Positions 1-64,000 of a DNA stretch of 64,000 nucleotides are shown piece by piece. Source of the stretch: Thiobacillus sp. 0-1251 (GTDB lineage: Bacteria > Pseudomonadota > Gammaproteobacteria > Burkholderiales > Thiobacillaceae); the NCBI GenBank assembly GCA_001899305.1, contig MKWL01000019.1, positions 124,001-188,000 of the forward strand. Direction: 5' to 3'. How positions within the stretch are numbered: the first letter of the stretch is position 1; every line of letters begins with the position of its first letter. Made by a program: the position numbers and the translations under genes. Under the pieces are notes generated by a model. The model had not been told where the DNA came from. It did no database searches and was given only the letters and a program-made list of their open reading frames with translations.

Positions 1-1
1 C

Positions 2-202
2 CCGGACATCACGGTAGCGATTCGTCTCGACTACGACAACCAGGCTGCCCTCGACTATTACCTGCTGCCGCGGCTGGATTTCGGACAGGCGGGCATCTGC
101 CTGGCCGACAACAATGCCTTCGAGCTCGACACTTACCGTTTCGACACCCTGGACTACCTGTACGGGATGGCCGAGCGCTTCCGCATCCGGAGGGCCGCAT
201 GA
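2..202 (+). CDS. C-terminal fragment, possibly a recombinase family protein
   Basis: An open frame enters from the left edge and stops at TGA 200-202, giving the last 66 residues, which end in FRIRRAA. The start lies outside the window. The stop overlaps the next gene's start (ATGA), so translation is probably coupled. No catalytic motif is visible. Linkage to ParB-like genes on an accessory island is reminiscent of the tail of a large serine recombinase or a similar DNA-processing protein, but this is a context guess only. Confidence 0.5.
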   Translation, partial: PDITVAIRLDYDNQAALDYYLLPRLDFGQAGICLADNNAFELDTYRFDTLDYLYGMAERFRIRRAA

Positions 203-1101
203 TTCCGGAACACCGCAGCCGCACGTTCAAGATGATTCCCCTGGCAAGCGTCCGGGTACTCAACCCCCGTGAGCGCAACCAGCGGGTATTCGACGGCATC
301 GTCGAGAACATCAAATCCGTGGGACTCAAGAAGCCGGTCATCGTGACCCCGCGCACCGACGAGGCTGGGCAGGATTATTTCCTGCTGGTGTGCGGCGAAG
401 GCCGCCTGAACGCGCTGCGGTCTCTCGGCGAAGAAACCATACCGGCTCTGGTTGTGGAGGTCAGCGATGACGAGGCCTTCGTGATGAGCCTGGTGGAGAA
501 CATCGCCCGCCGCCAATACCGGCCGCTGGAAATTCTCTCCAGCATCCGGCAGCTGTTCGAGAAGGGCTACAGCCCGTCCGCCATCAGTACCAAGACGGGA
601 CTCACGCCGACCTATGTGTCGGGAATCCTGACTCTGCTGAAGCAGGGGGAAGAGCGCCTGCTCGTCGCCGTCGAAAAGGGCATGGTGCCACTCAATACCG
701 CGCTGGACATTGTGGCCGCCGGGGAGAACGAACGCGAACTGCAGTCCGCGATGCAGGACGCCTACGAAGCAGGGACGCTGCGTGGCAAGAAGCTGCAGCT
801 GACGCGCCGCATCATCGAACGGCGCCGCACGCTCGGCACCTCCTTGGCCCGTCGCGCAGCGCGCAAATCGGTCGACATCACCAGGTCGAGCCTGGTCCGG
901 GTCTACGAGAAGGAAGTCGAGCGGAAGAAGATGACGCTCAAGAAAGCGGACCTGACCCAGAAGCGGCTGCTGTTCGTCGTCAGCGCGCTGCGCCGGCTGC
1001 TGGCGAGCGAGAACTTCGTGAACCTGTTGCGGGCCGAACGGCTGGATGCCATGCCGAAATATCTCGCAGACCGGGTCTGGCCGGATAAGGTGGCGCGATG
1101 A
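199..1101 (+). CDS. ParB/RepB-like partition family protein 1
   Basis: A 300-residue protein. The N-terminal ParB/Srx-type domain (about 10-110) carries a GEGRLNALRSLG segment, matching the phosphate-binding box of ParB CTPases, and an ENIARRQYRPLE segment matching ParB box II. A helix-turn-helix follows at about 120-165 (STKTGLTPTYVSGIL). The C-terminal half is basic and helical, as in the RepB C-terminal family. It starts in an ATGA overlap with the upstream gene and ends overlapping the next ParB-like gene. No ParA ATPase gene is visible nearby, so a role in DNA binding or element maintenance is more likely than a complete ParABS system. That role is inferred. Confidence 0.8.
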   Translation: MIPEHRSRTFKMIPLASVRVLNPRERNQRVFDGIVENIKSVGLKKPVIVTPRTDEAGQDYFLLVCGEGRLNALRSLGEETIPALVVEVSDDEAFVMSLVENIARRQYRPLEILSSIRQLFEKGYSPSAISTKTGLTPTYVSGILTLLKQGEERLLVAVEKGMVPLNTALDIVAAGENERELQSAMQDAYEAGTLRGKKLQLTRRIIERRRTLGTSLARRAARKSVDITRSSLVRVYEKEVERKKMTLKKADLTQKRLLFVVSALRRLLASENFVNLLRAERLDAMPKYLADRVWPDKVAR

Positions 1102-1982
1102 CCCAGGTCGCTCTGGCGTTTACGCCGCAGGTTCTGCAGGTGCCGCTGGCGAACATCCTGCCTTCGCGCATGCTGCCGGCGTCCGTTCCCGGCTCGGTCA
1201 AGTACATACAAATCCGCTGCTCCATCCAGGATGTGGGTGTCATCGAGCCCCTGTCCGTCACCGTCTCCGACTCAGCGGCAGGCCAATATCTGCTGCTGGA
1301 CGGGCATGTGCGACTGATGGCGATGCGCGAGCTGGGCTATCAGGAAGCGCCGTGCCTGCTGGCGAACGACGACGAGGCCTACACCTACAACAGCAAAATC
1401 AACCGGCTCTCGACCCTGCAGGAGACGCGCATGCTCCAGGAAGCAGTCAACAAGGGCGTCTCCATGGAACATCTCGCGCGCGCGCTGAACGTAGACGTCA
1501 GCCATGTCCTGAAAAAGCTCAGCCTCCTGGAGGGGATCTGCCCGGAAGCGGTGGCGCTCCTCCGAGACCGGCAATTCTCGGTCGAGATTGCGCGCGTACT
1601 GCGGAAGATGAAACCCACCCGACAGGTCGAATGCATCGAGCTCATGCTCTCAGCGAACAGCCTGACCATGAACTATGCTGAAGCCCTGTTGGCCGCGACT
1701 CCTGTTGAGATGCTAGTAGACGGAACCAAGCCTGCAACCATGAAGGGCGTGACGCCCGAGCAGATGGCGCGCATGGAGCGGGAAATGGCGAACCTGCAGG
1801 GGCAGTACAAGCTTATCGAGGAAAGCTATGCCGAGGATGTGCTGAATCTGGTCCTGGCGCAGGGATACATGGCGAAGCTTCTCGAGAACGACGCGGTGAA
1901 GCGCTACATCACCCAGCAAAACCCGGACATTTATGAACAGCTGAAGTTGATTGCCGAGCTGAACTCGCTCGACCAGCCGTGA
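1098..1982 (+). CDS. ParB/RepB-like partition family protein 2
   Basis: A 294-residue protein that overlaps the preceding ParB-like gene by four bases (ATGA), so the two are probably co-translated and may act together. The N-terminal domain (about 15-100) has the ParB-type core LLLDGHVRLMAMRELG, and a helix-turn-helix region follows at about 115-150 (MEHLARALNVDVSHVLKKL). The C-terminus (about 210-294) is helical and resembles RepB plasmid-partition C-terminal domains. It is a diverged paralogue of its neighbour and is weaker in the conserved boxes. A large inverted repeat lies just after the stop codon. No partner ParA is seen. Confidence 0.75.
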   Translation: MTQVALAFTPQVLQVPLANILPSRMLPASVPGSVKYIQIRCSIQDVGVIEPLSVTVSDSAAGQYLLLDGHVRLMAMRELGYQEAPCLLANDDEAYTYNSKINRLSTLQETRMLQEAVNKGVSMEHLARALNVDVSHVLKKLSLLEGICPEAVALLRDRQFSVEIARVLRKMKPTRQVECIELMLSANSLTMNYAEALLAATPVEMLVDGTKPATMKGVTPEQMARMEREMANLQGQYKLIEESYAEDVLNLVLAQGYMAKLLENDAVKRYITQQNPDIYEQLKLIAELNSLDQP

Positions 1983-2011
1983 AAGGTGTTCTTTAACAAT
2001 TCGGATTCTTG

Positions 2012-2073
2012 GTTCGGGGAAGCTGCCGGGGCTCGGCGCCGGCGAGAAGTGCTGCGGGCAGCTTCCCCCGAAC
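2012..2073 (+). terminator. Long inverted repeat after the parB pair
   Basis: The left arm 2012-2027 and right arm 2057-2073 pair over 16 bp with one bulged base. Inside, the loop is GC-rich and can fold again. The right arm is followed by GTTTTCA, a weak T-run. It sits 30 bp after the ParB stop and faces the convergent antitoxin-like gene, so it is read as a terminator for the plus-strand genes. A recombination or binding site cannot be excluded. Confidence 0.5.
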
Positions 2074-2162
2074 GTTTTCACATTCTCAGCGGGGAAACGA
2101 CGGGTGTTTACCTGGGTAATCGCCGGTCTGCGATGACATCTATTGCGTGTCTATCCTCCGTG

Positions 2163-2711
2163 TTATGCGGAAAGGCCATATACGATGTTGATGAGAATTC
2201 GCAAGACGAGTTCGCCGCCGATCTCGGTATCCAGTAAGGAAATCGGAGTGGCGCCACCTAGCACGATCAGCGGCGTCCTCAGCCAGTCGAGAGCATTCTT
2301 CAAATCGCCAAATGCTTCTTCGGATTGCGCGATCGCTCGTGCTGACCGGAACAGCCGCTCCGATTCCTGAGAAGAAAGAACGCCTTCTCGCCGACGCCGG
2401 GCCAGGATACGTGTGGACATCCCAAGCATTTGGGCAAGCTCGGCCGTCGATGCCTGGATGTTAGTGCCAAGAAAATCCACCGCTGACGCAGGAAAACCTG
2501 TGCGAAGCATGGAAATAACAGTCATCTCGTTCGGGGAAGGTATGCGAAAAACCTCCGGACCTCCGAGTAGAGCAAGCACTCTATCGGTGTGGGCTTTCGG
2601 AAAGTAGCTAATTACATCACCAGCGTGAGCATCGCTGGATGGAACGTGTGTAGCCGGGGTATGTGTCTCCTGTCGTCTGCCAGGGTAGTGTTTATTTGGC
2701 ATGGTACTCAT
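2163..2711 (-). CDS. Orphan Xre/MbcA/ParS-type antitoxin protein
   Basis: A 182-residue protein. The C-terminal 65 residues match the MbcA/ParS/Xre toxin-binding antitoxin domain (DUF2384): ERLFRSARAIAQSEEAFGD, then DWLRTP, then LLDTEIGGELVLRILINIVYGLSA in outline. The middle (about 80-115) holds a helix-turn-helix-like region with AELAQMLGMSTRILARRR. Such proteins normally neutralise a RES-domain toxin encoded directly next to them, but no RES gene is visible on either side. It lies 33 bp after tniQ on the same strand, so it looks like the last gene of the transposition operon. Its role there is unknown; transcriptional control or a solitary antitoxin are both possible. Confidence 0.8.
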   Translation of the reverse strand: MSTMPNKHYPGRRQETHTPATHVPSSDAHAGDVISYFPKAHTDRVLALLGGPEVFRIPSPNEMTVISMLRTGFPASAVDFLGTNIQASTAELAQMLGMSTRILARRRREGVLSSQESERLFRSARAIAQSEEAFGDLKNALDWLRTPLIVLGGATPISLLDTEIGGELVLRILINIVYGLSA

Positions 2712-2744
2712 GGCGTTCGCCTCCAGACTCTGATTGAGGTTACA

Positions 2745-4472
2745 TCATGGCTTGGCGGCGTCTGAGCCAGATTGATTGAACGATTGCGTGGCCGCTGGGG
2801 TGGTTCCGACTTTTTCGGCGAACCGGCCAGTGACCCCGCCTCGATTTCTTCGCGGCCTATTACGTAACCATTCAGGGCGAAGACGGAATCCTGATTGCGC
2901 CAGGCTGTTCAGGTCCAGCAAATACTCGCCGATACCACGATGGTTGTGTGAGGGCGGTGCAATTATTATCTTGCCAGATAGAATTGCCTTGGCGAGGGGG
3001 CCAAACTCTTGGCCTTGCTTAATGCCTTGTCCGTTGGGCCAAAAGTCCTTTACCTGTACGCCATGAGAAAGATCTAGACCATGATCGTGGCAGTCCATGG
3101 CGAGTTCAGAAAACCGGGCATTGAGCGCGGCGAGATCATCCCTGCTGAAGCGGGAGCCTGAAGTAGTCTTTTTCTTGCCGATCGCGACTTCAAGGGCACC
3201 GTGCCTTACCATTGAACCGAACTGTCTTGCACTTATAGCCAACTCGTGGGCGGCCTCTCTATATTCCAAGGTTGCCAAAATATGTGGTTTGATTGAGAGT
3301 GCCGACTTCAAGTCAAAGCTTCCAGCACATGAACCTGGTGTGCTCTTCTCAAGCCTCTTAATGAAGCCTTGCTTGACCAGTCTTTCGATCAATTTTTCTC
3401 CTACACCGAGTATTTCTACTGCACGAAGGATTCCAATGCCTTCGCTGATGGAGTTGGACGAGGTGAAAGGGATGACGTGTCGGGGATGGAGGTAAGAGGC
3501 TTTGCCGTTGGAGATTGTGATTGTTCGCTCCGCCAGGTACGTTCTCACTTCATCGCGGAGTATCGCCGGAGCATTTTCAGACTGGGCCCAAACCCATGAC
3601 GCACCGACCACGTTAAGGAAATTCGACCGTTTGACGTGATTTCCAAAATGGCGGTGAGGTTCGAACAGCCTTGCGATCGTGCGGGCGTGACTTAATGGCC
3701 ATTCCGCAACCGCCTGCCCGGCCAAATTGAGAACTTCCGACAAATCCGAAACGGCGAAGCCAGTTCTGTGTGTAAGGATCTTATCTGCGTTTGCCTCCAA
3801 TCTTCTCGATAGGATAGTTGTCCAATAAGTAAGGAATGGGAGCAGGTCCTCAGGAGGCAATTGAATTACCTCATGTGGAAACCAGGTCGAATTAAGATCC
3901 TTGCGTCTGCCCAGCATAGCGTCCTCAATTAGCGAAGCAATCCTGATTGTCCATTCTGGAGAGGGAAGGCAGGCATGACTATCGATGCTATGGCCACAGG
4001 AGCAGGTCAGCAATCCTCGCCGCATCCACGTGAGCGTCCTCCCGCAAGCAGGGCAGGTATCTAGCAGCAGTGTCTGGTGCTTGGGGCAGGCAACAACCAG
4101 ACGAATATCCCAGATGGCGCGTGCGTAGCCAAGTTCCTGGATACACGCTGGACAAATTCGGGTGAATCGTGGCGTGACTTCACAGGGCCTGTACTGAAGT
4201 GCTCCTCGCCGCCAGGTACCATGTTTTTCATCTTCTTTCCTCATGTAGGCCATGGACTTGAGCAGAGATGGGTCAACATCAACGAGCGCGGCGACTTTGT
4301 CGGCCTCATTGATGCCTACATGAACACGGGGGGCGACCCCGGCCATAGTCAACATCATGGCCGGCGTGGGATAGCCATTCGACTCGGACACGCGCAGGCA
4401 ATAATTGGAGAGAGATTCCTCCTGCATCGGGCGAGGCCGGACGGGGAGACGGGGTGCATTTTGGGGGCTCAT
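2745..4472 (-). CDS. tniQ: TniQ/TnsD-family target-selection protein
   Basis: A 575-residue protein. The N-terminus has the TniQ signature (PMQEESLSNYCLRVSESNGY) and a zinc-binding segment with Cys107, Cys110, Cys129, His132, Cys140, Cys143 and a further Cys157/Cys159 pair. In Tn7-like elements this family recognises the attachment site and recruits TnsC. At 575 residues it is longer than minimal TniQ and nearer TnsD size, which points to direct sequence-specific DNA targeting by the C-terminal half. Its start overlaps the tnsC stop (ATGA). No cas genes accompany it. Confidence 0.88.
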   Translation of the reverse strand: MSPQNAPRLPVRPRPMQEESLSNYCLRVSESNGYPTPAMMLTMAGVAPRVHVGINEADKVAALVDVDPSLLKSMAYMRKEDEKHGTWRRGALQYRPCEVTPRFTRICPACIQELGYARAIWDIRLVVACPKHQTLLLDTCPACGRTLTWMRRGLLTCSCGHSIDSHACLPSPEWTIRIASLIEDAMLGRRKDLNSTWFPHEVIQLPPEDLLPFLTYWTTILSRRLEANADKILTHRTGFAVSDLSEVLNLAGQAVAEWPLSHARTIARLFEPHRHFGNHVKRSNFLNVVGASWVWAQSENAPAILRDEVRTYLAERTITISNGKASYLHPRHVIPFTSSNSISEGIGILRAVEILGVGEKLIERLVKQGFIKRLEKSTPGSCAGSFDLKSALSIKPHILATLEYREAAHELAISARQFGSMVRHGALEVAIGKKKTTSGSRFSRDDLAALNARFSELAMDCHDHGLDLSHGVQVKDFWPNGQGIKQGQEFGPLAKAILSGKIIIAPPSHNHRGIGEYLLDLNSLAQSGFRLRPEWLRNRPRRNRGGVTGRFAEKVGTTPAATQSFNQSGSDAAKP

Positions 4473-5503
4473 TTGCTCCCCCTTCCACCTTTCATGGCGC
4501 TTTGAATCTTTGGCGAGTAGATTTCTCCAGGTCTATTTAGGCGTCGCCTGACGAATTGTTGGTTAAAAGGGTTGAGGGGGCCTTCCCCCTCGCCCCAGAT
4601 TTCTACCTTGAATGCGCCTTCAAGAATGGCCAGATCAAGTTGGGGCGCATCCTTTTTATGAGCGATCCGGATTGCCCGTTTCAGCAATTTCATTAAAAGT
4701 CCAATACGGCCATCAGACGCGACGAAAAGGCGGGTGGCCATATCCTTTTCATGCAGGTTCGAACGTCGCAGCGTAGGAAGCTTCCCGTCAATTTCCTTGA
4801 GCACGCCGCGGAAATCCGCAAGGTTGTTCTCCCACTTGGTCTTCTTGACGAGTTCCAGATGCAGGGGGGCAGAGAAACGTCTCTCCAGTTGCTCATTGCC
4901 CTGTATGACTGCTTCTCCTAAGGGCAAGGCCGACAGGACGATCAGCACCTTTGATTCATCGACAATTTCCTTGAGCCAGTTCGACAAATCCAGCACCGAA
5001 TCATGCCGCCCCTTCTTCTGCAGAAAGTTGTTTATTTCGTCGAGCAGCAGCACCTGGCTGCGGCATTCCTTCAAGAGGGTAATGATCGCTTTCGTCAGCT
5101 CGTCGTTATCGCGGCGCGGGGCATAGGCCAATGGATCACCAAGTTTGGCGAGGATACGGCGAGCAATGAACTTGATCGACGGAACACTTGGTATCGATAC
5201 CAAGACGGCCGGCCTTACGGTGCGGTCCTCATCCTCATAAGAGGGATATCGTTCCACAAGTGTTTCGAGAAACGTCGTCTTGCCTGACCCGCTTTCTCCG
5301 ATGATGAATACTCCATTGAAGCCGAGAGCGCCGTCCCCCAATTCAATCATTTCAGTGACTTCATCCATCGCGTTACGGAAGGCTGGAAATCCGATCCGGA
5401 ACTCCTTTAACAGAATCAGCTTGTCTTGAAGTGTGTATTGCCACGGCCGGAGATTACGGCCGGAGGTCGTTTGAGTGGAGGGTGAATGGGGTGCAATAAA
5501 CAT
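4469..5503 (-). CDS. tnsC: TnsC/TniB-family AAA+ transposition ATPase
   Basis: AAA+ ATPase that would bridge target selector and transposase. The Walker A motif is GESGSGKTT and Walker B is VLLLDEINN. The chosen start is the ATG at 5503 (344 residues) because AAGGAGA lies 5-6 bases upstream of it. An in-frame GTG at 5536 would add 11 residues but lacks a good ribosome-binding site. It lies between tnsB, 56 bp upstream, and tniQ, with which it overlaps by four bases. The family assembles on DNA as ATP-dependent filaments or rings; that is family knowledge and is not visible here. Confidence 0.9.
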   Translation of the reverse strand: MFIAPHSPSTQTTSGRNLRPWQYTLQDKLILLKEFRIGFPAFRNAMDEVTEMIELGDGALGFNGVFIIGESGSGKTTFLETLVERYPSYEDEDRTVRPAVLVSIPSVPSIKFIARRILAKLGDPLAYAPRRDNDELTKAIITLLKECRSQVLLLDEINNFLQKKGRHDSVLDLSNWLKEIVDESKVLIVLSALPLGEAVIQGNEQLERRFSAPLHLELVKKTKWENNLADFRGVLKEIDGKLPTLRRSNLHEKDMATRLFVASDGRIGLLMKLLKRAIRIAHKKDAPQLDLAILEGAFKVEIWGEGEGPLNPFNQQFVRRRLNRPGEIYSPKIQSAMKGGRGSK

Positions 5504-5559
5504 GAATGTCTCCTTAATGCCGGGCCTCTCCGACACGGAATGGCCTGGTAGATCGATGG

Positions 5560-7512
5560 TTAAGCAGCTGCAGACCAGCTGCGGAATGTGGGAAGGTCCT
5601 CGTCATCCGAAATGTCATCCAGATCCACGTCGATATGGGAGTGCCCCAAATCCTCCGGCGCTACGCTATCGAAAAATGCCCCGGTCTCCGGATGGGCGTG
5701 CTTTGCGGCAGACTTGCGGTCGCGCAGTTTCTTCGAGGCCATGAGTTTCTCGAGCACGGCGCGGATTTCATTTCGAGCATCCGCGAGAGAAATGTCGCGC
5801 TCTTCGTCCTTCAGAATCTGCTTCCTGTAGCTGTTGATCAGCTTGAGCTGGCTAAGCGTCAGGCCGCGCACGTTCTTGCTATTGGTGTTTGGTACCGGAA
5901 AGTACTCTCCCGTCTCAGGATGGCGGACATGAATTACCGTCAGATCGTCTGGATCGACCTTCAGATCGACCTTGAGGCGTTCGCCGTATTGCATGCGCAG
6001 GCTTTGCAGATCCGTGCTGTTGTAATGTTCCGTGTCGTGAAGCTGGATGCCGTAGTGCCAAACCGTGCGCTCGTATGGAAGCCCCAGGTAAACACTGAGC
6101 TTTTCGTTGCTGTCAGGCAAAAGAGGGACATGTACCTGCGCACTCTTCTCCCAGACCTTGATCGGAATATCACGCAGGCCGCGGTGAGGTTTCTGGTGGT
6201 AATAGTCCACGATCCAGATATGCAGAATTTCCTGCAGCGCCTGCCGGGTGATCAGGGCATGCTTCAGGGGGTCATATCCCCAGCGATCCCAAAGCGACGC
6301 GAACGAGGTACCGGGCAGGGTATGGTTCAGCGTGTAGTTATATGTCTTGATGGTGCGTTCGATCGAACCCTTGGCCCAGGGCGTACGGACGGGGCAATAG
6401 AGGATGGAGAAGTCCAGGTCGTACGCCGCGTCTTCCAACGCCCTCGCGTGAAACTCCTTGCCGTTGTCAACGACCAGAACTTCGAAGAGCCCATGGCAGG
6501 GCCAGTTGTTTTTGAGCCTCGGGTATTTTTCCCGGATGCCGGTTTTCGGCTGAATAGCATGCCTCAGGGCACGCATCACCGAGTCAATGCTGGGGTGGCC
6601 AAAGGAGACGTGGAAGCCGAGGATCACCCTGGAATGCTTGTCAATCGCCATCGTTATCCAGGGGCGCCCCAGCGGCAGCCCCGTCTCTTCGTCAACAACG
6701 AACAAATCGAGTGGCGTGTGGTCAATCTCCACCCGTTCGAGGATTCGGGTCGTCTGGGGGCCTACGCCGGTCATGCGGAACCTGACCCGCGCCTCGCGTT
6801 CGCCAAACCGGGCCACTGCGACTTCGTATGCGTCGCGCATATTGATGTGGCGATAGAAGGTGGAAACAGATGGAATCGGAAGTTGCTCGTCAGGCATTCG
6901 GTCGCGATTGAGGACGCCCAGGCGCTGCTTCACTTCCCGATGGCAATCCGGTCCGGGTTCGCCAGAATCGAGGTACAAAACGTCGATCACGTCATTGATG
7001 ACCTGAACTACCTCTTCCGGCAGCCTCGGTTGCCCGCCGGCTCCCTTTGCCTCGGACCTGTCCACTTGCGCGGCGATTCCACGACGGCCACGCATTCGGT
7101 TCTTTTGCCACCGGTAAACCGAGATGGCTGAAGGGGGGCGTGAGTCCCCGATCTTCGATGCGATCAGATGAATGAAATACTTCAGCGTTGCAGAAGGGCT
7201 GTAGGAATTGCATCCGGCCTGGTCGAGCATATCCAGATATTTTTTCCGTCGCAGGGTCGTGGCCCGGCTCTTCAGCGGAATGTCCGTAAGGGTCGTGATA
7301 GTGCGAGGTTTTTTGACTGTGGTTCGATCCCTGATGAAACTCAGTCGGCCTGTAGAAAACAGGCCGTCGAGATCGGCGCGTTTGAACTCGAGGGTGACAT
7401 CGCCGGTGTCTGGCACACACGAGAATGTCCCCGCGGGGTTCGGCCCATAGAGGGTGTAAGCATTTTGTTCAATGCTGACGCGTGCGTTTTCCTGGAAGGC
7501 GTGACGGCTCAT
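5560..7512 (-). CDS. tnsB: TnsB/Mu-type DDE transposase
   Basis: A 650-residue transposase of the TnsB/TniA/MuA class. The catalytic triad is visible as Asp264 (VEIDHTPLD), Asp349 (VLVVDNGKEF) and Glu385 (KGSIERTIK), within an RNase H-like integrase core at about 255-410. N-terminal helix-turn-helix DNA-binding regions span about 85-225, and a Mu-type beta-barrel C-terminal domain with an acidic tail follows. It would bind the transposon ends and join the 3' ends to target DNA. It overlaps tnsA by four bases (ATGA), consistent with a heteromeric TnsAB transposase. A long antisense reading frame over this gene is a composition shadow. Confidence 0.92.
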   Translation of the reverse strand: MSRHAFQENARVSIEQNAYTLYGPNPAGTFSCVPDTGDVTLEFKRADLDGLFSTGRLSFIRDRTTVKKPRTITTLTDIPLKSRATTLRRKKYLDMLDQAGCNSYSPSATLKYFIHLIASKIGDSRPPSAISVYRWQKNRMRGRRGIAAQVDRSEAKGAGGQPRLPEEVVQVINDVIDVLYLDSGEPGPDCHREVKQRLGVLNRDRMPDEQLPIPSVSTFYRHINMRDAYEVAVARFGEREARVRFRMTGVGPQTTRILERVEIDHTPLDLFVVDEETGLPLGRPWITMAIDKHSRVILGFHVSFGHPSIDSVMRALRHAIQPKTGIREKYPRLKNNWPCHGLFEVLVVDNGKEFHARALEDAAYDLDFSILYCPVRTPWAKGSIERTIKTYNYTLNHTLPGTSFASLWDRWGYDPLKHALITRQALQEILHIWIVDYYHQKPHRGLRDIPIKVWEKSAQVHVPLLPDSNEKLSVYLGLPYERTVWHYGIQLHDTEHYNSTDLQSLRMQYGERLKVDLKVDPDDLTVIHVRHPETGEYFPVPNTNSKNVRGLTLSQLKLINSYRKQILKDEERDISLADARNEIRAVLEKLMASKKLRDRKSAAKHAHPETGAFFDSVAPEDLGHSHIDVDLDDISDDEDLPTFRSWSAAA

Positions 7513-8165
7513 TTCTGTTCTCCTTGAATCTTGGTGGTGATGTGGGTAATGGCTTGTTCGAACGGCAGGTCCAGATCACAGGACAAGTGGCCGGCTGCAA
7601 TAAGGCCCAAAACGGTTGCGCGCCCCCCAGTAATCAGGGAAGCCAGCTGGTCTACCGTTGCAGGAAGGACGTGCCTGAGGTCGCCAACGATCTGCGCCCC
7701 CTGGAATCCCATTAGGTCGCGCCGCCGATAGCGCTTCAGGAGTTTGAGGTTGCTCAAGAGCGGCTCTTGCCGGATATCGCGATCAGTAACGATTTCCAGC
7801 GTTTCGCCGTTTTCAGCGTAGAGGGATTGAACGAATTCGAGCTTGTCGCGGACGTCCTCGCAAGCGAGCTTCTGTTCCGGTTTGACTTCGACGAGGTGCG
7901 AGTTCTGGTTTCGCGTGACCCGAAAATCGGGGGTATAGCGCCGACTCTTACCCTCACGTTTGTATTCCAGGCGATCAGGTTGCTCTTGGACAGCTGAGAT
8001 CAGGTCATCAAAATCGCAGCGAAGCACGAAGTCGCCCTCAAGCGGGCTCTCACAATGCACCATTCGGCCTGCTTTTAGACTCGGCCGCTTCATCCTGAAA
8101 AATGCCTGGCTTGGCGTAATTGGGGCGCGTGAGCGTCCGGCTCTCTTTTGTCTTGCTTGTCTCAT
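7509..8165 (-). CDS. tnsA: TnsA-family transposon-end endonuclease
   Basis: A 218-residue TnsA-like restriction-fold endonuclease, which would cut the 5' strands at the transposon ends and allow cut-and-paste transposition. The likely catalytic residues are Glu43 (SPLEGDF), Asp80 (YTPDF) and Glu93/Lys95 (LVEVKPE). The C-terminal part (about 125-218) resembles the TnsA helix-turn-helix domain that contacts TnsC. It is the first gene of the tnsA-B-C-tniQ series and is preceded by a 287 bp leader containing short direct repeats. The presence of TnsA separates this element from TniA-only elements, which move by replicative cointegrates. Confidence 0.85.
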   Translation of the reverse strand: MRQARQKRAGRSRAPITPSQAFFRMKRPSLKAGRMVHCESPLEGDFVLRCDFDDLISAVQEQPDRLEYKREGKSRRYTPDFRVTRNQNSHLVEVKPEQKLACEDVRDKLEFVQSLYAENGETLEIVTDRDIRQEPLLSNLKLLKRYRRRDLMGFQGAQIVGDLRHVLPATVDQLASLITGGRATVLGLIAAGHLSCDLDLPFEQAITHITTKIQGEQK

Positions 8166-8452
8166 GTCGATTCCTTCCTATGCGCGGATGGGCGGGGGCT
8201 TGCCGTATTGGGCGCAAAACGACCCCCGTTGCCTGTCGCGGAGCGATCAGGCAATTGGTTTCAGTGACAGTTTTTGGTGCAGATTTGGACGCAAAACCGT
8301 CCCAGCGACCCAGAATCCTGGATCGAATGAGAGGAAGGGGGTTGACCGCAGAGATCGAATGAGCGATTCTTTTTATCAGCCGTTCAGTAGCTCACGCTAT
8401 TGATCTCTATCGCGGGGCCGCCCTCCTTGGGTGCGCCCCATTTTTATTTACG
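8166..8452. promoter_or_regulatory. Leader of the transposition operon with direct repeats
   Basis: This stretch between the XRE gene and tnsA has no convincing gene. Two related 15-mers, ATTGGGCGCAAAAC-like at 8206-8220 and ATTTGGACGCAAAAC at 8282-8296, lie in direct orientation 76 bp apart. An 11-mer GATCGAATGAG occurs at 8321-8331 and 8353-8363. The location suggests regulator or TnsB binding sites and a promoter for tnsA. No -10/-35 pair is assigned with confidence. Confidence 0.4.
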
Positions 8453-8833
8453 TCATGGCTGCTCCTTTCCGAGCCGTGTTGGGCTCGCCTTGGTTGCAAT
8501 CCGGACGATCTCGAGCAGGGCGTGGGGAAGCGTGTCCCCCCTATCTACCAGGTCAAACAGGATTTCTCTGATTGCTGGGGACGTTTCGGTCGGAATCTTG
8601 AGCGTGGGGGCAGAGCGCCTTAGTGCTTCTTGCAATGCGCGGTCCTCGTTCTCATCCAAATTCAAGGCTTTGCTGACCTGGTTCCAGAAGGCTTTGGATC
8701 TGGGCAAGCGTCGGCCACCTTCCACGGCGCTGATGTAGGACGGTCCGACATTGACCATTCTGGCCAGGTCTTGCTGGCGGATCTGACGCTGTCGTCGCTT
8801 CAGAACAAGAAATTCTGTGACCGGCGTGTGCAT
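8453..8833 (-). CDS. XRE-family helix-turn-helix regulator of the transposition module
   Basis: A 126-residue protein with an N-terminal XRE/Cro helix-turn-helix (about 8-62, including RQQDLARMVNVGPSYISAVEGG) and a helical C-terminal half of unknown partner. It reads toward the tns genes from 287 bp upstream of tnsA and has two perfect palindromes 85-121 bp upstream of its own start. Autoregulation and repression of transposition are inferred from position, by analogy with small XRE or MerR regulators found in other Tn7-like elements. Confidence 0.85.
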   Translation of the reverse strand: MHTPVTEFLVLKRRQRQIRQQDLARMVNVGPSYISAVEGGRRLPRSKAFWNQVSKALNLDENEDRALQEALRRSAPTLKIPTETSPAIREILFDLVDRGDTLPHALLEIVRIATKASPTRLGKEQP

Positions 8834-9274
8834 TTATTTTGGTGTAAAGAAATGTACGAAAAGCTGACCGTATAACAGAAAGAAAAATCGTGTCAACGCG
8901 CTGTGAGATCGATGTAAGTTATTGAAATAACACGATAAAAACTCTCGGAGAGTTGTCAGATCACTAGGAAAAATACACGGCAAAACAACGCCAAAAAATC
9001 AGTGGCTTGCGCGCGTGACTGAGATGTAGAGATCGACCCATCAGCCGTCGAAACTTGATAAAAAAGTTTTCAGAACGGGAGCTCATGGGCTCCTCAAATG
9101 GTGAGTTCCCGAAAAATACGAGGCCGCGCGATGATAAATTTCCGTCGATACTGGAGTGCCGTTTGGGCTTCAACAGATTTGGATGGGACGGTGATTCAAG
9201 CCTCTATAGGAACCTCGCGGGCTTGCTGAGGTGGCGGTTAACCTGACGTGAGATACCGATGAAAGGAAAAAAAC
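8834..9274. other. Divergent intergenic region, candidate transposon end
   Basis: These 441 bp separate the minus-strand XRE gene from the plus-strand zinc-ribbon gene and are AT-rich in the first half. They contain two short palindromes (8918-8931 and 8940-8954) and a loose repeat (GAAAAATACACGGC near 8968; GAAAAATACGAGGC near 9113). Tn7-like ends usually lie just outside tnsA and carry several TnsB sites, so an end could be here, but no clear TGT/ACA terminus with repeated 20-mers was identified. Confidence 0.35.
8918..8954. promoter_or_regulatory. Two palindromes upstream of the XRE gene
   Basis: GTTATT-GA-AATAAC (8918-8931) and AACTCT-CGG-AGAGTT (8940-8954) are each perfect inverted repeats, nine bases apart, 85-121 bp upstream of the XRE start. 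They have the size and symmetry of operators for a dimeric helix-turn-helix repressor. The assignment to this regulator rests on position only. Confidence 0.4.
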
Positions 9275-9769
9275 TTGAGTATCGATAAGGAAGAAGATTC
9301 AAGCGACTGGGGCGACGATGCTTACTTCTGCGAAACCTGCGGCAGGCCTTTCCGATACCCGCTATATGACACAGCAAAGGAGTTCGAGCGCACGATATTC
9401 CACACGGGCGACATCCTCCCGGAAGTCGAGATCATCGGATCTGAAGGAATCGGTCAGTACTGTTCTAGCTCGTGCAGAGACCAGGCCAGAAGAGGTTTGC
9501 TGCAACGGGAGGCCGTGCGTGTGACCTACCCTGGCATCGGTCCGATTGAATGTTGTTCCCGCTGTTCTGCACCCGTGGATATGACCAAGTTCCACTTGGC
9601 TTATGTGGAGTCAGTTATTGATGGCGAGTGGGATCGAATGAGCGTTAATGTCCGTGAGTCAGCAGTTGTGGCTATTTTGTGCAACGGATGTTCTGCGCCG
9701 CCAGACCGCTTGATTGCAGAAGTCGATTTTCCAGTTTCGGATCCCGCCTCTACCGGGCAGGTATCGTGA
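9275..9769 (+). CDS. Zinc-ribbon hypothetical protein
   Basis: A 164-residue protein with four Cys pairs: CETC near the start, YCSSSC in the middle, CSRC, and CNGC near the end. They probably fold as two zinc ribbons or treble clefs. The frame starts at TTG 9275, chosen because GAAAGGA ends 8 bases upstream and no ATG follows soon. It sits alone on the plus strand between the transposition module and the restriction operon, divergent from the XRE gene. No family is recognised. DNA, RNA or protein binding is possible. Confidence 0.6.
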   Translation: MSIDKEEDSSDWGDDAYFCETCGRPFRYPLYDTAKEFERTIFHTGDILPEVEIIGSEGIGQYCSSSCRDQARRGLLQREAVRVTYPGIGPIECCSRCSAPVDMTKFHLAYVESVIDGEWDRMSVNVRESAVVAILCNGCSAPPDRLIAEVDFPVSDPASTGQVS

Positions 9770-9931
9770 CGACTATGCTCGTGGCTGGTCAGATCATCAA
9801 TTCAATATGCGCTCCACCAGTCCATCAAGCTCTACCTCCCGGTCAATGAGCAAAGGCGCTTATCGGTCCGGCGAGATGATCGCTCCCGCCATATTAGGTA
9901 TTAAATGCAGCTTAAGGGCCGCATCAATGCG

Positions 9932-12900
9932 TTATCGGTTCTCCTGAAACGCGTCATACACAAGATCCAGCAGCATTGCCGCCATCGCCTTCTTGACGTG
10001 GCCTTTTCCCATAACCTGTTCTGACATCGATTTGTGGTTTTCGTAGGCCGCCATCACAGCGTCCTCGAAGGCGTTCATGAAGTCCGGACTGTCGCCGAAC
10101 TGGGCCTTCTGGTTGGCAGCGGCCTGCTGTGCCAGGATTTCTGACTCCATCATCTTGCCAGCGATGTGATTCACGTAGTTGATGCGGTCCGCATCCGTCA
10201 GCTCTTCCCCCTCGAAGAGGTCGTTCATCTTGCCAACGATCTCCGACAAGAGAGCCTGCCTGGGATCCTGCGGCAGGCGGCTGCCGATACCGGTCATCGG
10301 GTCGAGCGTGGTTGGTTCCTCCGTCGGCTCGGCGAGGCCCAACTTGCGCTTGCCCAGATCGCGCAGGTTGTAGTGGGTCATCAGTACCGAGGACAGGTCG
10401 ATGGCCTCGTGGCGGACCTCTTCAGCGATGAGCGGGGCGAGGTGCTTGTAGAAGAGGCTGCGCTTGAAGAGGTCCGAGTCACCGTAGTCGACGATCTGGG
10501 AGAGGAAGTCGTAGGCCCGCACGAAACCGCCCAGATCCTTCCTGAAGAGATCCAGAGCCTCGATGGCTTTCTTGTCCTTCTGCTGCTCGGCCTCCGTATA
10601 ACGCACACGGAAGCGTTCGACTGCGGGACCGATCCTGGCCTGCAGATCCTTCTGGGTGCCCTTCCTGTAGTAGGCCTCAGCGAACCCCTCCACCTCTTCC
10701 GGCAGGTAAATGCCTGTGGCATCGAGTTTGGCCTGCAGGTCATGGATCAGGTTGGGGTCCGACACGCCGGAGAGCTGCGCCGCGCGGAAGTAGGTGCGGA
10801 AGGCGGTCAGGATCTCGCCCGGGTCGTTCACGAAATCGAGCACGAAGGTGTCGGTTTTGCCGGGGTAGGTCCGATTGAGCCGCGAGAGCGTCTGCACAGC
10901 AGAGACGCCGGCGAGCTTCTTGTCGACGTACATCGCGACCAGCAGAGGTTGGTCGAAGCCAGTCTGGAATTTGTTGGCAACCAGCATGACCTGGTACTCG
11001 TCCGTGGCGAAGGCCTCGCGCATGTCCCGGCCATTGAGGCCCGGGTTCATGTTCGACTCGTTGAACGGGCTCGGGCCGCTCTCGGGGTCGTTCACGTCCC
11101 CGGAGAAGGCGACCAGGGTGGATACGTCCCTGTAGCCCTGCGCCTTGATGTACTTGTCCATGGCGAGCTTGTAGCGCACCGCCTCCTTCCGTGAGGAGGT
11201 CACGACCATGGCCTTGGCGCGGCCGTTCAGGCGCCACATCACATTGGCCCGGAAGTGCTCGACGATCACCTGGACCTTCTGGGCGATGTTGTGCGGGTGC
11301 AGACGCACCCAGTTCATCAGCGACTTCAGGGCCCGGTTCTGATCCACCTGCTCGTCGTCGTAGTCCTGGCCATCATGGGCCAGCTTGAAGGCGAGCTTGT
11401 AGGGGGTGTAGTTCTTCAGCACGTCGAGGATGAAGCCCTCCTCGATGGCCTGCTGCATGGAATAAACATGGAACGGGGCCGGCAGACCGTCAGGCCCGGG
11501 CCGGCCGAAGAGTTCGAGCGTCTTGGCCTTCGGTGTGGCGGTGAAGGCGAAGTAGCTGACTGTGTTGGGCTGCACCTGGCCGGCCATCTCGGCTTCGAGG
11601 ATTTCCTCCAGATCGACCTCGGCGCCGTCCTCGATCTCCGCCAGTCGTTCAGCCGTCAGCACCTGCTTGAGCTTCTTGGCGGCCGAGCCGGTCTGGGAGG
11701 TGTGCGCCTCGTCGGCGATCACAGCGAAGCGCCGGCCCTTGAGCGTGACTGTATCCCGGATGGCGTCGAGTACGAATGGGAAGGTCTGGATGGTGACGAT
11801 GATGATGGGCGCGCGGTCAGCAAGCGCCTTCACCAGTTGCGAGGACTTGGAGCCGCCTTCGTCGGTGATCCGCACAACCACGCCGTGCTTGTGCTCGAAC
11901 TGGTAGATCGCGTCCTGCAGCTGGGAGTCCAGCACCGTCCGGTCGGTGATGACAATGACCGAGTCGAAGAGCTTGGTGTCCGCCTCGTCATGCAGGGACG
12001 CCAGCTGGTGGGAGAGCCATGAGATGGAGTTGGTCTTGCCGGAGCCGGCGGAGTGCTGCACCAGGTACTTCATGCCCGGGCCTTCCGCCCGTGCGGTCGC
12101 CACGAGCTGGGTGACCGCTTCCCATTGGTGGAAGCGCGGGAAGATCAGTGCCTGCTTCTCCTGGACGCTGCCGTCCGGCAGGGTTTCCTGCTTCTTCTCC
12201 AGATGGACGAAGCGGCCGAGGATGTCGAGCCAGGCATCGCGGTCGAGCACGTGCTCCCAGAGATAGGACGTGCGGTAGCCGTCGGGGTTGGGCGGGTTGC
12301 CCTTGCCGCCGTCGTTGCCAAGGTTGAACGGCAGGAAACGGGTCTCCTTGCCATCCAGCTTTGTCGTCATCCACACCTCGTCGGTGGACACCGCGAAGTG
12401 CACCAGGGAGCGGCGCTTGAATGCCAGCAGGGGCTCCTCGCGCTTGGTGACCGGATCCTTCACTGGCCGGTCATGCCTGTACTGGTGGATGGCGTCCTTC
12501 ACGGACTGGGTGAAATCGGTCTTGAGTTCGAGGGTGGCGACGGGGATGCCGTTCACGAACACCACCAGGTCGATGCTGTTCTGGTTCGAAAGGCAGTAAT
12601 GCACCTGACGCATGACCCGCACGCGGACCTTGCCGTACCGCGCCAACGTCTCCGGGTTCATTTTCTGGGCCGGCTTGAACTGGCACATGTCGAACCGGGC
12701 GTTCACGTTCTTGAAGCCGTGGCGCAGCAATGAGAGCGAGCCGTCCTTGTCCATTAACTCGGCTAGGCGCTTCAGCAGCATTTTCTCGCTCGAGTCGTTG
12801 TGCACCGCCTTCACCTTCGCCCATTCATTGGGTTGGGTCTCCGACAGCCAGGCGATCACGTCCTCCGGGAAGAGTGCCAGCTCACGGTCGTAGCCGCTGT

Positions 12901-12985
12901 CATCGGGCGAGCAGAGCCAGCCGTGGGCGGCGAGGTGGCCGCAGATTTCCTGCTCGAAGTGAATTTCGGTATGGAGGGCGGTCAT
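9932..12985 (-). CDS. hsdR: Type I restriction enzyme R subunit
   Basis: A protein of about 1017 residues. The N-terminal nuclease domain has the PD-(D/E)XK core VFVNGIPVATLELKT. The SF2 translocase follows, with Walker A in HSAGSGKTNS and a DEAH box in IADEAHTSQTG, and a helical C-terminus that would dock on HsdM. The ATG at 12985 is chosen: it lies 2 bases after the preceding gene's stop and begins MTALHTEIHFEQ, whereas the open frame extends 29 unconvincing codons upstream. With HsdM and HsdS it would cleave unmodified foreign DNA after ATP-driven translocation. It is the last gene of the operon. Confidence 0.93.
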   Translation of the reverse strand: MTALHTEIHFEQEICGHLAAHGWLCSPDDSGYDRELALFPEDVIAWLSETQPNEWAKVKAVHNDSSEKMLLKRLAELMDKDGSLSLLRHGFKNVNARFDMCQFKPAQKMNPETLARYGKVRVRVMRQVHYCLSNQNSIDLVVFVNGIPVATLELKTDFTQSVKDAIHQYRHDRPVKDPVTKREEPLLAFKRRSLVHFAVSTDEVWMTTKLDGKETRFLPFNLGNDGGKGNPPNPDGYRTSYLWEHVLDRDAWLDILGRFVHLEKKQETLPDGSVQEKQALIFPRFHQWEAVTQLVATARAEGPGMKYLVQHSAGSGKTNSISWLSHQLASLHDEADTKLFDSVIVITDRTVLDSQLQDAIYQFEHKHGVVVRITDEGGSKSSQLVKALADRAPIIIVTIQTFPFVLDAIRDTVTLKGRRFAVIADEAHTSQTGSAAKKLKQVLTAERLAEIEDGAEVDLEEILEAEMAGQVQPNTVSYFAFTATPKAKTLELFGRPGPDGLPAPFHVYSMQQAIEEGFILDVLKNYTPYKLAFKLAHDGQDYDDEQVDQNRALKSLMNWVRLHPHNIAQKVQVIVEHFRANVMWRLNGRAKAMVVTSSRKEAVRYKLAMDKYIKAQGYRDVSTLVAFSGDVNDPESGPSPFNESNMNPGLNGRDMREAFATDEYQVMLVANKFQTGFDQPLLVAMYVDKKLAGVSAVQTLSRLNRTYPGKTDTFVLDFVNDPGEILTAFRTYFRAAQLSGVSDPNLIHDLQAKLDATGIYLPEEVEGFAEAYYRKGTQKDLQARIGPAVERFRVRYTEAEQQKDKKAIEALDLFRKDLGGFVRAYDFLSQIVDYGDSDLFKRSLFYKHLAPLIAEEVRHEAIDLSSVLMTHYNLRDLGKRKLGLAEPTEEPTTLDPMTGIGSRLPQDPRQALLSEIVGKMNDLFEGEELTDADRINYVNHIAGKMMESEILAQQAAANQKAQFGDSPDFMNAFEDAVMAAYENHKSMSEQVMGKGHVKKAMAAMLLDLVYDAFQENR

Positions 12986-12987
12986 GG

Positions 12988-13341
12988 TCAAACCGATCTG
13001 ATTCCGGTGATCCCAGCCACGAATATCTGGTCGCCCGTATCGAACATCCCTACGATAATCGAACCGGCGCACGCCTTCGACGTGTCATGGGCATCAGCGA
13101 ACGATTGAAACATGAGCGCCGCCTCGGGAGTCGTGGCCCAGGCTTTGCGGGTGGCGTGATGGGACTCATCGAAGGCGGCCAGAAATTCGTCTGATTTTTC
13201 CAGATGGACGCCATAGCCAAGAAATGTTGCATCCTGGGACAGCCCATACTCCTTCTTGACGTCATTGATGGACATCTCTCGAAGGCCGAGCGCTTTGGCG
13301 ATTCGCACGTCTCTGTCCCCGCGTAGCTTTGCCTGTCCCAA
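12988..13341 (-). CDS. Small hypothetical protein upstream of hsdR
   Basis: A 117-residue protein beginning MGQAKLRGDRD, a start seen in many uncharacterised small proteobacterial proteins. The C-terminal part is rich in Ala and Gly (VGMFDTGDQIFVAGITG). There is no signal peptide or membrane segment. Its stop codon is two bases before the hsdR start, so it is probably co-translated with hsdR. Its function is unknown. Modulation of restriction or anti-anti-restriction would be speculation from position. Confidence 0.65.
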   Translation of the reverse strand: MGQAKLRGDRDVRIAKALGLREMSINDVKKEYGLSQDATFLGYGVHLEKSDEFLAAFDESHHATRKAWATTPEAALMFQSFADAHDTSKACAGSIIVGMFDTGDQIFVAGITGIRSV

Positions 13342-13472
13342 TGTGCCCTCCTTGCGTTCAAAGTTGTATGTTTATTCTGAAATAACGCGCGTTACACAGC
13401 CCCGCGAACATCAGGCCGTGTAGCTAGCGGTTCCTTGTTTCTCGTTATTGCCCCCATCGTTTGGCATCAACG

Positions 13473-14732
13473 CTATTTTTTGAGCAAGGGAGACAGGGCA
13501 TCAACAATTTCATTGGGCTTCAACTTATCCAGTGCCTTCTCCACGAGTTCATGCACCGGGGAAGCAGCGTCGCCGCGCTTCAGGAGCATCTTCGCCGGAT
13601 TGGCTCCAAAACTTCTGATCGCAGACTCCTGAAGCAACTTCAGCATCTCCGGATCGGCGCCCATCTCGTTTCGGTAACCGGCAAAGGCCATTGAGGCCGC
13701 CTCCTTGAAGGCATAGTCCTCGCTCACACGAAGCACATTTCCATACTGACGAGCTGCAAACCAGGAAAACCAAACTAGCGGGCTGGCCACCAAAAATCGG
13801 ACGGCTACTGCCACGGGGTCAGGACTGCCAGCCTTCAGCAGCGGTAGCAACTCTGCCAAACCAATCCAAAGCAAACCCACAATGCCAATTACAAATGCGC
13901 CAGCCCATATCATCCAGGTTCTCTCCAGCTCCTTGCGTTTATCGCGGAAAGATCGCGCCAGGCCCACCTTGTTCGCATTCTCCAGAAGGCCAGCAATCTC
14001 ATCACGCCGATCTTCGAACTCCTTGAGCAGCGCATCTTTTGAGGCAACCGAGGCCGCCAGCTCCTGGGCCATTTTGGCAACCGAGGATGACTCCGTTGTT
14101 GCAGTAGATGCAGCGCTTTCCGCATTGGTTTTGGCAGTACCAGCCTCACGTTCATAACCCTGGATTGTTGCGAGAAGCACTTGAACAGCCTGTGAGGTCT
14201 CGCTTGCCTTGTTCTGTTGATCCTGGATTTGTGTGAGCAAGGCGATTGCACTTTCCTCGGTCTGCTGGATGGAAGCCTTGATATCCTCGGCTCTTGTAAA
14301 CCACAGCTGAGCCTCCTCAATTTTGGCCGTCATGGTCCGCTCGAAGTCAGGCGACAACCTTGCAGATTCAGGGTGGATCGGAATTAGTTGAAGCAGTGAG
14401 CTTCTGAGAGTCCACAACCAGCTACAGATGTTCTGGACATTTGCGAGCACCTGAGCCGGGTTGTTCCAATTAGCGCTGAAGAACTGGGACATGGCGTTCG
14501 GGACAGATTCGAAGTTGCCCCTGTACTGGCTCCAGATGACACCATCTATATTCTTCGAACGGTCAAACGCCTTGAATAGGGCAATAACCTCTTCGAATGA
14601 TCTCGAGATGTCGGCCACATCGACCCCGATGCCTTGTAGGTTTTCCTGGGGGGACAGAGTGGGTGCCGCCTGATCCCACTGTCTCTTTGCAGTCTCAACC
14701 TGAGTGATGGCATTAGAAATATCAATGCGCAT
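13473..14732 (-). CDS. Membrane-anchored coiled-coil protein in the hsd operon
   Basis: A 419-residue protein. Residues 1-130 are helical, and about 135-270 is a long Ala/Glu/Gln-rich coiled coil. Two hydrophobic segments at about 273-299 and 309-328 would anchor it as a hairpin, and about 330-419 is a soluble tail. It begins 12 bp after the hsdS stop and is followed by a 131 bp gap before the next gene. It has no recognised catalytic motif. Membrane coiled-coil proteins in type I restriction loci suggest an accessory defence role, for example sensing or anchoring, but no function is established here. Confidence 0.75.
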   Translation of the reverse strand: MRIDISNAITQVETAKRQWDQAAPTLSPQENLQGIGVDVADISRSFEEVIALFKAFDRSKNIDGVIWSQYRGNFESVPNAMSQFFSANWNNPAQVLANVQNICSWLWTLRSSLLQLIPIHPESARLSPDFERTMTAKIEEAQLWFTRAEDIKASIQQTEESAIALLTQIQDQQNKASETSQAVQVLLATIQGYEREAGTAKTNAESAASTATTESSSVAKMAQELAASVASKDALLKEFEDRRDEIAGLLENANKVGLARSFRDKRKELERTWMIWAGAFVIGIVGLLWIGLAELLPLLKAGSPDPVAVAVRFLVASPLVWFSWFAARQYGNVLRVSEDYAFKEAASMAFAGYRNEMGADPEMLKLLQESAIRSFGANPAKMLLKRGDAASPVHELVEKALDKLKPNEIVDALSPLLKK

Positions 14733-14744
14733 GGCATTTCTCGC

Positions 14745-16067
14745 TTATGTTGTTTGAAGTTCAGACTCTTCAGCTTTGATATTCGCGAATTCTCGTACAT
14801 CGATCTTTCCCGTCACAGCCGACGAGACCAGCGCGGTGCGGTGCCCACGCATCAGTTCGATGCACTGGCAGGATTTTTCGATAAGGCAGTCCAATTTAAA
14901 GGTCTCATAGTCCAAGTAATTGATCAATCTACCTTGCTCATCAACAGGTGGTACCGGAATCCTAAAATTTGCTAACGCCCCAAGATATATTCCTGGTTGG
15001 GCAGAAAACCCTACGTTTTCCCAAAGCAGTTGCTGGAAGGAACCAGACTCAAAAACCCTGTGCAAAAATTTGAAATGTTCCAAGTGATTTGGACGAAAGA
15101 TTGCAAGGCTTCTTTGAATATGAAATTGGCCTAGGCGTGGAGGAACTACGGCAGTTTTGCCGAGTGTGGCTCCGACTATCGCCAGCAGAACATCGTTTGG
15201 CTGCGGAACAAACGAACGGCACAATTCGAGGAAATCCTCATGCGAAATCATCGAATCGTCGTCTAGCAAGCTAAAAACGCCATCCTGGATATTCCTTACG
15301 CTCAACAAAGGCACACCATCATCAACCCGTTGCGGTGGAAGATGTGTTCCATCTTTGAGAAGTGTGCAGACGTGTTTTATCGCCATGACATCCCAATGCG
15401 CCGGCACCTCCCCCAGCCACTCCACACCCGAATCCTTCATCGGCGCATCCGGGTTCAGCCCCTTGGTCACCGCATGGGAGATGAGCGCCTGGCGTTTTTC
15501 CTGAAGCAGTTCGATCAGCCTTTCCTGCTTGGCGATTAGGGTATCGAGTTTGGCAGTTTCGTGGTCGAGGAAGGCAGCGATGGTGGTTTGTTCAGCCGGC
15601 GAAGGCACAAGGAACGCCATATTCCCCATGAACTCCCAGCCGACCCTGGGCATCTTGGCCCCGAAGGTGGAGCTATCCGCGATGGCAATAAAATCTCGGT
15701 TCAGGATTTGATATTGAGCGAACCGGCCAGCGGTCGACTTTTCTGGCCGCAGCACGTGGAAATCACCAACCGCCTCCCCGTTGGCTTGCGCAAGATATGC
15801 CTTTGCGAGGTATGGCCGTAACTTACCAAACAGAATGTCACCGGGTACAAAGGCAACACCCTCTCCCTCGAACTCAGACGCAGTTTCTATGAACCGACCT
15901 GACCATCCCTCGATGTTTTCCAAGGCGACTGGGTGGCCGCGTCTGCTGGTTTTATCTGTCATCAAATTCAGACAATGTTTGAGGCGTCGCACATCCCAAT
16001 GTTCCGGCACCTCTCCCAGCCACTCCACCCCCGAATCCTTGTATGTCGGGTACGGCTTGTACCTCAC
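14745..16067 (-). CDS. hsdS: Type I restriction enzyme specificity subunit
   Basis: A 440-residue protein with two target-recognition halves. Each half opens with the same motif ([16 protein letters not shown] at about residues 10 and 211), and each ends in a long helical spacer (about 160-195 and 400-425). The repeated lead-ins reflect the internal symmetry expected of an HsdS that recognises a bipartite DNA site. It overlaps hsdM by four bases (ATGA). Specificity cannot be read from the sequence by eye. Confidence 0.92.
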
Positions 16068-17794
16068 GCCGTCACCTCCTTAAGCAGATCCATGATCTCG
16101 GCTGACAGCGCTTTCAGTTCGGTGTCGATCTCCTCCAGCGGCCGGGGCGGCACGTACTTGTAAAAGAGCCGGTTGAACGGGATCTCGTAGCCGACTTTGG
16201 TCTTGTCGTGGTCGATCCAGGCGTCCGGCACATGAGGCAGGACCTCGCGCTCGAAGTAGGCTTGGATATCGTCCTTCAGGGGCACGTTCTCGGTGTCGCG
16301 CAGCGATGAGTCGGGTTGAGGCTGGCCTTTCTGCTTGCCCTTGCTGCCAAGGACGACATTGCCGTGCTCGTCGCACAAGGGACGCTCGACGGTGATGGTG
16401 GAATAGCCAAAGTCGGCGTTGTCGAAGATCTTGCTGTGCTCGCTCTCTTCGAACTCGCCGTAGAGCTTCACGATGCGCTCGATATCGAGCACGCCCAGTT
16501 CCTTGCGCTTGGAGCCCAAGGACTTGCGCATTTTCTGGTAGAACTCGGCCGCGTTGATGAGCTGAATCTTGCCCTGGCGCTCCGGCCGCTTGTGATTGGT
16601 AACGATCCAGACGTAGGTCGAGATGCCGGTGTTGTAGAACATATCCGTCGGCAAGGCGACGATGGTCTCCAGCCAGTCGTTCTCGATGATCCACTTGCGG
16701 ATCTCCGACTCGCCCGAGCCGGCACCGCCGGTGAAGAGGGGCGAACCGTTCAGCACGATGCCGATGCGGCTGCCGCCTTCGGCTTTGGGCCGCATCTTCG
16801 AGATGAGGTGCAGCAGGAACAGCAGGCTGCCGTCCGACACCCGCGGCAGGCCCGGGCCGAAGCGTCCCTCGTAGCCCTTCTTCGTGTACTCGTCACGGAT
16901 GGATTTCTCGATCTTCTTCCATTCCACGCCGAAGGGCGGATTGGAGAGCATGTAGTCGAAGCGCTTGCCGATCAGGCCGTCGTCGGAGAGCGTATTGCCG
17001 TAGATGACGTTGGAAATGTCCTGGCCCTTGATAAGCATGTCCGCCTTGCAGATGGCGTAGGACTCGGGATTCAGTTCCTGGCCAAAGACCACCAGGCGGG
17101 CCATGGGGTTGAGGCGGTGCAGGTGTTCTTCCGCCACCGACAGCATGCCGCCGGTACCTGCAGTGGGGTCGTAGAGGGCCCGCACCACGCCCGGCTGGGT
17201 CAGAGCCTCGTCGTCGCCGGCGAACAGGAACTCCACCATGAGCCGGATGACCTCGCGCGGGGTGAAGTGCTCGCCGGCCGTTTCATTCGAGAGTTCGGCG
17301 AACTTGCGGATCAGCTCCTCGAACATCGCGCCCATATGGGCATTGCTCACCAAGTTGGGATGCAGGTCGATCGCCGCAAATTTCTTGGCCACCAGGAAAA
17401 GCAGGTTGTCCTGGTCGAGCCGGTCGATGAGCGGCTGGAAGTTGAACCGCTCGAACACGTCCCGGACGTTGTCCGAGAACGAGCCGATGTAGTTCGTGAG
17501 GTTGGCACGGACGTTGGCCGAGTCGCCCAGCAACGTCGTGAAGGTCATGGGGGAAGTGTTGTAGAACTGGTAACCGGCCTTCTTGACCAGGAAGCGGTCC
17601 AGAGCCGCGGCCGGCATGTCCTTCTTGGTCTGGTGTTCCTTGAGGACGGCGGGTTTGGTGGTCTCCAGCACGCAATCTAGACGCCGCAGGATCGTAAACG
17701 GAAGGATCACCCGGCCATATTCGGATTGCCTGAAGTTCCCCCTGAGCAGGTCCGCCACTGACCAAATCAGGGATGAGGTGGCGTTTGTGTTCAT
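16064..17794 (-). CDS. hsdM: Type I restriction-modification methyltransferase subunit
   Basis: A 576-residue N6-adenine methyltransferase. The N-terminal helical HsdM domain spans about 1-150. The AdoMet-binding motif is DPTAGTGG and the catalytic motif is NPPFG. It is the first gene of the operon hsdM-hsdS-membrane protein-small protein-hsdR. The 273 bp upstream (17795-18067), before the ImmA gene, hold no other convincing gene and must contain the promoter. It would protect host DNA and, with HsdS, form the core complex that HsdR joins. Confidence 0.94.
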
Positions 17795-18067
17795 AGTCTC
17801 TCTTGTTATTTATTCAGGCTCGTCAATTTTACAGATGCAAGCCAACAACCCGCTTCAGGCGGACGGTTCTGATAACCCTGGCTGGAGGTTTCAAATTGAA
17901 ATTCCGCTTTGGCCAACCAATGACTGGCCCAGACCAACCACCCCATCGGCAGTTTCTCGGCTGAAGGGGACGTCCATCAATTGCTGATGGCGGTCGTTCG
18001 AGATGTTCCAATCAGTTATGTTTCCTGGGTACTTACCCGCACTTTCGAGTGCTTGTAACGATAGCTA

Positions 18068-18994
18068 CTAAGTGGCAATGGTGCCGCGCGAGACACTGAT
18101 CTGAACCGGAAGCTGGCGTAGAAATCGTGCTAACGTGAGGACGCTATATTTAATGCTGAAGCTTTCGATTCCGAAGACATTCGATGTTCCGTTCGCATCC
18201 CGCAATACAATCTCCGAGGAGCCAAGCGGACCTGTTTGCCTATAGGAGCAGTAGGTTGGAAGCCATTCCCAAATTTCGGACTCTGTCACATGGGGAAACT
18301 GTCGCTCGAACAACTTCGAGCTGACGAAATACTCTATCGGCAACTTTCCTTCACGCATGTAGTGAGGATGTTCGCTGATGGACGCAAACGTGACTTCGTC
18401 GCTTTGCTCAACGCATCTCCACAGCGTGCTTGTAATAGTATTACCGAAGTGTTTGGCGATCTCACGGACTTGTGCCAGCGAATTCACGCCTGAAAGCCTG
18501 GCCTCGGAGAACGCTCGGTGCGGAAATAAGAGTCGCCCGGCTCCATAGTTCGCCTCAGCTTCAATCGCTTCATGACTCGCCTGGGACAGCGTTGTCCGAT
18601 CGTCGCCAAGCATATAGTCGTTATGCCAAGGAATAAGGCTGTGCGCCACCTCATGTGACTCATACCAGCGTTTCTTTAGGTCGGGGACGCTGCTGTCGAT
18701 AAGGATGCGCTTGCGATCTGGAATGAAGAGAGCATTCAGGTCGAACCTGCGAACAGCCTCAAGCAGCAATGCGGGGCGCTCAATGACTTGTTTTGCGCCA
18801 ATCTTCAGTTTGTGCACTACTTCGCCAAGAAGATTAGGGTCGTCGGCGCGGTAATAGTGGAGGTCTAAACGAAGCAAGTCGCGTACTTGAGGCAATTCTA
18901 TCTTCCCACCCGAATAGCTTAGATCTCGGTGCACGCGATCAATGCGTTGATCTATATCCTTCGCAGCCCTTGCATCTATGTGGACGTTCTTCAC
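18068..18994 (-). CDS. ImmA/IrrE-family metallopeptidase
   Basis: A 308-residue protein with the zinc-peptidase motif HEVAH (His114, Glu115, His118). A downstream EAEANYGAGRLLFP segment (Glu145/Glu147) supplies the usual third ligand region of ImmA/IrrE proteins. Family members cleave or otherwise inactivate a partner XRE repressor, switching on defence, phage or stress genes. The partner is probably the XRE protein encoded immediately upstream: the stop TAG and this gene's GTG start share one base (TAGTG). It is the last gene of the CopG-GNAT-XRE-ImmA operon, which is divergent from the ubiquitin-like operon. Confidence 0.88.
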   Translation of the reverse strand: MKNVHIDARAAKDIDQRIDRVHRDLSYSGGKIELPQVRDLLRLDLHYYRADDPNLLGEVVHKLKIGAKQVIERPALLLEAVRRFDLNALFIPDRKRILIDSSVPDLKKRWYESHEVAHSLIPWHNDYMLGDDRTTLSQASHEAIEAEANYGAGRLLFPHRAFSEARLSGVNSLAQVREIAKHFGNTITSTLWRCVEQSDEVTFASISEHPHYMREGKLPIEYFVSSKLFERQFPHVTESEIWEWLPTYCSYRQTGPLGSSEIVLRDANGTSNVFGIESFSIKYSVLTLARFLRQLPVQISVSRGTIAT

Positions 18995-19482
18995 TAATCA
19001 CCCGATGGTTTGGACAAGACTTCAACAAGAGCGCGAATCGCTTCGTACTCTTCATTGGATATTGTTTCGGCGCCATTGGAACTAGCCGCGTACCTCACCG
19101 AGCTCTCGTTTGCTGCTAATTGGGAACGATGACCCGCTAATCGGATGAATCGTGCGCGTGAGAAGCCGCAAACATCGGCGAGTTGTGTCACTGTCCTCGG
19201 CTTTGGGTCATAGGCGGAGCATGTCTCAATCGCCTCCAAATCAGTCTCATCAATATCGGCCAACTCAGCAAGCTCAGTTCTTGTCCAGCCATTGTGCTCA
19301 CGGACATAGCGTACTGCCTTGCCAAGTTCCGTTGGGACGCTGGCCAGCACCGAAGGGGTAACAGCTCTTTGCTCCACGTCCTTCTTGAACTGCTCAAGCG
19401 GTGTGCCGCCGGCCCCAACATTGGTGTCTCCACAGAGAGCGAGCTTTTCTTCTAGCCACTCCCGAGTAATCTCGAATTTCAT
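18994..19482 (-). CDS. XRE-family regulator, probable ImmA partner
   Basis: A 162-residue protein. A helix-turn-helix is visible at about 70-125 (VREHNGWTRTELAELADID, then a recognition helix DLEAIE), flanked by an N-terminal segment of about 55 residues with no assignment. It overlaps the upstream GNAT gene by four bases (ATGA) and the downstream ImmA gene by one. The XRE-ImmA pairing is a classic repressor/protease switch. The position of the pair suggests that it controls, or is controlled through, the neighbouring ubiquitin-like operon. Confidence 0.8.
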   Translation of the reverse strand: MKFEITREWLEEKLALCGDTNVGAGGTPLEQFKKDVEQRAVTPSVLASVPTELGKAVRYVREHNGWTRTELAELADIDETDLEAIETCSAYDPKPRTVTQLADVCGFSRARFIRLAGHRSQLAANESSVRYAASSNGAETISNEEYEAIRALVEVLSKPSGD

Positions 19483-20102
19483 GGCTTTCTCCTATTGATG
19501 AACGCATCCGCAGCCTCGGGGGTGAGTTCGTAGTACTTCAAGTTCTCCTTATCAGGGTCCTTGCCCAAGCATGCGAACCCGTGGCATTCGTAGAAGCTCT
19601 CCGCTTGCGGAAGTGCATGCAGCCCGACGCGGCCCTTGAACTCCGCCTCAATGCTAACTTGAACCGCTGCCCGCATTAACAGAGTCCCAATCCCGCTAAA
19701 CCGGGGCCGATCGACGACTCCCCGAAGGTTCCAGGGTGCACTGGCTAAGTACGTCACATATACGAGCGGCCTGCCGGCCTCATTGGGGAGATTAGCAAAG
19801 TGCCCATCCGTCTTCAGCAACATCAATCCTTGTGGCTCACCTTCGCACTCGATAGCAAGCGTCGGACAAGACAGAAGACGAGACGAGCCCGCGACCTTGG
19901 CGAGCCAGGACCAATGGGCATGTTCGAGTCGAGCGAAAGGTCGGCCCTCAGCATTTGCCCGAGCCTCCGCCGCCGCCAGATACGTCAACCAGATATCGTC
20001 TACACGGAGGGCGTAAGCACTATCAATTCGCTCGTGCAGTATGGCTTCTACAAATTCGCCGGTTACGTTGTTGAGTAGTGGGATTCGGTGGCTTGAATTC
20101 AC
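19479..20102 (-). CDS. GNAT-family N-acetyltransferase
   Basis: A 207-residue protein resembling GCN5-related acetyltransferases. A beta-strand VYVTYLASAPWN precedes a GIGTLLMRAAVQVSIE segment (acetyl-CoA-binding loop and helix), and LHALPQAESFYECHGF is typical of the last GNAT motif. Its GTG start overlaps the CopG stop (GTGA), and its stop overlaps the XRE start. Toxin-type GNATs paired with ribbon-helix-helix antitoxins are known, and a CopG-type gene lies directly upstream, so a TacAT-like toxin-antitoxin reading is possible. At 207 residues it is larger than those toxins (about 160-175). The substrate is unknown. Confidence 0.78.
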   Translation of the reverse strand: MNSSHRIPLLNNVTGEFVEAILHERIDSAYALRVDDIWLTYLAAAEARANAEGRPFARLEHAHWSWLAKVAGSSRLLSCPTLAIECEGEPQGLMLLKTDGHFANLPNEAGRPLVYVTYLASAPWNLRGVVDRPRFSGIGTLLMRAAVQVSIEAEFKGRVGLHALPQAESFYECHGFACLGKDPDKENLKYYELTPEAADAFINRRKP

Positions 20103-20311
20103 AAGACGACAAGCTCCTTCTTCTCCTTTGCGATCTCGTCTTCGAAGAACAACTTTTCTCCACCCCTTAGGCGCGCGTTCACCAACTGGTAAAGGCGTAG
20201 CGCCTGACGGAGTAGCGCGGTTTTGCTCATGTCTTTTTCAACACAGAGCTCTTCCAGCGCATTCATTTCCGCTTCTGTTAGGTTCAGCGTCATCGTTTTC
20301 TTGGTACTCAT
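20099..20311 (-). CDS. Ribbon-helix-helix (CopG-type) regulator
   Basis: A 70-residue protein with an N-terminal basic strand (KKTMTLNLTEAEMNALEELC) and two helices, matching the ribbon-helix-helix fold of CopG/Arc DNA-binding proteins. The charged C-terminus could bind a partner. It is the first gene of the minus-strand operon and overlaps the GNAT gene by four bases. Two dyads lie in the 126 bp between it and the divergent ubiquitin-like operon, so it probably represses both directions. An antitoxin role against the GNAT is an alternative. Confidence 0.8.
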   Translation of the reverse strand: MSTKKTMTLNLTEAEMNALEELCVEKDMSKTALLRQALRLYQLVNARLRGGEKLFFEDEIAKEKKELVVL

Positions 20312-20355
20312 GTTGGTGCCAGTTCTCCATCTATTTTTGGATAGTAGATTGTTTG

Positions 20356-20404
20356 GCTAATTTACACAACAAAATATGCTTGTAATTTAGCTAACAGTTA
20401 GCTA
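20356..20404. promoter_or_regulatory. Two overlapping dyads between divergent operons
   Basis: TAGCTAAC-A-GTTAGCTA at 20388-20404 is a perfect 17 bp palindrome. A wider dyad pairs GCTAATTTACA (20356-20366) with TGTAATTTAGC (20381-20391) with one mismatch, sharing the GCTAA-type half-site. They lie 34-82 bp upstream of the modifier gene and 45-93 bp upstream of the CopG-type gene, where an operator for both would be expected. Binding by the ribbon-helix-helix protein is inferred. Confidence 0.6.
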
Positions 20405-20437
20405 TTATTCGATTATCGCAACTGCCAAGGGGCAACC

Positions 20438-20695
20438 ATGACTACCCAAGAATCCGCGAACGTACATCGAGTCATTCCAATCTTTATCGATGACGTGAAG
20501 TACGAATTGTCGGGCGCCAAAGCCTCAGGCGCCCAACTGCGCGCTGTCGTTCCAGTGCCTGCCGACCGCGATCTTTGGCTTGATGTACACGGCCCGAAGG
20601 ACGACATCCTTATTCGGCCGGAACAGGAGTACGAAGTGACTCCCGGTTCTCACTTCTATACCGCACCAAGCACCATAAATCCGGGAGCGCGATGA
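20438..20695 (+). CDS. Multiubiquitin-type ubiquitin-like modifier (single domain)
   Basis: An 85-residue beta-grasp protein. The GAQLRAVVPVPADRDLWLDV core, the HFYTAPSTINPG ending and the overall length match one repeat of the bacterial multiubiquitin domain. The tail is NPGAR, so two residues follow the usual NPG end and may need removal before activation. AAGGGGC precedes the ATG by a few bases. It is the first of three tightly packed genes, with one base separating it from the E2-like gene. It would be activated by the E1-JAB protein and attached to a target or lipid that is not known here. Confidence 0.85.
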   Translation: MTTQESANVHRVIPIFIDDVKYELSGAKASGAQLRAVVPVPADRDLWLDVHGPKDDILIRPEQEYEVTPGSHFYTAPSTINPGAR

Positions 20696-20696
20696 A

Positions 20697-21086
20697 ATGG
20701 ACCTGCCGGCTCGCGACGTCAAATTCCTCAACGAGCGAGGGCTCGATTGGCAACTGGTCCCCGACCCGAAGGGTGCGGCATGCGTACTAGTAAAAGGGTT
20801 CGACGTCGCCGGCGGTGGGTTCAGCCCCGCGGCAACGGATCTAATGATTCGAATTCCACAACAGTACCCAATGACGCCTCTCGACATGTGGTATTGCGAC
20901 CCGCCAGTTCGTCTTGCCTCAACGGGTCAATTCGCCACCGCATCGGAGGTGATTGAGACACATTTGGGGCGGCAGTGGCAACGGTTCTCGCGCCATCTCA
21001 ATGGTGGCTGGCGGCCCGGGCTGGACGGTATGCGGTCGTTCTTCGTATTAATACAGCGCGAACTTCAAGGGATTGGTAAGAGCTAA
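20697..21086 (+). CDS. Prokaryotic E2-like conjugating protein
   Basis: A 129-residue protein matching the prokaryotic E2 family E outline: a beta-meander with YPMTPLDMWYCDPPVRL, then WQRFSRH at 94-100 and WRPG at 105-108. The classical E2 active-site Cys neighbourhood is absent. A lone Cys67 lies in the strand before DPP, and the strongly conserved-looking residues are Ser98, Arg99 and His100. The gene starts one base after the modifier gene and overlaps the E1-JAB gene by one base (TAATG). Transfer through a non-thioester intermediate is possible and would have to be tested. Confidence 0.85.
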   Translation: MDLPARDVKFLNERGLDWQLVPDPKGAACVLVKGFDVAGGGFSPAATDLMIRIPQQYPMTPLDMWYCDPPVRLASTGQFATASEVIETHLGRQWQRFSRHLNGGWRPGLDGMRSFFVLIQRELQGIGKS

Positions 21087-22450
21087 TGGCTGCCAAGATC
21101 ATTCTGCTGGAGCGCCAACTCCATGCATTGCGCAAACTATTGTTCGACCGCCCCGGTGTTGAAGGTGCGGCTTTCTTACTATGCGGTGAGTCACGCACGG
21201 ATCACGCCTTTAAGCTCATCGTCCATGCGGTCGTGCCCATCGCGAGTGAAGACTTCCTTCGCCGCGAGGCCGACGGGCTGAGCATCTCATCCGCCGCGCT
21301 TACGCGTATTGCGAAACTGGCCAGATATGAAGGTCTCAGCATTATCTTTGCCCATTCCCATCCCCAAGGTGTTCCAGAATTCTCCGACCAAGATGACCGA
21401 GAAGAAGAGCGGTTGCTGCCTTTCCTTCAGGCTCGGGTACCCGGCCGCGCACATGGGACGCTGGTGCTGTCAGAGGAAGACATCAGGGGCCGGTTATATG
21501 TGCCTGAGCGGGTTCCCGCAAACGCGATTACAGTCGTCGGCCAGGCCTTCCGCAGTTGGTCGCCGCACACGGTTAGTATGGCCGCACCATTTTTTGATCG
21601 TCAGGTTCGTGCGTTTGGCCCGGATATCCAAGGGTTGCTCACGCGATTGCACGTAGGGATCGTTGGTCTCGGCGGCACAGGGTCGCCACTCGCGGAACAA
21701 TTGTGTCGACTTGGCGTAGGCCACCTCTCGTTATTTGACGGCGATCGGTTAGACGTGACAAATGTTAATCGGGTATATGGATCGACGGTCGGCGACGCCG
21801 GCCGCTTCAAAGTCGAGATTGCCAAGGAACATCTCGACAAGATCGGGCTGGGCACATTGATAGACGTGTATCCTGAACACATTACAGTGGAAGAAACGGC
21901 ACGTGCTGTTCGCGATTGCGACGTGATCTTCGGATGCACAGATAAGGAATTGCCACGTGCGATTCTTATTCAGTTGGCATTGCGATACTGCATTCCGGTT
22001 TTTGACCTCGGTGTGCTGATTGACTCGCGCGATGGAAAGATATCGGGCGTGCACGGTCGAGTGACGACGTTGCTTCCTGGAGAAGCGTGCCTGTTCTGTC
22101 GAGGTCGAATTTCAGCGGAGACTATTCGGGTTGAGGCTTTGTCGGACGAGGACCGGCAGGGCCAAGCACGAGATGGTTATGCACCAGAGCTAGAAGAGCC
22201 GGCGCCAGCGGTAATTTCCTTCACAAGCGCTACTGCTAGCGCTGCCGTGTCTGAACTACTGCATCGCCTAACAGGCTTCATGGGTGCTGAGCGACAATCA
22301 TCTGAGGTGCTGATCTCCTTTGACCAAACCCGGGTCCGAACTAATCGCATCGATCCGAGGGAGCATTGCGTTTGCGGTGATGAGTCGCTATGGGGCCGTG
22401 GAGATACTTACCCATTTCTCGACATGGTATGGGCTACTCGCACCATATGA
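21086..22450 (+). CDS. E1-JAB fusion: ThiF-type activating domain with JAMM peptidase
   Basis: A 454-residue fusion. The N-terminal JAB/Mov34 domain (about 1-160) carries the JAMM zinc motif HSHP with Ser100 and Asp103 (His90, His92; Glu26 as candidate acid). The ThiF/E1 domain (about 165-440) has the nucleotide loop GIVGLGGTGS (191-200), FDGDRLDVTNVNRV for ATP and adenylate contacts, and Cys pairs CLFC and HCVC for structural zinc. One polypeptide could therefore trim the modifier tail or deconjugate it, and also adenylate it. It is the last gene of the plus-strand operon, and its 3' end overlaps the convergent DUF6527 gene by 17 bp. Confidence 0.92.
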   Translation: MAAKIILLERQLHALRKLLFDRPGVEGAAFLLCGESRTDHAFKLIVHAVVPIASEDFLRREADGLSISSAALTRIAKLARYEGLSIIFAHSHPQGVPEFSDQDDREEERLLPFLQARVPGRAHGTLVLSEEDIRGRLYVPERVPANAITVVGQAFRSWSPHTVSMAAPFFDRQVRAFGPDIQGLLTRLHVGIVGLGGTGSPLAEQLCRLGVGHLSLFDGDRLDVTNVNRVYGSTVGDAGRFKVEIAKEHLDKIGLGTLIDVYPEHITVEETARAVRDCDVIFGCTDKELPRAILIQLALRYCIPVFDLGVLIDSRDGKISGVHGRVTTLLPGEACLFCRGRISAETIRVEALSDEDRQGQARDGYAPELEEPAPAVISFTSATASAAVSELLHRLTGFMGAERQSSEVLISFDQTRVRTNRIDPREHCVCGDESLWGRGDTYPFLDMVWATRTI

Positions 22451-22805
22451 CACGTCCGTCGCGCAACCAGAAGTGTGCTCCGCAGGTAGTTGAATCCACC
22501 GAAGGATGCACTGTAAACAAGTTCCTAGATCGCACCTCCACGCGCCACCGCGGCGAGTGGCTCCGCATCATATTCAGCGCAATCTGCTGCTTACACCCGC
22601 AAGGACAGGTAAAGAGCATCCATTTATATCCATGTCCACCGCGCACTAAAGCGGCCACACCGGTCCGCTTTGCTGCCATGGAAGCAGCGGCTCGGTCATC
22701 AAATATCTCGACTACATACCGCTGCTCTTGGCGCAGTGGTTGCCCGCGGACAGCAGTTCCAAACCCGAGGAGCTGAGCCAAGCTTTGCAGTAGTTGACCA
22801 ATCAT
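22434..22805 (-). CDS. DUF6527-family protein, convergent with the E1-JAB gene
   Basis: A 123-residue protein with the DUF6527 pattern: TCPCGC (67-71), a basic central strand, PSVDSTTCGAHFW (Cys108, His111) and a terminal GRVIWCE (Cys122). The Cys/His set implies a zinc site. The family recurs next to bacterial multiubiquitin-E2-E1 operons, and it sits here tail to tail with the E1-JAB gene, with a 17 bp overlap of the coding ends. Its biochemical role is not evident. A ligase-like, protease-like or reader role could be imagined. The exact start is uncertain. Confidence 0.75.
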   Translation of the reverse strand: MIGQLLQSLAQLLGFGTAVRGQPLRQEQRYVVEIFDDRAAASMAAKRTGVAALVRGGHGYKWMLFTCPCGCKQQIALNMMRSHSPRWRVEVRSRNLFTVHPSVDSTTCGAHFWLRDGRVIWCE

Positions 22806-23338
22806 TGAGGTGTGGGCCTTTAATCATTAGGTAAAGCGACGGCATAAACCGTCGGCTCCGACGACATCTGCGTACTACAAGTCTTATCGTGCCACGCCAG
22901 TGCGATGAGCATGCAACATGCGGATCTCTGTGCATTTCGTAATGGCTAATCGATATGCAATAGGCTCCAAGGTAGTAATTGGCAAGCCCCCCACACGGTC
23001 TTGCGCCCAGTTTGGAAAATTCAGAGAAGCCGACAATGGCCAACAATTTACCGCCGTCCGCTTGGCCGACTTTGAGACATTCAAGCCAAGTATGGTGGCT
23101 GGGTGGTTTGCGCTTCCGGCCGGTTGCAGTCCTCCACCGCCTGTATTGCCCGTGAGGAGGCATTTCGCGATCTATGAGAATAAATTTTCAGCCCAACGCG
23201 AAAAATGATCATGAAATGAGAAAACCTACAACACAGCAGGCAGGTTCGCGGAGCGAGTTGATTAAAAATTGATCGGATGTTCAATTTTGTCGTCGATGAA
23301 ATTTGACAGGGGCTGCGTGCACCCTGAAAATTGCGGTC
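22806..23338. other. Gene-poor junction between island and core
   Basis: These 533 bp contain overlapping open frames on both strands (for example 22918-23208 plus and part of 22699-23163 minus), but none has a recognisable family or a good ribosome-binding site. A short palindrome, CGTCGG-CT-CCGACG, lies at 22850-22863 upstream of the DUF6527 gene. The biotin-operon side from about 23,160 is AT-rich. This is the likely right boundary region of the accessory island. No tRNA and no clear attachment repeat was found. Confidence 0.45.
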
Positions 23339-23797
23339 ATGAAAGCCAAACGCGTCATTCCAGCTTCATCTTCCCGCTTCGCCGCGCAGCTGTTCAATTT
23401 CATCACCGTCGTGGTGTTGCTGATTTCGCTGACGGCGCTACTGCTGGGCAAGTTGCTTGCCGGCCACAAGATCGGTTTCCTGCCGTTCGTGCTGTCGTTA
23501 CCGCCGGTCATGATCTGGCTGGGCGCGTCGATTTTCGTCTATGCCAGTATCGCGCACCATCCGAATCCGCGCACGACGCATTACAACAAATGGGCAGGTT
23601 ACCGCTATTACGGCGTAATGGGCAGTCTGGTGGTGTTCGGCCAGCCGCTCTACGGCCTGCTGGGGGGCTGGCAGGGGCTGATGCTGGTGCAGGGAGTCGC
23701 GGTGGTGGTGATCGTGCCGTGGGCGTTGTTTGACATTTACCGGGCCGCGCGTGAGCCGTGGCAGGACATGACCATCGAGGTAGCCATCAATGAATGA
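23339..23797 (+). CDS. Conserved membrane protein upstream of bioB
   Basis: A 152-residue protein with four hydrophobic segments (about 15-37, 42-65, 85-105 and 108-130) and a conserved-looking [20 protein letters not shown] loop. It is probably an inner-membrane protein. The ATG at 23339 is preferred; a TTG at 23303 is in frame. It overlaps bioB by eight bases, so it is the first gene of the biotin operon. The function is unknown, and co-expression with biotin synthesis is inferred from the overlap. Confidence 0.75.
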
Positions 23798-24743
23798 CAT
23801 GACTCAACCGCCTGCGCGCCTATCCATGGCAGACATCGAGGCGCTGTTTGCCTTGCCGTTTGCCGACCTGATGTATCGGGCGCAAACGGTGCATCGTGGA
23901 AACTTCGACCCCAATCGCGTGCAGTTGTCGACGCTACTATCGATCAAGACCGGCGGCTGTTCCGAGGATTGCGGCTATTGTCCGCAATCGGCACGTTACG
24001 ACGCCGGCGTGGAAAACCAGGGTCTGCTCGATCTCGACGACGTGCTGTCCGCCGCCAGGGCCGCCAAGGCCGCCGGCGCATCGCGCTTCTGCATGGGCGC
24101 GGCTTGGCGTGGCCCCAAGCAGCGCGACCTCGAACCCGTGCTGGACATGGTACGCGAAGTGAAGGCGCTGGGGCTGGAGACCTGCGCCACGCTGGGCATG
24201 CTGAAGGACGGCCAGGCCGAGCAGTTGAAGGAGGCCGGCCTCGACTACTACAACCACAACCTCGACACTGCGCCCGAGTTCTACGGCGAGATCATCACCA
24301 CCCGCGAATACCAGGATCGCCTCGACACGCTGGAGCGCGTGCGCCATGCCGACCTGCATGTCTGCTGCGGCGGCATCGTCGGCATGGGCGAGTCGCGCAC
24401 CCAGCGCGCAGGCCTAATCGCGCAGCTGGCCTCGCTCGATCCGCAGCCCGAATCGGTGCCGATCAACCTGCTGGTCCAGGTCGAAGGCACGCCGCTGGCC
24501 GGCACCGAAGCGCTCGAACCGTTGGAGTTCGTCCGCACGATCGCGGTGGCGCGCATTTCCATGCCGAAGAGCTTCGTGCGCCTGTCGGCCGGTCGCCAGC
24601 AGATGAGCGACGCCGTGCAGGCGCTGTGCTTCCTCGCCGGGGCCAATTCGATCTTCTACGGTGAAAAGCTGCTCACCACCGGCAACCCCGAGTGGGAACG
24701 CGATCAGCGCCTGTTCGATTCGCTGGGCCTGCAGCCGTTGTGA
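23790..24743 (+). CDS. bioB: Biotin synthase
   Basis: A 317-residue radical-SAM enzyme that inserts sulfur into dethiobiotin, the last step of biotin synthesis. The radical-SAM cluster motif is Cys57-x3-Cys61-x2-Cys64 (CSEDCGYC), followed by the TIM-barrel signatures YNHNLDT and GGIVGMGE and by [11 protein letters not shown]. The length is normal. Its TGA overlaps the GTG start of bioF. Confidence 0.97.
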
Positions 24744-25900
24744 GTTTCGCTGCGCTGACCCGCCTGCGGCAGGGGCTGGCGGCGCTGAGGACCGATCATC
24801 TCGAACGGCGGCGCCTGCTGCTTGACGGCGCACAAGGCGCCCACGTCACGATCAACGGCCAGCATGTCATTTCCTTCTGCAGCAACGATTACCTCGGCCT
24901 TGCCGCCGATCCGGCGTTGATCCGGGCTGCGCATGCCGCGCTCGACCAATGCGGTGTCGGTGCAGGGGCCGCCCATCTCATCACCGGCCATCACCGCCTT
25001 CATCACGACTTCGAGTCTGCCTTTGCCGGTTTCATCGGCAAGCCGGCGGCCCTGTTGTTTTCCACCGGCTACATGGCGAACCTCGCGGTGATCACCGCGT
25101 TGGTCGGCCGCCACGGCGAGCTCTTCGCCGACAGGCTCGACCATGCCTCACTGGTCGACGCAGCGCAGCTGTCCGGTGCGCGTTTCTCCCGCTACCGTCA
25201 CAACGATCTCGCGCAACTTGAATCGCAACTCGCAGACAGTACGGCCCAGGACAAGCTCATTGTCTCCGACCTGGTCTTCAGCATGGATGGCGACTTGGCG
25301 CCGGTCGACGCCCTGCTCGACTTGGCCGAACGTTACGACGCCTGGCTGTATCTCGACGATGCGCACGGTTTCGGCGTGCTGAATCAGGGCCGAGGCGGGC
25401 TGACGGACGCTGCACGTGTAAGTGACCGTGTCATCTACCTGGCCACGTTGGGCAAGGCGGCTGGCGTGTCGGGCGCCGCTGTGGCGGCGCAGCCGGACGT
25501 GATCGAGTGGCTGATCCAGAAGGCGCGTCCCTACATCTACACGACGGCCTCGCCGCCGTTCCTGGCAGCGTGTCTGTTGGAGAGCCTGCGCCAGATCGAA
25601 GCAGGCACAGCGCGGCGTGCACGGCTGAGTGCGCATGTCGCGCAATTGCGTCAAGGACTGGCAGGTTTGAAACGGGGCGTTCTGATGCCCTCGGACACAC
25701 CGATCCAGCCGCTGGTGATCGGTGCGAATGGCGATGCGGTACAGCTGTCGAAAGACCTGCTGCAGCGTGGGCTGATGGTGCCTGCCATCCGCACGCCGAC
25801 GGTTCCCGTCAACACGGCGCGCTTGCGCATTACGCTGTCGGCGTCGCATAGCGCCGACGATGTCGCTCAGCTGGTGGAGGCCCTGCATGCGCTCGACTAA
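24740..25900 (+). CDS. bioF: 8-amino-7-oxononanoate synthase
   Basis: A 386-residue PLP enzyme condensing pimeloyl-ACP with L-alanine. Visible motifs are SNDYLGLA, the GTG-type turn [24 protein letters not shown] and the Schiff-base Lys in [12 protein letters not shown]. The start is taken as GTG 24740, which overlaps the bioB stop (GTGA) and gives the expected N-terminus. The frame is open for 16 codons further upstream inside bioB, which is not credible as coding. The end overlaps bioH. Confidence 0.95.
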
Positions 25901-26633
25901 GCCCATCCTGGCGCTGGTGCATGGCTGGGGTATGAACACACGCGTTTTCGACGTGCTGGTGCAATGCCTGGCTGACGATTTCGACGTGCGTGCATTCAAT
26001 TTGCCGGGACATGGCGGGCGCAATGATCTGCCGAACAACTCGCTGCAAAGCTGGGCAGACGATCTGGCGGAACAGGTTCCGGAAGACAGTACCGTGCTGG
26101 GCTGGTCACTGGGTGGGCAAGTGGTGATGCGCGCTGCGCTTGATCATCCGGGCAAATTGAGGCGGTTGATCCTGCTGGCCTCGACGCCGCGATTCGTTTC
26201 GGATGAAAGCTGGTTGCATGGAATGCCCGCAACCGACCTGAAGGATTTCGGCGCAGCGCTGCTGGCCGACCCGCAGGCCACCCTGTTGCGGTTTCTCAGC
26301 TTGCAGACACGTGGCGTGCCCGATCAAAAATCGTTGCTGCAGCAGCTGCGCCAGCACTTTCTGGCCCTGCCGCCGGCGCGCGCCGAAGCCCTGTCGGGCG
26401 GATTGACGATTCTGCGTGAAACAGACTTGCGTGAGCCGTTGGCGCAGCTGGCGCAGCCGACGTTGGTGCTGCATGGCGCACTCGATGCGTTGACGCCGGT
26501 GGCGGCAGGGCGCTGGCTGGCTGAAACCCTCCCGGACGCACGGTATGTCGAACTGGCCCGAGCCGCGCATGCGCCGCATCTGTCGCACAGTGCAGACGTG
26601 GCTACTGCGATCAGACGCTTTGCCCATGACTGA
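25887..26633 (+). CDS. bioH: Pimeloyl-ACP methyl ester carboxylesterase
   Basis: A 248-residue alpha/beta hydrolase. It has the oxyanion motif LVHGWGMN, a nucleophile elbow GWSLGG (Ser74), Asp in HGALDALTP and His near the C-terminus in AAHAPHLSH. It removes the methyl group that BioC adds during pimeloyl synthesis. The ATG at 25887 lies inside the last codons of bioF (14 bp overlap). Its position in a bioB-F-H-C-D operon supports the assignment over a generic esterase. Confidence 0.93.
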   Translation: MRSTKPILALVHGWGMNTRVFDVLVQCLADDFDVRAFNLPGHGGRNDLPNNSLQSWADDLAEQVPEDSTVLGWSLGGQVVMRAALDHPGKLRRLILLASTPRFVSDESWLHGMPATDLKDFGAALLADPQATLLRFLSLQTRGVPDQKSLLQQLRQHFLALPPARAEALSGGLTILRETDLREPLAQLAQPTLVLHGALDALTPVAAGRWLAETLPDARYVELARAAHAPHLSHSADVATAIRRFAHD

Positions 26634-27546
26634 AGCCGAGCTCGATTTCGTCGAAGTGCGGCGGGCGTTCGACCATGCCGCCGCCAGCTACGACGCACAC
26701 GCGGTATTGCAACGCGAAGTATGCGATCGCCTGCTGGAACGTCTCGATTTCATGTCGCTGCAACCGGGACGTGTGCTCGATGTCGGTACCGGCACCGGCT
26801 ATGGACTGGCGCATCTGCGTTCGCGCTATGCAGCATCCGAATTCTGTGCGCTCGACATCGCGCCGGCCATGCTGAAGGCGACGCGTACTCGCCTGCCACT
26901 GCCGACGTGGGCACGGCGCGTACTGCATCGCCTGGCGCCTTCGCCTGCGGAGGCGAATCATCTGGTGTGCGCCGATATGGAGCGGCTTCCGCTTTCGCCC
27001 AACAGCATGGATCTCGTCTGGTCCAGCCTGGCCATACAGTGGGCGCACGATCTTGAAGCCACGTTCAAGGGGTTTCATCAAGTGCTGGCTCCAGGCGGCC
27101 TGCTGATCTTCGCCACATTCGGTCCCGACACGCTGAAGGAACTACGCGAGGCCTTCGCGGCCATCGACGATGCGCCGCACGTCAACCGTTTCATTGATCT
27201 GCATGACATCGGCGACATGCTCATCCACGCTGGTTTCTCGAGCCCGGTGATGGAAATGGAGATGCTGACGCTGACCTACGCCGATCTCAAGACATTGATG
27301 CGAGATCTCAAGGGAATCGGCGCGCACAATGCAGCCTCGGCCCGACGCCGCGGCCTGTTGGGCAAGACGGCGTGGTCGCGGCTTGAACAGGCCTATGAAA
27401 TGCAACGCCGCGACGGACGGCTGCCGGCGACCTTCGAAGTGATCTATGGCCATGCCTGGGCAGGTGACAAGACCCGGCGCGAAGACGGACGGCAGGTGAT
27501 CCAGTTCAATATTGGCGAGCGCCGCCGTAAACTGGGGCTGACATGA
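26626..27546 (+). CDS. bioC: Malonyl-ACP O-methyltransferase
   Basis: A 306-residue class I methyltransferase with the AdoMet motif VLDVGTGTGYGLAHL and the BioC-typical opening VRRAFDHAAASYD. It methylates malonyl-ACP to start pimelate synthesis. The chosen ATG at 26626 overlaps the bioH stop by eight bases and gives the standard N-terminus. The C-terminus ends in RRKLGLT and overlaps bioD (ATGA). Confidence 0.94.
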   Translation: MTEAELDFVEVRRAFDHAAASYDAHAVLQREVCDRLLERLDFMSLQPGRVLDVGTGTGYGLAHLRSRYAASEFCALDIAPAMLKATRTRLPLPTWARRVLHRLAPSPAEANHLVCADMERLPLSPNSMDLVWSSLAIQWAHDLEATFKGFHQVLAPGGLLIFATFGPDTLKELREAFAAIDDAPHVNRFIDLHDIGDMLIHAGFSSPVMEMEMLTLTYADLKTLMRDLKGIGAHNAASARRRGLLGKTAWSRLEQAYEMQRRDGRLPATFEVIYGHAWAGDKTRREDGRQVIQFNIGERRRKLGLT

Positions 27547-28223
27547 GCGCGCGCGGACTGTTCGTCACCGGCACCGATACTGGCGTCGGCAAGACGCGCG
27601 TAGCGGTGGCACTGATTCATGCGCTGCGCGCGCATGGTTTGCGGGTGGCGGCAATGAAACCGGTATCGGCCGGCTCTGCAGTGGGTGAGTTGAATGAGGA
27701 CGTGGCGGCACTTGTGCAGGCGGCCAACGCCGACGTGGATGTGCGCGATGTGAATCCCTATGCCTTTGCCGAGCCCGTCGCGCCGCATATTGCAGCGAAG
27801 TCGCTCGGGGTGCGGATCGACCTGGAGGTCATTGCCGAGGCGTATGCACGACTCGCCGCCGTCGCCGATGTCGTGGTGGTCGAGGGCGCAGGAGGTTGGC
27901 GGGTCCCGCTTAATGAGCACGAGGATATGGCTGACCTTGCTTTGCGTCTGGGCCTGCCCGTCGTGCTGGTGGTGGGGCTGCGACTCGGTTGCCTGAATCA
28001 TGCGTTGTTGACGGCCGAGTCGATCGCCCTGCGGCGTGTCCCGTGGGCAGGGTGGGTGGGCAACCACATCGAGCCCGCGATGCAGCTGGCAGCGGAAAAT
28101 CTGGTGGCCTTGCATACGCGCCTGCCCGGTCCGTGTCTGGGCGTTCAGGGATTTCTTGAGAGAGAAGGTTTGGTGGTGAACATGCCGCAATGGCTGACGC
28201 TGCCTCATTGGTTAGTATCTTAG
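27543..28223 (+). CDS. bioD: Dethiobiotin synthetase
   Basis: A 226-residue P-loop enzyme that closes the ureido ring of dethiobiotin. The nucleotide loop is GTDTGVGKT near the N-terminus, and VVVEGAGGWRVPL is the conserved Glu-Gly-Ala-Gly segment. It is the last gene of the operon. The 96 bp after it are AT-rich with no clear hairpin terminator. Confidence 0.96.
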   Translation: MSARGLFVTGTDTGVGKTRVAVALIHALRAHGLRVAAMKPVSAGSAVGELNEDVAALVQAANADVDVRDVNPYAFAEPVAPHIAAKSLGVRIDLEVIAEAYARLAAVADVVVVEGAGGWRVPLNEHEDMADLALRLGLPVVLVVGLRLGCLNHALLTAESIALRRVPWAGWVGNHIEPAMQLAAENLVALHTRLPGPCLGVQGFLEREGLVVNMPQWLTLPHWLVS

Positions 28224-28319
28224 AATAGTCTGTAATAACGATATTTTATAAACAAATCAATAAGTTAATTCGAGCGTACCGCTTGTTCTGGCGAGCGGCG
28301 TCGTGTTACTGTCTGCGAC

Positions 28320-28838
28320 ATGATGCCGCACGCGGTTTCCTCGCTTCTCCATATGGAACAGGTGAATACGGAAGACTGTGAAGGTGTGTCAGCAGGCGCG
28401 TTTGTATTCCAGTCCCGCCCTAACCATTCATTGACACACCGCCAGCAGAAGCTGGTGCTCTGGAGTCTGGCGACAGTATGTTTTGTAACCGCAAGCGGCT
28501 TTGCACTCCTGGGATACTGGCTGATCCTGCCATTTGCCGGACTGGAGATAGGATTGCTGGCATGGGCATTGGAGGCGCTGCGCAACCGGGAAGGGGATTA
28601 CGAAACACTTACGATTGAAGGGGATATGGTAGTGCTGGAGTGGCATGCCGGCACACATGGAGAGCGCCGTGAAATGAATCGCCAATGGGCGCGTGTGATA
28701 TGCGACTGCGGGACGTCAGGCAGAAACTGCCGTCTCAGCCTGAGTTCTCATGGTCGCGAAACAAAAGTCGGACAGTACCTGAGTGACGAGGCGCGGCTGC
28801 AACTAGCTGCGACCTTACGCAGAAAGTTGCAGGCATAA
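28320..28838 (+). CDS. DUF2244 membrane protein preceding the cox genes
   Basis: A 172-residue protein with two close hydrophobic helices (about 45-85) forming a hairpin, then a soluble basic domain (WHAGTHGERREMNRQWARV), as in the DUF2244 family. The family is often found next to cytochrome oxidase genes in proteobacteria, as it is here 54 bp before coxB. The function is unknown. Start choices at 28320, 28323 and 28353 (MEQ) cannot be decided; no strong ribosome-binding site marks one. Confidence 0.8.
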   Translation: MMPHAVSSLLHMEQVNTEDCEGVSAGAFVFQSRPNHSLTHRQQKLVLWSLATVCFVTASGFALLGYWLILPFAGLEIGLLAWALEALRNREGDYETLTIEGDMVVLEWHAGTHGERREMNRQWARVICDCGTSGRNCRLSLSSHGRETKVGQYLSDEARLQLAATLRRKLQA

Positions 28839-28892
28839 GGTAATACGTGCCGCAACGACTACCCATAACAAAGTCAGAGGACGGGGAACGCG

Positions 28893-30047
28893 ATGAAAAG
28901 CATGTGGCAAAGGGCAGGGGTGATGGGGGCGGTATGGGCAGCCAGCCAGTCAGCACTGGCAGACTATGCATACAACCTGCAAGAACCGGCGAGTCAGGTG
29001 GCGAGGGAGGTGTTCCATCTGCATAACCTCATCATGCTGGTGTGCGTCGGGATTTTCATCATCGTCTTCGGCATGATGTTCTACTCGCTGATCAAGCACC
29101 GCAAATCGGTCGGCCACAAAGCGGCACACTTCCACGAAAACACTACAGTCGAAATCATCTGGACCATCATCCCCTTCATCATCCTGGTGGGAATGGCCTA
29201 TCCGGCCGCCAAGGTCGTGATCGAGATGAAGGACACCTCCAATCCCGATATGACCGTCAAGATCACGGGCTATCAGTGGAAATGGGGCTACGACTACCTC
29301 AACGAAGGCGTCCACTTCTACAGCACACTCGCCACGCCGCGCGAACAGATCGACGGCACGGCGGCCAAGGATGAGCACTACCTGCTTGAAGTGGACGATC
29401 CGATGGTAGTGCCGGTGGGCAAGCGTGTGCGTCTGCTGATTACCGCCAACGACGTGATCCATTCCTGGTGGGTTCCCGCGTTCGGGGTCAAGCAGGACGG
29501 CATCCCCGGCTTCATCCGGGACAGTTGGTTCAAGGCGGACAAGATCGGCACCTATCGCGGCCAATGTGCCGAACTGTGCGGCAAGGACCATGGTTTCATG
29601 CCAATCGTGGTCAAAGTGGTCTCCGAGGAGGATTACAAAGCCTGGGTGGCGAAGAAGAAAGGTTCGGCCCAGGCTGCTGCGGCCGACAACACCAAAACCT
29701 TTGACGTCAAGGAATTGGTGGAGCGGGGCGAGAAAGTCTATCAAGCCAACTGCGCCGCCTGCCATCAGGCCAATGGCATGGGCCTGCCAGGCGTGTTCCC
29801 TGCGATGAACGGCTCCAAGGTCGCCACCGGGCCGATTGCCGCACATATCAATATCGTGGTGCACGGCGGCCGTCCGGGTACCGCCATGGTCGGATTCACC
29901 GACCGCTTGTCCGATGCGGAAATCGCCGCGGTCGTGACGTATGAGCGCAATGCCTGGGACAACAAGATGGGTGACGCGGCGCAGCCCGCGGACATCGCAG
30001 CCGCCCGTGGGGGAGCAGCCGTCGCCGCCGCCCCCACCGCGCAGTGA
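28893..30047 (+). CDS. coxB: Cytochrome c oxidase subunit II with fused cytochrome c domain
   Basis: A 384-residue protein. A signal-like segment ends near ALADYAYN, transmembrane helices lie at about 43-66 and 88-110, and a cupredoxin domain binds CuA through His190, Cys225, Cys229, His233 and Met236 ([13 protein letters not shown]). A linker leads to a C-terminal cytochrome c domain with CAACH at 287-291. The fusion makes this a caa3-like oxidase: electrons enter through the tethered heme c, then CuA, then subunit I. It is the first oxidase structural gene and is followed 23 bp later by coxA. Confidence 0.96.
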
Positions 30048-30070
30048 ACAACCGAGAGGAGAGCACAGTC

Positions 30071-31651
30071 ATGTCTGACGCAGCACACGCCCACGACGAC
30101 CACGGACACCACGCGCATCCCACCGGAATCATGCGCTGGCTGACCACGACCAACCACAAGGACATCGGTTCGCTCTACCTGTGGTTTTCGCTCATCATGC
30201 TGTTTACCGCCGGCTCCATGGCGCTGCTGATTCGTTCCGAACTCTTCGAGCCGGGCATGCAGCTGATGCATCCCGATTTCTTCAATCAGCTCACCACGAT
30301 GCACGGCCTGATCATGATTTTCGGCGTCATCATGCCGGCCTTCACCGGATTCGCGAACTGGCAGGTGCCGCTGATGATCGGTGCGCCAGACATGGCATTC
30401 CCGCGCATGAACAACTGGAGTTTCTGGCTCCTGCCGGTGGCCGGCATCATGCTGCTGGGGTCGTTCTGGCTGCCGGGCGGCGCCGTGGCTGGCGGCTGGA
30501 CGATGTACCCGCCGCTCTTCATCCAGGGCGGCGTGTCGTATGACCTGACGATTCTGGCCGTGCACATCATGGGTCTGTCGTCGATCATGGGATCGATCAA
30601 CATCATTACCACTATCCTCAACATGCGCGCGCCCGGTCTCACGCTGATGAAGATGCCGATGTTCGTCTGGACCTGGCTGATTACCGCCTATCTGCTGATC
30701 GCCACCATGCCGGTGCTGGCGGGTGCGGTCACCATGCTGCTGACCGACCGTAATTTCGGTACCCATTTCTTCAACGCGGCGGGCGGCGGCGACCCGGTGA
30801 TGTTCCAGCATATCTTCTGGTTCTTCGGACATCCCGAGGTATACATCCTGATCCTGCCGGCTTTTGGCATTGTCTCGCAGATCATTCCGACCTTCTCCCG
30901 CAAGCCCTTGTTCGGCTACGCCTCGATGGTGTATGCGACCGCGTCGATCGCGATCCTATCGTTCACCGTGTGGGCGCATCACATGTTCGCCGTGGGCATG
31001 CCGGTGGCCGCGCAGCTGTTCTTCATGTTTTCCACCATGCTGATCGCGGTCCCGACCGGGGTGAAAGTGTTCAACTGGGTGGCCACGATGTGGAAGGGCT
31101 CCCTGACGTTTGAAACGCCGATGCTGTTCGCCATCGCGTTTGTATGCCTGTTCACGATAGGCGGCTTCTCGGGGCTGGTGCTCGCGATGGCGCCGGTCGA
31201 CATCCAGCTGCAGGACACCTATTACGTCGTCGCGCATTTCCACTATGTGTTGGTCTCCGGCGCCTTGTTCTCCATTTTTGCCGGGATCTATTACTGGCTG
31301 CCGAAATGGACGGGCCATATGTACAACGAGACGCTCGGGAAAACGCATTTCTGGCTGTCGGTCATCGGCATGAACATCGTGTTTTTCCCGATGCACTTCC
31401 TCGGACTGGCCGGCATGCCGCGACGCATTCCCGACTATGCGCTGCAGTTCACCGAGTTCAACCAGATTGCAACCGTGGGCGCCTTCATCTTCGGATTCAG
31501 CCAGTTGATCTTCCTGGTCCTGGTGCTGAAAACGATCAAGGGCGGGGCCAAGGCGAGCGATCAGGTATGGGAAGGGGCCCAGGGCCTGGAGTGGACGGTG
31601 CCTTCGCCCGCGCCCTACCATACCTTTGAAACCGCGCCGGTGGTGAAATGA
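30071..31651 (+). CDS. coxA: Cytochrome c oxidase subunit I
   Basis: A 526-residue, 12-helix subunit holding heme a and the heme a3-CuB site. Visible signatures are [38 protein letters not shown] with the His-Tyr crosslink pair, and VAHFHYVL with heme-ligand histidines. The ATG at 30071 follows GAGAGGAG, and the His-rich N-terminus ([12 protein letters not shown]) is unusual but typical of several betaproteobacteria. Its stop overlaps the start of a 40-residue assembly protein (ATGA). Confidence 0.97.
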
Positions 31652-31770
31652 GCGGCGATTCAATCGGTATGGCTGACAACAAGCAAAACGGCAAATATCT
31701 GACGGCCGGCATTCTGGCTGCCATTGCGATTGGCCTGTTCTTGTTCACGCTATACAACGGATTGAAATAG
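31648..31770 (+). CDS. Small cytochrome oxidase assembly protein
   Basis: A 40-residue protein with a polar N-terminus ([17 protein letters not shown]) and one hydrophobic helix ([22 protein letters not shown]). It starts in an ATGA overlap with coxA and stops three bases before ctaG. Position, length and topology match the small assembly protein found between coxA and ctaG in many betaproteobacteria. No catalytic residues are present. Confidence 0.75.
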
Positions 31771-31773
31771 ACC

Positions 31774-32328
31774 ATGATCGCCGGCAAAACCAACACACTG
31801 ACCAAGCTCATCGTCGTGGCGTTGGGCATGTTCGGGTTTGGGTTTGCGCTGGTACCGTTTTATTACAAGATTTGCGAAGTGACGGGGATCAATTCAGGCG
31901 ACGAGCAGAGTCTGGTGAAAAACACCCAGGTCGATACCAGCCGCTGGGTGACGATCGAATTCGACGCCAATACCAACGAGGGGCTACCGTGGCAGTTCAG
32001 AACCACGCAGCACAGCATCAAGGTGCATCCCGGCCAGCTGGTGCAGGTGGAATACGAGGCGGCCAACAACAGCGACCATGCAATCGTGGGCCAGGCGGTG
32101 CCAAGTTACGGGCCGGCCCGCGCGGGCGCGTTCTTCAAGAAAATCGAGTGCTTCTGCTTCACGCCGCAGAAGTTGGCTGCGGGTGAGCGGCGCCAGATGC
32201 CGGTGTTGTTCGTGCTGGATCCGTCGATGGACAAGGACTTGCATACCGTGACCCTGTCCTACACCTTCTTCAATACGAATCCCAAGGCGCAGACGGCGAC
32301 ATTGCCGGAAAAAGTGCCACATGGCTGA
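31774..32328 (+). CDS. ctaG: Cytochrome c oxidase assembly protein (Cox11/CtaG)
   Basis: A 184-residue protein with one N-terminal membrane helix (about 8-33) and a periplasmic immunoglobulin-like domain bearing the copper motif CFCF (KIECFCFTPQKL). It delivers copper to the CuB site of subunit I. The length is normal. Its end overlaps the DUF2970 gene by eight bases. Confidence 0.95.
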   Translation: MIAGKTNTLTKLIVVALGMFGFGFALVPFYYKICEVTGINSGDEQSLVKNTQVDTSRWVTIEFDANTNEGLPWQFRTTQHSIKVHPGQLVQVEYEAANNSDHAIVGQAVPSYGPARAGAFFKKIECFCFTPQKLAAGERRQMPVLFVLDPSMDKDLHTVTLSYTFFNTNPKAQTATLPEKVPHG

Positions 32329-32518
32329 AAAAGGAAACCTGCGTGCTGCACTTGCCGTGTTCTGGAGTTTTTTCGGCGTGCGCAAACGGCGCGATTACGA
32401 TGACGACGCGCAAAGTCTGACGCAGGCACAGATCATCATTGCCGGATTGATTGGCGGTGTGGTGTTTGTTCTGACATTGTTGCTGGTGGTGTATCTGGTG
32501 CTGCAGTTCGTGAAGTAA
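32321..32518 (+). CDS. DUF2970 small membrane protein
   Basis: A 65-residue protein with a basic N-terminus (FGVRKRRDYDDD) and one strong hydrophobic helix at about 38-62 (IIAGLIGGVVFVLTLLLVVYLV). DUF2970 proteins occur between ctaG and coxC in proteobacterial cox operons. It overlaps ctaG by eight bases and lies 30 bp before coxC. The role is unknown; assembly or stability of the oxidase is inferred from conservation of position. Confidence 0.82.
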   Translation: MAEKGNLRAALAVFWSFFGVRKRRDYDDDAQSLTQAQIIIAGLIGGVVFVLTLLLVVYLVLQFVK

Positions 32519-32548
32519 ACGATCAATAGACGAGGAAGAGGGGAAGAC

Positions 32549-33415
32549 ATGAGCCTGGCACAAACCGATAAATATTATCTGCCGCAACCTTCGCTCTGGC
32601 CGATCATCGGGTCGGTGGCCCTGCTGACGATGGCCGTGGGCGGCGTCATGGCCATGCACGAAATCAACCATGGCCTCTGGGTGTTGCTGGCCGGGGTGGC
32701 CGTGCTGTTTTTCATGATGTTCGGATGGTTCGGCGAAGTGATCCGAGACAGCGAGGCGGGTCGCTACAACAAGCAGGTGGATTCCTCGTATCGCTGGTCC
32801 ATGAGCTGGTTCATTTTCTCCGAAGTGATGTTCTTTGCCGCTTTTTTCGGCGCGCTGTTTTATACCCGGGTGCTGTCGGTGCCGTGGCTGGGCGAGTCCG
32901 ATACGATGCAGCAACTCTGGCCCACGTTCAAGGCGGCGTGGCCGACTGCGGGCCCCGGCCTGACCGCCGACGGCCTGAAATTCACGCCGATGGAAGCATG
33001 GGGCATTCCGGCCATCAACACGTTGCTACTGCTGAGTTCGGGCGTGACGGTCACCTGGGCGCACTGGGGCTTGAAAAAGAACAACCGCATGCAGCTGATC
33101 CTAGGGTTGGGGATGACGGTGACGCTTGGCGTGGTCTTTCTTTGCCTGCAAGCCTACGAATACCATCATGCCTATACCCAGATGGGTCTGACCCTGGGTG
33201 CGGGAGTGTATGGGGCAACCTTCTTCATGTTGACAGGCTTCCACGGTTTTCACGTGCTGGTGGGAACGACGATGCTGATTGTCATGCTGTTGCGTTCGAT
33301 CGCCGGGCATTTCACTGCCGAACATCATTTCGCATTCGAGGCCGTGTCCTGGTACTGGCACTTCGTCGACGTGGTGTGGGTGCTGCTGTTCATCCTGGTT
33401 TACTGGTTGATCTAG
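32549..33415 (+). CDS. coxC: Cytochrome c oxidase subunit III
   Basis: A 288-residue subunit with seven hydrophobic helices. The family signature is clear in the C-terminal half: LQAYEYHHAY, GFHGFHVLVGT and WYWHFVDVVWVLLF. GAGGAAGAGGGG lies just before the start. It is the last oxidase gene of the operon; a strong hairpin with T-run follows at 33466-33500. Confidence 0.96.
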   Translation: MSLAQTDKYYLPQPSLWPIIGSVALLTMAVGGVMAMHEINHGLWVLLAGVAVLFFMMFGWFGEVIRDSEAGRYNKQVDSSYRWSMSWFIFSEVMFFAAFFGALFYTRVLSVPWLGESDTMQQLWPTFKAAWPTAGPGLTADGLKFTPMEAWGIPAINTLLLLSSGVTVTWAHWGLKKNNRMQLILGLGMTVTLGVVFLCLQAYEYHHAYTQMGLTLGAGVYGATFFMLTGFHGFHVLVGTTMLIVMLLRSIAGHFTAEHHFAFEAVSWYWHFVDVVWVLLFILVYWLI

Positions 33416-33465
33416 CCAGAGGGTTGATACGCAGCAGGAGGGCCGCGCTTGACGTGGCACCGGTG

Positions 33466-33500
33466 CAACAAAAAGCCGCGTTCAGCGCGGCTTTTTGTTG
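33466..33500. terminator. Bidirectional terminator after coxC
   Basis: A perfect 15 bp stem (33466-33480 with 33486-33500) with a five-base loop contains A5 on one arm and T5 on the other. It works as an intrinsic terminator in both directions, ending coxC on the plus strand and the small membrane-protein gene on the minus strand. Confidence 0.88.
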
Positions 33501-33514
33501 CGGGGGGAGAGGGG

Positions 33515-33715
33515 TTAACGCAGCCCGGTTTGCGGGATGATGCCGAAGTAGTAACCGCCCATCAGTATGAGAAAAAGGGTGAGGGAAAGTGCAACGCGCA
33601 CGGTCAGCATCTTGACCGTGCGATCCGATTGACCCTTGTCCTTGATGAGGTAGTAGAGTGCGCTGGCGAGGCTGGCCAGGATGAACACGATGAAGAGCAG
33701 GGCAACGATGCGCAT
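33515..33715 (-). CDS. Twin-transmembrane protein (DUF2909-like)
   Basis: A 66-residue protein with two hydrophobic helices (about 3-23 and 37-60) separated by a short charged loop (IKDKGQSDRTVK). Length and topology match the DUF2909/twin-transmembrane family found beside SURF1 and coxC genes. The ATG at 33715 is chosen; the frame continues far upstream but antisense to SURF1. It shares the coxC terminator and is divergent from SURF1. Confidence 0.72.
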   Translation of the reverse strand: MRIVALLFIVFILASLASALYYLIKDKGQSDRTVKMLTVRVALSLTLFLILMGGYYFGIIPQTGLR

Positions 33716-33763
33716 GGAACGGTATGCTCGTAAAAATTCCAGTCTAACCGGATTGGCGGGCCG

Positions 33764-34501
33764 ATGCACTTGCTGAAGTTGCGTGTCGGCGCATGGCAGT
33801 TTTCCCCGAGGGTATGGCCGACTCTGGCTGCACTGTTCTTTTTTGTGTTGACCCTGTGGCTCGGCAACTGGCAGAGCGGGCGCGCTGAAACCAAGCGCGC
33901 CTTGCAGGCGCGTTACGACGTGGCGATACGCGAAGCGCCCATCCACGTTGGCAGCGCGCTGCTGGACCGTGACAGCGTGCTGTACCGGAAGCTGGAAGTG
34001 CGCGGCGTGTTTGACGCGGCGCATACCATCTTCCTCGACAACCGTGTGTACAAAGGCGTGGCGGGATATCACGTGCTGACGCCGCTCATCATAGACGGCG
34101 GACCGCTCGCCATACTGGTCAATCGCGGCTGGGTGGCGGTAGGGCCCTCTCGTGAACAGATTCCTTTGCCGCCGACACCGGCTGGCCAAGTACGGCTTGA
34201 AGGCATGGCTGTCGATCCCCACAGCCGCTATATCGAGTTGATGCATACGCCGTCGCAGGGACGCGTGTGGCAGAACCTGGATTTCGCACGCTATGCCACA
34301 ACCACCAGGCTGGCGTTGCAACCGGTGCTGCTGTTGCAGACCACTCCGCTGGCGGATGGCTTGTTGCGTGACTGGCCGCGCCCCGATACCGGCGTCAGCA
34401 TGCATGTCAGCTATGCGATCCAGTGGTACAGTCTGGCGACGACGCTGGCGGTGTTGTGGCTGGTCCTGAATGTAAAGCGTCATCGGAATGACGATGACTG
34501 A
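33764..34501 (+). CDS. SURF1-family oxidase assembly protein
   Basis: A 245-residue protein with one transmembrane helix at each end (about 18-36 and 222-240) and a large periplasmic domain. The motifs FLGNWQ-like (LWLGNWQSGRAE), FLDNRVYKGVAGYHVLTPL and LVNRGWV are typical of SURF1, which helps heme a insertion into subunit I. It overlaps the following SCO-like gene by 14 bases. Confidence 0.92.
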   Translation: MHLLKLRVGAWQFSPRVWPTLAALFFFVLTLWLGNWQSGRAETKRALQARYDVAIREAPIHVGSALLDRDSVLYRKLEVRGVFDAAHTIFLDNRVYKGVAGYHVLTPLIIDGGPLAILVNRGWVAVGPSREQIPLPPTPAGQVRLEGMAVDPHSRYIELMHTPSQGRVWQNLDFARYATTTRLALQPVLLLQTTPLADGLLRDWPRPDTGVSMHVSYAIQWYSLATTLAVLWLVLNVKRHRNDDD

Positions 34502-35093
34502 TGTACCAACGTCCGAGATGGTTTCGAGTATGCAATTGACTCCCCGCGGTAAATTCCTGTTGTTGGTCGGCGTGTTCCTGATGCCCGTGGTGGCTGCTTA
34601 CCTGGCTTACGCGGGATGGCGTCCGGCGAGCCATTCCAATTACGGCGATCTGCTCAAGGTCACGCCCTTGCGGCAAACGGCGGGAAGCACGCCCGATGGC
34701 CGACCGTACGATTTGGATGCGCTGCGCGGCAAATGGGTGATGGTGCATGTGGGCTCGACTCATTGCGACGCAGCGTGTGCATGGCAGCTCTACTTGATGC
34801 GCCAGACGCGGATCGCGCAGGGCAAGGAGCAGGATCGCATCGAGCGGCTGTGGGTGGTGACCGACAGCGGCACGCCGGACGCGAAGCTGTTGCAGGAACA
34901 TCCCGATTTGCATGTATGGCGGCCGACGGACGCGACTTTTGTGACGCAGTTTCCTGCGGCGCAGAATCGGGCCGACCACATCTATCTGGTCGATCCGCTG
35001 GGCAATCTGATGTTGCGTTTCCCGGCGCAGGCCGATTTCGAGCGCATGATGAAAGACCTCAAGCTGCTGCTCAAAGCGTCCCAGATAGGTTGA
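34488..35093 (+). CDS. SCO-like membrane-anchored thioredoxin-fold protein
   Basis: A 201-residue protein with one N-terminal helix (about 24-43) and a periplasmic thioredoxin-like domain. The domain has GKWVMVHVGSTHCDAACAWQ with a Cys-x3-Cys pair (CDAAC), as in SCO/SenC copper chaperones and thiol-disulfide reductases. The later IYLVDPLGNLMLRFP strand supports the fold. It lies between SURF1 and ctaA and is probably involved in CuA maturation or redox control. A second, more canonical SCO gene lies at 37531. Confidence 0.82.
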   Translation: MTMTDVPTSEMVSSMQLTPRGKFLLLVGVFLMPVVAAYLAYAGWRPASHSNYGDLLKVTPLRQTAGSTPDGRPYDLDALRGKWVMVHVGSTHCDAACAWQLYLMRQTRIAQGKEQDRIERLWVVTDSGTPDAKLLQEHPDLHVWRPTDATFVTQFPAAQNRADHIYLVDPLGNLMLRFPAQADFERMMKDLKLLLKASQIG

Positions 35094-35102
35094 CCACTGA
35101 CC

Positions 35103-36086
35103 ATGACAACATATCGAAAAATCATTCTGGTGGCCCTGATCCTCGCGTTCGGAGTGGTGGCGCTGGGTGCGTACGTTCGTCTGTCCGACGCCGGACTCGG
35201 CTGTCCCGACTGGCCCGGGTGTTACGGCAAACTGACCCCGCATAATGCCGTCGATGCCATCAACGCGGAACTTGCCGTGCGCCCGGATGGGCCGGTGTCC
35301 CATGCCAAAGCCTGGAAGGAGATGGTGCATCGTTATTTTGCCGGCACCCTGGGATTGCTGGTATTGGCCATTGCCATGCTGGCATGGCGCGGTCGGCGTG
35401 AAACGCAGGGTGGCCTTGGCTTGCCTTGGTTGCTGCTCGGGCTGATCGTGTTCCAAGCCATGCTGGGTATGTGGACGGTCACCCAGTTGCTCAAGCCGCT
35501 GATTGTCAGTTCGCATCTACTGGGCGGCATGACGACCCTCGCGCTGCTGCTATGGCTTTGGCTGCGCGAACGCGGCCAATCGGCCCACACTTACTATGCG
35601 AATAGCGACCATCTGCGCAGCGGCGCCTTGCTGGGGCTGGTACTGGTGGCGATGCAAATCGGGCTGGGCGGCTGGGTGAGCACCAACTATGCAGCCTTGG
35701 CCTGCCCCGATTTTCCGCTGTGTCACGGCGCCTGGGTGCCGCCGATGGATTTCGAGCAGGGCTTCACTCTGCACCGGAATCTTGGCGAGACCGCCACCGG
35801 TGAGCTGTTGCCATTGTCGGCATTGACCGCCATCCACTGGACGCACCGGGTCATGGCCTTGGTGGTGACGCTGTATTTGGGCTGGCTGGTTCTGCGCCTG
35901 ATGCGCAGTCCCGGCTATGCCGGCATGGGGCTGGCCATAGGCGGGTTGTTGGTGCTGCAGGTCTCGCTGGGCATCAGTAATGTCCTGTTTGGCTTGCCGT
36001 TGGCCGTGGCGGTCGCGCACAATGCCGGTGCAGCGTTGTTGCTGTCCAGCCTGGTTGTGCTGAATTATCGGGTGCGCAGGAGATGA
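35103..36086 (+). CDS. ctaA: Heme A synthase
   Basis: A 327-residue, eight-helix COX15/CtaA-family enzyme that oxidises the C8 methyl of heme O to make heme A. Visible motifs are [31 protein letters not shown] and the C-terminal-half [10 protein letters not shown] and [10 protein letters not shown] histidines. The length is normal. Its stop overlaps the ctaB start (ATGA). Confidence 0.95.
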
Positions 36087-36985
36087 GCATGGAATCCTTG
36101 ATGGTCCAGGGCGCGGCCTGCCGTTGCCAACAGTTTCTGGCCTTGTGCAAACTGCGTGTCGTCAGCCTGATCGTGTTCACGGCAGTGATCGGCATGTTCC
36201 TTGCCGTACCCGGCTGGCCGAGCTGGAATGCTCTGTGGGCCGGCACGCTCGGGATTGCGTTGGTGGCCGCTGCGGCGGCGGCGTTCAATTGCCTGATCGA
36301 ACAGAAAATCGACGCGATGATGGCGCGTACACGCGCCCGTCCGCTGCCGCGCGGCGAGCTGACCAGCACCCAGACGCTGGTGTTTTCCGGCGTGGTGGGT
36401 GGGGCTGGCCTGTATCTGCTGAACGTGTTCGTCAACCCGCTCACAATGTGGCTGACACTGGCCACGTTCGTCGGCTATGCGGTGATCTATACGGCCGTGT
36501 TGAAACCGGCCACGCCACAGAACATCGTCATCGGCGGCGCGTCCGGCGCGATGCCGCCGGTGCTTGGCTGGGCCGCTGCGACGGGCGAAATCCATCACGA
36601 TGCGCTCTTGCTGTTCTTGATCATTTTTGCCTGGACACCGCCCCATTTCTGGGCCTTGGCGCTATACCGGCGCGAGGAATATGCCCGAGCCGGCTTGCCG
36701 ATGCTGCCAGTGACGCATGGTGAGGCCTACACCCGCTTGCATGTGCTGCTCTACACCCTGCTGCTGTTTGCCGTGACCATGTTGCCGGTCGGGACGGGCA
36801 TGGGCGGGTGGATCTATCTGGCAGGTGCCGTTTTGCTCGGCGGTCGCTTCATCCACTATGGTTGGCGCCTATATCGCGAATATAGCGATGCGCTCGCCAA
36901 GCAAACCTTCCGCTATTCCATCTGGTATTTGAGTCTGCTGTTTGCAATCATGTTGGTTGATCATTACATCAACTTACCCATTTGA
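36083..36985 (+). CDS. ctaB: Protoheme IX farnesyltransferase
   Basis: A 300-residue UbiA-family prenyltransferase that converts heme B to heme O, supplying CtaA. The first Asp-rich motif appears as [21 protein letters not shown] and the second region as [15 protein letters not shown]. There are about eight transmembrane helices. It overlaps ctaA by four bases. The ATG at 36083 (MSMESLM) is used; 36089 is also possible. Confidence 0.95.
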
Positions 36986-37069
36986 TTTGTATGGGAATTC
37001 GGGCTTCTATCTAGATATTCAGACAGGATTGTTTTATATTGTCCTCAATTTATTTCATTGGGGTACAGA

Positions 37070-37534
37070 ATGATCCTCTCACGCACCAGTCAGTATGCCG
37101 TTCAGGCGCTGATCTACATGGCTACCCAGCCTGACGCCACTCCGGTGCTAAACAAGGATATCGCCGCCAAACTGGGTGTACCCGCACCCTATCTGGCCAA
37201 GATTCTGCAGAGCCTGGCCAAGGGCAACCTGTTGTTTTCCTTTCGCGGCCGTCTGGGCGGCTTCTGCCTGCGCGAGGGAGGGGACAAGATCACTCTGATG
37301 CAGATCTTGTTGTTGACCGAAGGGCCTGCGTTTACGCAGAGCTGCCTGTTGGGGCTGAAGAAATGCAGCGATGAAACGGCTTGCCCGCTGCATTTCCGCT
37401 GGGTACCCGTGAAGAAGAAAATTATCGATCTGCTGCAGGACACCACCCTGGACAAGCTTGCGAAGGCAGTGGAATCCGGCAAATACCGGCTGGCGGACAT
37501 CCCGGGACAGTTGTTCGAGCAGATCAAGGTATGA
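37070..37534 (+). CDS. Rrf2-family transcriptional regulator, probable Fe-S sensor
   Basis: A 154-residue protein opening MILSRTSQYAVQALIYMA, a winged helix-turn-helix typical of Rrf2/IscR/NsrR proteins, with YLAKILQSLAKG as recognition region. Three Cys in CLLGLKKCSDETACPLH fit an Fe-S ligand set. It could sense oxygen, NO or iron-sulfur status. Its location between the aa3 and cbb3 oxidase clusters, overlapping the SCO gene by four bases, suggests control of respiratory genes. The ATG at 37070 is chosen because GGGG lies 8 bases upstream; an in-frame TTG exists at 37058. Confidence 0.88.
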   Translation: MILSRTSQYAVQALIYMATQPDATPVLNKDIAAKLGVPAPYLAKILQSLAKGNLLFSFRGRLGGFCLREGGDKITLMQILLLTEGPAFTQSCLLGLKKCSDETACPLHFRWVPVKKKIIDLLQDTTLDKLAKAVESGKYRLADIPGQLFEQIKV

Positions 37535-38124
37535 CACGCTGGCTCGCCGCGGTCTGGGCGATGGCGCTGTTCGCGCTGTCGGCGTGCCAGCCTGCCCCGC
37601 AGCCGCCCTCATTCCAGGCGACCGATATTACGGGCGCAGGCTTCGCGCGGGATTTCCGCCTGACCGACCACAACGGCCGCGTACGCACGCTGGCGGACTT
37701 CAAAGGCAAGGTCGTAGCCATCTTTTTCGGCTATACGCATTGTCCGGATGTCTGTCCCACGACACTGTCGGATTTTGCCGCGGCGCTTAAACTTCTCGGA
37801 GACCAGGCCGGACGCATACAGGTCATTTTCGTGACGCTGGATCCGCAGCGCGATACGCCTGACATCCTGAAGCAGTTCGTCCCAGCCTTTAATCCAGGCT
37901 TCCTCGGCATGTACGCCGATGCCGAAACGCTGAAGCAGTTGGCAAAAGAATACAAAGTCGTCTATCAAAAGACATCGGTTAAAGCTGCAGACGATTATCT
38001 GATCGATCACAGTGCCGGAACGTATATCTATGATCCTAAGGGAAATTTGAGGCTGCTCATGCCCTATGGCAGCAGCCCGGAAGCAATCGCGCACGATCTG
38101 AAACTGCTGTTGCCGCCTTCCTGA
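37531..38124 (+). CDS. SCO1/SenC-family copper chaperone lipoprotein
   Basis: A 197-residue protein. The N-terminus is a lipoprotein signal (LFALSACQ lipobox), then a thioredoxin fold with FFGYTHCPDVCPTTLS, where the Cys pair binds copper, and the later copper His in DYLIDHSAGTYIYDP. It would load copper on subunit II or serve cbb3 assembly at low copper. Its ATG lies in the stop of the Rrf2 gene (ATGA), so the two are co-translated. Confidence 0.93.
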   Translation: MTRWLAAVWAMALFALSACQPAPQPPSFQATDITGAGFARDFRLTDHNGRVRTLADFKGKVVAIFFGYTHCPDVCPTTLSDFAAALKLLGDQAGRIQVIFVTLDPQRDTPDILKQFVPAFNPGFLGMYADAETLKQLAKEYKVVYQKTSVKAADDYLIDHSAGTYIYDPKGNLRLLMPYGSSPEAIAHDLKLLLPPS

Positions 38125-38138
38125 GCCCGGTTTTGGGC

Positions 38139-38168
38139 TTGCGGGACGCGCGGTGGCCGGAATATAAT
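38139..38168 (+). promoter_or_regulatory. Candidate sigma-70 promoter of the cco operon
   Basis: TTGCGG (38139-38144), an 18-base spacer and a perfect TATAAT (38163-38168) lie 77 bp upstream of the ccoN start. No convincing FNR/ANR box (TTGAT-N4-ATCAA) is visible in the upstream region. Confidence 0.45.
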
Positions 38169-38244
38169 CCCGCAGTTTTTTAATATAAGCATATGCTGTT
38201 AAGGCGCGGCGCAGGCGCTATTTCGGGTACAACAGGAGCGGGCC

Positions 38245-39699
38245 ATGGCGGTAACCACATATTCCGGTGCGGAGCAGTACAACTTCGAAGTCGTTAAGAA
38301 ATTTGCCATCATGTCGATCGTCTGGGCGGTGATCGGCATGTTCGTGGGCGTGTATATCGCCTCCGAACTGGCCTGGCCGTTTCTGAACTTCGATAGTCCC
38401 TACATCTCGTTCGGGCGATTCCGTCCCGTTCACACCACGTCGGTGATCTTCGGCTTCGGTGGCTCGGCGTTGTTTGCCACCTCCTACTATGTGGTTCAGC
38501 GTACCTGCCAGACCCGCCTGATTTCGGACGGCCTGGCCAGCTTCACATTCTGGGGCTGGATGGCCGCCATCGCGCTGGCAGATTTCAGCTATATGCTTGG
38601 CTATACCCAGTCGCGCGAATACGCGGAAATGGAATGGCCGATCGACATCTTGATCGAAGTCGTCTGGGTCGCGTATCTCACGGTGTTCGTCGGGACCATC
38701 ATGCGCCGCAAGCAGCCGCATATTTATGTGGCCAACTGGTTCTACCTGGCCTTTATCCTGGCGACCGCGCTGCTGCATACCTTTAACAATCTGGCGATGC
38801 CCATCGACCTGTTCTCGATGAAATCCTATAGCCTGTTCTCGGGCGTGCAGGATGCGATGACGCAATGGTGGTATGGCCACAATGCGGTGGGCTTCTTCCT
38901 GACCGCGGCTTTCCTCGGCATGATGTATTACTTCGTGCCCAAGCAGGCCGGCCGACCGATCTATTCCTATCGCCTGTCCATTGTCCACTTCTGGGCGCTG
39001 GGCTTCATGTACATGTGGGTGGGCGCTCACCACTTGCACTGGACCGCCTTGCCGGACTGGACCTCCTCCCTGGCTGCCGCGTTTTCCATCCTGCTGCTGA
39101 TGCCCTCGTGGGGCGGCATGATCAACGGCATCATGACCCTGTCGGGCGCCTGGGATAAATTGCGTACCGACCCGATCATGCGCTTCATGATCGTGGCGCT
39201 GTCGTTCTACGGCATGTCGACCTTCGAAGGTCCGATGATGTCGCTGAAAGAAGTCAATGCGCTGTCGCACTACACCGACTGGACCGTGGGCCATGTCCAC
39301 TCCGGCGCGCTGGGCTGGGTGGCGATGATCACCTTCGGTTCGCTGTATCACATGATGCCCAAGCTGTGGGACACCAAAATGTACAGCCGCAAGTTGATCG
39401 AGTGGCATTTCTGGCTGGCCACGATCGGCATCGTCCTTTACATCGTCGCAATGTGGATTTCCGGGATCACCCAGGGTCTGATGTGGCGTGCGTTTGACGA
39501 GTTCGGCAACCTCCAGTACTCGTTTGTCGAGTCGGTTGCGGCCATGCATCCCTTCTACGCGATGCGCGCCATCGGCGGTATGTTCTTCCTGACCGGCATG
39601 GTGATGATGGCCTTCAACGTGTTCATGACCATCCGTCAGGGCAAACGCGAAAGCGCTGCACTGGAAGCCAAGCTGGCCGCCAAGCTGGCTCACGCATGA
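38245..39699 (+). CDS. ccoN: cbb3-type cytochrome c oxidase subunit I
   Basis: A 484-residue, 12-helix catalytic subunit carrying heme b and the heme b3-CuB centre of the high-affinity cbb3 oxidase. Visible signatures include [37 protein letters not shown] (His-Tyr region), [14 protein letters not shown] and [12 protein letters not shown]. It is the first gene of the operon, preceded by AGGAGCGGGCC. The length is normal. Confidence 0.97.
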
Positions 39700-39718
39700 T
39701 TCGGGAAAAAGATAGATC

Positions 39719-40465
39719 ATGAACTTCAACTTCAAACACGAATGGATTGAAACCAACATCGGCCTGCTGGCGGTGTTGACCATGCTGGCGATCAGTGTCG
39801 GCGGCTTGGTGGAAATCACGCCCCTGTTCTTCATCGACAAAACCATTGAGAAAGTCGACGGCGTACGTCCCTATACTCCCCTGGAACAGCGCGGACGTGA
39901 CATCTATCAGCGCGAAGGGTGCTATCTCTGCCATTCCCAGATGATCCGCCCGTTCCGCGACGAGAAGCTGCGCTATGGCCACTACTCGCTGGCGGCGGAG
40001 TCACAGTACGACCATCCATTCCAGTGGGGCTCCAAGCGTACCGGTCCTGATCTGGCGCGGGTCGGCGGCAAATACTCGAACGAGTGGCATGTTCAGCACT
40101 TGACCGCGCCGCGTTCGATGGTGCCCGAGTCGGTCATGCCGAACTACCCCTGGCTGAAGGCGACTCCGCTGGATACGTCCGATATCGCGGAACGTATGAA
40201 GGCGTTGCGCAAGGTCGGGGTGCCGTACTCGCTGACTGACGCCGAATACAAGGCGAACGTGGCCAAGTTCGGTGAGACCGTTGCCAAGCAGCTGCACATT
40301 CCCAATGCACAGCAGAGCCTGATCGAGCAGGCCAACTTCGGCAACTATGACGGCGATCGTTCGGGTATTTCCGAGATGGACGCATTGGTGGCTTATCTGC
40401 AGGTGTTGGGCACCATGGTCGATTTCGGCAAATACAAGGACGATGCATTCGTCAACGACCGCTGA
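39719..40465 (+). CDS. ccoO: cbb3-type oxidase subunit II (mono-heme cytochrome c)
   Basis: A 248-residue protein with an N-terminal membrane anchor (about 14-36) and a periplasmic cytochrome c domain. CYLCH (in [15 protein letters not shown]) binds heme c, and a Met in SVMPNYPW is the likely sixth ligand. The ending [16 protein letters not shown] is typical of CcoO. It lies 19 bp after ccoN. Confidence 0.96.
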
Positions 40466-40489
40466 TCGAAACAGGCCGGAGGGTTTGAA

Positions 40490-40675
40490 ATGGACTTATT
40501 AATGTGGTTTTCGAAACCCGAAAACACCAAACCCCTTGGCCTGGTCATCTTTTTCGTCACCTTTATCGGCATCGTGATCTACGCCTACGGTAGCAAGAAG
40601 CGGAGCGACCAACTCGAGTCCTACCGCAACATACCGTTCCTGGACGATCAGGAAGACACGAAGGACAAGCAATGA
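40490..40675 (+). CDS. ccoQ: cbb3-type oxidase small subunit
   Basis: A 61-residue protein with one transmembrane helix (PLGLVIFFVTFIGIVIYAYG) and a basic, then acidic, tail (KKRSDQLESYRNIPFLDDQED), the standard CcoQ layout. It stabilises the CcoP association in characterised cbb3 oxidases. It overlaps ccoP by four bases (ATGA). Confidence 0.9.
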   Translation: MDLLMWFSKPENTKPLGLVIFFVTFIGIVIYAYGSKKRSDQLESYRNIPFLDDQEDTKDKQ

Positions 40676-41592
40676 GCGAGCAAAAACTACAATCTCAAAC
40701 TGTGCAAACCACGGGCCATGCCTGGGATGGAGACCTGCAGGAATACAACAATCCACTGCCGGTCTGGTGGGTCTACACGTTCTACGTCACGGTGGTGTTC
40801 GCCCTCGTGTACTGGACGATCTACCCGTCCTGGCCGTTCGGCAAAGGCTGGATAGGCGGTCTGTCGAACATCACCTACGTCAACAGCGATGGCCAGACCA
40901 AGACGCACAGCTGGAATACCCGTGCGCTTCTGCTTGAGGACATGAATCGGGCTGCGATCGCGCAGAAGCCCTATTTCGACAAGGTCGCGGCCATGTCCTA
41001 TGCCCAGGTCGCCAAGGATCCGGACATGAACGGCTTCATCCTGTCGGCAGGCAAGGCGCTCTTCTCCGACAACTGCGCCCCCTGTCACCAGGCGGGCGGC
41101 CAGGGCGTGGTGGGCTTCTTTCCCAACCTGACCGACGACGACTGGCTGTATGGCGGTTCGTTCGACAAGATTCATGAAACGATCATGGGCGGCCGTCATG
41201 GCTACATGCCGACCTTCAGCGAGGTGCTCTCGCCCGAGCAGATCGACCAGCTGGCCAATTACGTGGCCAGTCTTTCGGGAATCGGCCATGACGCAACCAG
41301 GGCGGCTGCCGGCAATGCGCTGTTCCATAGCGAAACCGCGGCCTGTTACTACTGTCATGGCGCCGACGCCAAGGGGCGCAAGGAGATCGGTTCGGCAAAC
41401 CTGACTGACAATATCTGGCTGTGGGCCAACGTGCCCGCAGCAAGCAGCGCGGAAGGAAAAGTCGCGGCCATTCGCAACGTCATCGCCAGCGGCCTCAACA
41501 AGGGTGTGATGCCAGCGTGGGCTGGACGTCTTTCACCTGAACAGATCAAGGTTTTGACGGTCTATGTCCATGAACTGGGCGGTGGGCAATAA
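40672..41592 (+). CDS. ccoP: cbb3-type oxidase subunit III (di-heme cytochrome c)
   Basis: A 306-residue protein with an N-terminal membrane helix (WWVYTFYVTVVFALVYWTIYP) and two cytochrome c domains with CAPCH and CYYCH. HAWDGDLQEYNNPLPVWW is the CcoP N-terminal signature. It passes electrons from soluble cytochrome c to CcoO. A compact terminator follows 20 bp after the stop. Confidence 0.96.
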   Translation: MSEQKLQSQTVQTTGHAWDGDLQEYNNPLPVWWVYTFYVTVVFALVYWTIYPSWPFGKGWIGGLSNITYVNSDGQTKTHSWNTRALLLEDMNRAAIAQKPYFDKVAAMSYAQVAKDPDMNGFILSAGKALFSDNCAPCHQAGGQGVVGFFPNLTDDDWLYGGSFDKIHETIMGGRHGYMPTFSEVLSPEQIDQLANYVASLSGIGHDATRAAAGNALFHSETAACYYCHGADAKGRKEIGSANLTDNIWLWANVPAASSAEGKVAAIRNVIASGLNKGVMPAWAGRLSPEQIKVLTVYVHELGGGQ

Positions 41593-41611
41593 AACTGCAG
41601 ACTGAGATGAG

Positions 41612-41638
41612 CAAAGCCCCCGTTCACGGGGGCTTTTG
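41612..41638 (+). terminator. Terminator between ccoP and ccoG
   Basis: AAAGCCCCCG (41613-41622) pairs perfectly with CGGGGGCTTT (41627-41636) around a TTCA loop and is followed by T-rich bases. It ends the ccoNOQP structural operon and partly separates the assembly genes downstream. Confidence 0.85.
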
Positions 41639-41664
41639 CTTCCCGCGGATCCAATGGCCACACC

Positions 41665-43104
41665 ATGCAAACAGGCTTAGAAGAACAGCTAGGGCTTTAT
41701 CAGAAGCGTATTCCGATTTTTACCCGCTCGGTGAAGGGGCGGTTTCGTCGTTTCAAGACGACGGTACTGCTGCTGGCGTATGCGATCTATTTTCTACTGC
41801 CGTGGCTGCCGTGGTCGCGGCTCGATGCCCCATCCCAGGCTGTCCTGTTTGATCTGCCGGGACGGCGCTTCCTGATCTTCGGTCTCACGGTCTATCCGCA
41901 GGACGTCGTCTGGCTGGCGCTGCTGCTGTTCATCGCTGCTATCCTGCTTTTCTTCGTCACTGGTCTGGTGGGACGCGCGTTTTGCGGGTACTTCTGTTTC
42001 CAGACGCTGTGGACTGATTTCTTCATCTGGATCGAACATAAAATTCAGGGCGAACGGCCCGCACGTGTGCGTCTCTACCGCCAGCCATGGAATCGTGAAA
42101 AGCTGCTCAAGGTCGGCGGCACGCATGTCCTGTGGGTACTGGCATCGTTCTGGACGGGCATGACATTCGTGGCTTATTACGCTTATGCGCCGCAATTGGT
42201 GCTGGACTTTTTCACCGGTCAGGCTGCTGCTGCAGCATATATCACCGTCAGCATCCTCACGATTTCCACCTACGCTGCCGCTGGGTTGATGCGCGAGCAG
42301 ATCTGTACCTATGTTTGCCCGTACGGACGTTTCCAGAGCGTGATGTACGAACCTGAAACCCTGGCCGTGCATTACGACGCGAGGCGGGGTGAAGGGGCGC
42401 ATGGGCGCGCCAGCGCGCGTACCGGCCAACGTACGCTGGACGAGCGCCACGAAAAAGGATTGGGCGACTGCGTCGATTGCGGACTATGCGTGCAGGTATG
42501 CCCGACCGGCATCGATATCCGCGACGGGCTCCAATACAAATGTATTTCGTGTGGGCTTTGCATTGATGCCTGCAACACCATCATGGATTCATTCGGCTTC
42601 CCACAGGGCCTGATCCGCTACGACTCGGAACAGAATCTGGCCGCACCTGAACCGACTGCGCCAAGAGTGGAATGGAAGCGTCTGAAAACCATCGGCTATG
42701 GCGCGGCCCTGATTCTGATGAGCGCGTATCTCGCGTACAGCATCGGCACCCGCGGTAGCTACGACCGCGCGGTCAACCAGATTCGGCAGCCCTTGTACGT
42801 CGTGTTGTCGAATGGGGATATCCGCAATCGATATCAGGTCCGCATCACCAACAAGGCGGCGCAGGACCAGACCTACGAGATCAGCGCAAGCGGCATACCG
42901 GCTGGCGCGCTTGATCTGGGGAATTTCCGCGAAATCACGATCAAGCCCGGGCACAGCGGGCTCGTTCAGGCCAGCGTGCGCCTGGCGCCTGAACTGGCAG
43001 AACACACCCATCATTTCGAACTGGTCATCACGCCGAAGGGCAAACCGAGTGAGGCGCGTTCGGAAATCGTTCGATTCGACAGTCCGAAAGAAGCGCATGA
43101 TTAA
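41665..43104 (+). CDS. ccoG: cbb3 oxidase accessory protein (polyferredoxin CcoG/RdxA)
   Basis: A 479-residue protein with several N-terminal transmembrane helices, including GRAFCGYFCFQTLWTDFF, and two 4Fe-4S ferredoxin motifs, CVDCGLCVQVCPTGIDI and CISCGLCIDACNTIM. A C-terminal immunoglobulin-like domain spans about 360-479. It is implicated in copper reduction for cbb3 assembly in studied bacteria. It overlaps the fixH gene by eight bases. Confidence 0.94.
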   Translation: MQTGLEEQLGLYQKRIPIFTRSVKGRFRRFKTTVLLLAYAIYFLLPWLPWSRLDAPSQAVLFDLPGRRFLIFGLTVYPQDVVWLALLLFIAAILLFFVTGLVGRAFCGYFCFQTLWTDFFIWIEHKIQGERPARVRLYRQPWNREKLLKVGGTHVLWVLASFWTGMTFVAYYAYAPQLVLDFFTGQAAAAAYITVSILTISTYAAAGLMREQICTYVCPYGRFQSVMYEPETLAVHYDARRGEGAHGRASARTGQRTLDERHEKGLGDCVDCGLCVQVCPTGIDIRDGLQYKCISCGLCIDACNTIMDSFGFPQGLIRYDSEQNLAAPEPTAPRVEWKRLKTIGYGAALILMSAYLAYSIGTRGSYDRAVNQIRQPLYVVLSNGDIRNRYQVRITNKAAQDQTYEISASGIPAGALDLGNFREITIKPGHSGLVQASVRLAPELAEHTHHFELVITPKGKPSEARSEIVRFDSPKEAHD

Positions 43105-43873
43105 TACAGTGATCACCCTGTTTGGCGGGCTGGCCGCTGTGCTCGTCCTGTACGCCATTGGGGGGCTGATCCGCAGCCTGCCGCCCATCCTGCGGGCGGT
43201 GCTGGCGGGCGGCATTCCGCTGGTCGCCTATTTCGTCCTTATCGTCGGCCATTGGCCCGGGCTGGATGTGGTAGCCATCCATATCTCGGTTTTCTTCGCG
43301 ACCGCACTGGTGCTGTTTGCCCTGACTTTGTTCCGACGGCGTGGCGGCCGTATGCATTGGGCGCCCAAGCTGCTCATGCTTTTCTTCGCGGGACTTACGG
43401 TGCTCATGGGAGGATTTCTCTACATCGCGAATAAAGGATTGCCCGAGCCGATCGGACGCTGGTGGTTGGGTAGTAATGGGGGGCCGGTGTATAGCGGATT
43501 TTCAGGCGTCGTTCCCCACAATCAAGAGGCGGCCACTGCGATTTCGTCGGAGCTTTCCAAGGCGCACCGTGAAGCGGAGTTGGGCTGGGATATTGACGTC
43601 AGCGGCCTGGACGGCAACGAATCCGTCCGGACGGTCCGTATTCGTGTCCGGAACCACACTGGCTTGCCGGTCGACCGCGTGGTGGCCGAGTTGCGTTTGC
43701 ATCGCCCGGGTGCTGTCCAGGCGACGCTCATCGTCCCGCTGCCCGAGCTCGATGCAGGCGTGTATGGCGGCGTGTTGCAGGTGCCTGCGAGCGGACGCTG
43801 GCTGGTCGAACTCCGCCTCTCACGGGAGAACACCCTACATTATCAGCATACCCAGGAGTTGGTGGTGCCATGA
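43097..43873 (+). CDS. FixH-family cbb3 assembly protein with extra membrane domain
   Basis: A 258-residue protein. The N-terminal 115 residues hold about four transmembrane helices, longer than the single helix of classical FixH/CcoH. The C-terminal half (about 140-258) is the FixH-like periplasmic domain, with GWDIDVSG, VRNHTGLPVDRV and AGVYGGVLQVPASGRWLVELRL. The ATG at 43097 overlaps the ccoG stop region. Interaction with the CcoI pump or the oxidase would be expected. No ccoI gene follows. Confidence 0.82.
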   Translation: MINTVITLFGGLAAVLVLYAIGGLIRSLPPILRAVLAGGIPLVAYFVLIVGHWPGLDVVAIHISVFFATALVLFALTLFRRRGGRMHWAPKLLMLFFAGLTVLMGGFLYIANKGLPEPIGRWWLGSNGGPVYSGFSGVVPHNQEAATAISSELSKAHREAELGWDIDVSGLDGNESVRTVRIRVRNHTGLPVDRVVAELRLHRPGAVQATLIVPLPELDAGVYGGVLQVPASGRWLVELRLSRENTLHYQHTQELVVP

Positions 43874-44061
43874 ACAGTACCCTGGGGTTCTTGTTCTTGC
43901 TATCCGGCATATTCGTGTTGCTGATCGCCCTCGGCGTATTCTGGTCGATCAAAAGCGGCCAGTTCGACGATCTGGAAGGGCCTGCCGAACGTATTCTGAT
44001 GGACGACGATGATCCCCTGCTCCCTACACGCCGTCCGGGCGGCAAGGACGAGGATTCTTAG
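43870..44061 (+). CDS. ccoS: cbb3 oxidase assembly protein CcoS
   Basis: A 63-residue protein with one helix (LGFLFLLSGIFVLLIALGVFWSI) followed by KSGQFDDLEGPAERILMDDD, the CcoS signature. It is needed for cofactor insertion in cbb3 oxidases in studied bacteria. It overlaps the fixH-like gene by four bases. Confidence 0.93.
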   Translation: MNSTLGFLFLLSGIFVLLIALGVFWSIKSGQFDDLEGPAERILMDDDDPLLPTRRPGGKDEDS

Positions 44062-44134
44062 GGCAATAAAGCGAACACGTACCCAAAACGGCGCAAGTCA
44101 ATTAAAATTCACCAACTTTAATGGAGCACGCACA

Positions 44135-44242
44135 ATGAAACAGCTTTTGACTTTTCAGGGTTTTCCCATGGTCGTGGTAACGGGATTGATCGTCTGGGCC
44201 TGGATCAGCATTTTCTCGGTACTGATCGGCTCGTTTTTCTGA
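44135..44242 (+). CDS. 35-residue single-helix membrane peptide
   Basis: An ATG at 44135, preceded by TGGAGC at 44122-44127, opens a 35-codon frame. It has a short polar start (MKQLLTFQGF) and one long hydrophobic, Trp-containing helix (VVVTGLIVWAWISIFSVLIG). It lies 73 bp after ccoS and 21 bp before a strong terminator, so it is inside the transcript. Small single-helix subunits of cbb3 oxidases are known in other bacteria. Membership of this oxidase is an inference from location. Confidence 0.5.
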   Translation: MKQLLTFQGFPMVVVTGLIVWAWISIFSVLIGSFF

Positions 44243-44263
44243 GCGCTTCTCCGACTATTCAAT

Positions 44264-44296
44264 GAAAACGCCCTGCAGTGATTGCAGGGCGTTTTC
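44264..44296. terminator. Terminator at the end of the cbb3 assembly cluster
   Basis: A perfect 14 bp stem (44264-44277 with 44283-44296) and five-base loop with A4 and T4 on the arms. It terminates the plus-strand cluster and possibly also the convergent RND pump operon, whose last gene stops at 44422. Confidence 0.88.
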
Positions 44297-44421
44297 ACGT
44301 CATCTCCCGTCAGTGCCCATCCCTGACGATTATTGTTTACCTTGCCCCCGATCGTCCTGCGTCTCGGTTCTTTCATCCCATCTGTGTGACGCGGTGTGGC
44401 TGAATACGTGTATCCCTGCAG

Positions 44422-47400
44422 TTATGCCGTCCCGCTCTGCTTCCGCATCCGCAGCCCCCACCATGCCAGGAGAGGAAGCAGGGTGAGCGTGAACAGCGTG
44501 GCGCTGATCACACCGCCGACAATGACCACGGCGAAGGGGCGCTGCGTTTCGGAACCGATAGCATGGGAGAGCGCAGCCGGCAACAGGCCGAGCCCGGCCA
44601 TGAGCGCAGTCATGAGGATGGGCCGCAAGCGTGAGACCGCGCCCTCGGTGACGGCCCGCAACAGGCTGGCGCCGTTGTCCACCAGTCGCACCACTTCCTC
44701 GAGCAGGATCACCCCGTTCTGCACGGAAATCCCTGCTACCGCAATGAAGCCGACCGCGGCCGAGATGGAAAGATGCAGGCCGGCCAAGCCGAGGGCGAAG
44801 AAGCCGCCGGTGATGTTGAATGGCAGCATGGCGAGGATCAGGCCGGCCAGCCGCATGGAGCGGAAGGCCCAGAAGAGCAGGGCAAAGATGCCCAGCAGCG
44901 AGGCCGGCACGATGACCGCGAGGCGCTTCATGGCGCGTTGCTGGTTCTCGAACTGGCCACCCCAGACGATGCGGTAGCCGGGCGGCAGTTGTACCTCCTT
45001 GGCCACCTTGGCCATGGCCTCGGCGACGAAACTGCCCTGATCGCGACCCAGCAGGTTGGCCTTGACCGCGACGTTTCGCCCTCCAGCCTCGCGGGAGATC
45101 CGCGAGGCGCCTTCGCGCACTTCCACCGTGGCGACATCGGCGATGCGTACGGTGCCGGCACTGTTGGGCAGCGCGATGGGAACTGCGCCGACGTCTTCCA
45201 CTGAACTGCGATAGGGCTTGGCGAAGCGGAGCGTCATATCGAAACGGCGTTCGCCTTCGTAGAATCCGCCGACGGTGCTGCCACCCAGTGCCGTCTGTAC
45301 CGCATTGTCGAGATCGGCCATGGACAAACCGAGGCGCGCCAGCTTGATATGATCGGGCAGCACCACCACCTCGGGCTGGCCACCGGGCAGGATGGCCGCG
45401 ACGTCGCGGCTGCCCCGGATGCCGCGCAGGATGGACGCAATCTGTTCGGCCTTGTCCTGCAGGATATCGAGATCGGGACCGAAGACCTTGACGGCGATCT
45501 CGCCCTTGACGCCGGACAAGGCTTCCTCGACGTTGTCCTGGATGACCTGGGAGAAATTGGTAGGCAGGCCCGGCAGAACCGCGAGCTTTTTCTCCATGTC
45601 GGCCACCAGCGCATCCTTGGTGGGGAAACGCCAGGTGTCGCGCGGCTGCAGGTCGGCGAGGATCTCCATGTTGTTCGGGCCCTTGGGGTCGGTGCCGTCA
45701 TCGGGGCGTCCTACCTGGGAAACGACCATCTTCACTTCCGGATAGCTGCGCAGCGTGGTGCGCACCACCCGTTCCACGTCCTTGGTGTGTTCGAGCGACG
45801 AGCCTGGCGGCAAGGTGATGGTCAGCCACAGGTTGCCTTCGTCCAACTGGGGAAGGAATTCGCTGCCGAGCATCGGCGCCAGGGCGAAGGCCAGGGCGAC
45901 GATGGCGCCGGCGATGCCGAATGTGAGGCGCGGGTGGCGACGAATGCGGCTGAGCAGGCGGCGGTAGGCGCGTTGCAGGCGGACCAGCCAGTCGATATGT
46001 TTTTCCGCCAGGTCGCGCCAACTGAGCACGACCGACAACAGGGCGGGAACCAGCGTGAGAGTGAGCAGCACGGCGCCCAGCAGGGAAAATGACAGGATCA
46101 TGGCCACTGGCGAGAAGATCCGGCCCTCCACCCGCTGGAAGGTGAAGATGGGAAGGAAGGCCAGGATGATGATGGCCTTGGAGAACAGGATGGGCTTGGC
46201 CAGATCCGCAGTGACCCAGCGCAAGGCTTCGAAACGGCGGCCGATCGGCGATTCGGTGGCGGCATCCACATGATGCAGCGCGAGACGGACCATGAGGGCT
46301 TCCACCAGCACGACGGCACTGTCGATGATGATGCCGAAATCCACGGTGCCCAGCGATATGAGGTTGGCCGGCACTCCCTTCAGGTCCATGAGGGTGAAGG
46401 CGAAAAGCAGGGTCAGCGGGATGATCGCAGCCACCACCAGGGCGGCGCGCCATTCGCGCAGGAAAATCACCAGCACCGATACCACCAGCAGGGCGCCGGT
46501 CAGCAGGTTTTCGCTGACGGTATGAACGGTATGGTGAACCAGGTCGGTGCGCTGATAGATGGGTTTGATGCTGACGCCCTTGGGCAGTTGCCCGTGGTTG
46601 AGTTCGTCGACCCGCCCCAGCAGGTCGGCCACCACCTTCGAGGGATCGCTCCCCTTGGTCATGAGCGCGATGCCTTCGACCACCGAATCCTGATCGTTGT
46701 GGGCGACGATGCCGGAGAGCGGGCGGTCGCCGACTTCGACCGTCGCGATGTCGCCAACCGTCACGGTTTTGCCGTTCCGGGCGCTGACGACCACGGCGCG
46801 GATGTCCTCGATTCGGGAGAAGAGGCCGATCGCGCGAACGACCAGGGTCTCGTCGCCCCGGTTCATGATGCCGCCGGACGCATTCTGGTTGCCATTGGAG
46901 AGCGCCTGCGAAACCTGGTCCAGGCTGACGCCGTAGCGGGCCATGGCGTCGGGGTCGAGGCGTACCTGATATTCCTTGATCGCGCCGCCGAAGCTGTTGA
47001 CGTCGGCAACGCCGGATACCCGGCGCAGGGCCGGGCGTACCACCCAGTCCTGCAGTGCCCGCACCTCGCGGGCCGGCATGCCGGGCGGCGCCTGCAACAC
47101 GTAGCGGTAGATCTCGCCGACCGCGGTCGACAGCGGCGCCAGTTGCGGCTGGACGCCGGGCGGCAGGCTGACGTTCTGCAGCTTTTCCAGCACCTGGTTG
47201 CGTGCGAAATAGTCATGGGTGCCGTCGTCGAAGGTCAGGGTCACCACCGACAGGCCGGTGATCGACACCGAGCGCACCTGGGTTGCTCGCGGTACGCCGC
47301 TCATTTCCCGTTCGATGGGAATGCTGAGGATGCGCTCGACATCTTCCGGCGACTGTCCCGGGTACTGGGTCACCACCTGAACCTGCACGTCCTGGACGTC

Positions 47401-47520
47401 GGGGAAGGCCTCCACCGGCAGATTCTGCAGGGCGCGCACGCCGACCACCGCGAGCGCAACCGCCATCACCAGGATGAAGAGCCGCTGGCGGATGACGAAA
47501 ATCGAAAGGCGGCCGAACAC
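44422..47520 (-). CDS. Heavy-metal efflux RND transporter (CzcA/CusA family)
   Basis: An inner-membrane RND pump of about 1032 residues with the 12-helix, two-porter-domain layout. In helix 4 the motif TVDFGIIIDSAVVLVEALM carries Asp, Asp and Glu in the positions used by the CzcA/HME group for proton and metal coupling; this favours divalent cations (Co, Zn, Cd or Ni) over Cu/Ag. The GTG at 47520 is chosen because GGGAGA lies 6 bases upstream and the protein then starts with the usual FGRLSIFVIRQR. An alternative start at 47550 overlaps the adaptor gene. It is the last gene of a CBA-type operon. Confidence 0.92.
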   Translation of the reverse strand: MFGRLSIFVIRQRLFILVMAVALAVVGVRALQNLPVEAFPDVQDVQVQVVTQYPGQSPEDVERILSIPIEREMSGVPRATQVRSVSITGLSVVTLTFDDGTHDYFARNQVLEKLQNVSLPPGVQPQLAPLSTAVGEIYRYVLQAPPGMPAREVRALQDWVVRPALRRVSGVADVNSFGGAIKEYQVRLDPDAMARYGVSLDQVSQALSNGNQNASGGIMNRGDETLVVRAIGLFSRIEDIRAVVVSARNGKTVTVGDIATVEVGDRPLSGIVAHNDQDSVVEGIALMTKGSDPSKVVADLLGRVDELNHGQLPKGVSIKPIYQRTDLVHHTVHTVSENLLTGALLVVSVLVIFLREWRAALVVAAIIPLTLLFAFTLMDLKGVPANLISLGTVDFGIIIDSAVVLVEALMVRLALHHVDAATESPIGRRFEALRWVTADLAKPILFSKAIIILAFLPIFTFQRVEGRIFSPVAMILSFSLLGAVLLTLTLVPALLSVVLSWRDLAEKHIDWLVRLQRAYRRLLSRIRRHPRLTFGIAGAIVALAFALAPMLGSEFLPQLDEGNLWLTITLPPGSSLEHTKDVERVVRTTLRSYPEVKMVVSQVGRPDDGTDPKGPNNMEILADLQPRDTWRFPTKDALVADMEKKLAVLPGLPTNFSQVIQDNVEEALSGVKGEIAVKVFGPDLDILQDKAEQIASILRGIRGSRDVAAILPGGQPEVVVLPDHIKLARLGLSMADLDNAVQTALGGSTVGGFYEGERRFDMTLRFAKPYRSSVEDVGAVPIALPNSAGTVRIADVATVEVREGASRISREAGGRNVAVKANLLGRDQGSFVAEAMAKVAKEVQLPPGYRIVWGGQFENQQRAMKRLAVIVPASLLGIFALLFWAFRSMRLAGLILAMLPFNITGGFFALGLAGLHLSISAAVGFIAVAGISVQNGVILLEEVVRLVDNGASLLRAVTEGAVSRLRPILMTALMAGLGLLPAALSHAIGSETQRPFAVVIVGGVISATLFTLTLLPLLAWWGLRMRKQSGTA

Positions 47521-47521
47521 C

Positions 47522-48709
47522 TTATTCTCCCTGCGCCAGTTCGGACGCAAGCAGCAGCGCGCCTCGTACTACGATCTGGTCGCCGGGCTTGATGCCGGAG
47601 TCCGGCGTCAGGTAGGCAAACTCGGCATCCTGGCGGGCAACACTCACCCGGCGGCGTTCGAATTCGCGCGGGCTGATCTGGACAAAAAGCCGCGTCGTCA
47701 GGCCGTCCGTCAGCAAGGCGCCGACGGGCACGCGGATGACCGTGGCGGCCTTCGGCTGGCTGATGGTGGCGCGGGCAAACATTTCCGGCTTGAGCCGGCC
47801 GTCGGCGTTGTCGACCAGCGCCCGTACCGGAATGCGCCGGGTGGCCGGATCGACCATGGCGCCCACCTGTTCGATGCGGGCGGAAAAGCGCTCGCCAGGA
47901 AAAGCCTCGACGGCGAAATTCACCGCCGCCCCCGGCTTGGCCAAGTCAGCGGCTTGTTCCGGCAGATCGATATTGAGCCAGAGGTGGCGCAAGTCGGACA
48001 GGATGAACAGCGGCGTGGTCGCATCCGGGCGTACCTCCGTACCCGGATTCGCCTGGCGGTCGACGACGACGCCGCCGAGGGGCGCGCGCAGGATCAGGCG
48101 CTGACCCTCGATGCGGCTGCTTGGCGGGGCGAGATTGGCGAGCCGCAAGCGGGCACGATCGGCCTCGGCGTCGGCGGCGCGGGCATCGGCCTGGGCGGCT
48201 TCCAGATCGCGGCGCGCCAGCGCTTCGCCCTCGAACAGGGTCTGTGCCCGCGCCAACGCCTTTTTCTTCAGCGAGGCGTCGGCTTGCGCCTTGCGCAGGT
48301 CTGCGACGGCCTGGCCGAAATCCGGCGCGTCGAGGATTGCCAGCGGCGCGCCGGGGATGACCGTATCGCCGGGGGCCGCTTTCAGGGCAAGGATGCGCCC
48401 GGCGAGCGGCGGAAAGATCCGCGCCGTTCGGTCTTCGGCCAGGGCCAGGCGGGCGTTCATCGGGTCGCTGGCGGGCAGCGGTGCCAAACTGACCGCTTCC
48501 AGTTTGAGAAAAGCCAGCTGTGTAGCATCCTGCGGCAGAATCACCCGATTGGCGGGCGCCCTGGGCTTGTCCTTCTCTTGTGGAGGGGGCGCGGCATGTT
48601 CGACACGCCAAGTGGCGAGCCCTCCGATGCCGAGGAGGGTGGCGAGGACGAGCGGGGCGAGGCGCTTGCTGCGGGCGCGAGCGCGCTGGCCGGAAGAAAG
48701 TCGGGTCAT
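47522..48709 (-). CDS. RND efflux periplasmic adaptor (CzcB-like)
   Basis: A 395-residue membrane fusion protein. An N-terminal membrane anchor (LAPLVLATLLGIGGLATWRV) is followed by a lipoyl/barrel-sandwich region split by a helical hairpin (about 165-215, KAQADASLKKKALARAQTLFEG), a beta-barrel and a membrane-proximal domain. It links the inner-membrane pump to the outer-membrane channel. It overlaps the channel gene by four bases (ATGA) and ends two bases before the pump start. No Met/His metal-binding tail is obvious, so metal specificity is unclear. Confidence 0.9.
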   Translation of the reverse strand: MTRLSSGQRARARSKRLAPLVLATLLGIGGLATWRVEHAAPPPQEKDKPRAPANRVILPQDATQLAFLKLEAVSLAPLPASDPMNARLALAEDRTARIFPPLAGRILALKAAPGDTVIPGAPLAILDAPDFGQAVADLRKAQADASLKKKALARAQTLFEGEALARRDLEAAQADARAADAEADRARLRLANLAPPSSRIEGQRLILRAPLGGVVVDRQANPGTEVRPDATTPLFILSDLRHLWLNIDLPEQAADLAKPGAAVNFAVEAFPGERFSARIEQVGAMVDPATRRIPVRALVDNADGRLKPEMFARATISQPKAATVIRVPVGALLTDGLTTRLFVQISPREFERRRVSVARQDAEFAYLTPDSGIKPGDQIVVRGALLLASELAQGE

Positions 48710-49956
48710 GGCAGTTCCTGGAGATTCGTTGCGGCGGCCCAGGCGGCACGGGCCTTGGCCGCGTCGTCAAGCGCATTGACGGTGTCGGTTTCGACGGCGT
48801 AGAGACTGCGTCGGGCATCAATGACGTCGAGGGTCGAGGCGGCGCCCTGGCTGAAGGCGAACTGGACGGCGGCGCTGGCCTTGCGGGCCGCCGGCAGGGC
48901 TTCGTCGCGCAGGCGGCGGGCGCGCTCGCTCAGGCGCTCGGCTTCGATGGTGGACTGGCTGAAGCCGGCGGCGGCCATGGCCTCGACGCGTTCCAGCTCA
49001 TCCTGTGCCGAATCGCGCGCGACATAGGCCTGGCGGATTTCGCCGCGAAAATCGTAACCGGTGAACAGGGGAACGCTGACGCCGACCCCGACTAGGTTGC
49101 TGCCGGGATCCTGGTTGTTACGTTCGAACTGGGCGCCGACAGTGACATCCCGCACCTGCTGGGACCTGGCCAGATCAATGGCCTTTTCCCCCGCCTCCAG
49201 GCGGTGACGGGCGGCGATGACATCCGGGCGCGCGTCCAGATTGGGCTGCACGGAGGGCAGGGGCGCGAGCCGGGGCCAGGGATCCGCTGTAGCGAGGCGG
49301 GCAGCGTCGGATTCCATCGCCAGCAGTTGGGCGAGGGCGAGCTGTGCGCGCTGGTGGTCGACCTCGGCCTGGCTGGCGTCGCTGTCGGCGCGCAGGGTGT
49401 CGGTGCGGATGCGCTCGACATCGGACGGTGCGAGGTCGCCGGCCTTCAGCCGCAATTCGGCCTTGCTCAGTACCTGATGAGCAAGGCGGGCCGATTCCAT
49501 GCTCAGGCGGGTCTTGTCCTCGGCCGCTTTGAGATCGAAGTAGGCCTGGCGGGCCAGCATGCGCTGCTGGCGCAGGCTGTCGGATGCGTCGGAGCGGCTG
49601 GCTTCGAGCAGGGCGTCTGCCACGCCGAGACGCAGTTCCCGCTTGCCGCCGCGCTCGATCGGCTGGTCGATGCGCAGGATGGTGTCCAGGTACGCGTTGT
49701 TGTCGGGGTGCTTGGCGTTGATTCCGCTGGTGTTCAGGGAGAGGGTCGGGTTGGGGCGGCCGGCCGCCATTGCGACGCCCGCCTCGGCAGCCGTCGCCGC
49801 GCGCCGGGAAGCGATCAGGGCGCGGTTGTGTTCCACGAGCAATTGCTCGACGTCGGCGAGATGCAGCTGGCCGAGCTTCGTGAGCTCGGCTGCAGCCGCC
49901 GGGCCGGTCAGGCAGGCGGCCAGCAAGATGTAGGTGAGGAAGGGTTTCGTTCGCAT
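48706..49956 (-). CDS. TolC-family outer-membrane efflux channel (CzcC-like)
   Basis: A 416-residue protein with a signal peptide (PFLTYILLAACLTGPAAAAEL) and two internally related helical halves typical of TolC/CzcC proteins, including a repeated long Ala/Arg/Leu-rich helix pattern and GVGVSVPLFTGYDFRGEI before the second outer-membrane strand region. The ATG at 49956 (MRTKPFL) gives a proper signal peptide; 42 upstream codons are ignored. It is the first gene of the pump operon, with a 166 bp gap to the histidine kinase. Confidence 0.9.
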   Translation of the reverse strand: MRTKPFLTYILLAACLTGPAAAAELTKLGQLHLADVEQLLVEHNRALIASRRAATAAEAGVAMAAGRPNPTLSLNTSGINAKHPDNNAYLDTILRIDQPIERGGKRELRLGVADALLEASRSDASDSLRQQRMLARQAYFDLKAAEDKTRLSMESARLAHQVLSKAELRLKAGDLAPSDVERIRTDTLRADSDASQAEVDHQRAQLALAQLLAMESDAARLATADPWPRLAPLPSVQPNLDARPDVIAARHRLEAGEKAIDLARSQQVRDVTVGAQFERNNQDPGSNLVGVGVSVPLFTGYDFRGEIRQAYVARDSAQDELERVEAMAAAGFSQSTIEAERLSERARRLRDEALPAARKASAAVQFAFSQGAASTLDVIDARRSLYAVETDTVNALDDAAKARAAWAAATNLQELP

Positions 49957-50122
49957 GGGGGGCACGATAGGGGACGCCACCTTTCGCGACCCTGACAGGG
50001 CAAGGCGCGTGAATGCCTGGTAGATGGAAATGCGTCGGGCATGCCGAATGCGCGAACCAAACCACCGCATGGCACACGCCATGGGAATGGTTAGGTCGCC
50101 CCGCGTGTTGGGTGGGTGCGAA

Positions 50123-51505
50123 TCAGAGGCGGGGCAGGAAACTTACCCGGATGCGCGCGCCGCCACCGGGGCCAGCGTCCGTAATATGGACGCTGGCATC
50201 ATGTCGGTCCGCCACTTCCTTGACGATGGCGAGGCCGAGGCCGGTGCCCGAGCCGGGGGATCCCGCGGCCCGATAAAAACGGTCGAAGATGCGCTGGTGC
50301 TCGGCTTCCGGGATGCCGGGACCGTTGTCCTCGACTTCGATGAAAGGGCGGCCGTCCTCGCCGGTGCCGCTACGGGCGGTGACCTGCCCGCCCGGCGGGG
50401 TGTACTTCAGGGCGTTGTCGATCAGGTTCGCCAGCAATTCCCGCAGCAGCCATTCGGCACCGTCGATTACCGCCGACTCCGGTTCGAAGCCGAGATCGAT
50501 GTCGCGGGCCAGTGCCCGGTCGTACCAGACCGAAGCGTTTTCCTGCAGCAAATGGGCGAGGTCCACCGGACGCCGCTCGTGGGCGATGTCGGCCTCCGGC
50601 CCCGAGCGTGCGAGGGCCAGGAGCTGGTGTACAAGGTGACTGAGGCGCTGGGTGGCATCGCGCAAGTTCACCACCCGGTGACGATATTCCCGGGGAAGCT
50701 CCGCCGCCGTCAGTTCCAGTTGGGTCTGCAAAGCCGCGAGCGGGGTCTTGAGCTGATGGGCGGCATTGGCGAGAAAGGACTGTTGCGCCATCGCCGCCGC
50801 CTGCAGGTCGTCGATCAGTGTCGACATGGCATTGACCAGGGGTTCGATCTCGCCCGGTACGTCTCCTTTGGGTAGCGGGCTGAGATCGTGCGGGGAACGG
50901 CGGCCGATTTCTTCGCTGAGATGGGCCAGCGGCGCCACGCCGCTGCGTACGCCGATATAGACCAGGCCCAGGGTGGCGAGGATGAGGAGAACATTGGGGA
51001 CGATCATGGCAGCCAGGATCTTCGAGCCGATGCGTTTGCGTTTTTGGGTGGTTTCGGCGACGACGATGGTGACCGGACCTCTGGAGGTTTCGAGCAGATA
51101 GCTTGCCTTGCGTACTGTCTTGCCTCCCAGGCTGTCGTCCGACAGGGCCGGCAGAGCACCTGGCATCGTTGGCCCGGGCTGGAGATTGGCATCGCCGGCC
51201 AGCAGCTGTCCGGCCGGTCCGAGCACCGCGAGGAACTCCAAGTCCTTACCGTTACTGCGCAGGACCGCCTCGGCGGCTGGGGGGAGATCCACTGCGACGG
51301 TGGCCCCCTGGACATGAACCCGGCCAGCCAGGGCGACCGCATCGTCGGCGAGGGCGTGGTCGTAGGCTTCGTTGGCCGGATCGAAGGCAATGTGATAGTC
51401 GGCGGCGAGGCTGATCACGAGCAGCGCTGCCAGCGGTGCCAGCAGGAAGACGAGCAGTCGCCTGCGCAGGGTCTGCCGTGGCCGTTCAGGCCAGTAGGAT
51501 TTCAT
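50123..51505 (-). CDS. Sensor histidine kinase (TctE/QseC type)
   Basis: A 460-residue kinase. Two transmembrane helices (about 15-35 and 163-188) flank a periplasmic sensor of about 125 residues. A HAMP-like linker leads to the phosphoacceptor His250 (NAAHQLKTPLAAL), and the ATP-binding domain has NALKYTPPGG, DNGPGIP and GTGLGLAI. It overlaps the response regulator by 20 bases. The signal is unknown; a heavy metal or envelope stress is suggested by the adjacent CBA pump and acyl-modifying genes. Confidence 0.93.
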   Translation of the reverse strand: MKSYWPERPRQTLRRRLLVFLLAPLAALLVISLAADYHIAFDPANEAYDHALADDAVALAGRVHVQGATVAVDLPPAAEAVLRSNGKDLEFLAVLGPAGQLLAGDANLQPGPTMPGALPALSDDSLGGKTVRKASYLLETSRGPVTIVVAETTQKRKRIGSKILAAMIVPNVLLILATLGLVYIGVRSGVAPLAHLSEEIGRRSPHDLSPLPKGDVPGEIEPLVNAMSTLIDDLQAAAMAQQSFLANAAHQLKTPLAALQTQLELTAAELPREYRHRVVNLRDATQRLSHLVHQLLALARSGPEADIAHERRPVDLAHLLQENASVWYDRALARDIDLGFEPESAVIDGAEWLLRELLANLIDNALKYTPPGGQVTARSGTGEDGRPFIEVEDNGPGIPEAEHQRIFDRFYRAAGSPGSGTGLGLAIVKEVADRHDASVHITDAGPGGGARIRVSFLPRL

Positions 51506-52160
51506 CTAGGCGGTAGCCGATGCCGCGGATGGTGCGGATTTCCACGCCACATCCCTGCAGCTTGGTGCGCAGGCGGGAGATGTAGATTTCGACGGCATTG
51601 GTGGTCAGCTCCTTGTCCCATTCGCTCAGGCTTTCCACCGTCTTCTGCTTGTCGACGACATTCGGAGTGGCGAGCATGAGTTGCTGCAGGATTTCCCACT
51701 CGCGGCCGGTGAGTTCGAGCGGGGCGCCGCGTGAACTGGCGGTTCTGCGCGCCAGATCGAGGCGGAGCGAACCCGCGCTCAGTTCGGAGGTGGTGGCCGA
51801 GCGGCTGCGGCGGATCAGTGCGCGCAGCCGGGCCAGCAGCTCGGGCAGGTGGAAGGGTTTGACCATGTAATCGTCGGCGCCGAGGTCGAGTCCGATCACC
51901 CGGTCATCCAGCCCGTCGCGGGCCGTAAGAATGAGGATGGGCACTTCGATGGCGCGACGCCGCAGCCGGCGGATCAGTTCATGGCCATCCATGCGCGGCA
52001 GGCCGATATCGACGATAGCCAGATCGTAATGGGTGAGCGCGAGTGCGGATTCGGCCGGTTCGGCCGCCGCCGTGTGGTCCACCGCGAACCCTGCTTTTTC
52101 CAGGCCTTCGCGGATACCGTCGGCCACCATCGGATCATCTTCAACCAGCAGGATGCGCAT
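51486..52160 (-). CDS. OmpR/PhoB-family response regulator
   Basis: A 224-residue regulator. The receiver domain (1-120) has acidic residues in VEDDP, the phosphoacceptor Asp51 (IVDIGLPRMDG) and the switch Lys in MVKPFH. A winged-helix DNA-binding domain follows (about 130-220, LTGREWEILQQLM and TIRGIGYRL). The ATG at 52160 is chosen as the receiver start. It lies two bases after the ketosynthase stop, so it is probably transcribed with the acyl-modifying genes upstream, and it overlaps the kinase downstream. Confidence 0.95.
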   Translation of the reverse strand: MRILLVEDDPMVADGIREGLEKAGFAVDHTAAAEPAESALALTHYDLAIVDIGLPRMDGHELIRRLRRRAIEVPILILTARDGLDDRVIGLDLGADDYMVKPFHLPELLARLRALIRRSRSATTSELSAGSLRLDLARRTASSRGAPLELTGREWEILQQLMLATPNVVDKQKTVESLSEWDKELTTNAVEIYISRLRTKLQGCGVEIRTIRGIGYRLDEILLA

Positions 52161-52162
52161 GT

Positions 52163-53392
52163 TCAGTCGTTGGCTGGGTACTGTCGAACGGCCAGGGAAA
52201 CATTGCTTCCACCGAAGGCAAAAGTATTGGATAACGCCGCAAGCACCGGGCCGCGGCGCGCCGTTCCAGAGATAAGATCGATCCCTTCCACGTCGGTTTC
52301 CTCCAGATGCGCGGTGGGAGGGCATTCGCCATGCGCCAGAGCAAGCACGGTGATGACAAGCTCCAGCGCGCCCGCCGCACCCAGGGCATGTCCGTGGACT
52401 GCCTTGGTGGATGAGACCGCAGGGGCTTTCTGCAGGTCGCCAAAGGTGTTGCGGATGGCGGCGGCCTCCATGGCATCACCCACCGAGGTGGCCGTGGCAT
52501 GGGCGTTGATGTAACCGATGTCACCCGCCATCAGGCCGGCGTCCTGCAGGGTAAGCTCCATCGCCCGTTGCTGGCCGGCGGGATCCGGACGTGCATAGTG
52601 GCTGGCATCGCCGGCGTTGCCGTACCCGCACAATTCGGCATGGATGCGGGCGCCGCGACGACGGGCAGTGCTTTCCCGTTCGAGCACGAGGGCAGCCGCC
52701 CCTTCCCCGAGGACGAGGCCGCTGCGCCTGCGGTCAAATGGGCGGCAGCTTTGCTCGGGGGACAACTTGTCCGCCTTGGCAAGGACGCGCAAGGCATCCC
52801 AGGCCTGCAACTGGCCGGCAACCAGCGGCGCCTCCGAGCCGCCGACGACGATGCGTTCGGCCCGACCCCAACGTAGGGCCAGCATGGCTTCACCGATCGC
52901 AGCGGCGGCTGAGGCACAGGCTTGCGATACCGACAACTGCGGACCGCGGAGCCCATGGTCGAGCGCGATCTGGGCCACCGCCGCATTCTGCATCGCCAGC
53001 AGGATGGTCAACGGGCGCGCCCGCTGGCCGGAATGCAGGCGGCCATAACTGTCCTCGACGGTGGCGGCACTGCCGACGCCGGTTCCCCAGTAGACGCCGG
53101 TTGAGGCGCTTTCGGCTGCGGGAACGTTTTCCAGACCGGCGTCAGCCATAGCCTCGCGTACAGCTAGGGTGGCCAGGCCGACATGGCGATCGACGTGGGC
53201 GGGCAACTGGTGCATGCCCACCGGCCCCAGGTTGCCAGGCACCGGCGCAGCGGCCCAGATGCCTGCTTCCGGCGGCCAGAGGCGGATGCCGGAACGCCCG
53301 GCGAGCGATCCGGCAAACAGGGCCTTGGCGCCCAGTCCCAGAGCCGATACGGCGCCAAGGCCGGTGATGACCACCCGATCGTGCAGGCTCAT
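52163..53392 (-). CDS. Beta-ketoacyl-ACP synthase (FabF-like)
   Basis: A 409-residue thiolase-fold condensing enzyme. The catalytic triad is visible as Cys159 (SVSQACASA), His298 (NAHATATSVGD) and His333 (STKAVHGHALGAAGALE), so it should be active. It overlaps the ACP gene by four bases (ATGA). It is distant from the housekeeping fab cluster and sits with a dedicated carrier protein and a hydrolase, immediately ahead of a two-component system. It would extend an acyl chain on that carrier. The product is unknown. Confidence 0.9.
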   Translation of the reverse strand: MSLHDRVVITGLGAVSALGLGAKALFAGSLAGRSGIRLWPPEAGIWAAAPVPGNLGPVGMHQLPAHVDRHVGLATLAVREAMADAGLENVPAAESASTGVYWGTGVGSAATVEDSYGRLHSGQRARPLTILLAMQNAAVAQIALDHGLRGPQLSVSQACASAAAAIGEAMLALRWGRAERIVVGGSEAPLVAGQLQAWDALRVLAKADKLSPEQSCRPFDRRRSGLVLGEGAAALVLERESTARRRGARIHAELCGYGNAGDASHYARPDPAGQQRAMELTLQDAGLMAGDIGYINAHATATSVGDAMEAAAIRNTFGDLQKAPAVSSTKAVHGHALGAAGALELVITVLALAHGECPPTAHLEETDVEGIDLISGTARRGPVLAALSNTFAFGGSNVSLAVRQYPAND

Positions 53393-53631
53393 GCGGCAGC
53401 CATTGTGCGGAGCCGGTCGACCAGGTTGGCGATATCGGTGAGGGTCTGGACTTTCTCGGCGTCCTCGTTGTCGACGCGGATGGCGAATACTTCCTCGATG
53501 CGGAAAATGAATTCCAGCAACCCCAGGGAGTCGATGCCGAGATCCTTGATCGAGGCGTCCTCTTTGATTTTCTCCGGGTCGCACTGAAATTCCTTGATCG
53601 CGATATCGGCCAGGGTTTGGCGAGTGTCCAT
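53389..53631 (-). CDS. Acyl carrier protein, dedicated
   Basis: An 80-residue carrier protein with the phosphopantetheine Ser35 in KDLGIDSLGLLEF and the acidic helix III of ACPs (VDNEDAEKVQTLTD). The ATG at 53631 is preceded by AAGGAAATC. It lies 22 bp after the hydrolase gene and overlaps the ketosynthase. It probably carries the acyl chain for that ketosynthase. A separate housekeeping acpP would be expected elsewhere in the genome. Confidence 0.92.
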   Translation of the reverse strand: MDTRQTLADIAIKEFQCDPEKIKEDASIKDLGIDSLGLLEFIFRIEEVFAIRVDNEDAEKVQTLTDIANLVDRLRTMAAA

Positions 53632-53653
53632 GATGATTTCCTTGGTAGTGGTG

Positions 53654-54505
53654 TTAGGCCTGAAGCTGGGCGGTAGCGGATTGCTGCTGCCGTTCCAGGG
53701 TGCCGACGAACTCGACACAGGCTTGGGCGACGCCTTCCCGGTCGTTGTCCAGAGTCAGCATGTGATAGCTGTTGGTGAAGATGATTTTTTCGATGCGGCT
53801 TGAACCCAGGCGGCTTGCGAGCAGGTTGGGGGTACGCAGGCTGGCCATTTCGTCCTCGGCCGCGTGCAGGATGAGGGCCGGCTGGGTGATGCCGGACAGG
53901 CTGGCCCGGATGCGGCGCATCATGCGATAAGCCTCGTAGATGGCCGAAAGCGGCAGGTCCCGGGCGCCGGCGGCGGAGTTGCCGGTGGATTCCATCTGGC
54001 GGGCGATCCATTCGCGGATACGGGGATTTTTGATGCCATAGGGGTCTTTCTCCCGCAGGCGGTAGCGGTGCCGTAGCGGAGTCGGATGGGCCAGGGGCAG
54101 TAGAGGCAATAGCCGGCGGAACCAGGGCAGGTTCCAGCCATCGTAAAAAAGCGTGGTGGAAATCAGCAGCAGGCCGGAGACTGAGCTCTCGTCGCGGAGG
54201 GCCAGCCGCAAGGCCAGGTCGGACCCTATGCAGAGGCCACCCACTGCGGCGGGACCGTGATCGGCTACCAGTGCCGCCAGACACTCGCTGGCCATGGATT
54301 CCCACTGCTGCCAGGGAAGAACCGGTGCACAATCGCCGGGGCGCTGGCCGTACCCGCTCAGATAAGGCACGCTGACCGTGTGCCCGGCCCGGTGGAGGCG
54401 TTGGGCGAGCAGCTGAATTTCCAGCGGATTGCCGCGCAATCCGTGCAATAACAGGACCGGGGGGCGATGGCCGATTAGAAAAATGTCCTGCATTGAGGGC
54501 TCCAT
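53654..54505 (-). CDS. Alpha/beta hydrolase with Cys in the nucleophile position
   Basis: A 283-residue alpha/beta hydrolase. The oxyanion motif is LLLHGLRGNP, and the nucleophile elbow reads GGLCIGS, with Cys92 where most esterases have Ser. Asp218 (LHAAEDEMAS) and His248 (TNSYHMLTLD) complete the triad. A Cys nucleophile is typical of acyl transferases such as dienelactone hydrolase-type or thioesterase-like enzymes, and it could act as an acyl transfer or release enzyme on the neighbouring ACP. It is the first gene of the train. Confidence 0.85.
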   Translation of the reverse strand: MEPSMQDIFLIGHRPPVLLLHGLRGNPLEIQLLAQRLHRAGHTVSVPYLSGYGQRPGDCAPVLPWQQWESMASECLAALVADHGPAAVGGLCIGSDLALRLALRDESSVSGLLLISTTLFYDGWNLPWFRRLLPLLPLAHPTPLRHRYRLREKDPYGIKNPRIREWIARQMESTGNSAAGARDLPLSAIYEAYRMMRRIRASLSGITQPALILHAAEDEMASLRTPNLLASRLGSSRIEKIIFTNSYHMLTLDNDREGVAQACVEFVGTLERQQQSATAQLQA

Positions 54506-54610
54506 CGTGATGATCGAGCCACCTTAGCGGTTGGACGCTTACATTTGCCTGACAGTGGCGGGCTTGCAGAAGGGAACCGGGGAGCCGGCCTGCGTGCGTG
54601 GGGGCATGCA

Positions 54611-54643
54611 GAAAAAAATAGCCACGGTATACACCGTGGCTAT
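54611..54643 (-). terminator. Intrinsic terminator of rpoH
   Basis: An 11 bp stem (54618-54628 with 54633-54643) with a four-base loop, followed in the minus-strand direction by seven T. It lies 37-69 bp after the rpoH stop and separates it from the hydrolase gene train downstream. Confidence 0.88.
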
Positions 54644-54679
54644 CGCAATAAATTGGCTGCGGCGCCGTGTATTCAGCGC

Positions 54680-55525
<846 letters not shown>

Positions 55526-55551
55526 GCGTGTAAAACCCCCTTTTAAATATT

Positions 55552-55578
55552 TTAGCACTCTCATCCTAAGAGTGCTAA
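55552..55578 (-). promoter_or_regulatory. CIRCE operator (HrcA site) upstream of rpoH
   Basis: TTAGCACTC (55552-55560), nine spacer bases and GAGTGCTAA (55570-55578) match the CIRCE consensus exactly in both half-sites. It lies 27 bp upstream of the rpoH start. On the minus strand TTAGCA and TAAAAT with an 18-base spacer overlap it, so repressor binding would cover a possible promoter. HrcA is not encoded in this window. Confidence 0.9.
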
Positions 55579-55616
55579 GGCCGGGCTGGGTTCCCGGCGA
55601 GGAAAACAAGGGGAAA

Positions 55617-56525
55617 TCAGCGTGTCGCTTCGACCTGATGCAGGCTTCGTGTCACAGAGAGCCAGGCGCCTAGCCAGCCGAATAGCGTGGTCAGGCCAAG
55701 CACCATGGCGATTTCGGCTCCGTCCGGTGGCAGCAGATGAAATGTCGACCCATAAAGGACCGCCAGATGTTCGACTGGTTCACGCAGGATTGTGCCCGCC
55801 ACCGCCAGCACGCCACCGGCGGCCAGTCCACCGAACAAGCCCTGTAGCGCCCCCAGGTAGAGAAACGGGCGGCGGATATGGCGGTCAGTGGCGCCGATCA
55901 AGCGACTGACCAGGATTTCGTCGCGCCGGGCCAGCACCTGGGCACGGATGGCATTGCCCGAGATGGCGATCAGGGCAATGGCAAACAATCCGGCCAGCAG
56001 CCAGACCCCAGTATGTCCGATGGCGAGCGCGGCCTGCAGGCGCTCTGCCCACTGGCTGTCGAGATGGGTTTCCGCGACCCCCGGCATTTTGCGCAGACCG
56101 TCGGAAATACGCACCAGCGCGTCGCGCGACGTGGCCTGGGGCCGCACGATCCAGGCGTCCGGTAACGGGTTCTCCGTCAGGCCGGCCGTGATGTCAGCCA
56201 GATCCTGTGAAGCGCTCAGGGTGGCCAGCGCCTCGTCCTTGGGTATGAAGCGGGCCTGGGCAATATCGGGCTGCTTGAGCCGCGCGGCAATGGCCTGTTT
56301 TTGTTCGGTAGATGCGCCGGCGTCGAGAAACAGGCTGATCTCCGGCTGCGCCGGTAGTTCGCCTGCCACTCGGCTGAGATTCGCCAGTCCCAGATACAGC
56401 CCACTGGGCAGGCTGATCGCCACGCCCATGGCCAGCGCAGTCAGCAGCGTCGTGAACGCCTGGATGCGCAGCCGATGCAAGGCGGTGCCGAGCGCGTGTT
56501 TGTGGTGACGTATCCAGCCGATCAT
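55617..56525 (-). CDS. ftsX: Cell division protein FtsX
   Basis: A 302-residue integral membrane protein with four hydrophobic helices: one near the N-terminus (FTTLLTALAMGVAISLPSGLY), a periplasmic domain of about 120 residues, then three C-terminal helices. It pairs with FtsE to control peptidoglycan hydrolases at the septum. It overlaps ftsE by four bases. Confidence 0.95.
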   Translation of the reverse strand: MIGWIRHHKHALGTALHRLRIQAFTTLLTALAMGVAISLPSGLYLGLANLSRVAGELPAQPEISLFLDAGASTEQKQAIAARLKQPDIAQARFIPKDEALATLSASQDLADITAGLTENPLPDAWIVRPQATSRDALVRISDGLRKMPGVAETHLDSQWAERLQAALAIGHTGVWLLAGLFAIALIAISGNAIRAQVLARRDEILVSRLIGATDRHIRRPFLYLGALQGLFGGLAAGGVLAVAGTILREPVEHLAVLYGSTFHLLPPDGAEIAMVLGLTTLFGWLGAWLSVTRSLHQVEATR

Positions 56526-57184
56526 GCCGGCACCTCGCCGATTCTGCCGTGATCCAGATGCAGCGTGCGTCCGCCCAGCGCCGTGATGGCGCGTTCGTCG
56601 TGAGTGGCGATCACCAGGGTGGTGCCGACCTGATGGAAATCGCGGAACATGGCCATGATGTCAGCCGCGTAGCCGGCGTCGAGGTTGCCGGTCGGTTCGT
56701 CGGCCAGCAGCAGGGCGGGGCGGGAGACCAGCGCGCGGGCGATGCACAGGCGCTGCTGTTCGCCGCCCGACAGGCTGACGGGATTGGCTTTCTCGCGGTT
56801 GAGTAGGCCGACCTTGTCGATCACGGCGCGGGCGCGTTTCAGGGCCTCGCGGCGGTCGAAGCCGGCGATGTCGAGCGGCAGCACCACGTTGTCGATCACG
56901 CTGCGGTCGAACAGCAGCTTGTGGTCCTGGAATACCAGTCCGATGTTGCGGCGCAGATAGGGCACCGCACGGCGCGACAGCCGGCTGACATTCTGGCCGC
57001 TGACCGACACCACGCCGCTGGTGGGGCGCTCGATGGCGGCGATGAGTTTCAGCAGCGTGCTCTTGCCGGCGCCGGAATGACCGGTCAGGAAAACCAGTTC
57101 GCCTTGTTCGATGGCAAGGCTGACGTTGGACAGGGCCTCATGGCCGCCGGGGTAGCGTTTGGTGACCTGGTTGAAGCTGATCAT
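56522..57184 (-). CDS. ftsE: Cell division ATP-binding protein FtsE
   Basis: A 220-residue ABC ATPase with Walker [10 protein letters not shown], signature [15 protein letters not shown] and Walker [12 protein letters not shown]. It overlaps ftsX downstream and ftsY upstream by four bases each, giving the usual ftsY-ftsE-ftsX block. Confidence 0.96.
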
Positions 57185-58185
57185 GCAGTAAACACCGCCT
57201 CGACGAACTCGCGCGCGTCGAAGGGGCGCAGGTCGTCAACGGTCTCGCCGACGCCGATGTAGCGCACCGGGATCGGCCGCGCCTGGGCAATGGCCGCGAT
57301 GGCGCCGCCCTTGGCGGTGCCGTCGAGCTTGGTCAGCGCGAGACCCGTCACGCCGAGGGCGTCGTCGAAGGCCTTGACCTGGGCGACGGCGTTCTGGCCA
57401 GTGTTGGCGTCCAATACCAGCAGCACCTCGTGCGGCGCGCCGGAAATGGCTTTTTCGATCACGCGCTTGACCTTCCTGATTTCCTCCATCAGATGGAGCT
57501 GCGTCGGCAGGCGGCCGGCGGTATCGGCCAGCACCACGTCGATGTTGCGCGCGCGCGCGGCCTGGATGGCGTCGAAAATCACCGCGGCGGAATCGCCTTT
57601 TTCCTGGCTTACCACCGTCACGTTGTTGCGCTCGCCCCAGACCTGCAGCTGTTCGCGCGCGGCTGCGCGGAAGGTGTCGCCGGCCGCCAGTAGCACCGAC
57701 AGGCCTTGCGACTGGTACAGCTTGGCGAGCTTGCCGATGGTGGTGGTCTTGCCGGCGCCGTTGACGCCCGCCAGCATGAGGATGAACGGCTTGTGCGGGG
57801 TGACGTCGAGTGGTGCCTGCAGCGGGGTCAATAGGTCGACCAGCGCTTGCTTCAGGGCCGCCTGCAGGTCGGAGGCCTCGGTCAGGTTTTCACGTCTGAC
57901 CTTTTTTTGCAGGGCGTCGAGCAGGGCCTGGGTCGCGTCCACGCCGACATCGGCCGTGATCAGGATGGTCTCGAGTTCCTCGAACAGCTCGGCATCGATT
58001 TTGCGGCCGACGCCGAACAGGCCGGCCAGCTGGCCGCCCAGCCGATCGCGGGTCTTGGCGAGACCCTGCTTCAGCCGCTGCGCCCAGCCGGGACGCGACT
58101 CAACTGGCAGGGGTGCGGACTCGACCGGCGTGGCAGGCGTGGCCGGTTCGGCAGCAGGCGGTTTGGGCTTGAAGAAACTAAACAC
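57181..58185 (-). CDS. ftsY: Signal recognition particle receptor FtsY
   Basis: A 334-residue SRP GTPase with an N-terminal Pro/Ala/Glu-rich tail, then the NG domain: GVNGAGKTTTIGKLAK, DTAGRLPTQLHLMEE and TKLDGTAKGGA. It targets ribosome-nascent chains to the membrane with the SRP. It is short for the family because the acidic A domain is reduced, as in many betaproteobacteria. It is divergent from the M16 peptidase genes. Confidence 0.96.
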   Translation of the reverse strand: MFSFFKPKPPAAEPATPATPVESAPLPVESRPGWAQRLKQGLAKTRDRLGGQLAGLFGVGRKIDAELFEELETILITADVGVDATQALLDALQKKVRRENLTEASDLQAALKQALVDLLTPLQAPLDVTPHKPFILMLAGVNGAGKTTTIGKLAKLYQSQGLSVLLAAGDTFRAAAREQLQVWGERNNVTVVSQEKGDSAAVIFDAIQAARARNIDVVLADTAGRLPTQLHLMEEIRKVKRVIEKAISGAPHEVLLVLDANTGQNAVAQVKAFDDALGVTGLALTKLDGTAKGGAIAAIAQARPIPVRYIGVGETVDDLRPFDAREFVEAVFTA

Positions 58186-58280
58186 GGATAAAGGCAGTCA
58201 GCATAGCTGTTTGACGGACGCCTAATCTTATCATTCGGCTACGGCTTATCATTCGGACTCATTCAACAAGAGGTGGAAAC

Positions 58281-59642
58281 ATGCTCGGCATGCGGGAAAT
58301 GCTGCTGGCGCTGCTGATGGTGGGCAGCGTGCAGGCGGCGGTGACGGACGTCACGCTGGACAATGGTATGCGGGTGATCGTACAGGAAGATCATCGGGCA
58401 CCAGTGATGGTGTCGCAGGTGTGGTATCGCGCCGGATCGATGGACGAATTCAACGGTACCACCGGGGTGGCGCATGTGCTGGAGCACATGATGTTTCGCG
58501 GCACGAATACGGTGCCGCCGGGCGAATTCTCCAAGCGCATTGCCGCCGCGGGCGGGCGCGAGAATGCGTTCACCAACCGCGATCATACGGCGTATTTCCA
58601 GCAGATGCAGAAAGACCGGCTGGAGCTGGCGATGCAGTTGGAATCCGACCGCATGGCCAACCTCGTCATCCGCGATGATCTGTTCGCCAAGGAAATGCAG
58701 GTGGTGATGGAGGAACGCCGGCTGCGCACCGACGACCAGCCGCAGTCGGTAGTATATGAACGCCTGATGGCGACGGCCTACCAGGAGAGTCCTTATCGCC
58801 GTCCTGTCATCGGCTGGATGGACGATCTCCAGCACATGAGCGCGCAGGATGCACGCGATTGGTACGCCCGCTGGTATGTACCGAACAATGCGACCCTCGT
58901 AGTGGCCGGCGATGTGAAGTCGGACGACGTGATCGCCATGGCGAAGCGGTATTTCGGGGTGATTCCCGCCCGTGTGTTGCCGGTGCGCAAGCCGCAGGAC
59001 GAACCCGCGCAAATCGGCGAGAAGCGCGTCGTGGTCAAGGTTCCGGCGAAGGTTCCCTATCTGCTGATGGCCTGGCATGCGCCCATCCTCAAGGACTGGG
59101 AAAAGGATACCGCGCCCTATGCGCTGCAGATACTTGCGGGTGTGCTTTCCGGGAACGACTCGGCGCGCCTGCAGAAATCGCTGGTCAAGACGCAGCAGAT
59201 CGCAGTGAGCACGAGTGCCGGCTACGACGCCGTTTCGCGCGGCCCGGGCATGTTCATGATCGACGCGACGCCAGCGCCGGGCAAGACAGCGGATGAACTC
59301 GAAAAAGCCATACGTGGCCAGGTCGAACGTATCCAGCGCGAGGGTGTCAGCGAAGCGGAACTTGCCCGGGTGAAGGCGCAAGTCATTGCGGCCGACGTCT
59401 ACCAGCGCGACTCGTTGTTTTACCAGGCGATGCAGTTGGGCGAATACGTGACCGCGGGCCTGCCGCCCGAGGCGCTAGCGCACAGGGTCGACAAATTGCG
59501 CGCGGTGAGCGCCGGAGAGGTGCAGGCTGCAGCGAGGCAATGGCTGCAGGATGACCAGTTGAGCGTAGGCATACTCGACCCACAAGCTTTGCAACCCCAG
59601 ACGCGCCGTCCAGCGGTGCCGGGAGTCCGCCATGACAATTAA
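58281..59642 (+). CDS. M16-family zinc peptidase, active subunit
   Basis: A 453-residue protein with an N-terminal signal peptide (LLALLMVGSVQAAV) and the inverted zinc motif HVLEH (His65, Glu68, His69), followed by the conserved MMFRGT and ENAFTNRDHTAYF. It is the catalytic member of a pair with the next gene, which it overlaps by 11 bases. It probably acts in the periplasm; the substrate is unknown. The 95 bp before it contain a 12 bp direct repeat (58227-58238 and 58245-58256). Confidence 0.92.
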   Translation: MLGMREMLLALLMVGSVQAAVTDVTLDNGMRVIVQEDHRAPVMVSQVWYRAGSMDEFNGTTGVAHVLEHMMFRGTNTVPPGEFSKRIAAAGGRENAFTNRDHTAYFQQMQKDRLELAMQLESDRMANLVIRDDLFAKEMQVVMEERRLRTDDQPQSVVYERLMATAYQESPYRRPVIGWMDDLQHMSAQDARDWYARWYVPNNATLVVAGDVKSDDVIAMAKRYFGVIPARVLPVRKPQDEPAQIGEKRVVVKVPAKVPYLLMAWHAPILKDWEKDTAPYALQILAGVLSGNDSARLQKSLVKTQQIAVSTSAGYDAVSRGPGMFMIDATPAPGKTADELEKAIRGQVERIQREGVSEAELARVKAQVIAADVYQRDSLFYQAMQLGEYVTAGLPPEALAHRVDKLRAVSAGEVQAAARQWLQDDQLSVGILDPQALQPQTRRPAVPGVRHDN

Positions 59643-60939
59643 GGCCTTTTGTATCGCGCTATTGCTGAGCCTGCCTCTGTCGGCGCAGGCAGCGTTGGCC
59701 ATCCAACACTGGCAAACCCCGCACGGCACGCAGGTGATTTTCGTGGAAAGCCATGAATTGCCCATCCTCGATATCTCGGTGGACTTCCCCGCGGGCAGCG
59801 CACGCGATCCAGGCGACCAGGCGGGCCTAGCCCAGCTGACCCACATTCTCCTCGACCAGGGAGCCGGCGGTCTCAGCGATACGGCGATCGCCCATCGCCT
59901 GGCCGATGTGGGAGCCGTGCTGGGCGGCACGTTCGACCGCGATCGTGGAGGCGTCACGTTGCGTACCTTGTCGTCCCAGGCAGAGAAGGACGCAGCGCTC
60001 GACATTCTGGCGCGCGTGCTGCAACAGCCCGATTTCCCGCAGGCTGTGATCAAGCGCGAGAAACAGCGACTCATTGCCGGTATCCGCGAGGCGGAGGCCG
60101 ACCCTGGCACCGTGGCCGACAAGGCGTTCTATCGTGCGTTGTATGGCACCCATCCCTATGCTCACGACGAATCAGGCGACCCGGCAGCGATCGCAAAACT
60201 GACGCGTGGGGATGTGCAGACGTTCTACCGTACGCACTACAGTGCACCCAATGCCGTGATTTCGCTGATGGGCGATATCTCCCGTGCCGAGGCAGAGGCC
60301 ATCGCCGCCCGTCTAGCGGGTGGCCTGTCCAGTGCGGCGGCCGTTTCGGCGTTGCCGAAGCCTGGACCGGCGAGGACAAATGAACAGCGGATTGCGTTTC
60401 CCTCCACGCAAAGCCATGTGTTGGTGGGAGCGGTGGGCGTAGCGCGTAACGCCCCCGATTTCTTTCCGTTATTCGTGGGCAACTATGTGCTGGGCGGCGG
60501 CGGCTTCGATTCGCGGCTGATGCGCGAAGTGCGCGACAAGCGTGGCTATGCCTACAGCGCGTATAGCTATTTCCTGCCGATGATGGAGGACGGGCCATTC
60601 CAGCTTGGCCTGCAGACCAAGCTGGCGCAAACCGACGACGCGCTCAAGGTGGCGCAGGCCACGCTGCGGCAATTCATCGCCGACGGCCCCAGCGAAGCGG
60701 AACTGAAGCAGGCCAAGGACAACCTCACCGGCGGCTTTCCGTTGCGTATCGACAGCAACAAGAAGATTCTCGAATACTTGTCGCTGATTGGCTTCTACAA
60801 GCTGCCTCTGGATTATCTGGATACCTGGGTCGACAAAATCAATGCAGTTGATGTGGCGACCGTGAAACAGGCGTTTGCCCGTCACATCGATCCTGACAAG
60901 CTGGTGACGGTCATCGTGGGAGGAGAGAGTGCTCGCTAA
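59632..60939 (+). CDS. M16-family peptidase homologue, non-catalytic subunit
   Basis: A 435-residue protein with a signal peptide (IALLLSLPLSAQAAL). The site corresponding to HxxEH reads QLTHILLDQ, so zinc and catalytic residues are lost. The M16 C-terminal half is intact (RLMREVRDKRGYAYSAYSYF). It would form a heterodimer with the active M16 subunit encoded upstream, as in other two-gene M16 systems. It overlaps rsmD by 11 bases. Confidence 0.9.
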   Translation: MTIKAFCIALLLSLPLSAQAALAIQHWQTPHGTQVIFVESHELPILDISVDFPAGSARDPGDQAGLAQLTHILLDQGAGGLSDTAIAHRLADVGAVLGGTFDRDRGGVTLRTLSSQAEKDAALDILARVLQQPDFPQAVIKREKQRLIAGIREAEADPGTVADKAFYRALYGTHPYAHDESGDPAAIAKLTRGDVQTFYRTHYSAPNAVISLMGDISRAEAEAIAARLAGGLSSAAAVSALPKPGPARTNEQRIAFPSTQSHVLVGAVGVARNAPDFFPLFVGNYVLGGGGFDSRLMREVRDKRGYAYSAYSYFLPMMEDGPFQLGLQTKLAQTDDALKVAQATLRQFIADGPSEAELKQAKDNLTGGFPLRIDSNKKILEYLSLIGFYKLPLDYLDTWVDKINAVDVATVKQAFARHIDPDKLVTVIVGGESAR

Positions 60940-61504
60940 GCGCGCCGCACCCCAGCGGGCGCACGGCGCGTCCAACCGGGTGCGCATCATCGGCGGGCAA
61001 TATCGCCGCCGCCTGCTCGATTTCCCCGATGGCGCGGGTTTGCGCCCGACGCCCGACCGCGTGCGCGAGACGCTGTTCAACTGGCTGGGCCAGGATCTGC
61101 CGGGGTGGACCTGTCTGGACCTGTTTGCCGGCAGCGGCGCGCTCGGCTTCGAGGCAGCCTCGCGTGGGGCGGGACGAGTCGTCATGATCGAACGCGATCT
61201 CAAGGCCGGCGGTGCGCTGGAAAAGAACCGTGCGGTGCTCGGAGCAAATCAGGTCGAGATCCTCCGCGCCGACGCGCTGGCGTGGCTGGCGTACAACCGC
61301 GAGACGTTCGACCTGATTTTCGTCGATCCACCGTTCGACAGCGGCCTGGCCGGGGCGGTGCTGGCCGATCTGGCGTGCCATCTCAAACCCGGCGGACATG
61401 CCTATATCGAACAGGGGACGGCAGTCGTGGCGCCTCCGGGGTTTATCATCCACCGCAGCGGGCGCGCGGGGCGTTCGCATTTCGCGCTACTGATCAAGGA
61501 ATGA
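60929..61504 (+). CDS. rsmD: 16S rRNA (guanine-966 N2) methyltransferase
   Basis: A 191-residue methyltransferase with the AdoMet motif [19 protein letters not shown] and the catalytic VDPPFDS. The N-terminus [14 protein letters not shown] is typical of RsmD. It overlaps the M16 gene by 11 bases, and coaD starts 7 bases after its stop. Confidence 0.95.
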
Positions 61505-61511
61505 TGAATCC

Positions 61512-61994
61512 ATGCTGACTGCCGTCTATCCCGGTACCTTCGACCCCATCACACGCGGCCACGAGGATCTGGTGCGGCGTGCGGTGCGGCTGTTCGACTG
61601 TGTCATCGTCGCGGTGGCCGAATCGCGCAACAAACGACCTTTCTTCACCATGGAGGAGCGGGTGGCGATGACGCGCGACGTGCTGGCCGACGTTCCGCAG
61701 GTGCGGGTCGAAGGGTTTTCCGGTCTCCTGATCGATTTTGTCGCCGAACAGGGCGCGATAGCAGTACTGCGGGGGCTGCGCGCGGCGTCCGACTTTGAAT
61801 ACGAATTCCAGCTGGCGGGCATGAACCGCAACCTCAAGCCCGACATCGAAACCCTGTTCCTGACGCCGTCGGACCAATACATGTTCATTTCCGCCAGCAT
61901 GATCCGCGAGATCGCGCAGCTGGGCGGCGACGTGACGCCTTTCGTCCACCCATTGGTGGCGCGGCGATTAAGTGAGAAAATAAGAAAAAGCTGA
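61512..61994 (+). CDS. coaD: Phosphopantetheine adenylyltransferase
   Basis: A 160-residue nucleotidyltransferase for coenzyme A synthesis, with the [12 protein letters not shown] nucleotide motif and the [10 protein letters not shown] signature. The length is normal. It lies between rsmD and the ferredoxin gene, a common betaproteobacterial order. Confidence 0.97.
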
Positions 61995-62264
<270 letters not shown>

Positions 62265-62268
62265 TCAC

Positions 62269-64000
62269 TCAGGCCGTTTTGGCCAGAGCGGGTTTGTTGA
62301 GTTCATCCGCCAGGGCGTCGGCGATGCGCAGGTTGATACGTGCCAGGCTGTCCAGCTGGTCGCTCACGGTTCCAATCGAGGCTTCCAGTTCGGCAATGCG
62401 TTCGTCCAGCGTCTCGGTGGCGGTATGGATGCGGCTGACGCTTTCCAGGCGACGTTTCAGTTGGAGCTTGTGTTCGCGCACCTGAGTTTCCATGGGCGCA
62501 ATCAGCGCCTTCAGCCAGGACTCGGTTTCGCTGTTGGCCAGTTCGAATACCTGGACCACCTTGCTCGCCAGCGTCTCGAAAAAGCGCGCGGTCAGCTGGC
62601 TCTGGCCTACCGTCAGCATCTTGAACACGGTGTTGAAGCGCTCGTCGAAGATGCGTTCCAGCCGTGCCATTTCCTTGCGATATTTGTGCAGGCTGTGATC
62701 GGGCGGGTTGACCGCTGCCAGACCGTGTTCGTCGCTGAATTTCTGGTACATCGCCGTCATCATGGCGCGGATTTCCTTGATGGTCTCTGCCGACGCATCC
62801 AGATTGCCGTCCACTTGGCGGAAAAAATGGCTCATCGCCTCGCGTAGTCCCACGCTGAAATGGCTTTTTTCCATCGCCAGCCGGGTGAGGTGCACTTCCT
62901 GACGTAGCGCCTGCATACCTAGCCGCTGCCTCAGTGCCTCGACCTGCGTCGCGAATACATTGCGCAAGGCATTGAACTGCTCCAGGCCGCGCTCGAACTG
63001 CTGCTTGTCCTCGTTGGCCTTGACCATCATGTGCTGGATGACGTCGCGGTTCTTGCCGCGCAGACCCTGCAGTTCGTCGACCTGATCCTGGATCGTGGCG
63101 AGCCGAGTTTCCAATAGCTCGGTGGTCTTGATCACCACGTCTTCCACTGCAGCCTGTGACGATTCGCTGACCAACGCCTGCTTGCAAGGAATGAGCTCCT
63201 GCGTCAGGGCCGCTTCCAACCCAGGCAGACGGCTTTTTTCCAGCAGGGCGCCGTCGTTGCGAATCTTGGCAACCAGCGCTTTCTGTGCCGATACAGGATA
63301 GACCTGGCTTGGTGGCAGGCCGAGCAAGACTGCGCTGCTGGCGACTTGTTTGGCGATTTCAGCGTCGATTTGCGCTTCCGTCTTCAGTTCGTCCCACAGG
63401 CCGTCGATCTTGTTCAGCACCACCAGCCGCGCGCGGCTGGTCCCTTGCACCGGCGCAATGTACTGACGCCAGATCTCGATGTCCGACCTGGTGACGCCGG
63501 TATCGGCGGCTAGCAGGAACAGCACCGCATGGGCGTTGGGGAGCATGTTGAGCGTCAGTTCGGGCTCGGTACCGATGGCATTCAGGCCCGGCGTGTCGAG
63601 GATGACCAATCCCTGCTTCAGCAGTGGGTGAGGAAAATTGATCAGCGCATGGCGCCAGCGCGGAATTGTGATGCTGCCGTCGCGTTCCAGGCTGCGTGCG
63701 GTTTCCTCGTCGTCGGGATTGATCAGGCCGAACGCTTCGGCCGTGGCGGCGTCGACATCGAGCGTGTCGGCCAGCCGCATCAGCGTTGCGCTCATCTCCT
63801 CGGCTGAATCGAGGTTGAGCGGGAATTCGGTCCAGGCATCCGCGTCGCGTTTGAAGTCGACAATGCTGCCCTCGCGGGTCTTGGTGTCGATCGGCAGCAG
63901 GCGCAACGAAGGGCGATGCAACGGGTCGAAAAACAGCTCGGTGGGGCACATGGTCGTGCGCCCTGCGGACGACGGCAGCACGCGCTGCCGGTAGTCCGAA
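62269..64000 (-). CDS. Dynamin-family GTPase, N-terminus beyond the window
   Basis: The frame is open to the right edge, so about 577 residues of a longer protein are seen. The visible G-domain parts are the switch I/G2 region SSAGRTTMCPTE, G3 DTPGLNAIG and G4 LNKIDGLWDE. The P-loop must lie upstream of the window. The remainder is helical (about 250-560) with heptad-rich segments forming the dynamin-like stalk. Bacterial dynamin-like proteins act on membranes. Nothing in the context shows the specific role. An apparent start at 63981 is an internal Val codon (GTG). Confidence 0.88.
   Translation of the reverse strand, partial: SDYRQRVLPSSAGRTTMCPTELFFDPLHRPSLRLLPIDTKTREGSIVDFKRDADAWTEFPLNLDSAEEMSATLMRLADTLDVDAATAEAFGLINPDDEETARSLERDGSITIPRWRHALINFPHPLLKQGLVILDTPGLNAIGTEPELTLNMLPNAHAVLFLLAADTGVTRSDIEIWRQYIAPVQGTSRARLVVLNKIDGLWDELKTEAQIDAEIAKQVASSAVLLGLPPSQVYPVSAQKALVAKIRNDGALLEKSRLPGLEAALTQELIPCKQALVSESSQAAVEDVVIKTTELLETRLATIQDQVDELQGLRGKNRDVIQHMMVKANEDKQQFERGLEQFNALRNVFATQVEALRQRLGMQALRQEVHLTRLAMEKSHFSVGLREAMSHFFRQVDGNLDASAETIKEIRAMMTAMYQKFSDEHGLAAVNPPDHSLHKYRKEMARLERIFDERFNTVFKMLTVGQSQLTARFFETLASKVVQVFELANSETESWLKALIAPMETQVREHKLQLKRRLESVSRIHTATETLDERIAELEASIGTVSDQLDSLARINLRIADALADELNKPALAKTA

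Follow-up and report, generated by a model that had tools for sequence, protein, structure and literature searches.

In the window (the whole 64,000-nucleotide stretch of a Thiobacillus sp. 0-1251 contig that was analysed), four genes encoding a CopG-type ribbon-helix-helix protein, a GNAT acetyltransferase, an XRE protein and an ImmA/IrrE metallopeptidase lie opposite a ubiquitin-like (Ubl) conjugation operon. The CopG-GNAT-XRE-ImmA cassette is a mobile unit that swaps partners and is not confined to ubiquitin-like systems, because it faces Ubl, CBASS or efflux operons or DUF2188 at 21 loci. At most of these loci, copies of the palindrome TAGCTA form a phased array in the gap between CopG and its partner. 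Sequence comparison makes it reasonably likely that the cassette is a compound controller, self-contained and mobile, in which the immune operon would be repressed by CopG and released from this repression by a protease of the IrrE/CapP type.

The cassette genes occupy the minus strand in the order CopG (20099-20311, 70 aa; PF01402, 21.1 against a cut-off of 20.5), GNAT (19479-20102, 207 aa; PF13673, 24.1 bits against 23.6), XRE (18994-19482, 162 aa; PF13560) and ImmA/IrrE of the M78 family (18068-18994, 308 aa; PF06114, 31.2 bits), the last with a HEVAH motif. The plus-strand operon starts with the modifier gene (20438-20695, 85 aa), followed by the genes of an E2-like Prok-E2_E protein (20697-21086; PF14462, 1.2e-40) and a JAB peptidase-E1 (ThiF) fusion (21086-22450; PF14464 and PF00899), in which HSHP..SDQD and GLGGTG are taken to be the metal motif and the nucleotide loop. 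A DUF6527 gene (22434-22805, minus strand; PF20137, 7.4e-20) is convergent with the E1 gene. Open reading frames and domain matches confirmed these gene positions, first given in a sequence-only reading, and the minus-strand overlaps it described (GTGA, ATGA and TAGTG) and the shared 126-bp gap between CopG and the Ubl operon (20312-20437) were found again in the sequence. The term multiubiquitin used there has to be corrected for the modifier, which is no multi-domain chain but has one ubiquitin-like domain only, assigned by a PF14452 match below the cut-off (18.4 against 24.5 bits) and backed by the position of the gene at the head of the operon. The Ubl, E2_E, E1-JAB and DUF6527 genes are all present together, with DUF6527 inverted, and the operon (multiUbl / Prok-E2_E / E1-JAB / DUF6527) is probably a Bub-class operon in the sense of Gong 2025 and Ye 2026. 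The separate JAB protein BilC, BilD-type E1 and CEHH E2 of Bil operons are not found in the window operon, which carries the JAB-E1 fusion and Prok-E2_E.

CopG relatives were found on 19 plasmid records and XRE relatives on 16, all of them within those 19. The 19 records were cut to 17 loci because the members of two pairs, from Novosphingobium sp. KA1 and Methylocystis bryophila, bear the same organism name (the pairs were matched by name and not by sequence), and one record of each was read. With the window and the genomes G352 (L037), G792 (L047) and G1139 (L117), 21 loci were obtained, 19 of which are covered by a tree. Each of the 17 plasmid loci holds the cassette or a remnant of it, and the same gene order in 16 of them and in genomes G352 and G792 bears out the proposal that the four genes form one unit. 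ImmA is irregular in three of the 16 four-gene plasmid loci; in L030 a segment carrying a transposase and sul2 splits it, and in L026 and L035 a part of it is in another frame. L111 retains CopG and the array, with no XRE, ImmA or GNAT match left.

A Ubl-conjugation operon (15 loci, three architectures) or a CBASS operon (3 loci) adjoins 18 of the 21 loci. The partner is multiUbl/Prok-E2_E/E1-JAB at ten loci, multiUbl/DUF6791-ThiF/DUF6527 at three, a Bil-like operon at two, CBASS with cyclase, HORMA, AAA ATPase and SAVED genes at three (L023, L026 and L028), DUF2188 at two, and an RND efflux operon at one (L117, a decayed cassette keeping CopG, XRE and the array). One Bil-like partner (L034) has CEHH, BilC and BilD matches and no recognised Ubl. 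The arrangement with the Ubl, Bil-like or CBASS operon is head-to-head at 17 of the 21 loci, and the 18th has its Ubl operon on the other side. Regular pairing of the quartet with a Ubl or CBASS operon held when counted from the cassette side, but pairing with the conjugation set did not hold from the conjugation side. Among nine Prok-E2_E loci above the cut-off in two genome samples, scored with profiles built from the cassette, which more distant controllers could escape, two have the quartet, three have HTH and ImmA alone, one has only the HTH and three have neither. The absence of the quartet from seven of these nine loci, together with the type I restriction-modification genes adjoining the window locus, would fit an accidental neighbourhood within an island. 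However, just 116 of 72,556 plasmid records carry an E1 relative with a query coverage of at least 80%, yet a Ubl or CBASS operon adjoins 18 of the 21 loci, and the loci have an operator in common; accident is contradicted by these data and is barely conceivable.

Outside these loci, a single-sequence E1-JAB scan of genome contigs returned two distant archaeal loci only. Pattern-based scans of viral contigs gave no GNAT or ImmA relative, the phage records searched for GNAT gave none, and L024 and L036, the GNAT relatives examined on cyanobacterial plasmids, have no cassette. The partners also bear on whether acetylation is linked specifically to ubiquitin-like conjugation, a connection raised by the sequence-only reading; GNAT would then acetylate the ubiquitin-like protein, the E2 or targets. 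The acetyl-CoA loop of GNAT and its position opposite Ubl operons are conserved. However, the same GNAT family faces DUF2188 genes, and the same type of cassette faces the three CBASS operons, which have no Ubl gene, leaving such a link unsupported and very improbable.

The putative operator core in the window consists of two TAGCTA sequence matches 11 bp apart (20388-20393 and 20399-20404, no strand assigned), and is the sole TAGCTA-N4-6-TAGCTA site in the 3.66-Mb genome. A third, degenerate match, TGGCTA (20354-20359, no strand assigned; TAGCCA in the minus-strand reading), stands 34 bp from the next site and hence misses the 11-bp phase by about one base. Lone sites of the TAGCTA-pair kind do arise by chance, because a backwards control pattern occurs four times per strand in the same genome and up to three times elsewhere. 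Comparison of the gaps showed a TAGCTA pair exactly 11 bp apart in 19 of 21, and in 16 of 18 after three near-copies were dropped, whereas each of the other 63 six-base palindromes is phased at 11 bp in at most three of the 21. Phased TAGCTA was found in none of 17 control stretches, which came from 15 loci without a cassette there and are of mixed kind and length, some being flanks and not clean gaps. In 500 rounds of dinucleotide shuffling of the first 17 gaps, the mean was 0.10 and the maximum 2 of 17, compared with 15 of 17 observed. The gap totals of 17 (shuffle test), 20 (promoter and geometry counts) and 21 (final array count) differ because loci joined the set later. The L035 and L117 gaps were taken as 300 bp upstream of CopG, the L025 gap depends on an assumed CopG start, and the L027 gap (444 bp) holds a small annotated ORF.

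A search of 11 further genomes or records turned up exact TAGCTA pairs in 8, placed by their coordinates in the cassette gap only. A scan of viral contigs also gave 50 stretches with phased TAGCTA triples; profiles detected no cassette gene in any of them, and the scan was dropped as a cassette finder. The array follows CopG, surviving at L111 where CopG alone remains. The HTH and ImmA loci without CopG that were examined, including L057, are among the control stretches and have no array. At L034, whose CopG alone differs in its N-terminal strand (TLILS in place of TLNLT), TGGCC-type sites replace TAGCTA, a single case of covariation. The DNA itself shows the cassette and its partners, as well as the array with its position and its tie to CopG.

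The predicted promoter of the conjugation operon, a consensus match only (TTGTAA-17-TATTAT, 20380-20408, plus strand), has one TAGCTA site inside its spacer and the other across the spacer and the -10. The position of the array over this predicted promoter supports common control through the shared gap, as had been suggested. Since automatic calling of -35/-10 pairs over all gaps was inconsistent, with the best automatic promoter lying elsewhere than the array in several of the 20 gaps, only a fixed TTG-plus-array geometry was counted. This geometry, which requires no -10, is present on the partner strand in 12 of 20 gaps and in none of 13 stretches from the control loci. The other eight gaps do not have it; they include that of the window, where the TTG is 3 bases further off. 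In the window itself, the search past the array gave no promoter for CopG.

CapH+CapP is an HTH repressor with an ssDNA-activated metallopeptidase that controls CBASS and other immune operons. The cassette resembles it in having an HTH gene followed by an M78 peptidase gene beside immune operons, with the promoter of the immune operon adjacent. ImmA is related to CapP, with an intact HEXXH, a match to the PADLOC capP model (1.1e-12), profile matches to IrrE 3dte (3e-6) and CapP 7t5t (6.5e-4), and, across 10 sequences, no variation at H114, E115, H118 and EAEAN. The XRE matches the capH model at 1e-4, and its PADLOC and NCBIfam matches are weak. Alignment showed that cassette XREs have a common N-terminal segment, an HTH with an acidic recognition helix and a C-terminal helix. 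One position of the recognition helix is D/E in 20 of 20 cassette XREs, and the mean net charge of the helix is -2.1 in 17 of them vs. +0.1 in nine other HTHs. The D/E position is also acidic in one of the nine, L057, which among the loci seen without CopG has the XRE and ImmA nearest to those of the cassette, and the whole-HTH net charges overlap (-4 to +5 in cassette XREs, +1 to +6 in the others). CopG, not XRE, is probably the DNA binder, because the XRE recognition helix is acidic.

A peptidase-triggered switch beside such operons, considered unusual in the sequence-only reading, is already published as CapH+CapP; in the available text of PMC13373217, these DNA-damage controllers are reported beside Bub operons, and CapW or CapH+CapP in 219 of 544 of them. 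The cassette could be a plain CapH/CapP pair, with XRE repressing at the TAGCTA array, ImmA cleaving XRE, and CopG and GNAT as riders without a control role. The published placement of XRE and ImmA beside Bub and CBASS operons, the retained HTH fold, the CapP-like ImmA and the persistence of XRE with CopG and the array at L117 agree with this explanation. However, it is unlikely, given the acidic recognition helix, the array left at L111 and the lack of an array at the examined two-gene loci. The cassette further differs from CapH+CapP by two extra genes in front (CopG and GNAT) and by the N-terminal segment of its XRE. As a small exchangeable control unit at promoters, it can also be likened to CapK+CapS and CapW, which the available part of PMC13373217 places at CBASS, Bil, Bub and other operons, but it has no kinase, STAS or WYL domain match. 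PprI(IrrE) of Deinococcus, an ssDNA-activated M78 protease that cleaves the repressor DdrO, is of similar length to ImmA (PMC10904395, in the part available), whereas the cassette, with CopG and GNAT, would exert local control of one divergent operon.

Toxin-antitoxin systems are the other comparison. In GNAT-RHH type II systems (DUF1778-GNAT; PMC9177977, available text), as in the cassette, the RHH gene overlaps the GNAT gene and the C-terminal tail of the RHH protein is conserved. However, only PF01402 reaches the cut-off in the window CopG, with no DUF1778 match at E<=0.1, and the two genes lie together with XRE-ImmA beside an immune operon. GNAT belongs to a divergent family (G137, G139 and Y171 do not vary among 13 sequences) whose profile has no PDB relative at E<=1; AlphaFold2 of GNAT alone, without an alignment, gave a pLDDT of 32. 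At L048, homologues of PD-Lambda-2 B and C are preceded by a GNAT relative; the published PD-Lambda-2 system has a HigB-like toxin at that place. The cassette could consist of two addiction modules, CopG-GNAT and XRE-ImmA, by which the island would be stabilised or guarded, the array being ordinary autoregulation. Kopfmann et al. 2016 (PMC4963859) so interpreted the XRE-COG2856 pairs beside 70% of the multiubiquitin genes then in Pfam, the same neighbourhood as that of the cassette, and the available part of the paper mentions no CopG or GNAT with them. GNAT-RHH, GNAT-Xre and COG2856-Xre are listed as toxin-antitoxin-like by Makarova 2009 (PMC2701414), whose available text also names pCAR3, on which L027 lies, as one with COG2856 operons, the gene unspecified. 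The L048 arrangement and the conserved CopG tail point the same way. However, addiction alone predicts neither the head-to-head placement nor the array at the partner promoter, L111 keeps CopG without GNAT, and CopG lacks the DUF1778 match, so that this explanation has a low probability.

In the compound controller favoured here, CopG dimers would bind the phased array, one site per helical turn. The array straddles the promoter predicted for the divergent operon and, among the relatives, would mostly also adjoin that of the cassette itself; because it covers or adjoins both promoters, CopG is proposed to keep the immune operon off and to limit its own synthesis. XRE and ImmA would act as a CapH/CapP-like sensor, in which ImmA, probably activated by ssDNA like its relatives CapP and PprI, would cleave XRE and thereby lift the repression. 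XRE itself probably no longer reads DNA directly but serves as a protein partner of CopG or GNAT. GNAT would most likely join CopG in a toxin-antitoxin-like complex, tuning operator binding or enforcing retention. Binding, repression, the DNA-damage input, XRE cleavage and the role of GNAT are thus what the model adds to the observed arrangement. A more elaborate version, quite unlikely, is a protease-acetyltransferase relay, in which XRE would sequester GNAT until DNA damage or phage DNA activates ImmA; once XRE is cut, the freed GNAT would acetylate CopG at the conserved lysines beside the DNA-reading strand (KKTMTLNL) and thereby remove it from the array. Proteolysis would in this way be converted to derepression under acetyl control, acting on any immune operon that the cassette faces.

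The CopG-GNAT-XRE-ImmA cassette is not named in the titles or abstract starts returned by a literature search, with subscription papers outside its scope. XRE and ImmA beside Bub operons are already known as CapH+CapP, and the TAGCTA array is the new observation. If CopG is indeed the DNA binder, the protease must work via a protein partner, and the purpose of the acetyltransferase becomes a question. The cassette and its common operator recur opposite several kinds of known or suspected phage-defence operon, where the cassette looks like a plug-in switch that keeps costly immunity genes silent until the need arises. Its presence flags ubiquitin-like and Bil-like operons as probably inducible stress or phage responses.

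The locus belongs to a 3.66-Mb genome (G000, contig C19), in which eight genes sit between a type I restriction-modification set on one flank (hsdS, 14745-16067; hsdM, 16064-17794) and what looks like a biotin cluster on the other (a BioB-like radical-SAM/BATS protein from 23790 and an aminotransferase from 24692). The plus strand encodes a single ubiquitin-like (Ubl) domain, a Prok-E2_E protein and a JAB-E1 fusion, and the minus strand encodes CopG, GNAT, XRE and ImmA, with every start overlapping the preceding stop. At the coordinates checked, this agrees with the sequence-only reading of a conjugation operon beside four coupled genes; however, the Ubl protein is one domain with a Pfam score below the cut-off. 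The DUF6527 gene (22434-22805) is inverted and convergent with E1, whereas both lie on the same strand in the relatives with both genes seen among annotated plasmid loci and genome loci. A 419-aa protein encoded at 13473-14732, downstream of the restriction-modification genes, has only weak PADLOC matches, to LmuB/JetC.

Searches of 72,556 plasmid records with tblastn matched the window CopG in 19 records and XRE in 16, all within the 19. ImmA matched 30 records, those beyond the cassette being more distant relatives, and GNAT matched 51; among the 40 GNAT records listed, those beyond the cassette are more distant and largely cyanobacterial. The CopG records reduce to 17 distinct places, and inspection of one locus for each showed GNAT, XRE and ImmA recognisable in the same order and strand at 16/17. 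Identity to the window proteins is 32-44% for GNAT and 36-45% for ImmA. ImmA is irregular in three of the 16 loci (L026, L030 and L035); in L030 (Gemmobacter aquarius plasmid, 8120-12116), a stretch with sul2 and an IS1380-like transposase splits the gene. The remaining locus, L111 of Rhizobium sp. CB3060, has CopG alone, with no match to GNAT, XRE or ImmA at E<=1e-3 across 12.2 kb. Among 149 genomes of relatives, a strong GNAT match was found only in the window's own genome. At E<=1e-10, the GNAT profile matched 3/398 genomes of a phylum sample and 2/385 of the class of G792. Among these genomes, the cassette is present in G000 and G792; G1139 (L117, 3647-5500) has a decayed cassette, with CopG and XRE whole and the repeat array before CopG kept, GNAT without its middle and only an N-terminal piece of ImmA, and G844 has a GNAT relative in another context. 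The cassette of G352 was reached via its E2. The cassette is rare and scattered.

The 17 plasmid loci, the window, G352 (L037), G792 (L047) and G1139 (L117) give 21 CopG loci. A Ubl or CBASS operon adjoins 18/21, head to head in 17 of these 18. The partner is a multiUbl/Prok-E2_E/E1-JAB operon in 10/21 (the window, L021, L022, L031, L032, L033, L035, L037, L109 and L110), a multiUbl/DUF6791-ThiF/DUF6527 operon in 3/21 (L027, L047 and L111), a Bil-like operon in which JAB and a BilD-type E1 are separate genes in 2/21 (L025, which has Multi_ubiq, and L034, in which no Ubl was recognised) and a CBASS operon in 3/21 (L023, L026 and L028). The Ubl and E2_E domains were Pfam-checked in L021, L022, L031 and L033, and the other plasmid loci rest on annotation. 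L023 has PADLOC matches for the cyclase, HORMA, TRIP13 and a SAVED effector; L026 has cyclase and HORMA matches and L028 has SMODS, HORMA and AAA matches, their other genes being taken from the record annotation. DUF2188 genes are the partner in 2/21 (L029 and L030), and an AcrB-type RND efflux operon lies beside the decayed cassette in 1/21 (L117), which faces HlyD and AcrB-type efflux genes. At L035 (Jiella pelagia plasmid, 6603-12893), the E2_E-type operon is on the cassette's other side, with insertion sequences nearby; two controllers stand side by side at this one multiubiquitin operon, its own two-gene HTH-ImmA opposite and the quartet behind.

In a tree of the four concatenated cassette proteins from 19 loci, the CBASS-facing cassettes form one clade (UFBoot 100) nested inside those that face Ubl operons (97 and 100), the DUF6791-type L027 groups beside an E2_E-type cassette (UFBoot 100), and the E2_E-type L037 groups with the Bil-like loci (UFBoot 91). 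By this mixing of partner types, the cassette has switched partners several times. DUF2188 genes beside such controllers occur at L029 (6425-6646) and L030 (6409-6636), facing the cassette, and at L051 (4097-4321), between HTH-ImmA and multiubiquitin, perhaps a parallel to the YegP homologues described after CapKS (PMC13373217). At L026 (Methylocystis bryophila plasmid, 7631-24588), the cassette is opposite CBASS, and a multiubiquitin operon ~10 kb off stands opposite DUF6290 and Fic genes; at L050, a CopG-Fic pair is opposite a multiubiquitin operon. Directly after the cassette of L029 (Marinibacterium plasmid pLA6_010, 9304-12306) lies a 1000-aa Cas9-like protein with an HNH domain.

TAGCTA repeats are shared by the intergenic gaps that separate CopG from its partner (20312-20437 in the window). 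Two sites (<=1 mismatch) lie exactly 11 bp apart in 19/21 gaps, and in 16/18 once three near-copies are dropped; sites also stand 22 bp apart in 11 gaps, 33 bp apart in seven, and 7, 18 and 29 bp apart in one gap each, 33 bp being the largest spacing counted. Any other six-base palindrome of the 64 forms an 11-bp pair in <=3/21 gaps. Exact TAGCTA is found in 40 copies, in 20/21 gaps. The pair is present in 15 of the first 17 gaps, whereas 500 dinucleotide shuffles averaged 0.10 such gaps and never exceeded 2. The exceptions are L035, with sites 33 bp apart and insertion sequences upstream of the quartet, and L034, with TGGCCC/TGGCCA 22 bp apart; in a 14-sequence alignment, the L034 CopG alone reads TLILS at the N-terminal strand, the rest reading T(L/I)NL(T/S). 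No 11-bp TAGCTA pair was found in 17 stretches from 15 cassette-free loci. TAGCTA-N4-6-TAGCTA has a single occurrence in the window's genome, inside this gap, and the backwards control pattern has 4 per strand; of eleven other genomes or records searched, 8 contain the pattern, always within the cassette gap by coordinates, and the control is found 0-3 times per strand.

The partner strand reads TTGNN[TAGCTA]N5[TAGCTA] in 12/20 gaps and 0/13 control stretches from loci without the cassette, allowing up to two mismatches per site and an optional, variable -10; in this geometry, the sites would fill the spacer after the would-be -35. The window is not among the 12, and its putative promoter, TTGTAA-17-TATTAT, has one site in the spacer and the other reaching into the -10; L034, whose site is a variant of its own, retains TTGACT-17-TATATA. 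In 17/20 gaps, the CopG strand has its best-matching promoter downstream of the array and 19-30 bp ahead of CopG, with TTGACA, TTGACT, TTGACG or TTGAAC; the window is not one of these 17.

Three facts point to CopG as the candidate binder of the array. The array is absent at the examined HTH+ImmA loci without CopG, including L057, whose XRE and ImmA are the closest relatives seen without CopG. It persists in L111 despite the loss of XRE, ImmA and GNAT. The recognition helix of the cassette XRE is acidic, with a D/E residue at the same helix position in 20/20 and a mean net charge over eight residues of -2.1 in 17 cassette XREs vs. +0.1 in nine other HTHs, one of which (L057) has the same acidic residue. 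However, whole-HTH net charge overlaps between the cassette XREs and the other HTHs, and L117 keeps XRE together with CopG, both of which speak against CopG as the binder. A spacing of 11 bp sets the sites about one turn of the helix apart, as would suit ribbon-helix-helix dimers that bind cooperatively, for which Arc and similar repressors offer a parallel.

The proposed tie between the quartet and conjugation operons is weaker when counted from the conjugation side. Two class samples, of 369 and 385 genomes, together gave nine Prok-E2_E loci above the cut-off, which were scanned with cassette-trained profiles that may overlook divergent HTH and ImmA genes: 2/9 have the quartet (G000 and G352), 3/9 have HTH+ImmA only (G326, G222 and G975) and 1/9 has HTH only (G507), and in 3/9 (G190, G451 and G939, the first and last near contig ends) neither HTH nor ImmA was found. 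Eight plasmid Ubl operons picked for being without the cassette (L050-L057) were compared by their opposite or upstream genes, which are HTH+ImmA at L051, L053 and L054, an XRE-M78 fusion at L055, RHH+Fic at L050 and a possibly sigma-like gene with ImmA at L052 and L057; L056 has no controller gene of these kinds there. The possibly sigma-factor-like gene is followed by an XRE-like protein and ImmA at L057 (2145-4145; sub-threshold Sigma70_r2) and by an acidic protein and ImmA at L052 (2048-3785; no Pfam match), both at multiubiquitin operons, and the arrangement is perhaps a further controller type. Bub operons have CapW or CapH+CapP at 219/544 and CapK+CapS at 59/544 (PMC13373217), and in agreement with that account the quartet counts among several controllers that can take one another's place.

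The ImmA profile aligns with IrrE/PprI (3dte, 3e-6) and CapP (7t5t, 6.5e-4), and its HEXXH and EAEAN motifs are intact. Since ssDNA activates PprI and CapP to cleave a repressor (PMC10904395), DNA damage would by likeness be the natural input signal of the cassette. GNAT is probably enzymatically active, because the G-x-G loop and tyrosine are retained; its profile found no PDB relative at E<=1. GNAT-RHH and GNAT-Xre pairs are listed as TA-like (Makarova 2009, PMC2701414), and at L048 (G844, 5037-7618) a GNAT related to the cassette's precedes PD-Lambda-2 B (peptidase part) and C homologues, where the published PD-Lambda-2 has a HigB-like toxin (PMC9519451). On these grounds, CopG-GNAT would by default be toxin-antitoxin-like, an acetylation relay being the bold alternative.

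The grouping of the four minus-strand genes with the neighbouring operon is confirmed and the pairing is real. Shared regulation, as the sequence-only reading had suggested, is the best reading of this pairing, but such pairing is not confined to ubiquitin-like conjugation. Two observations slightly weaken the view of the cassette as a controller acting through CopG: the window's own promoter departs from the recurrent geometry, and the acidic helix residue is found in L057 too. The mechanism of the cassette beyond its sequence is in all parts what we infer. The four-gene variant was not found described in the literature searched. The cassette is a four-gene version of the plug-in immune controllers already known as a class, and its candidate operator is well defined.
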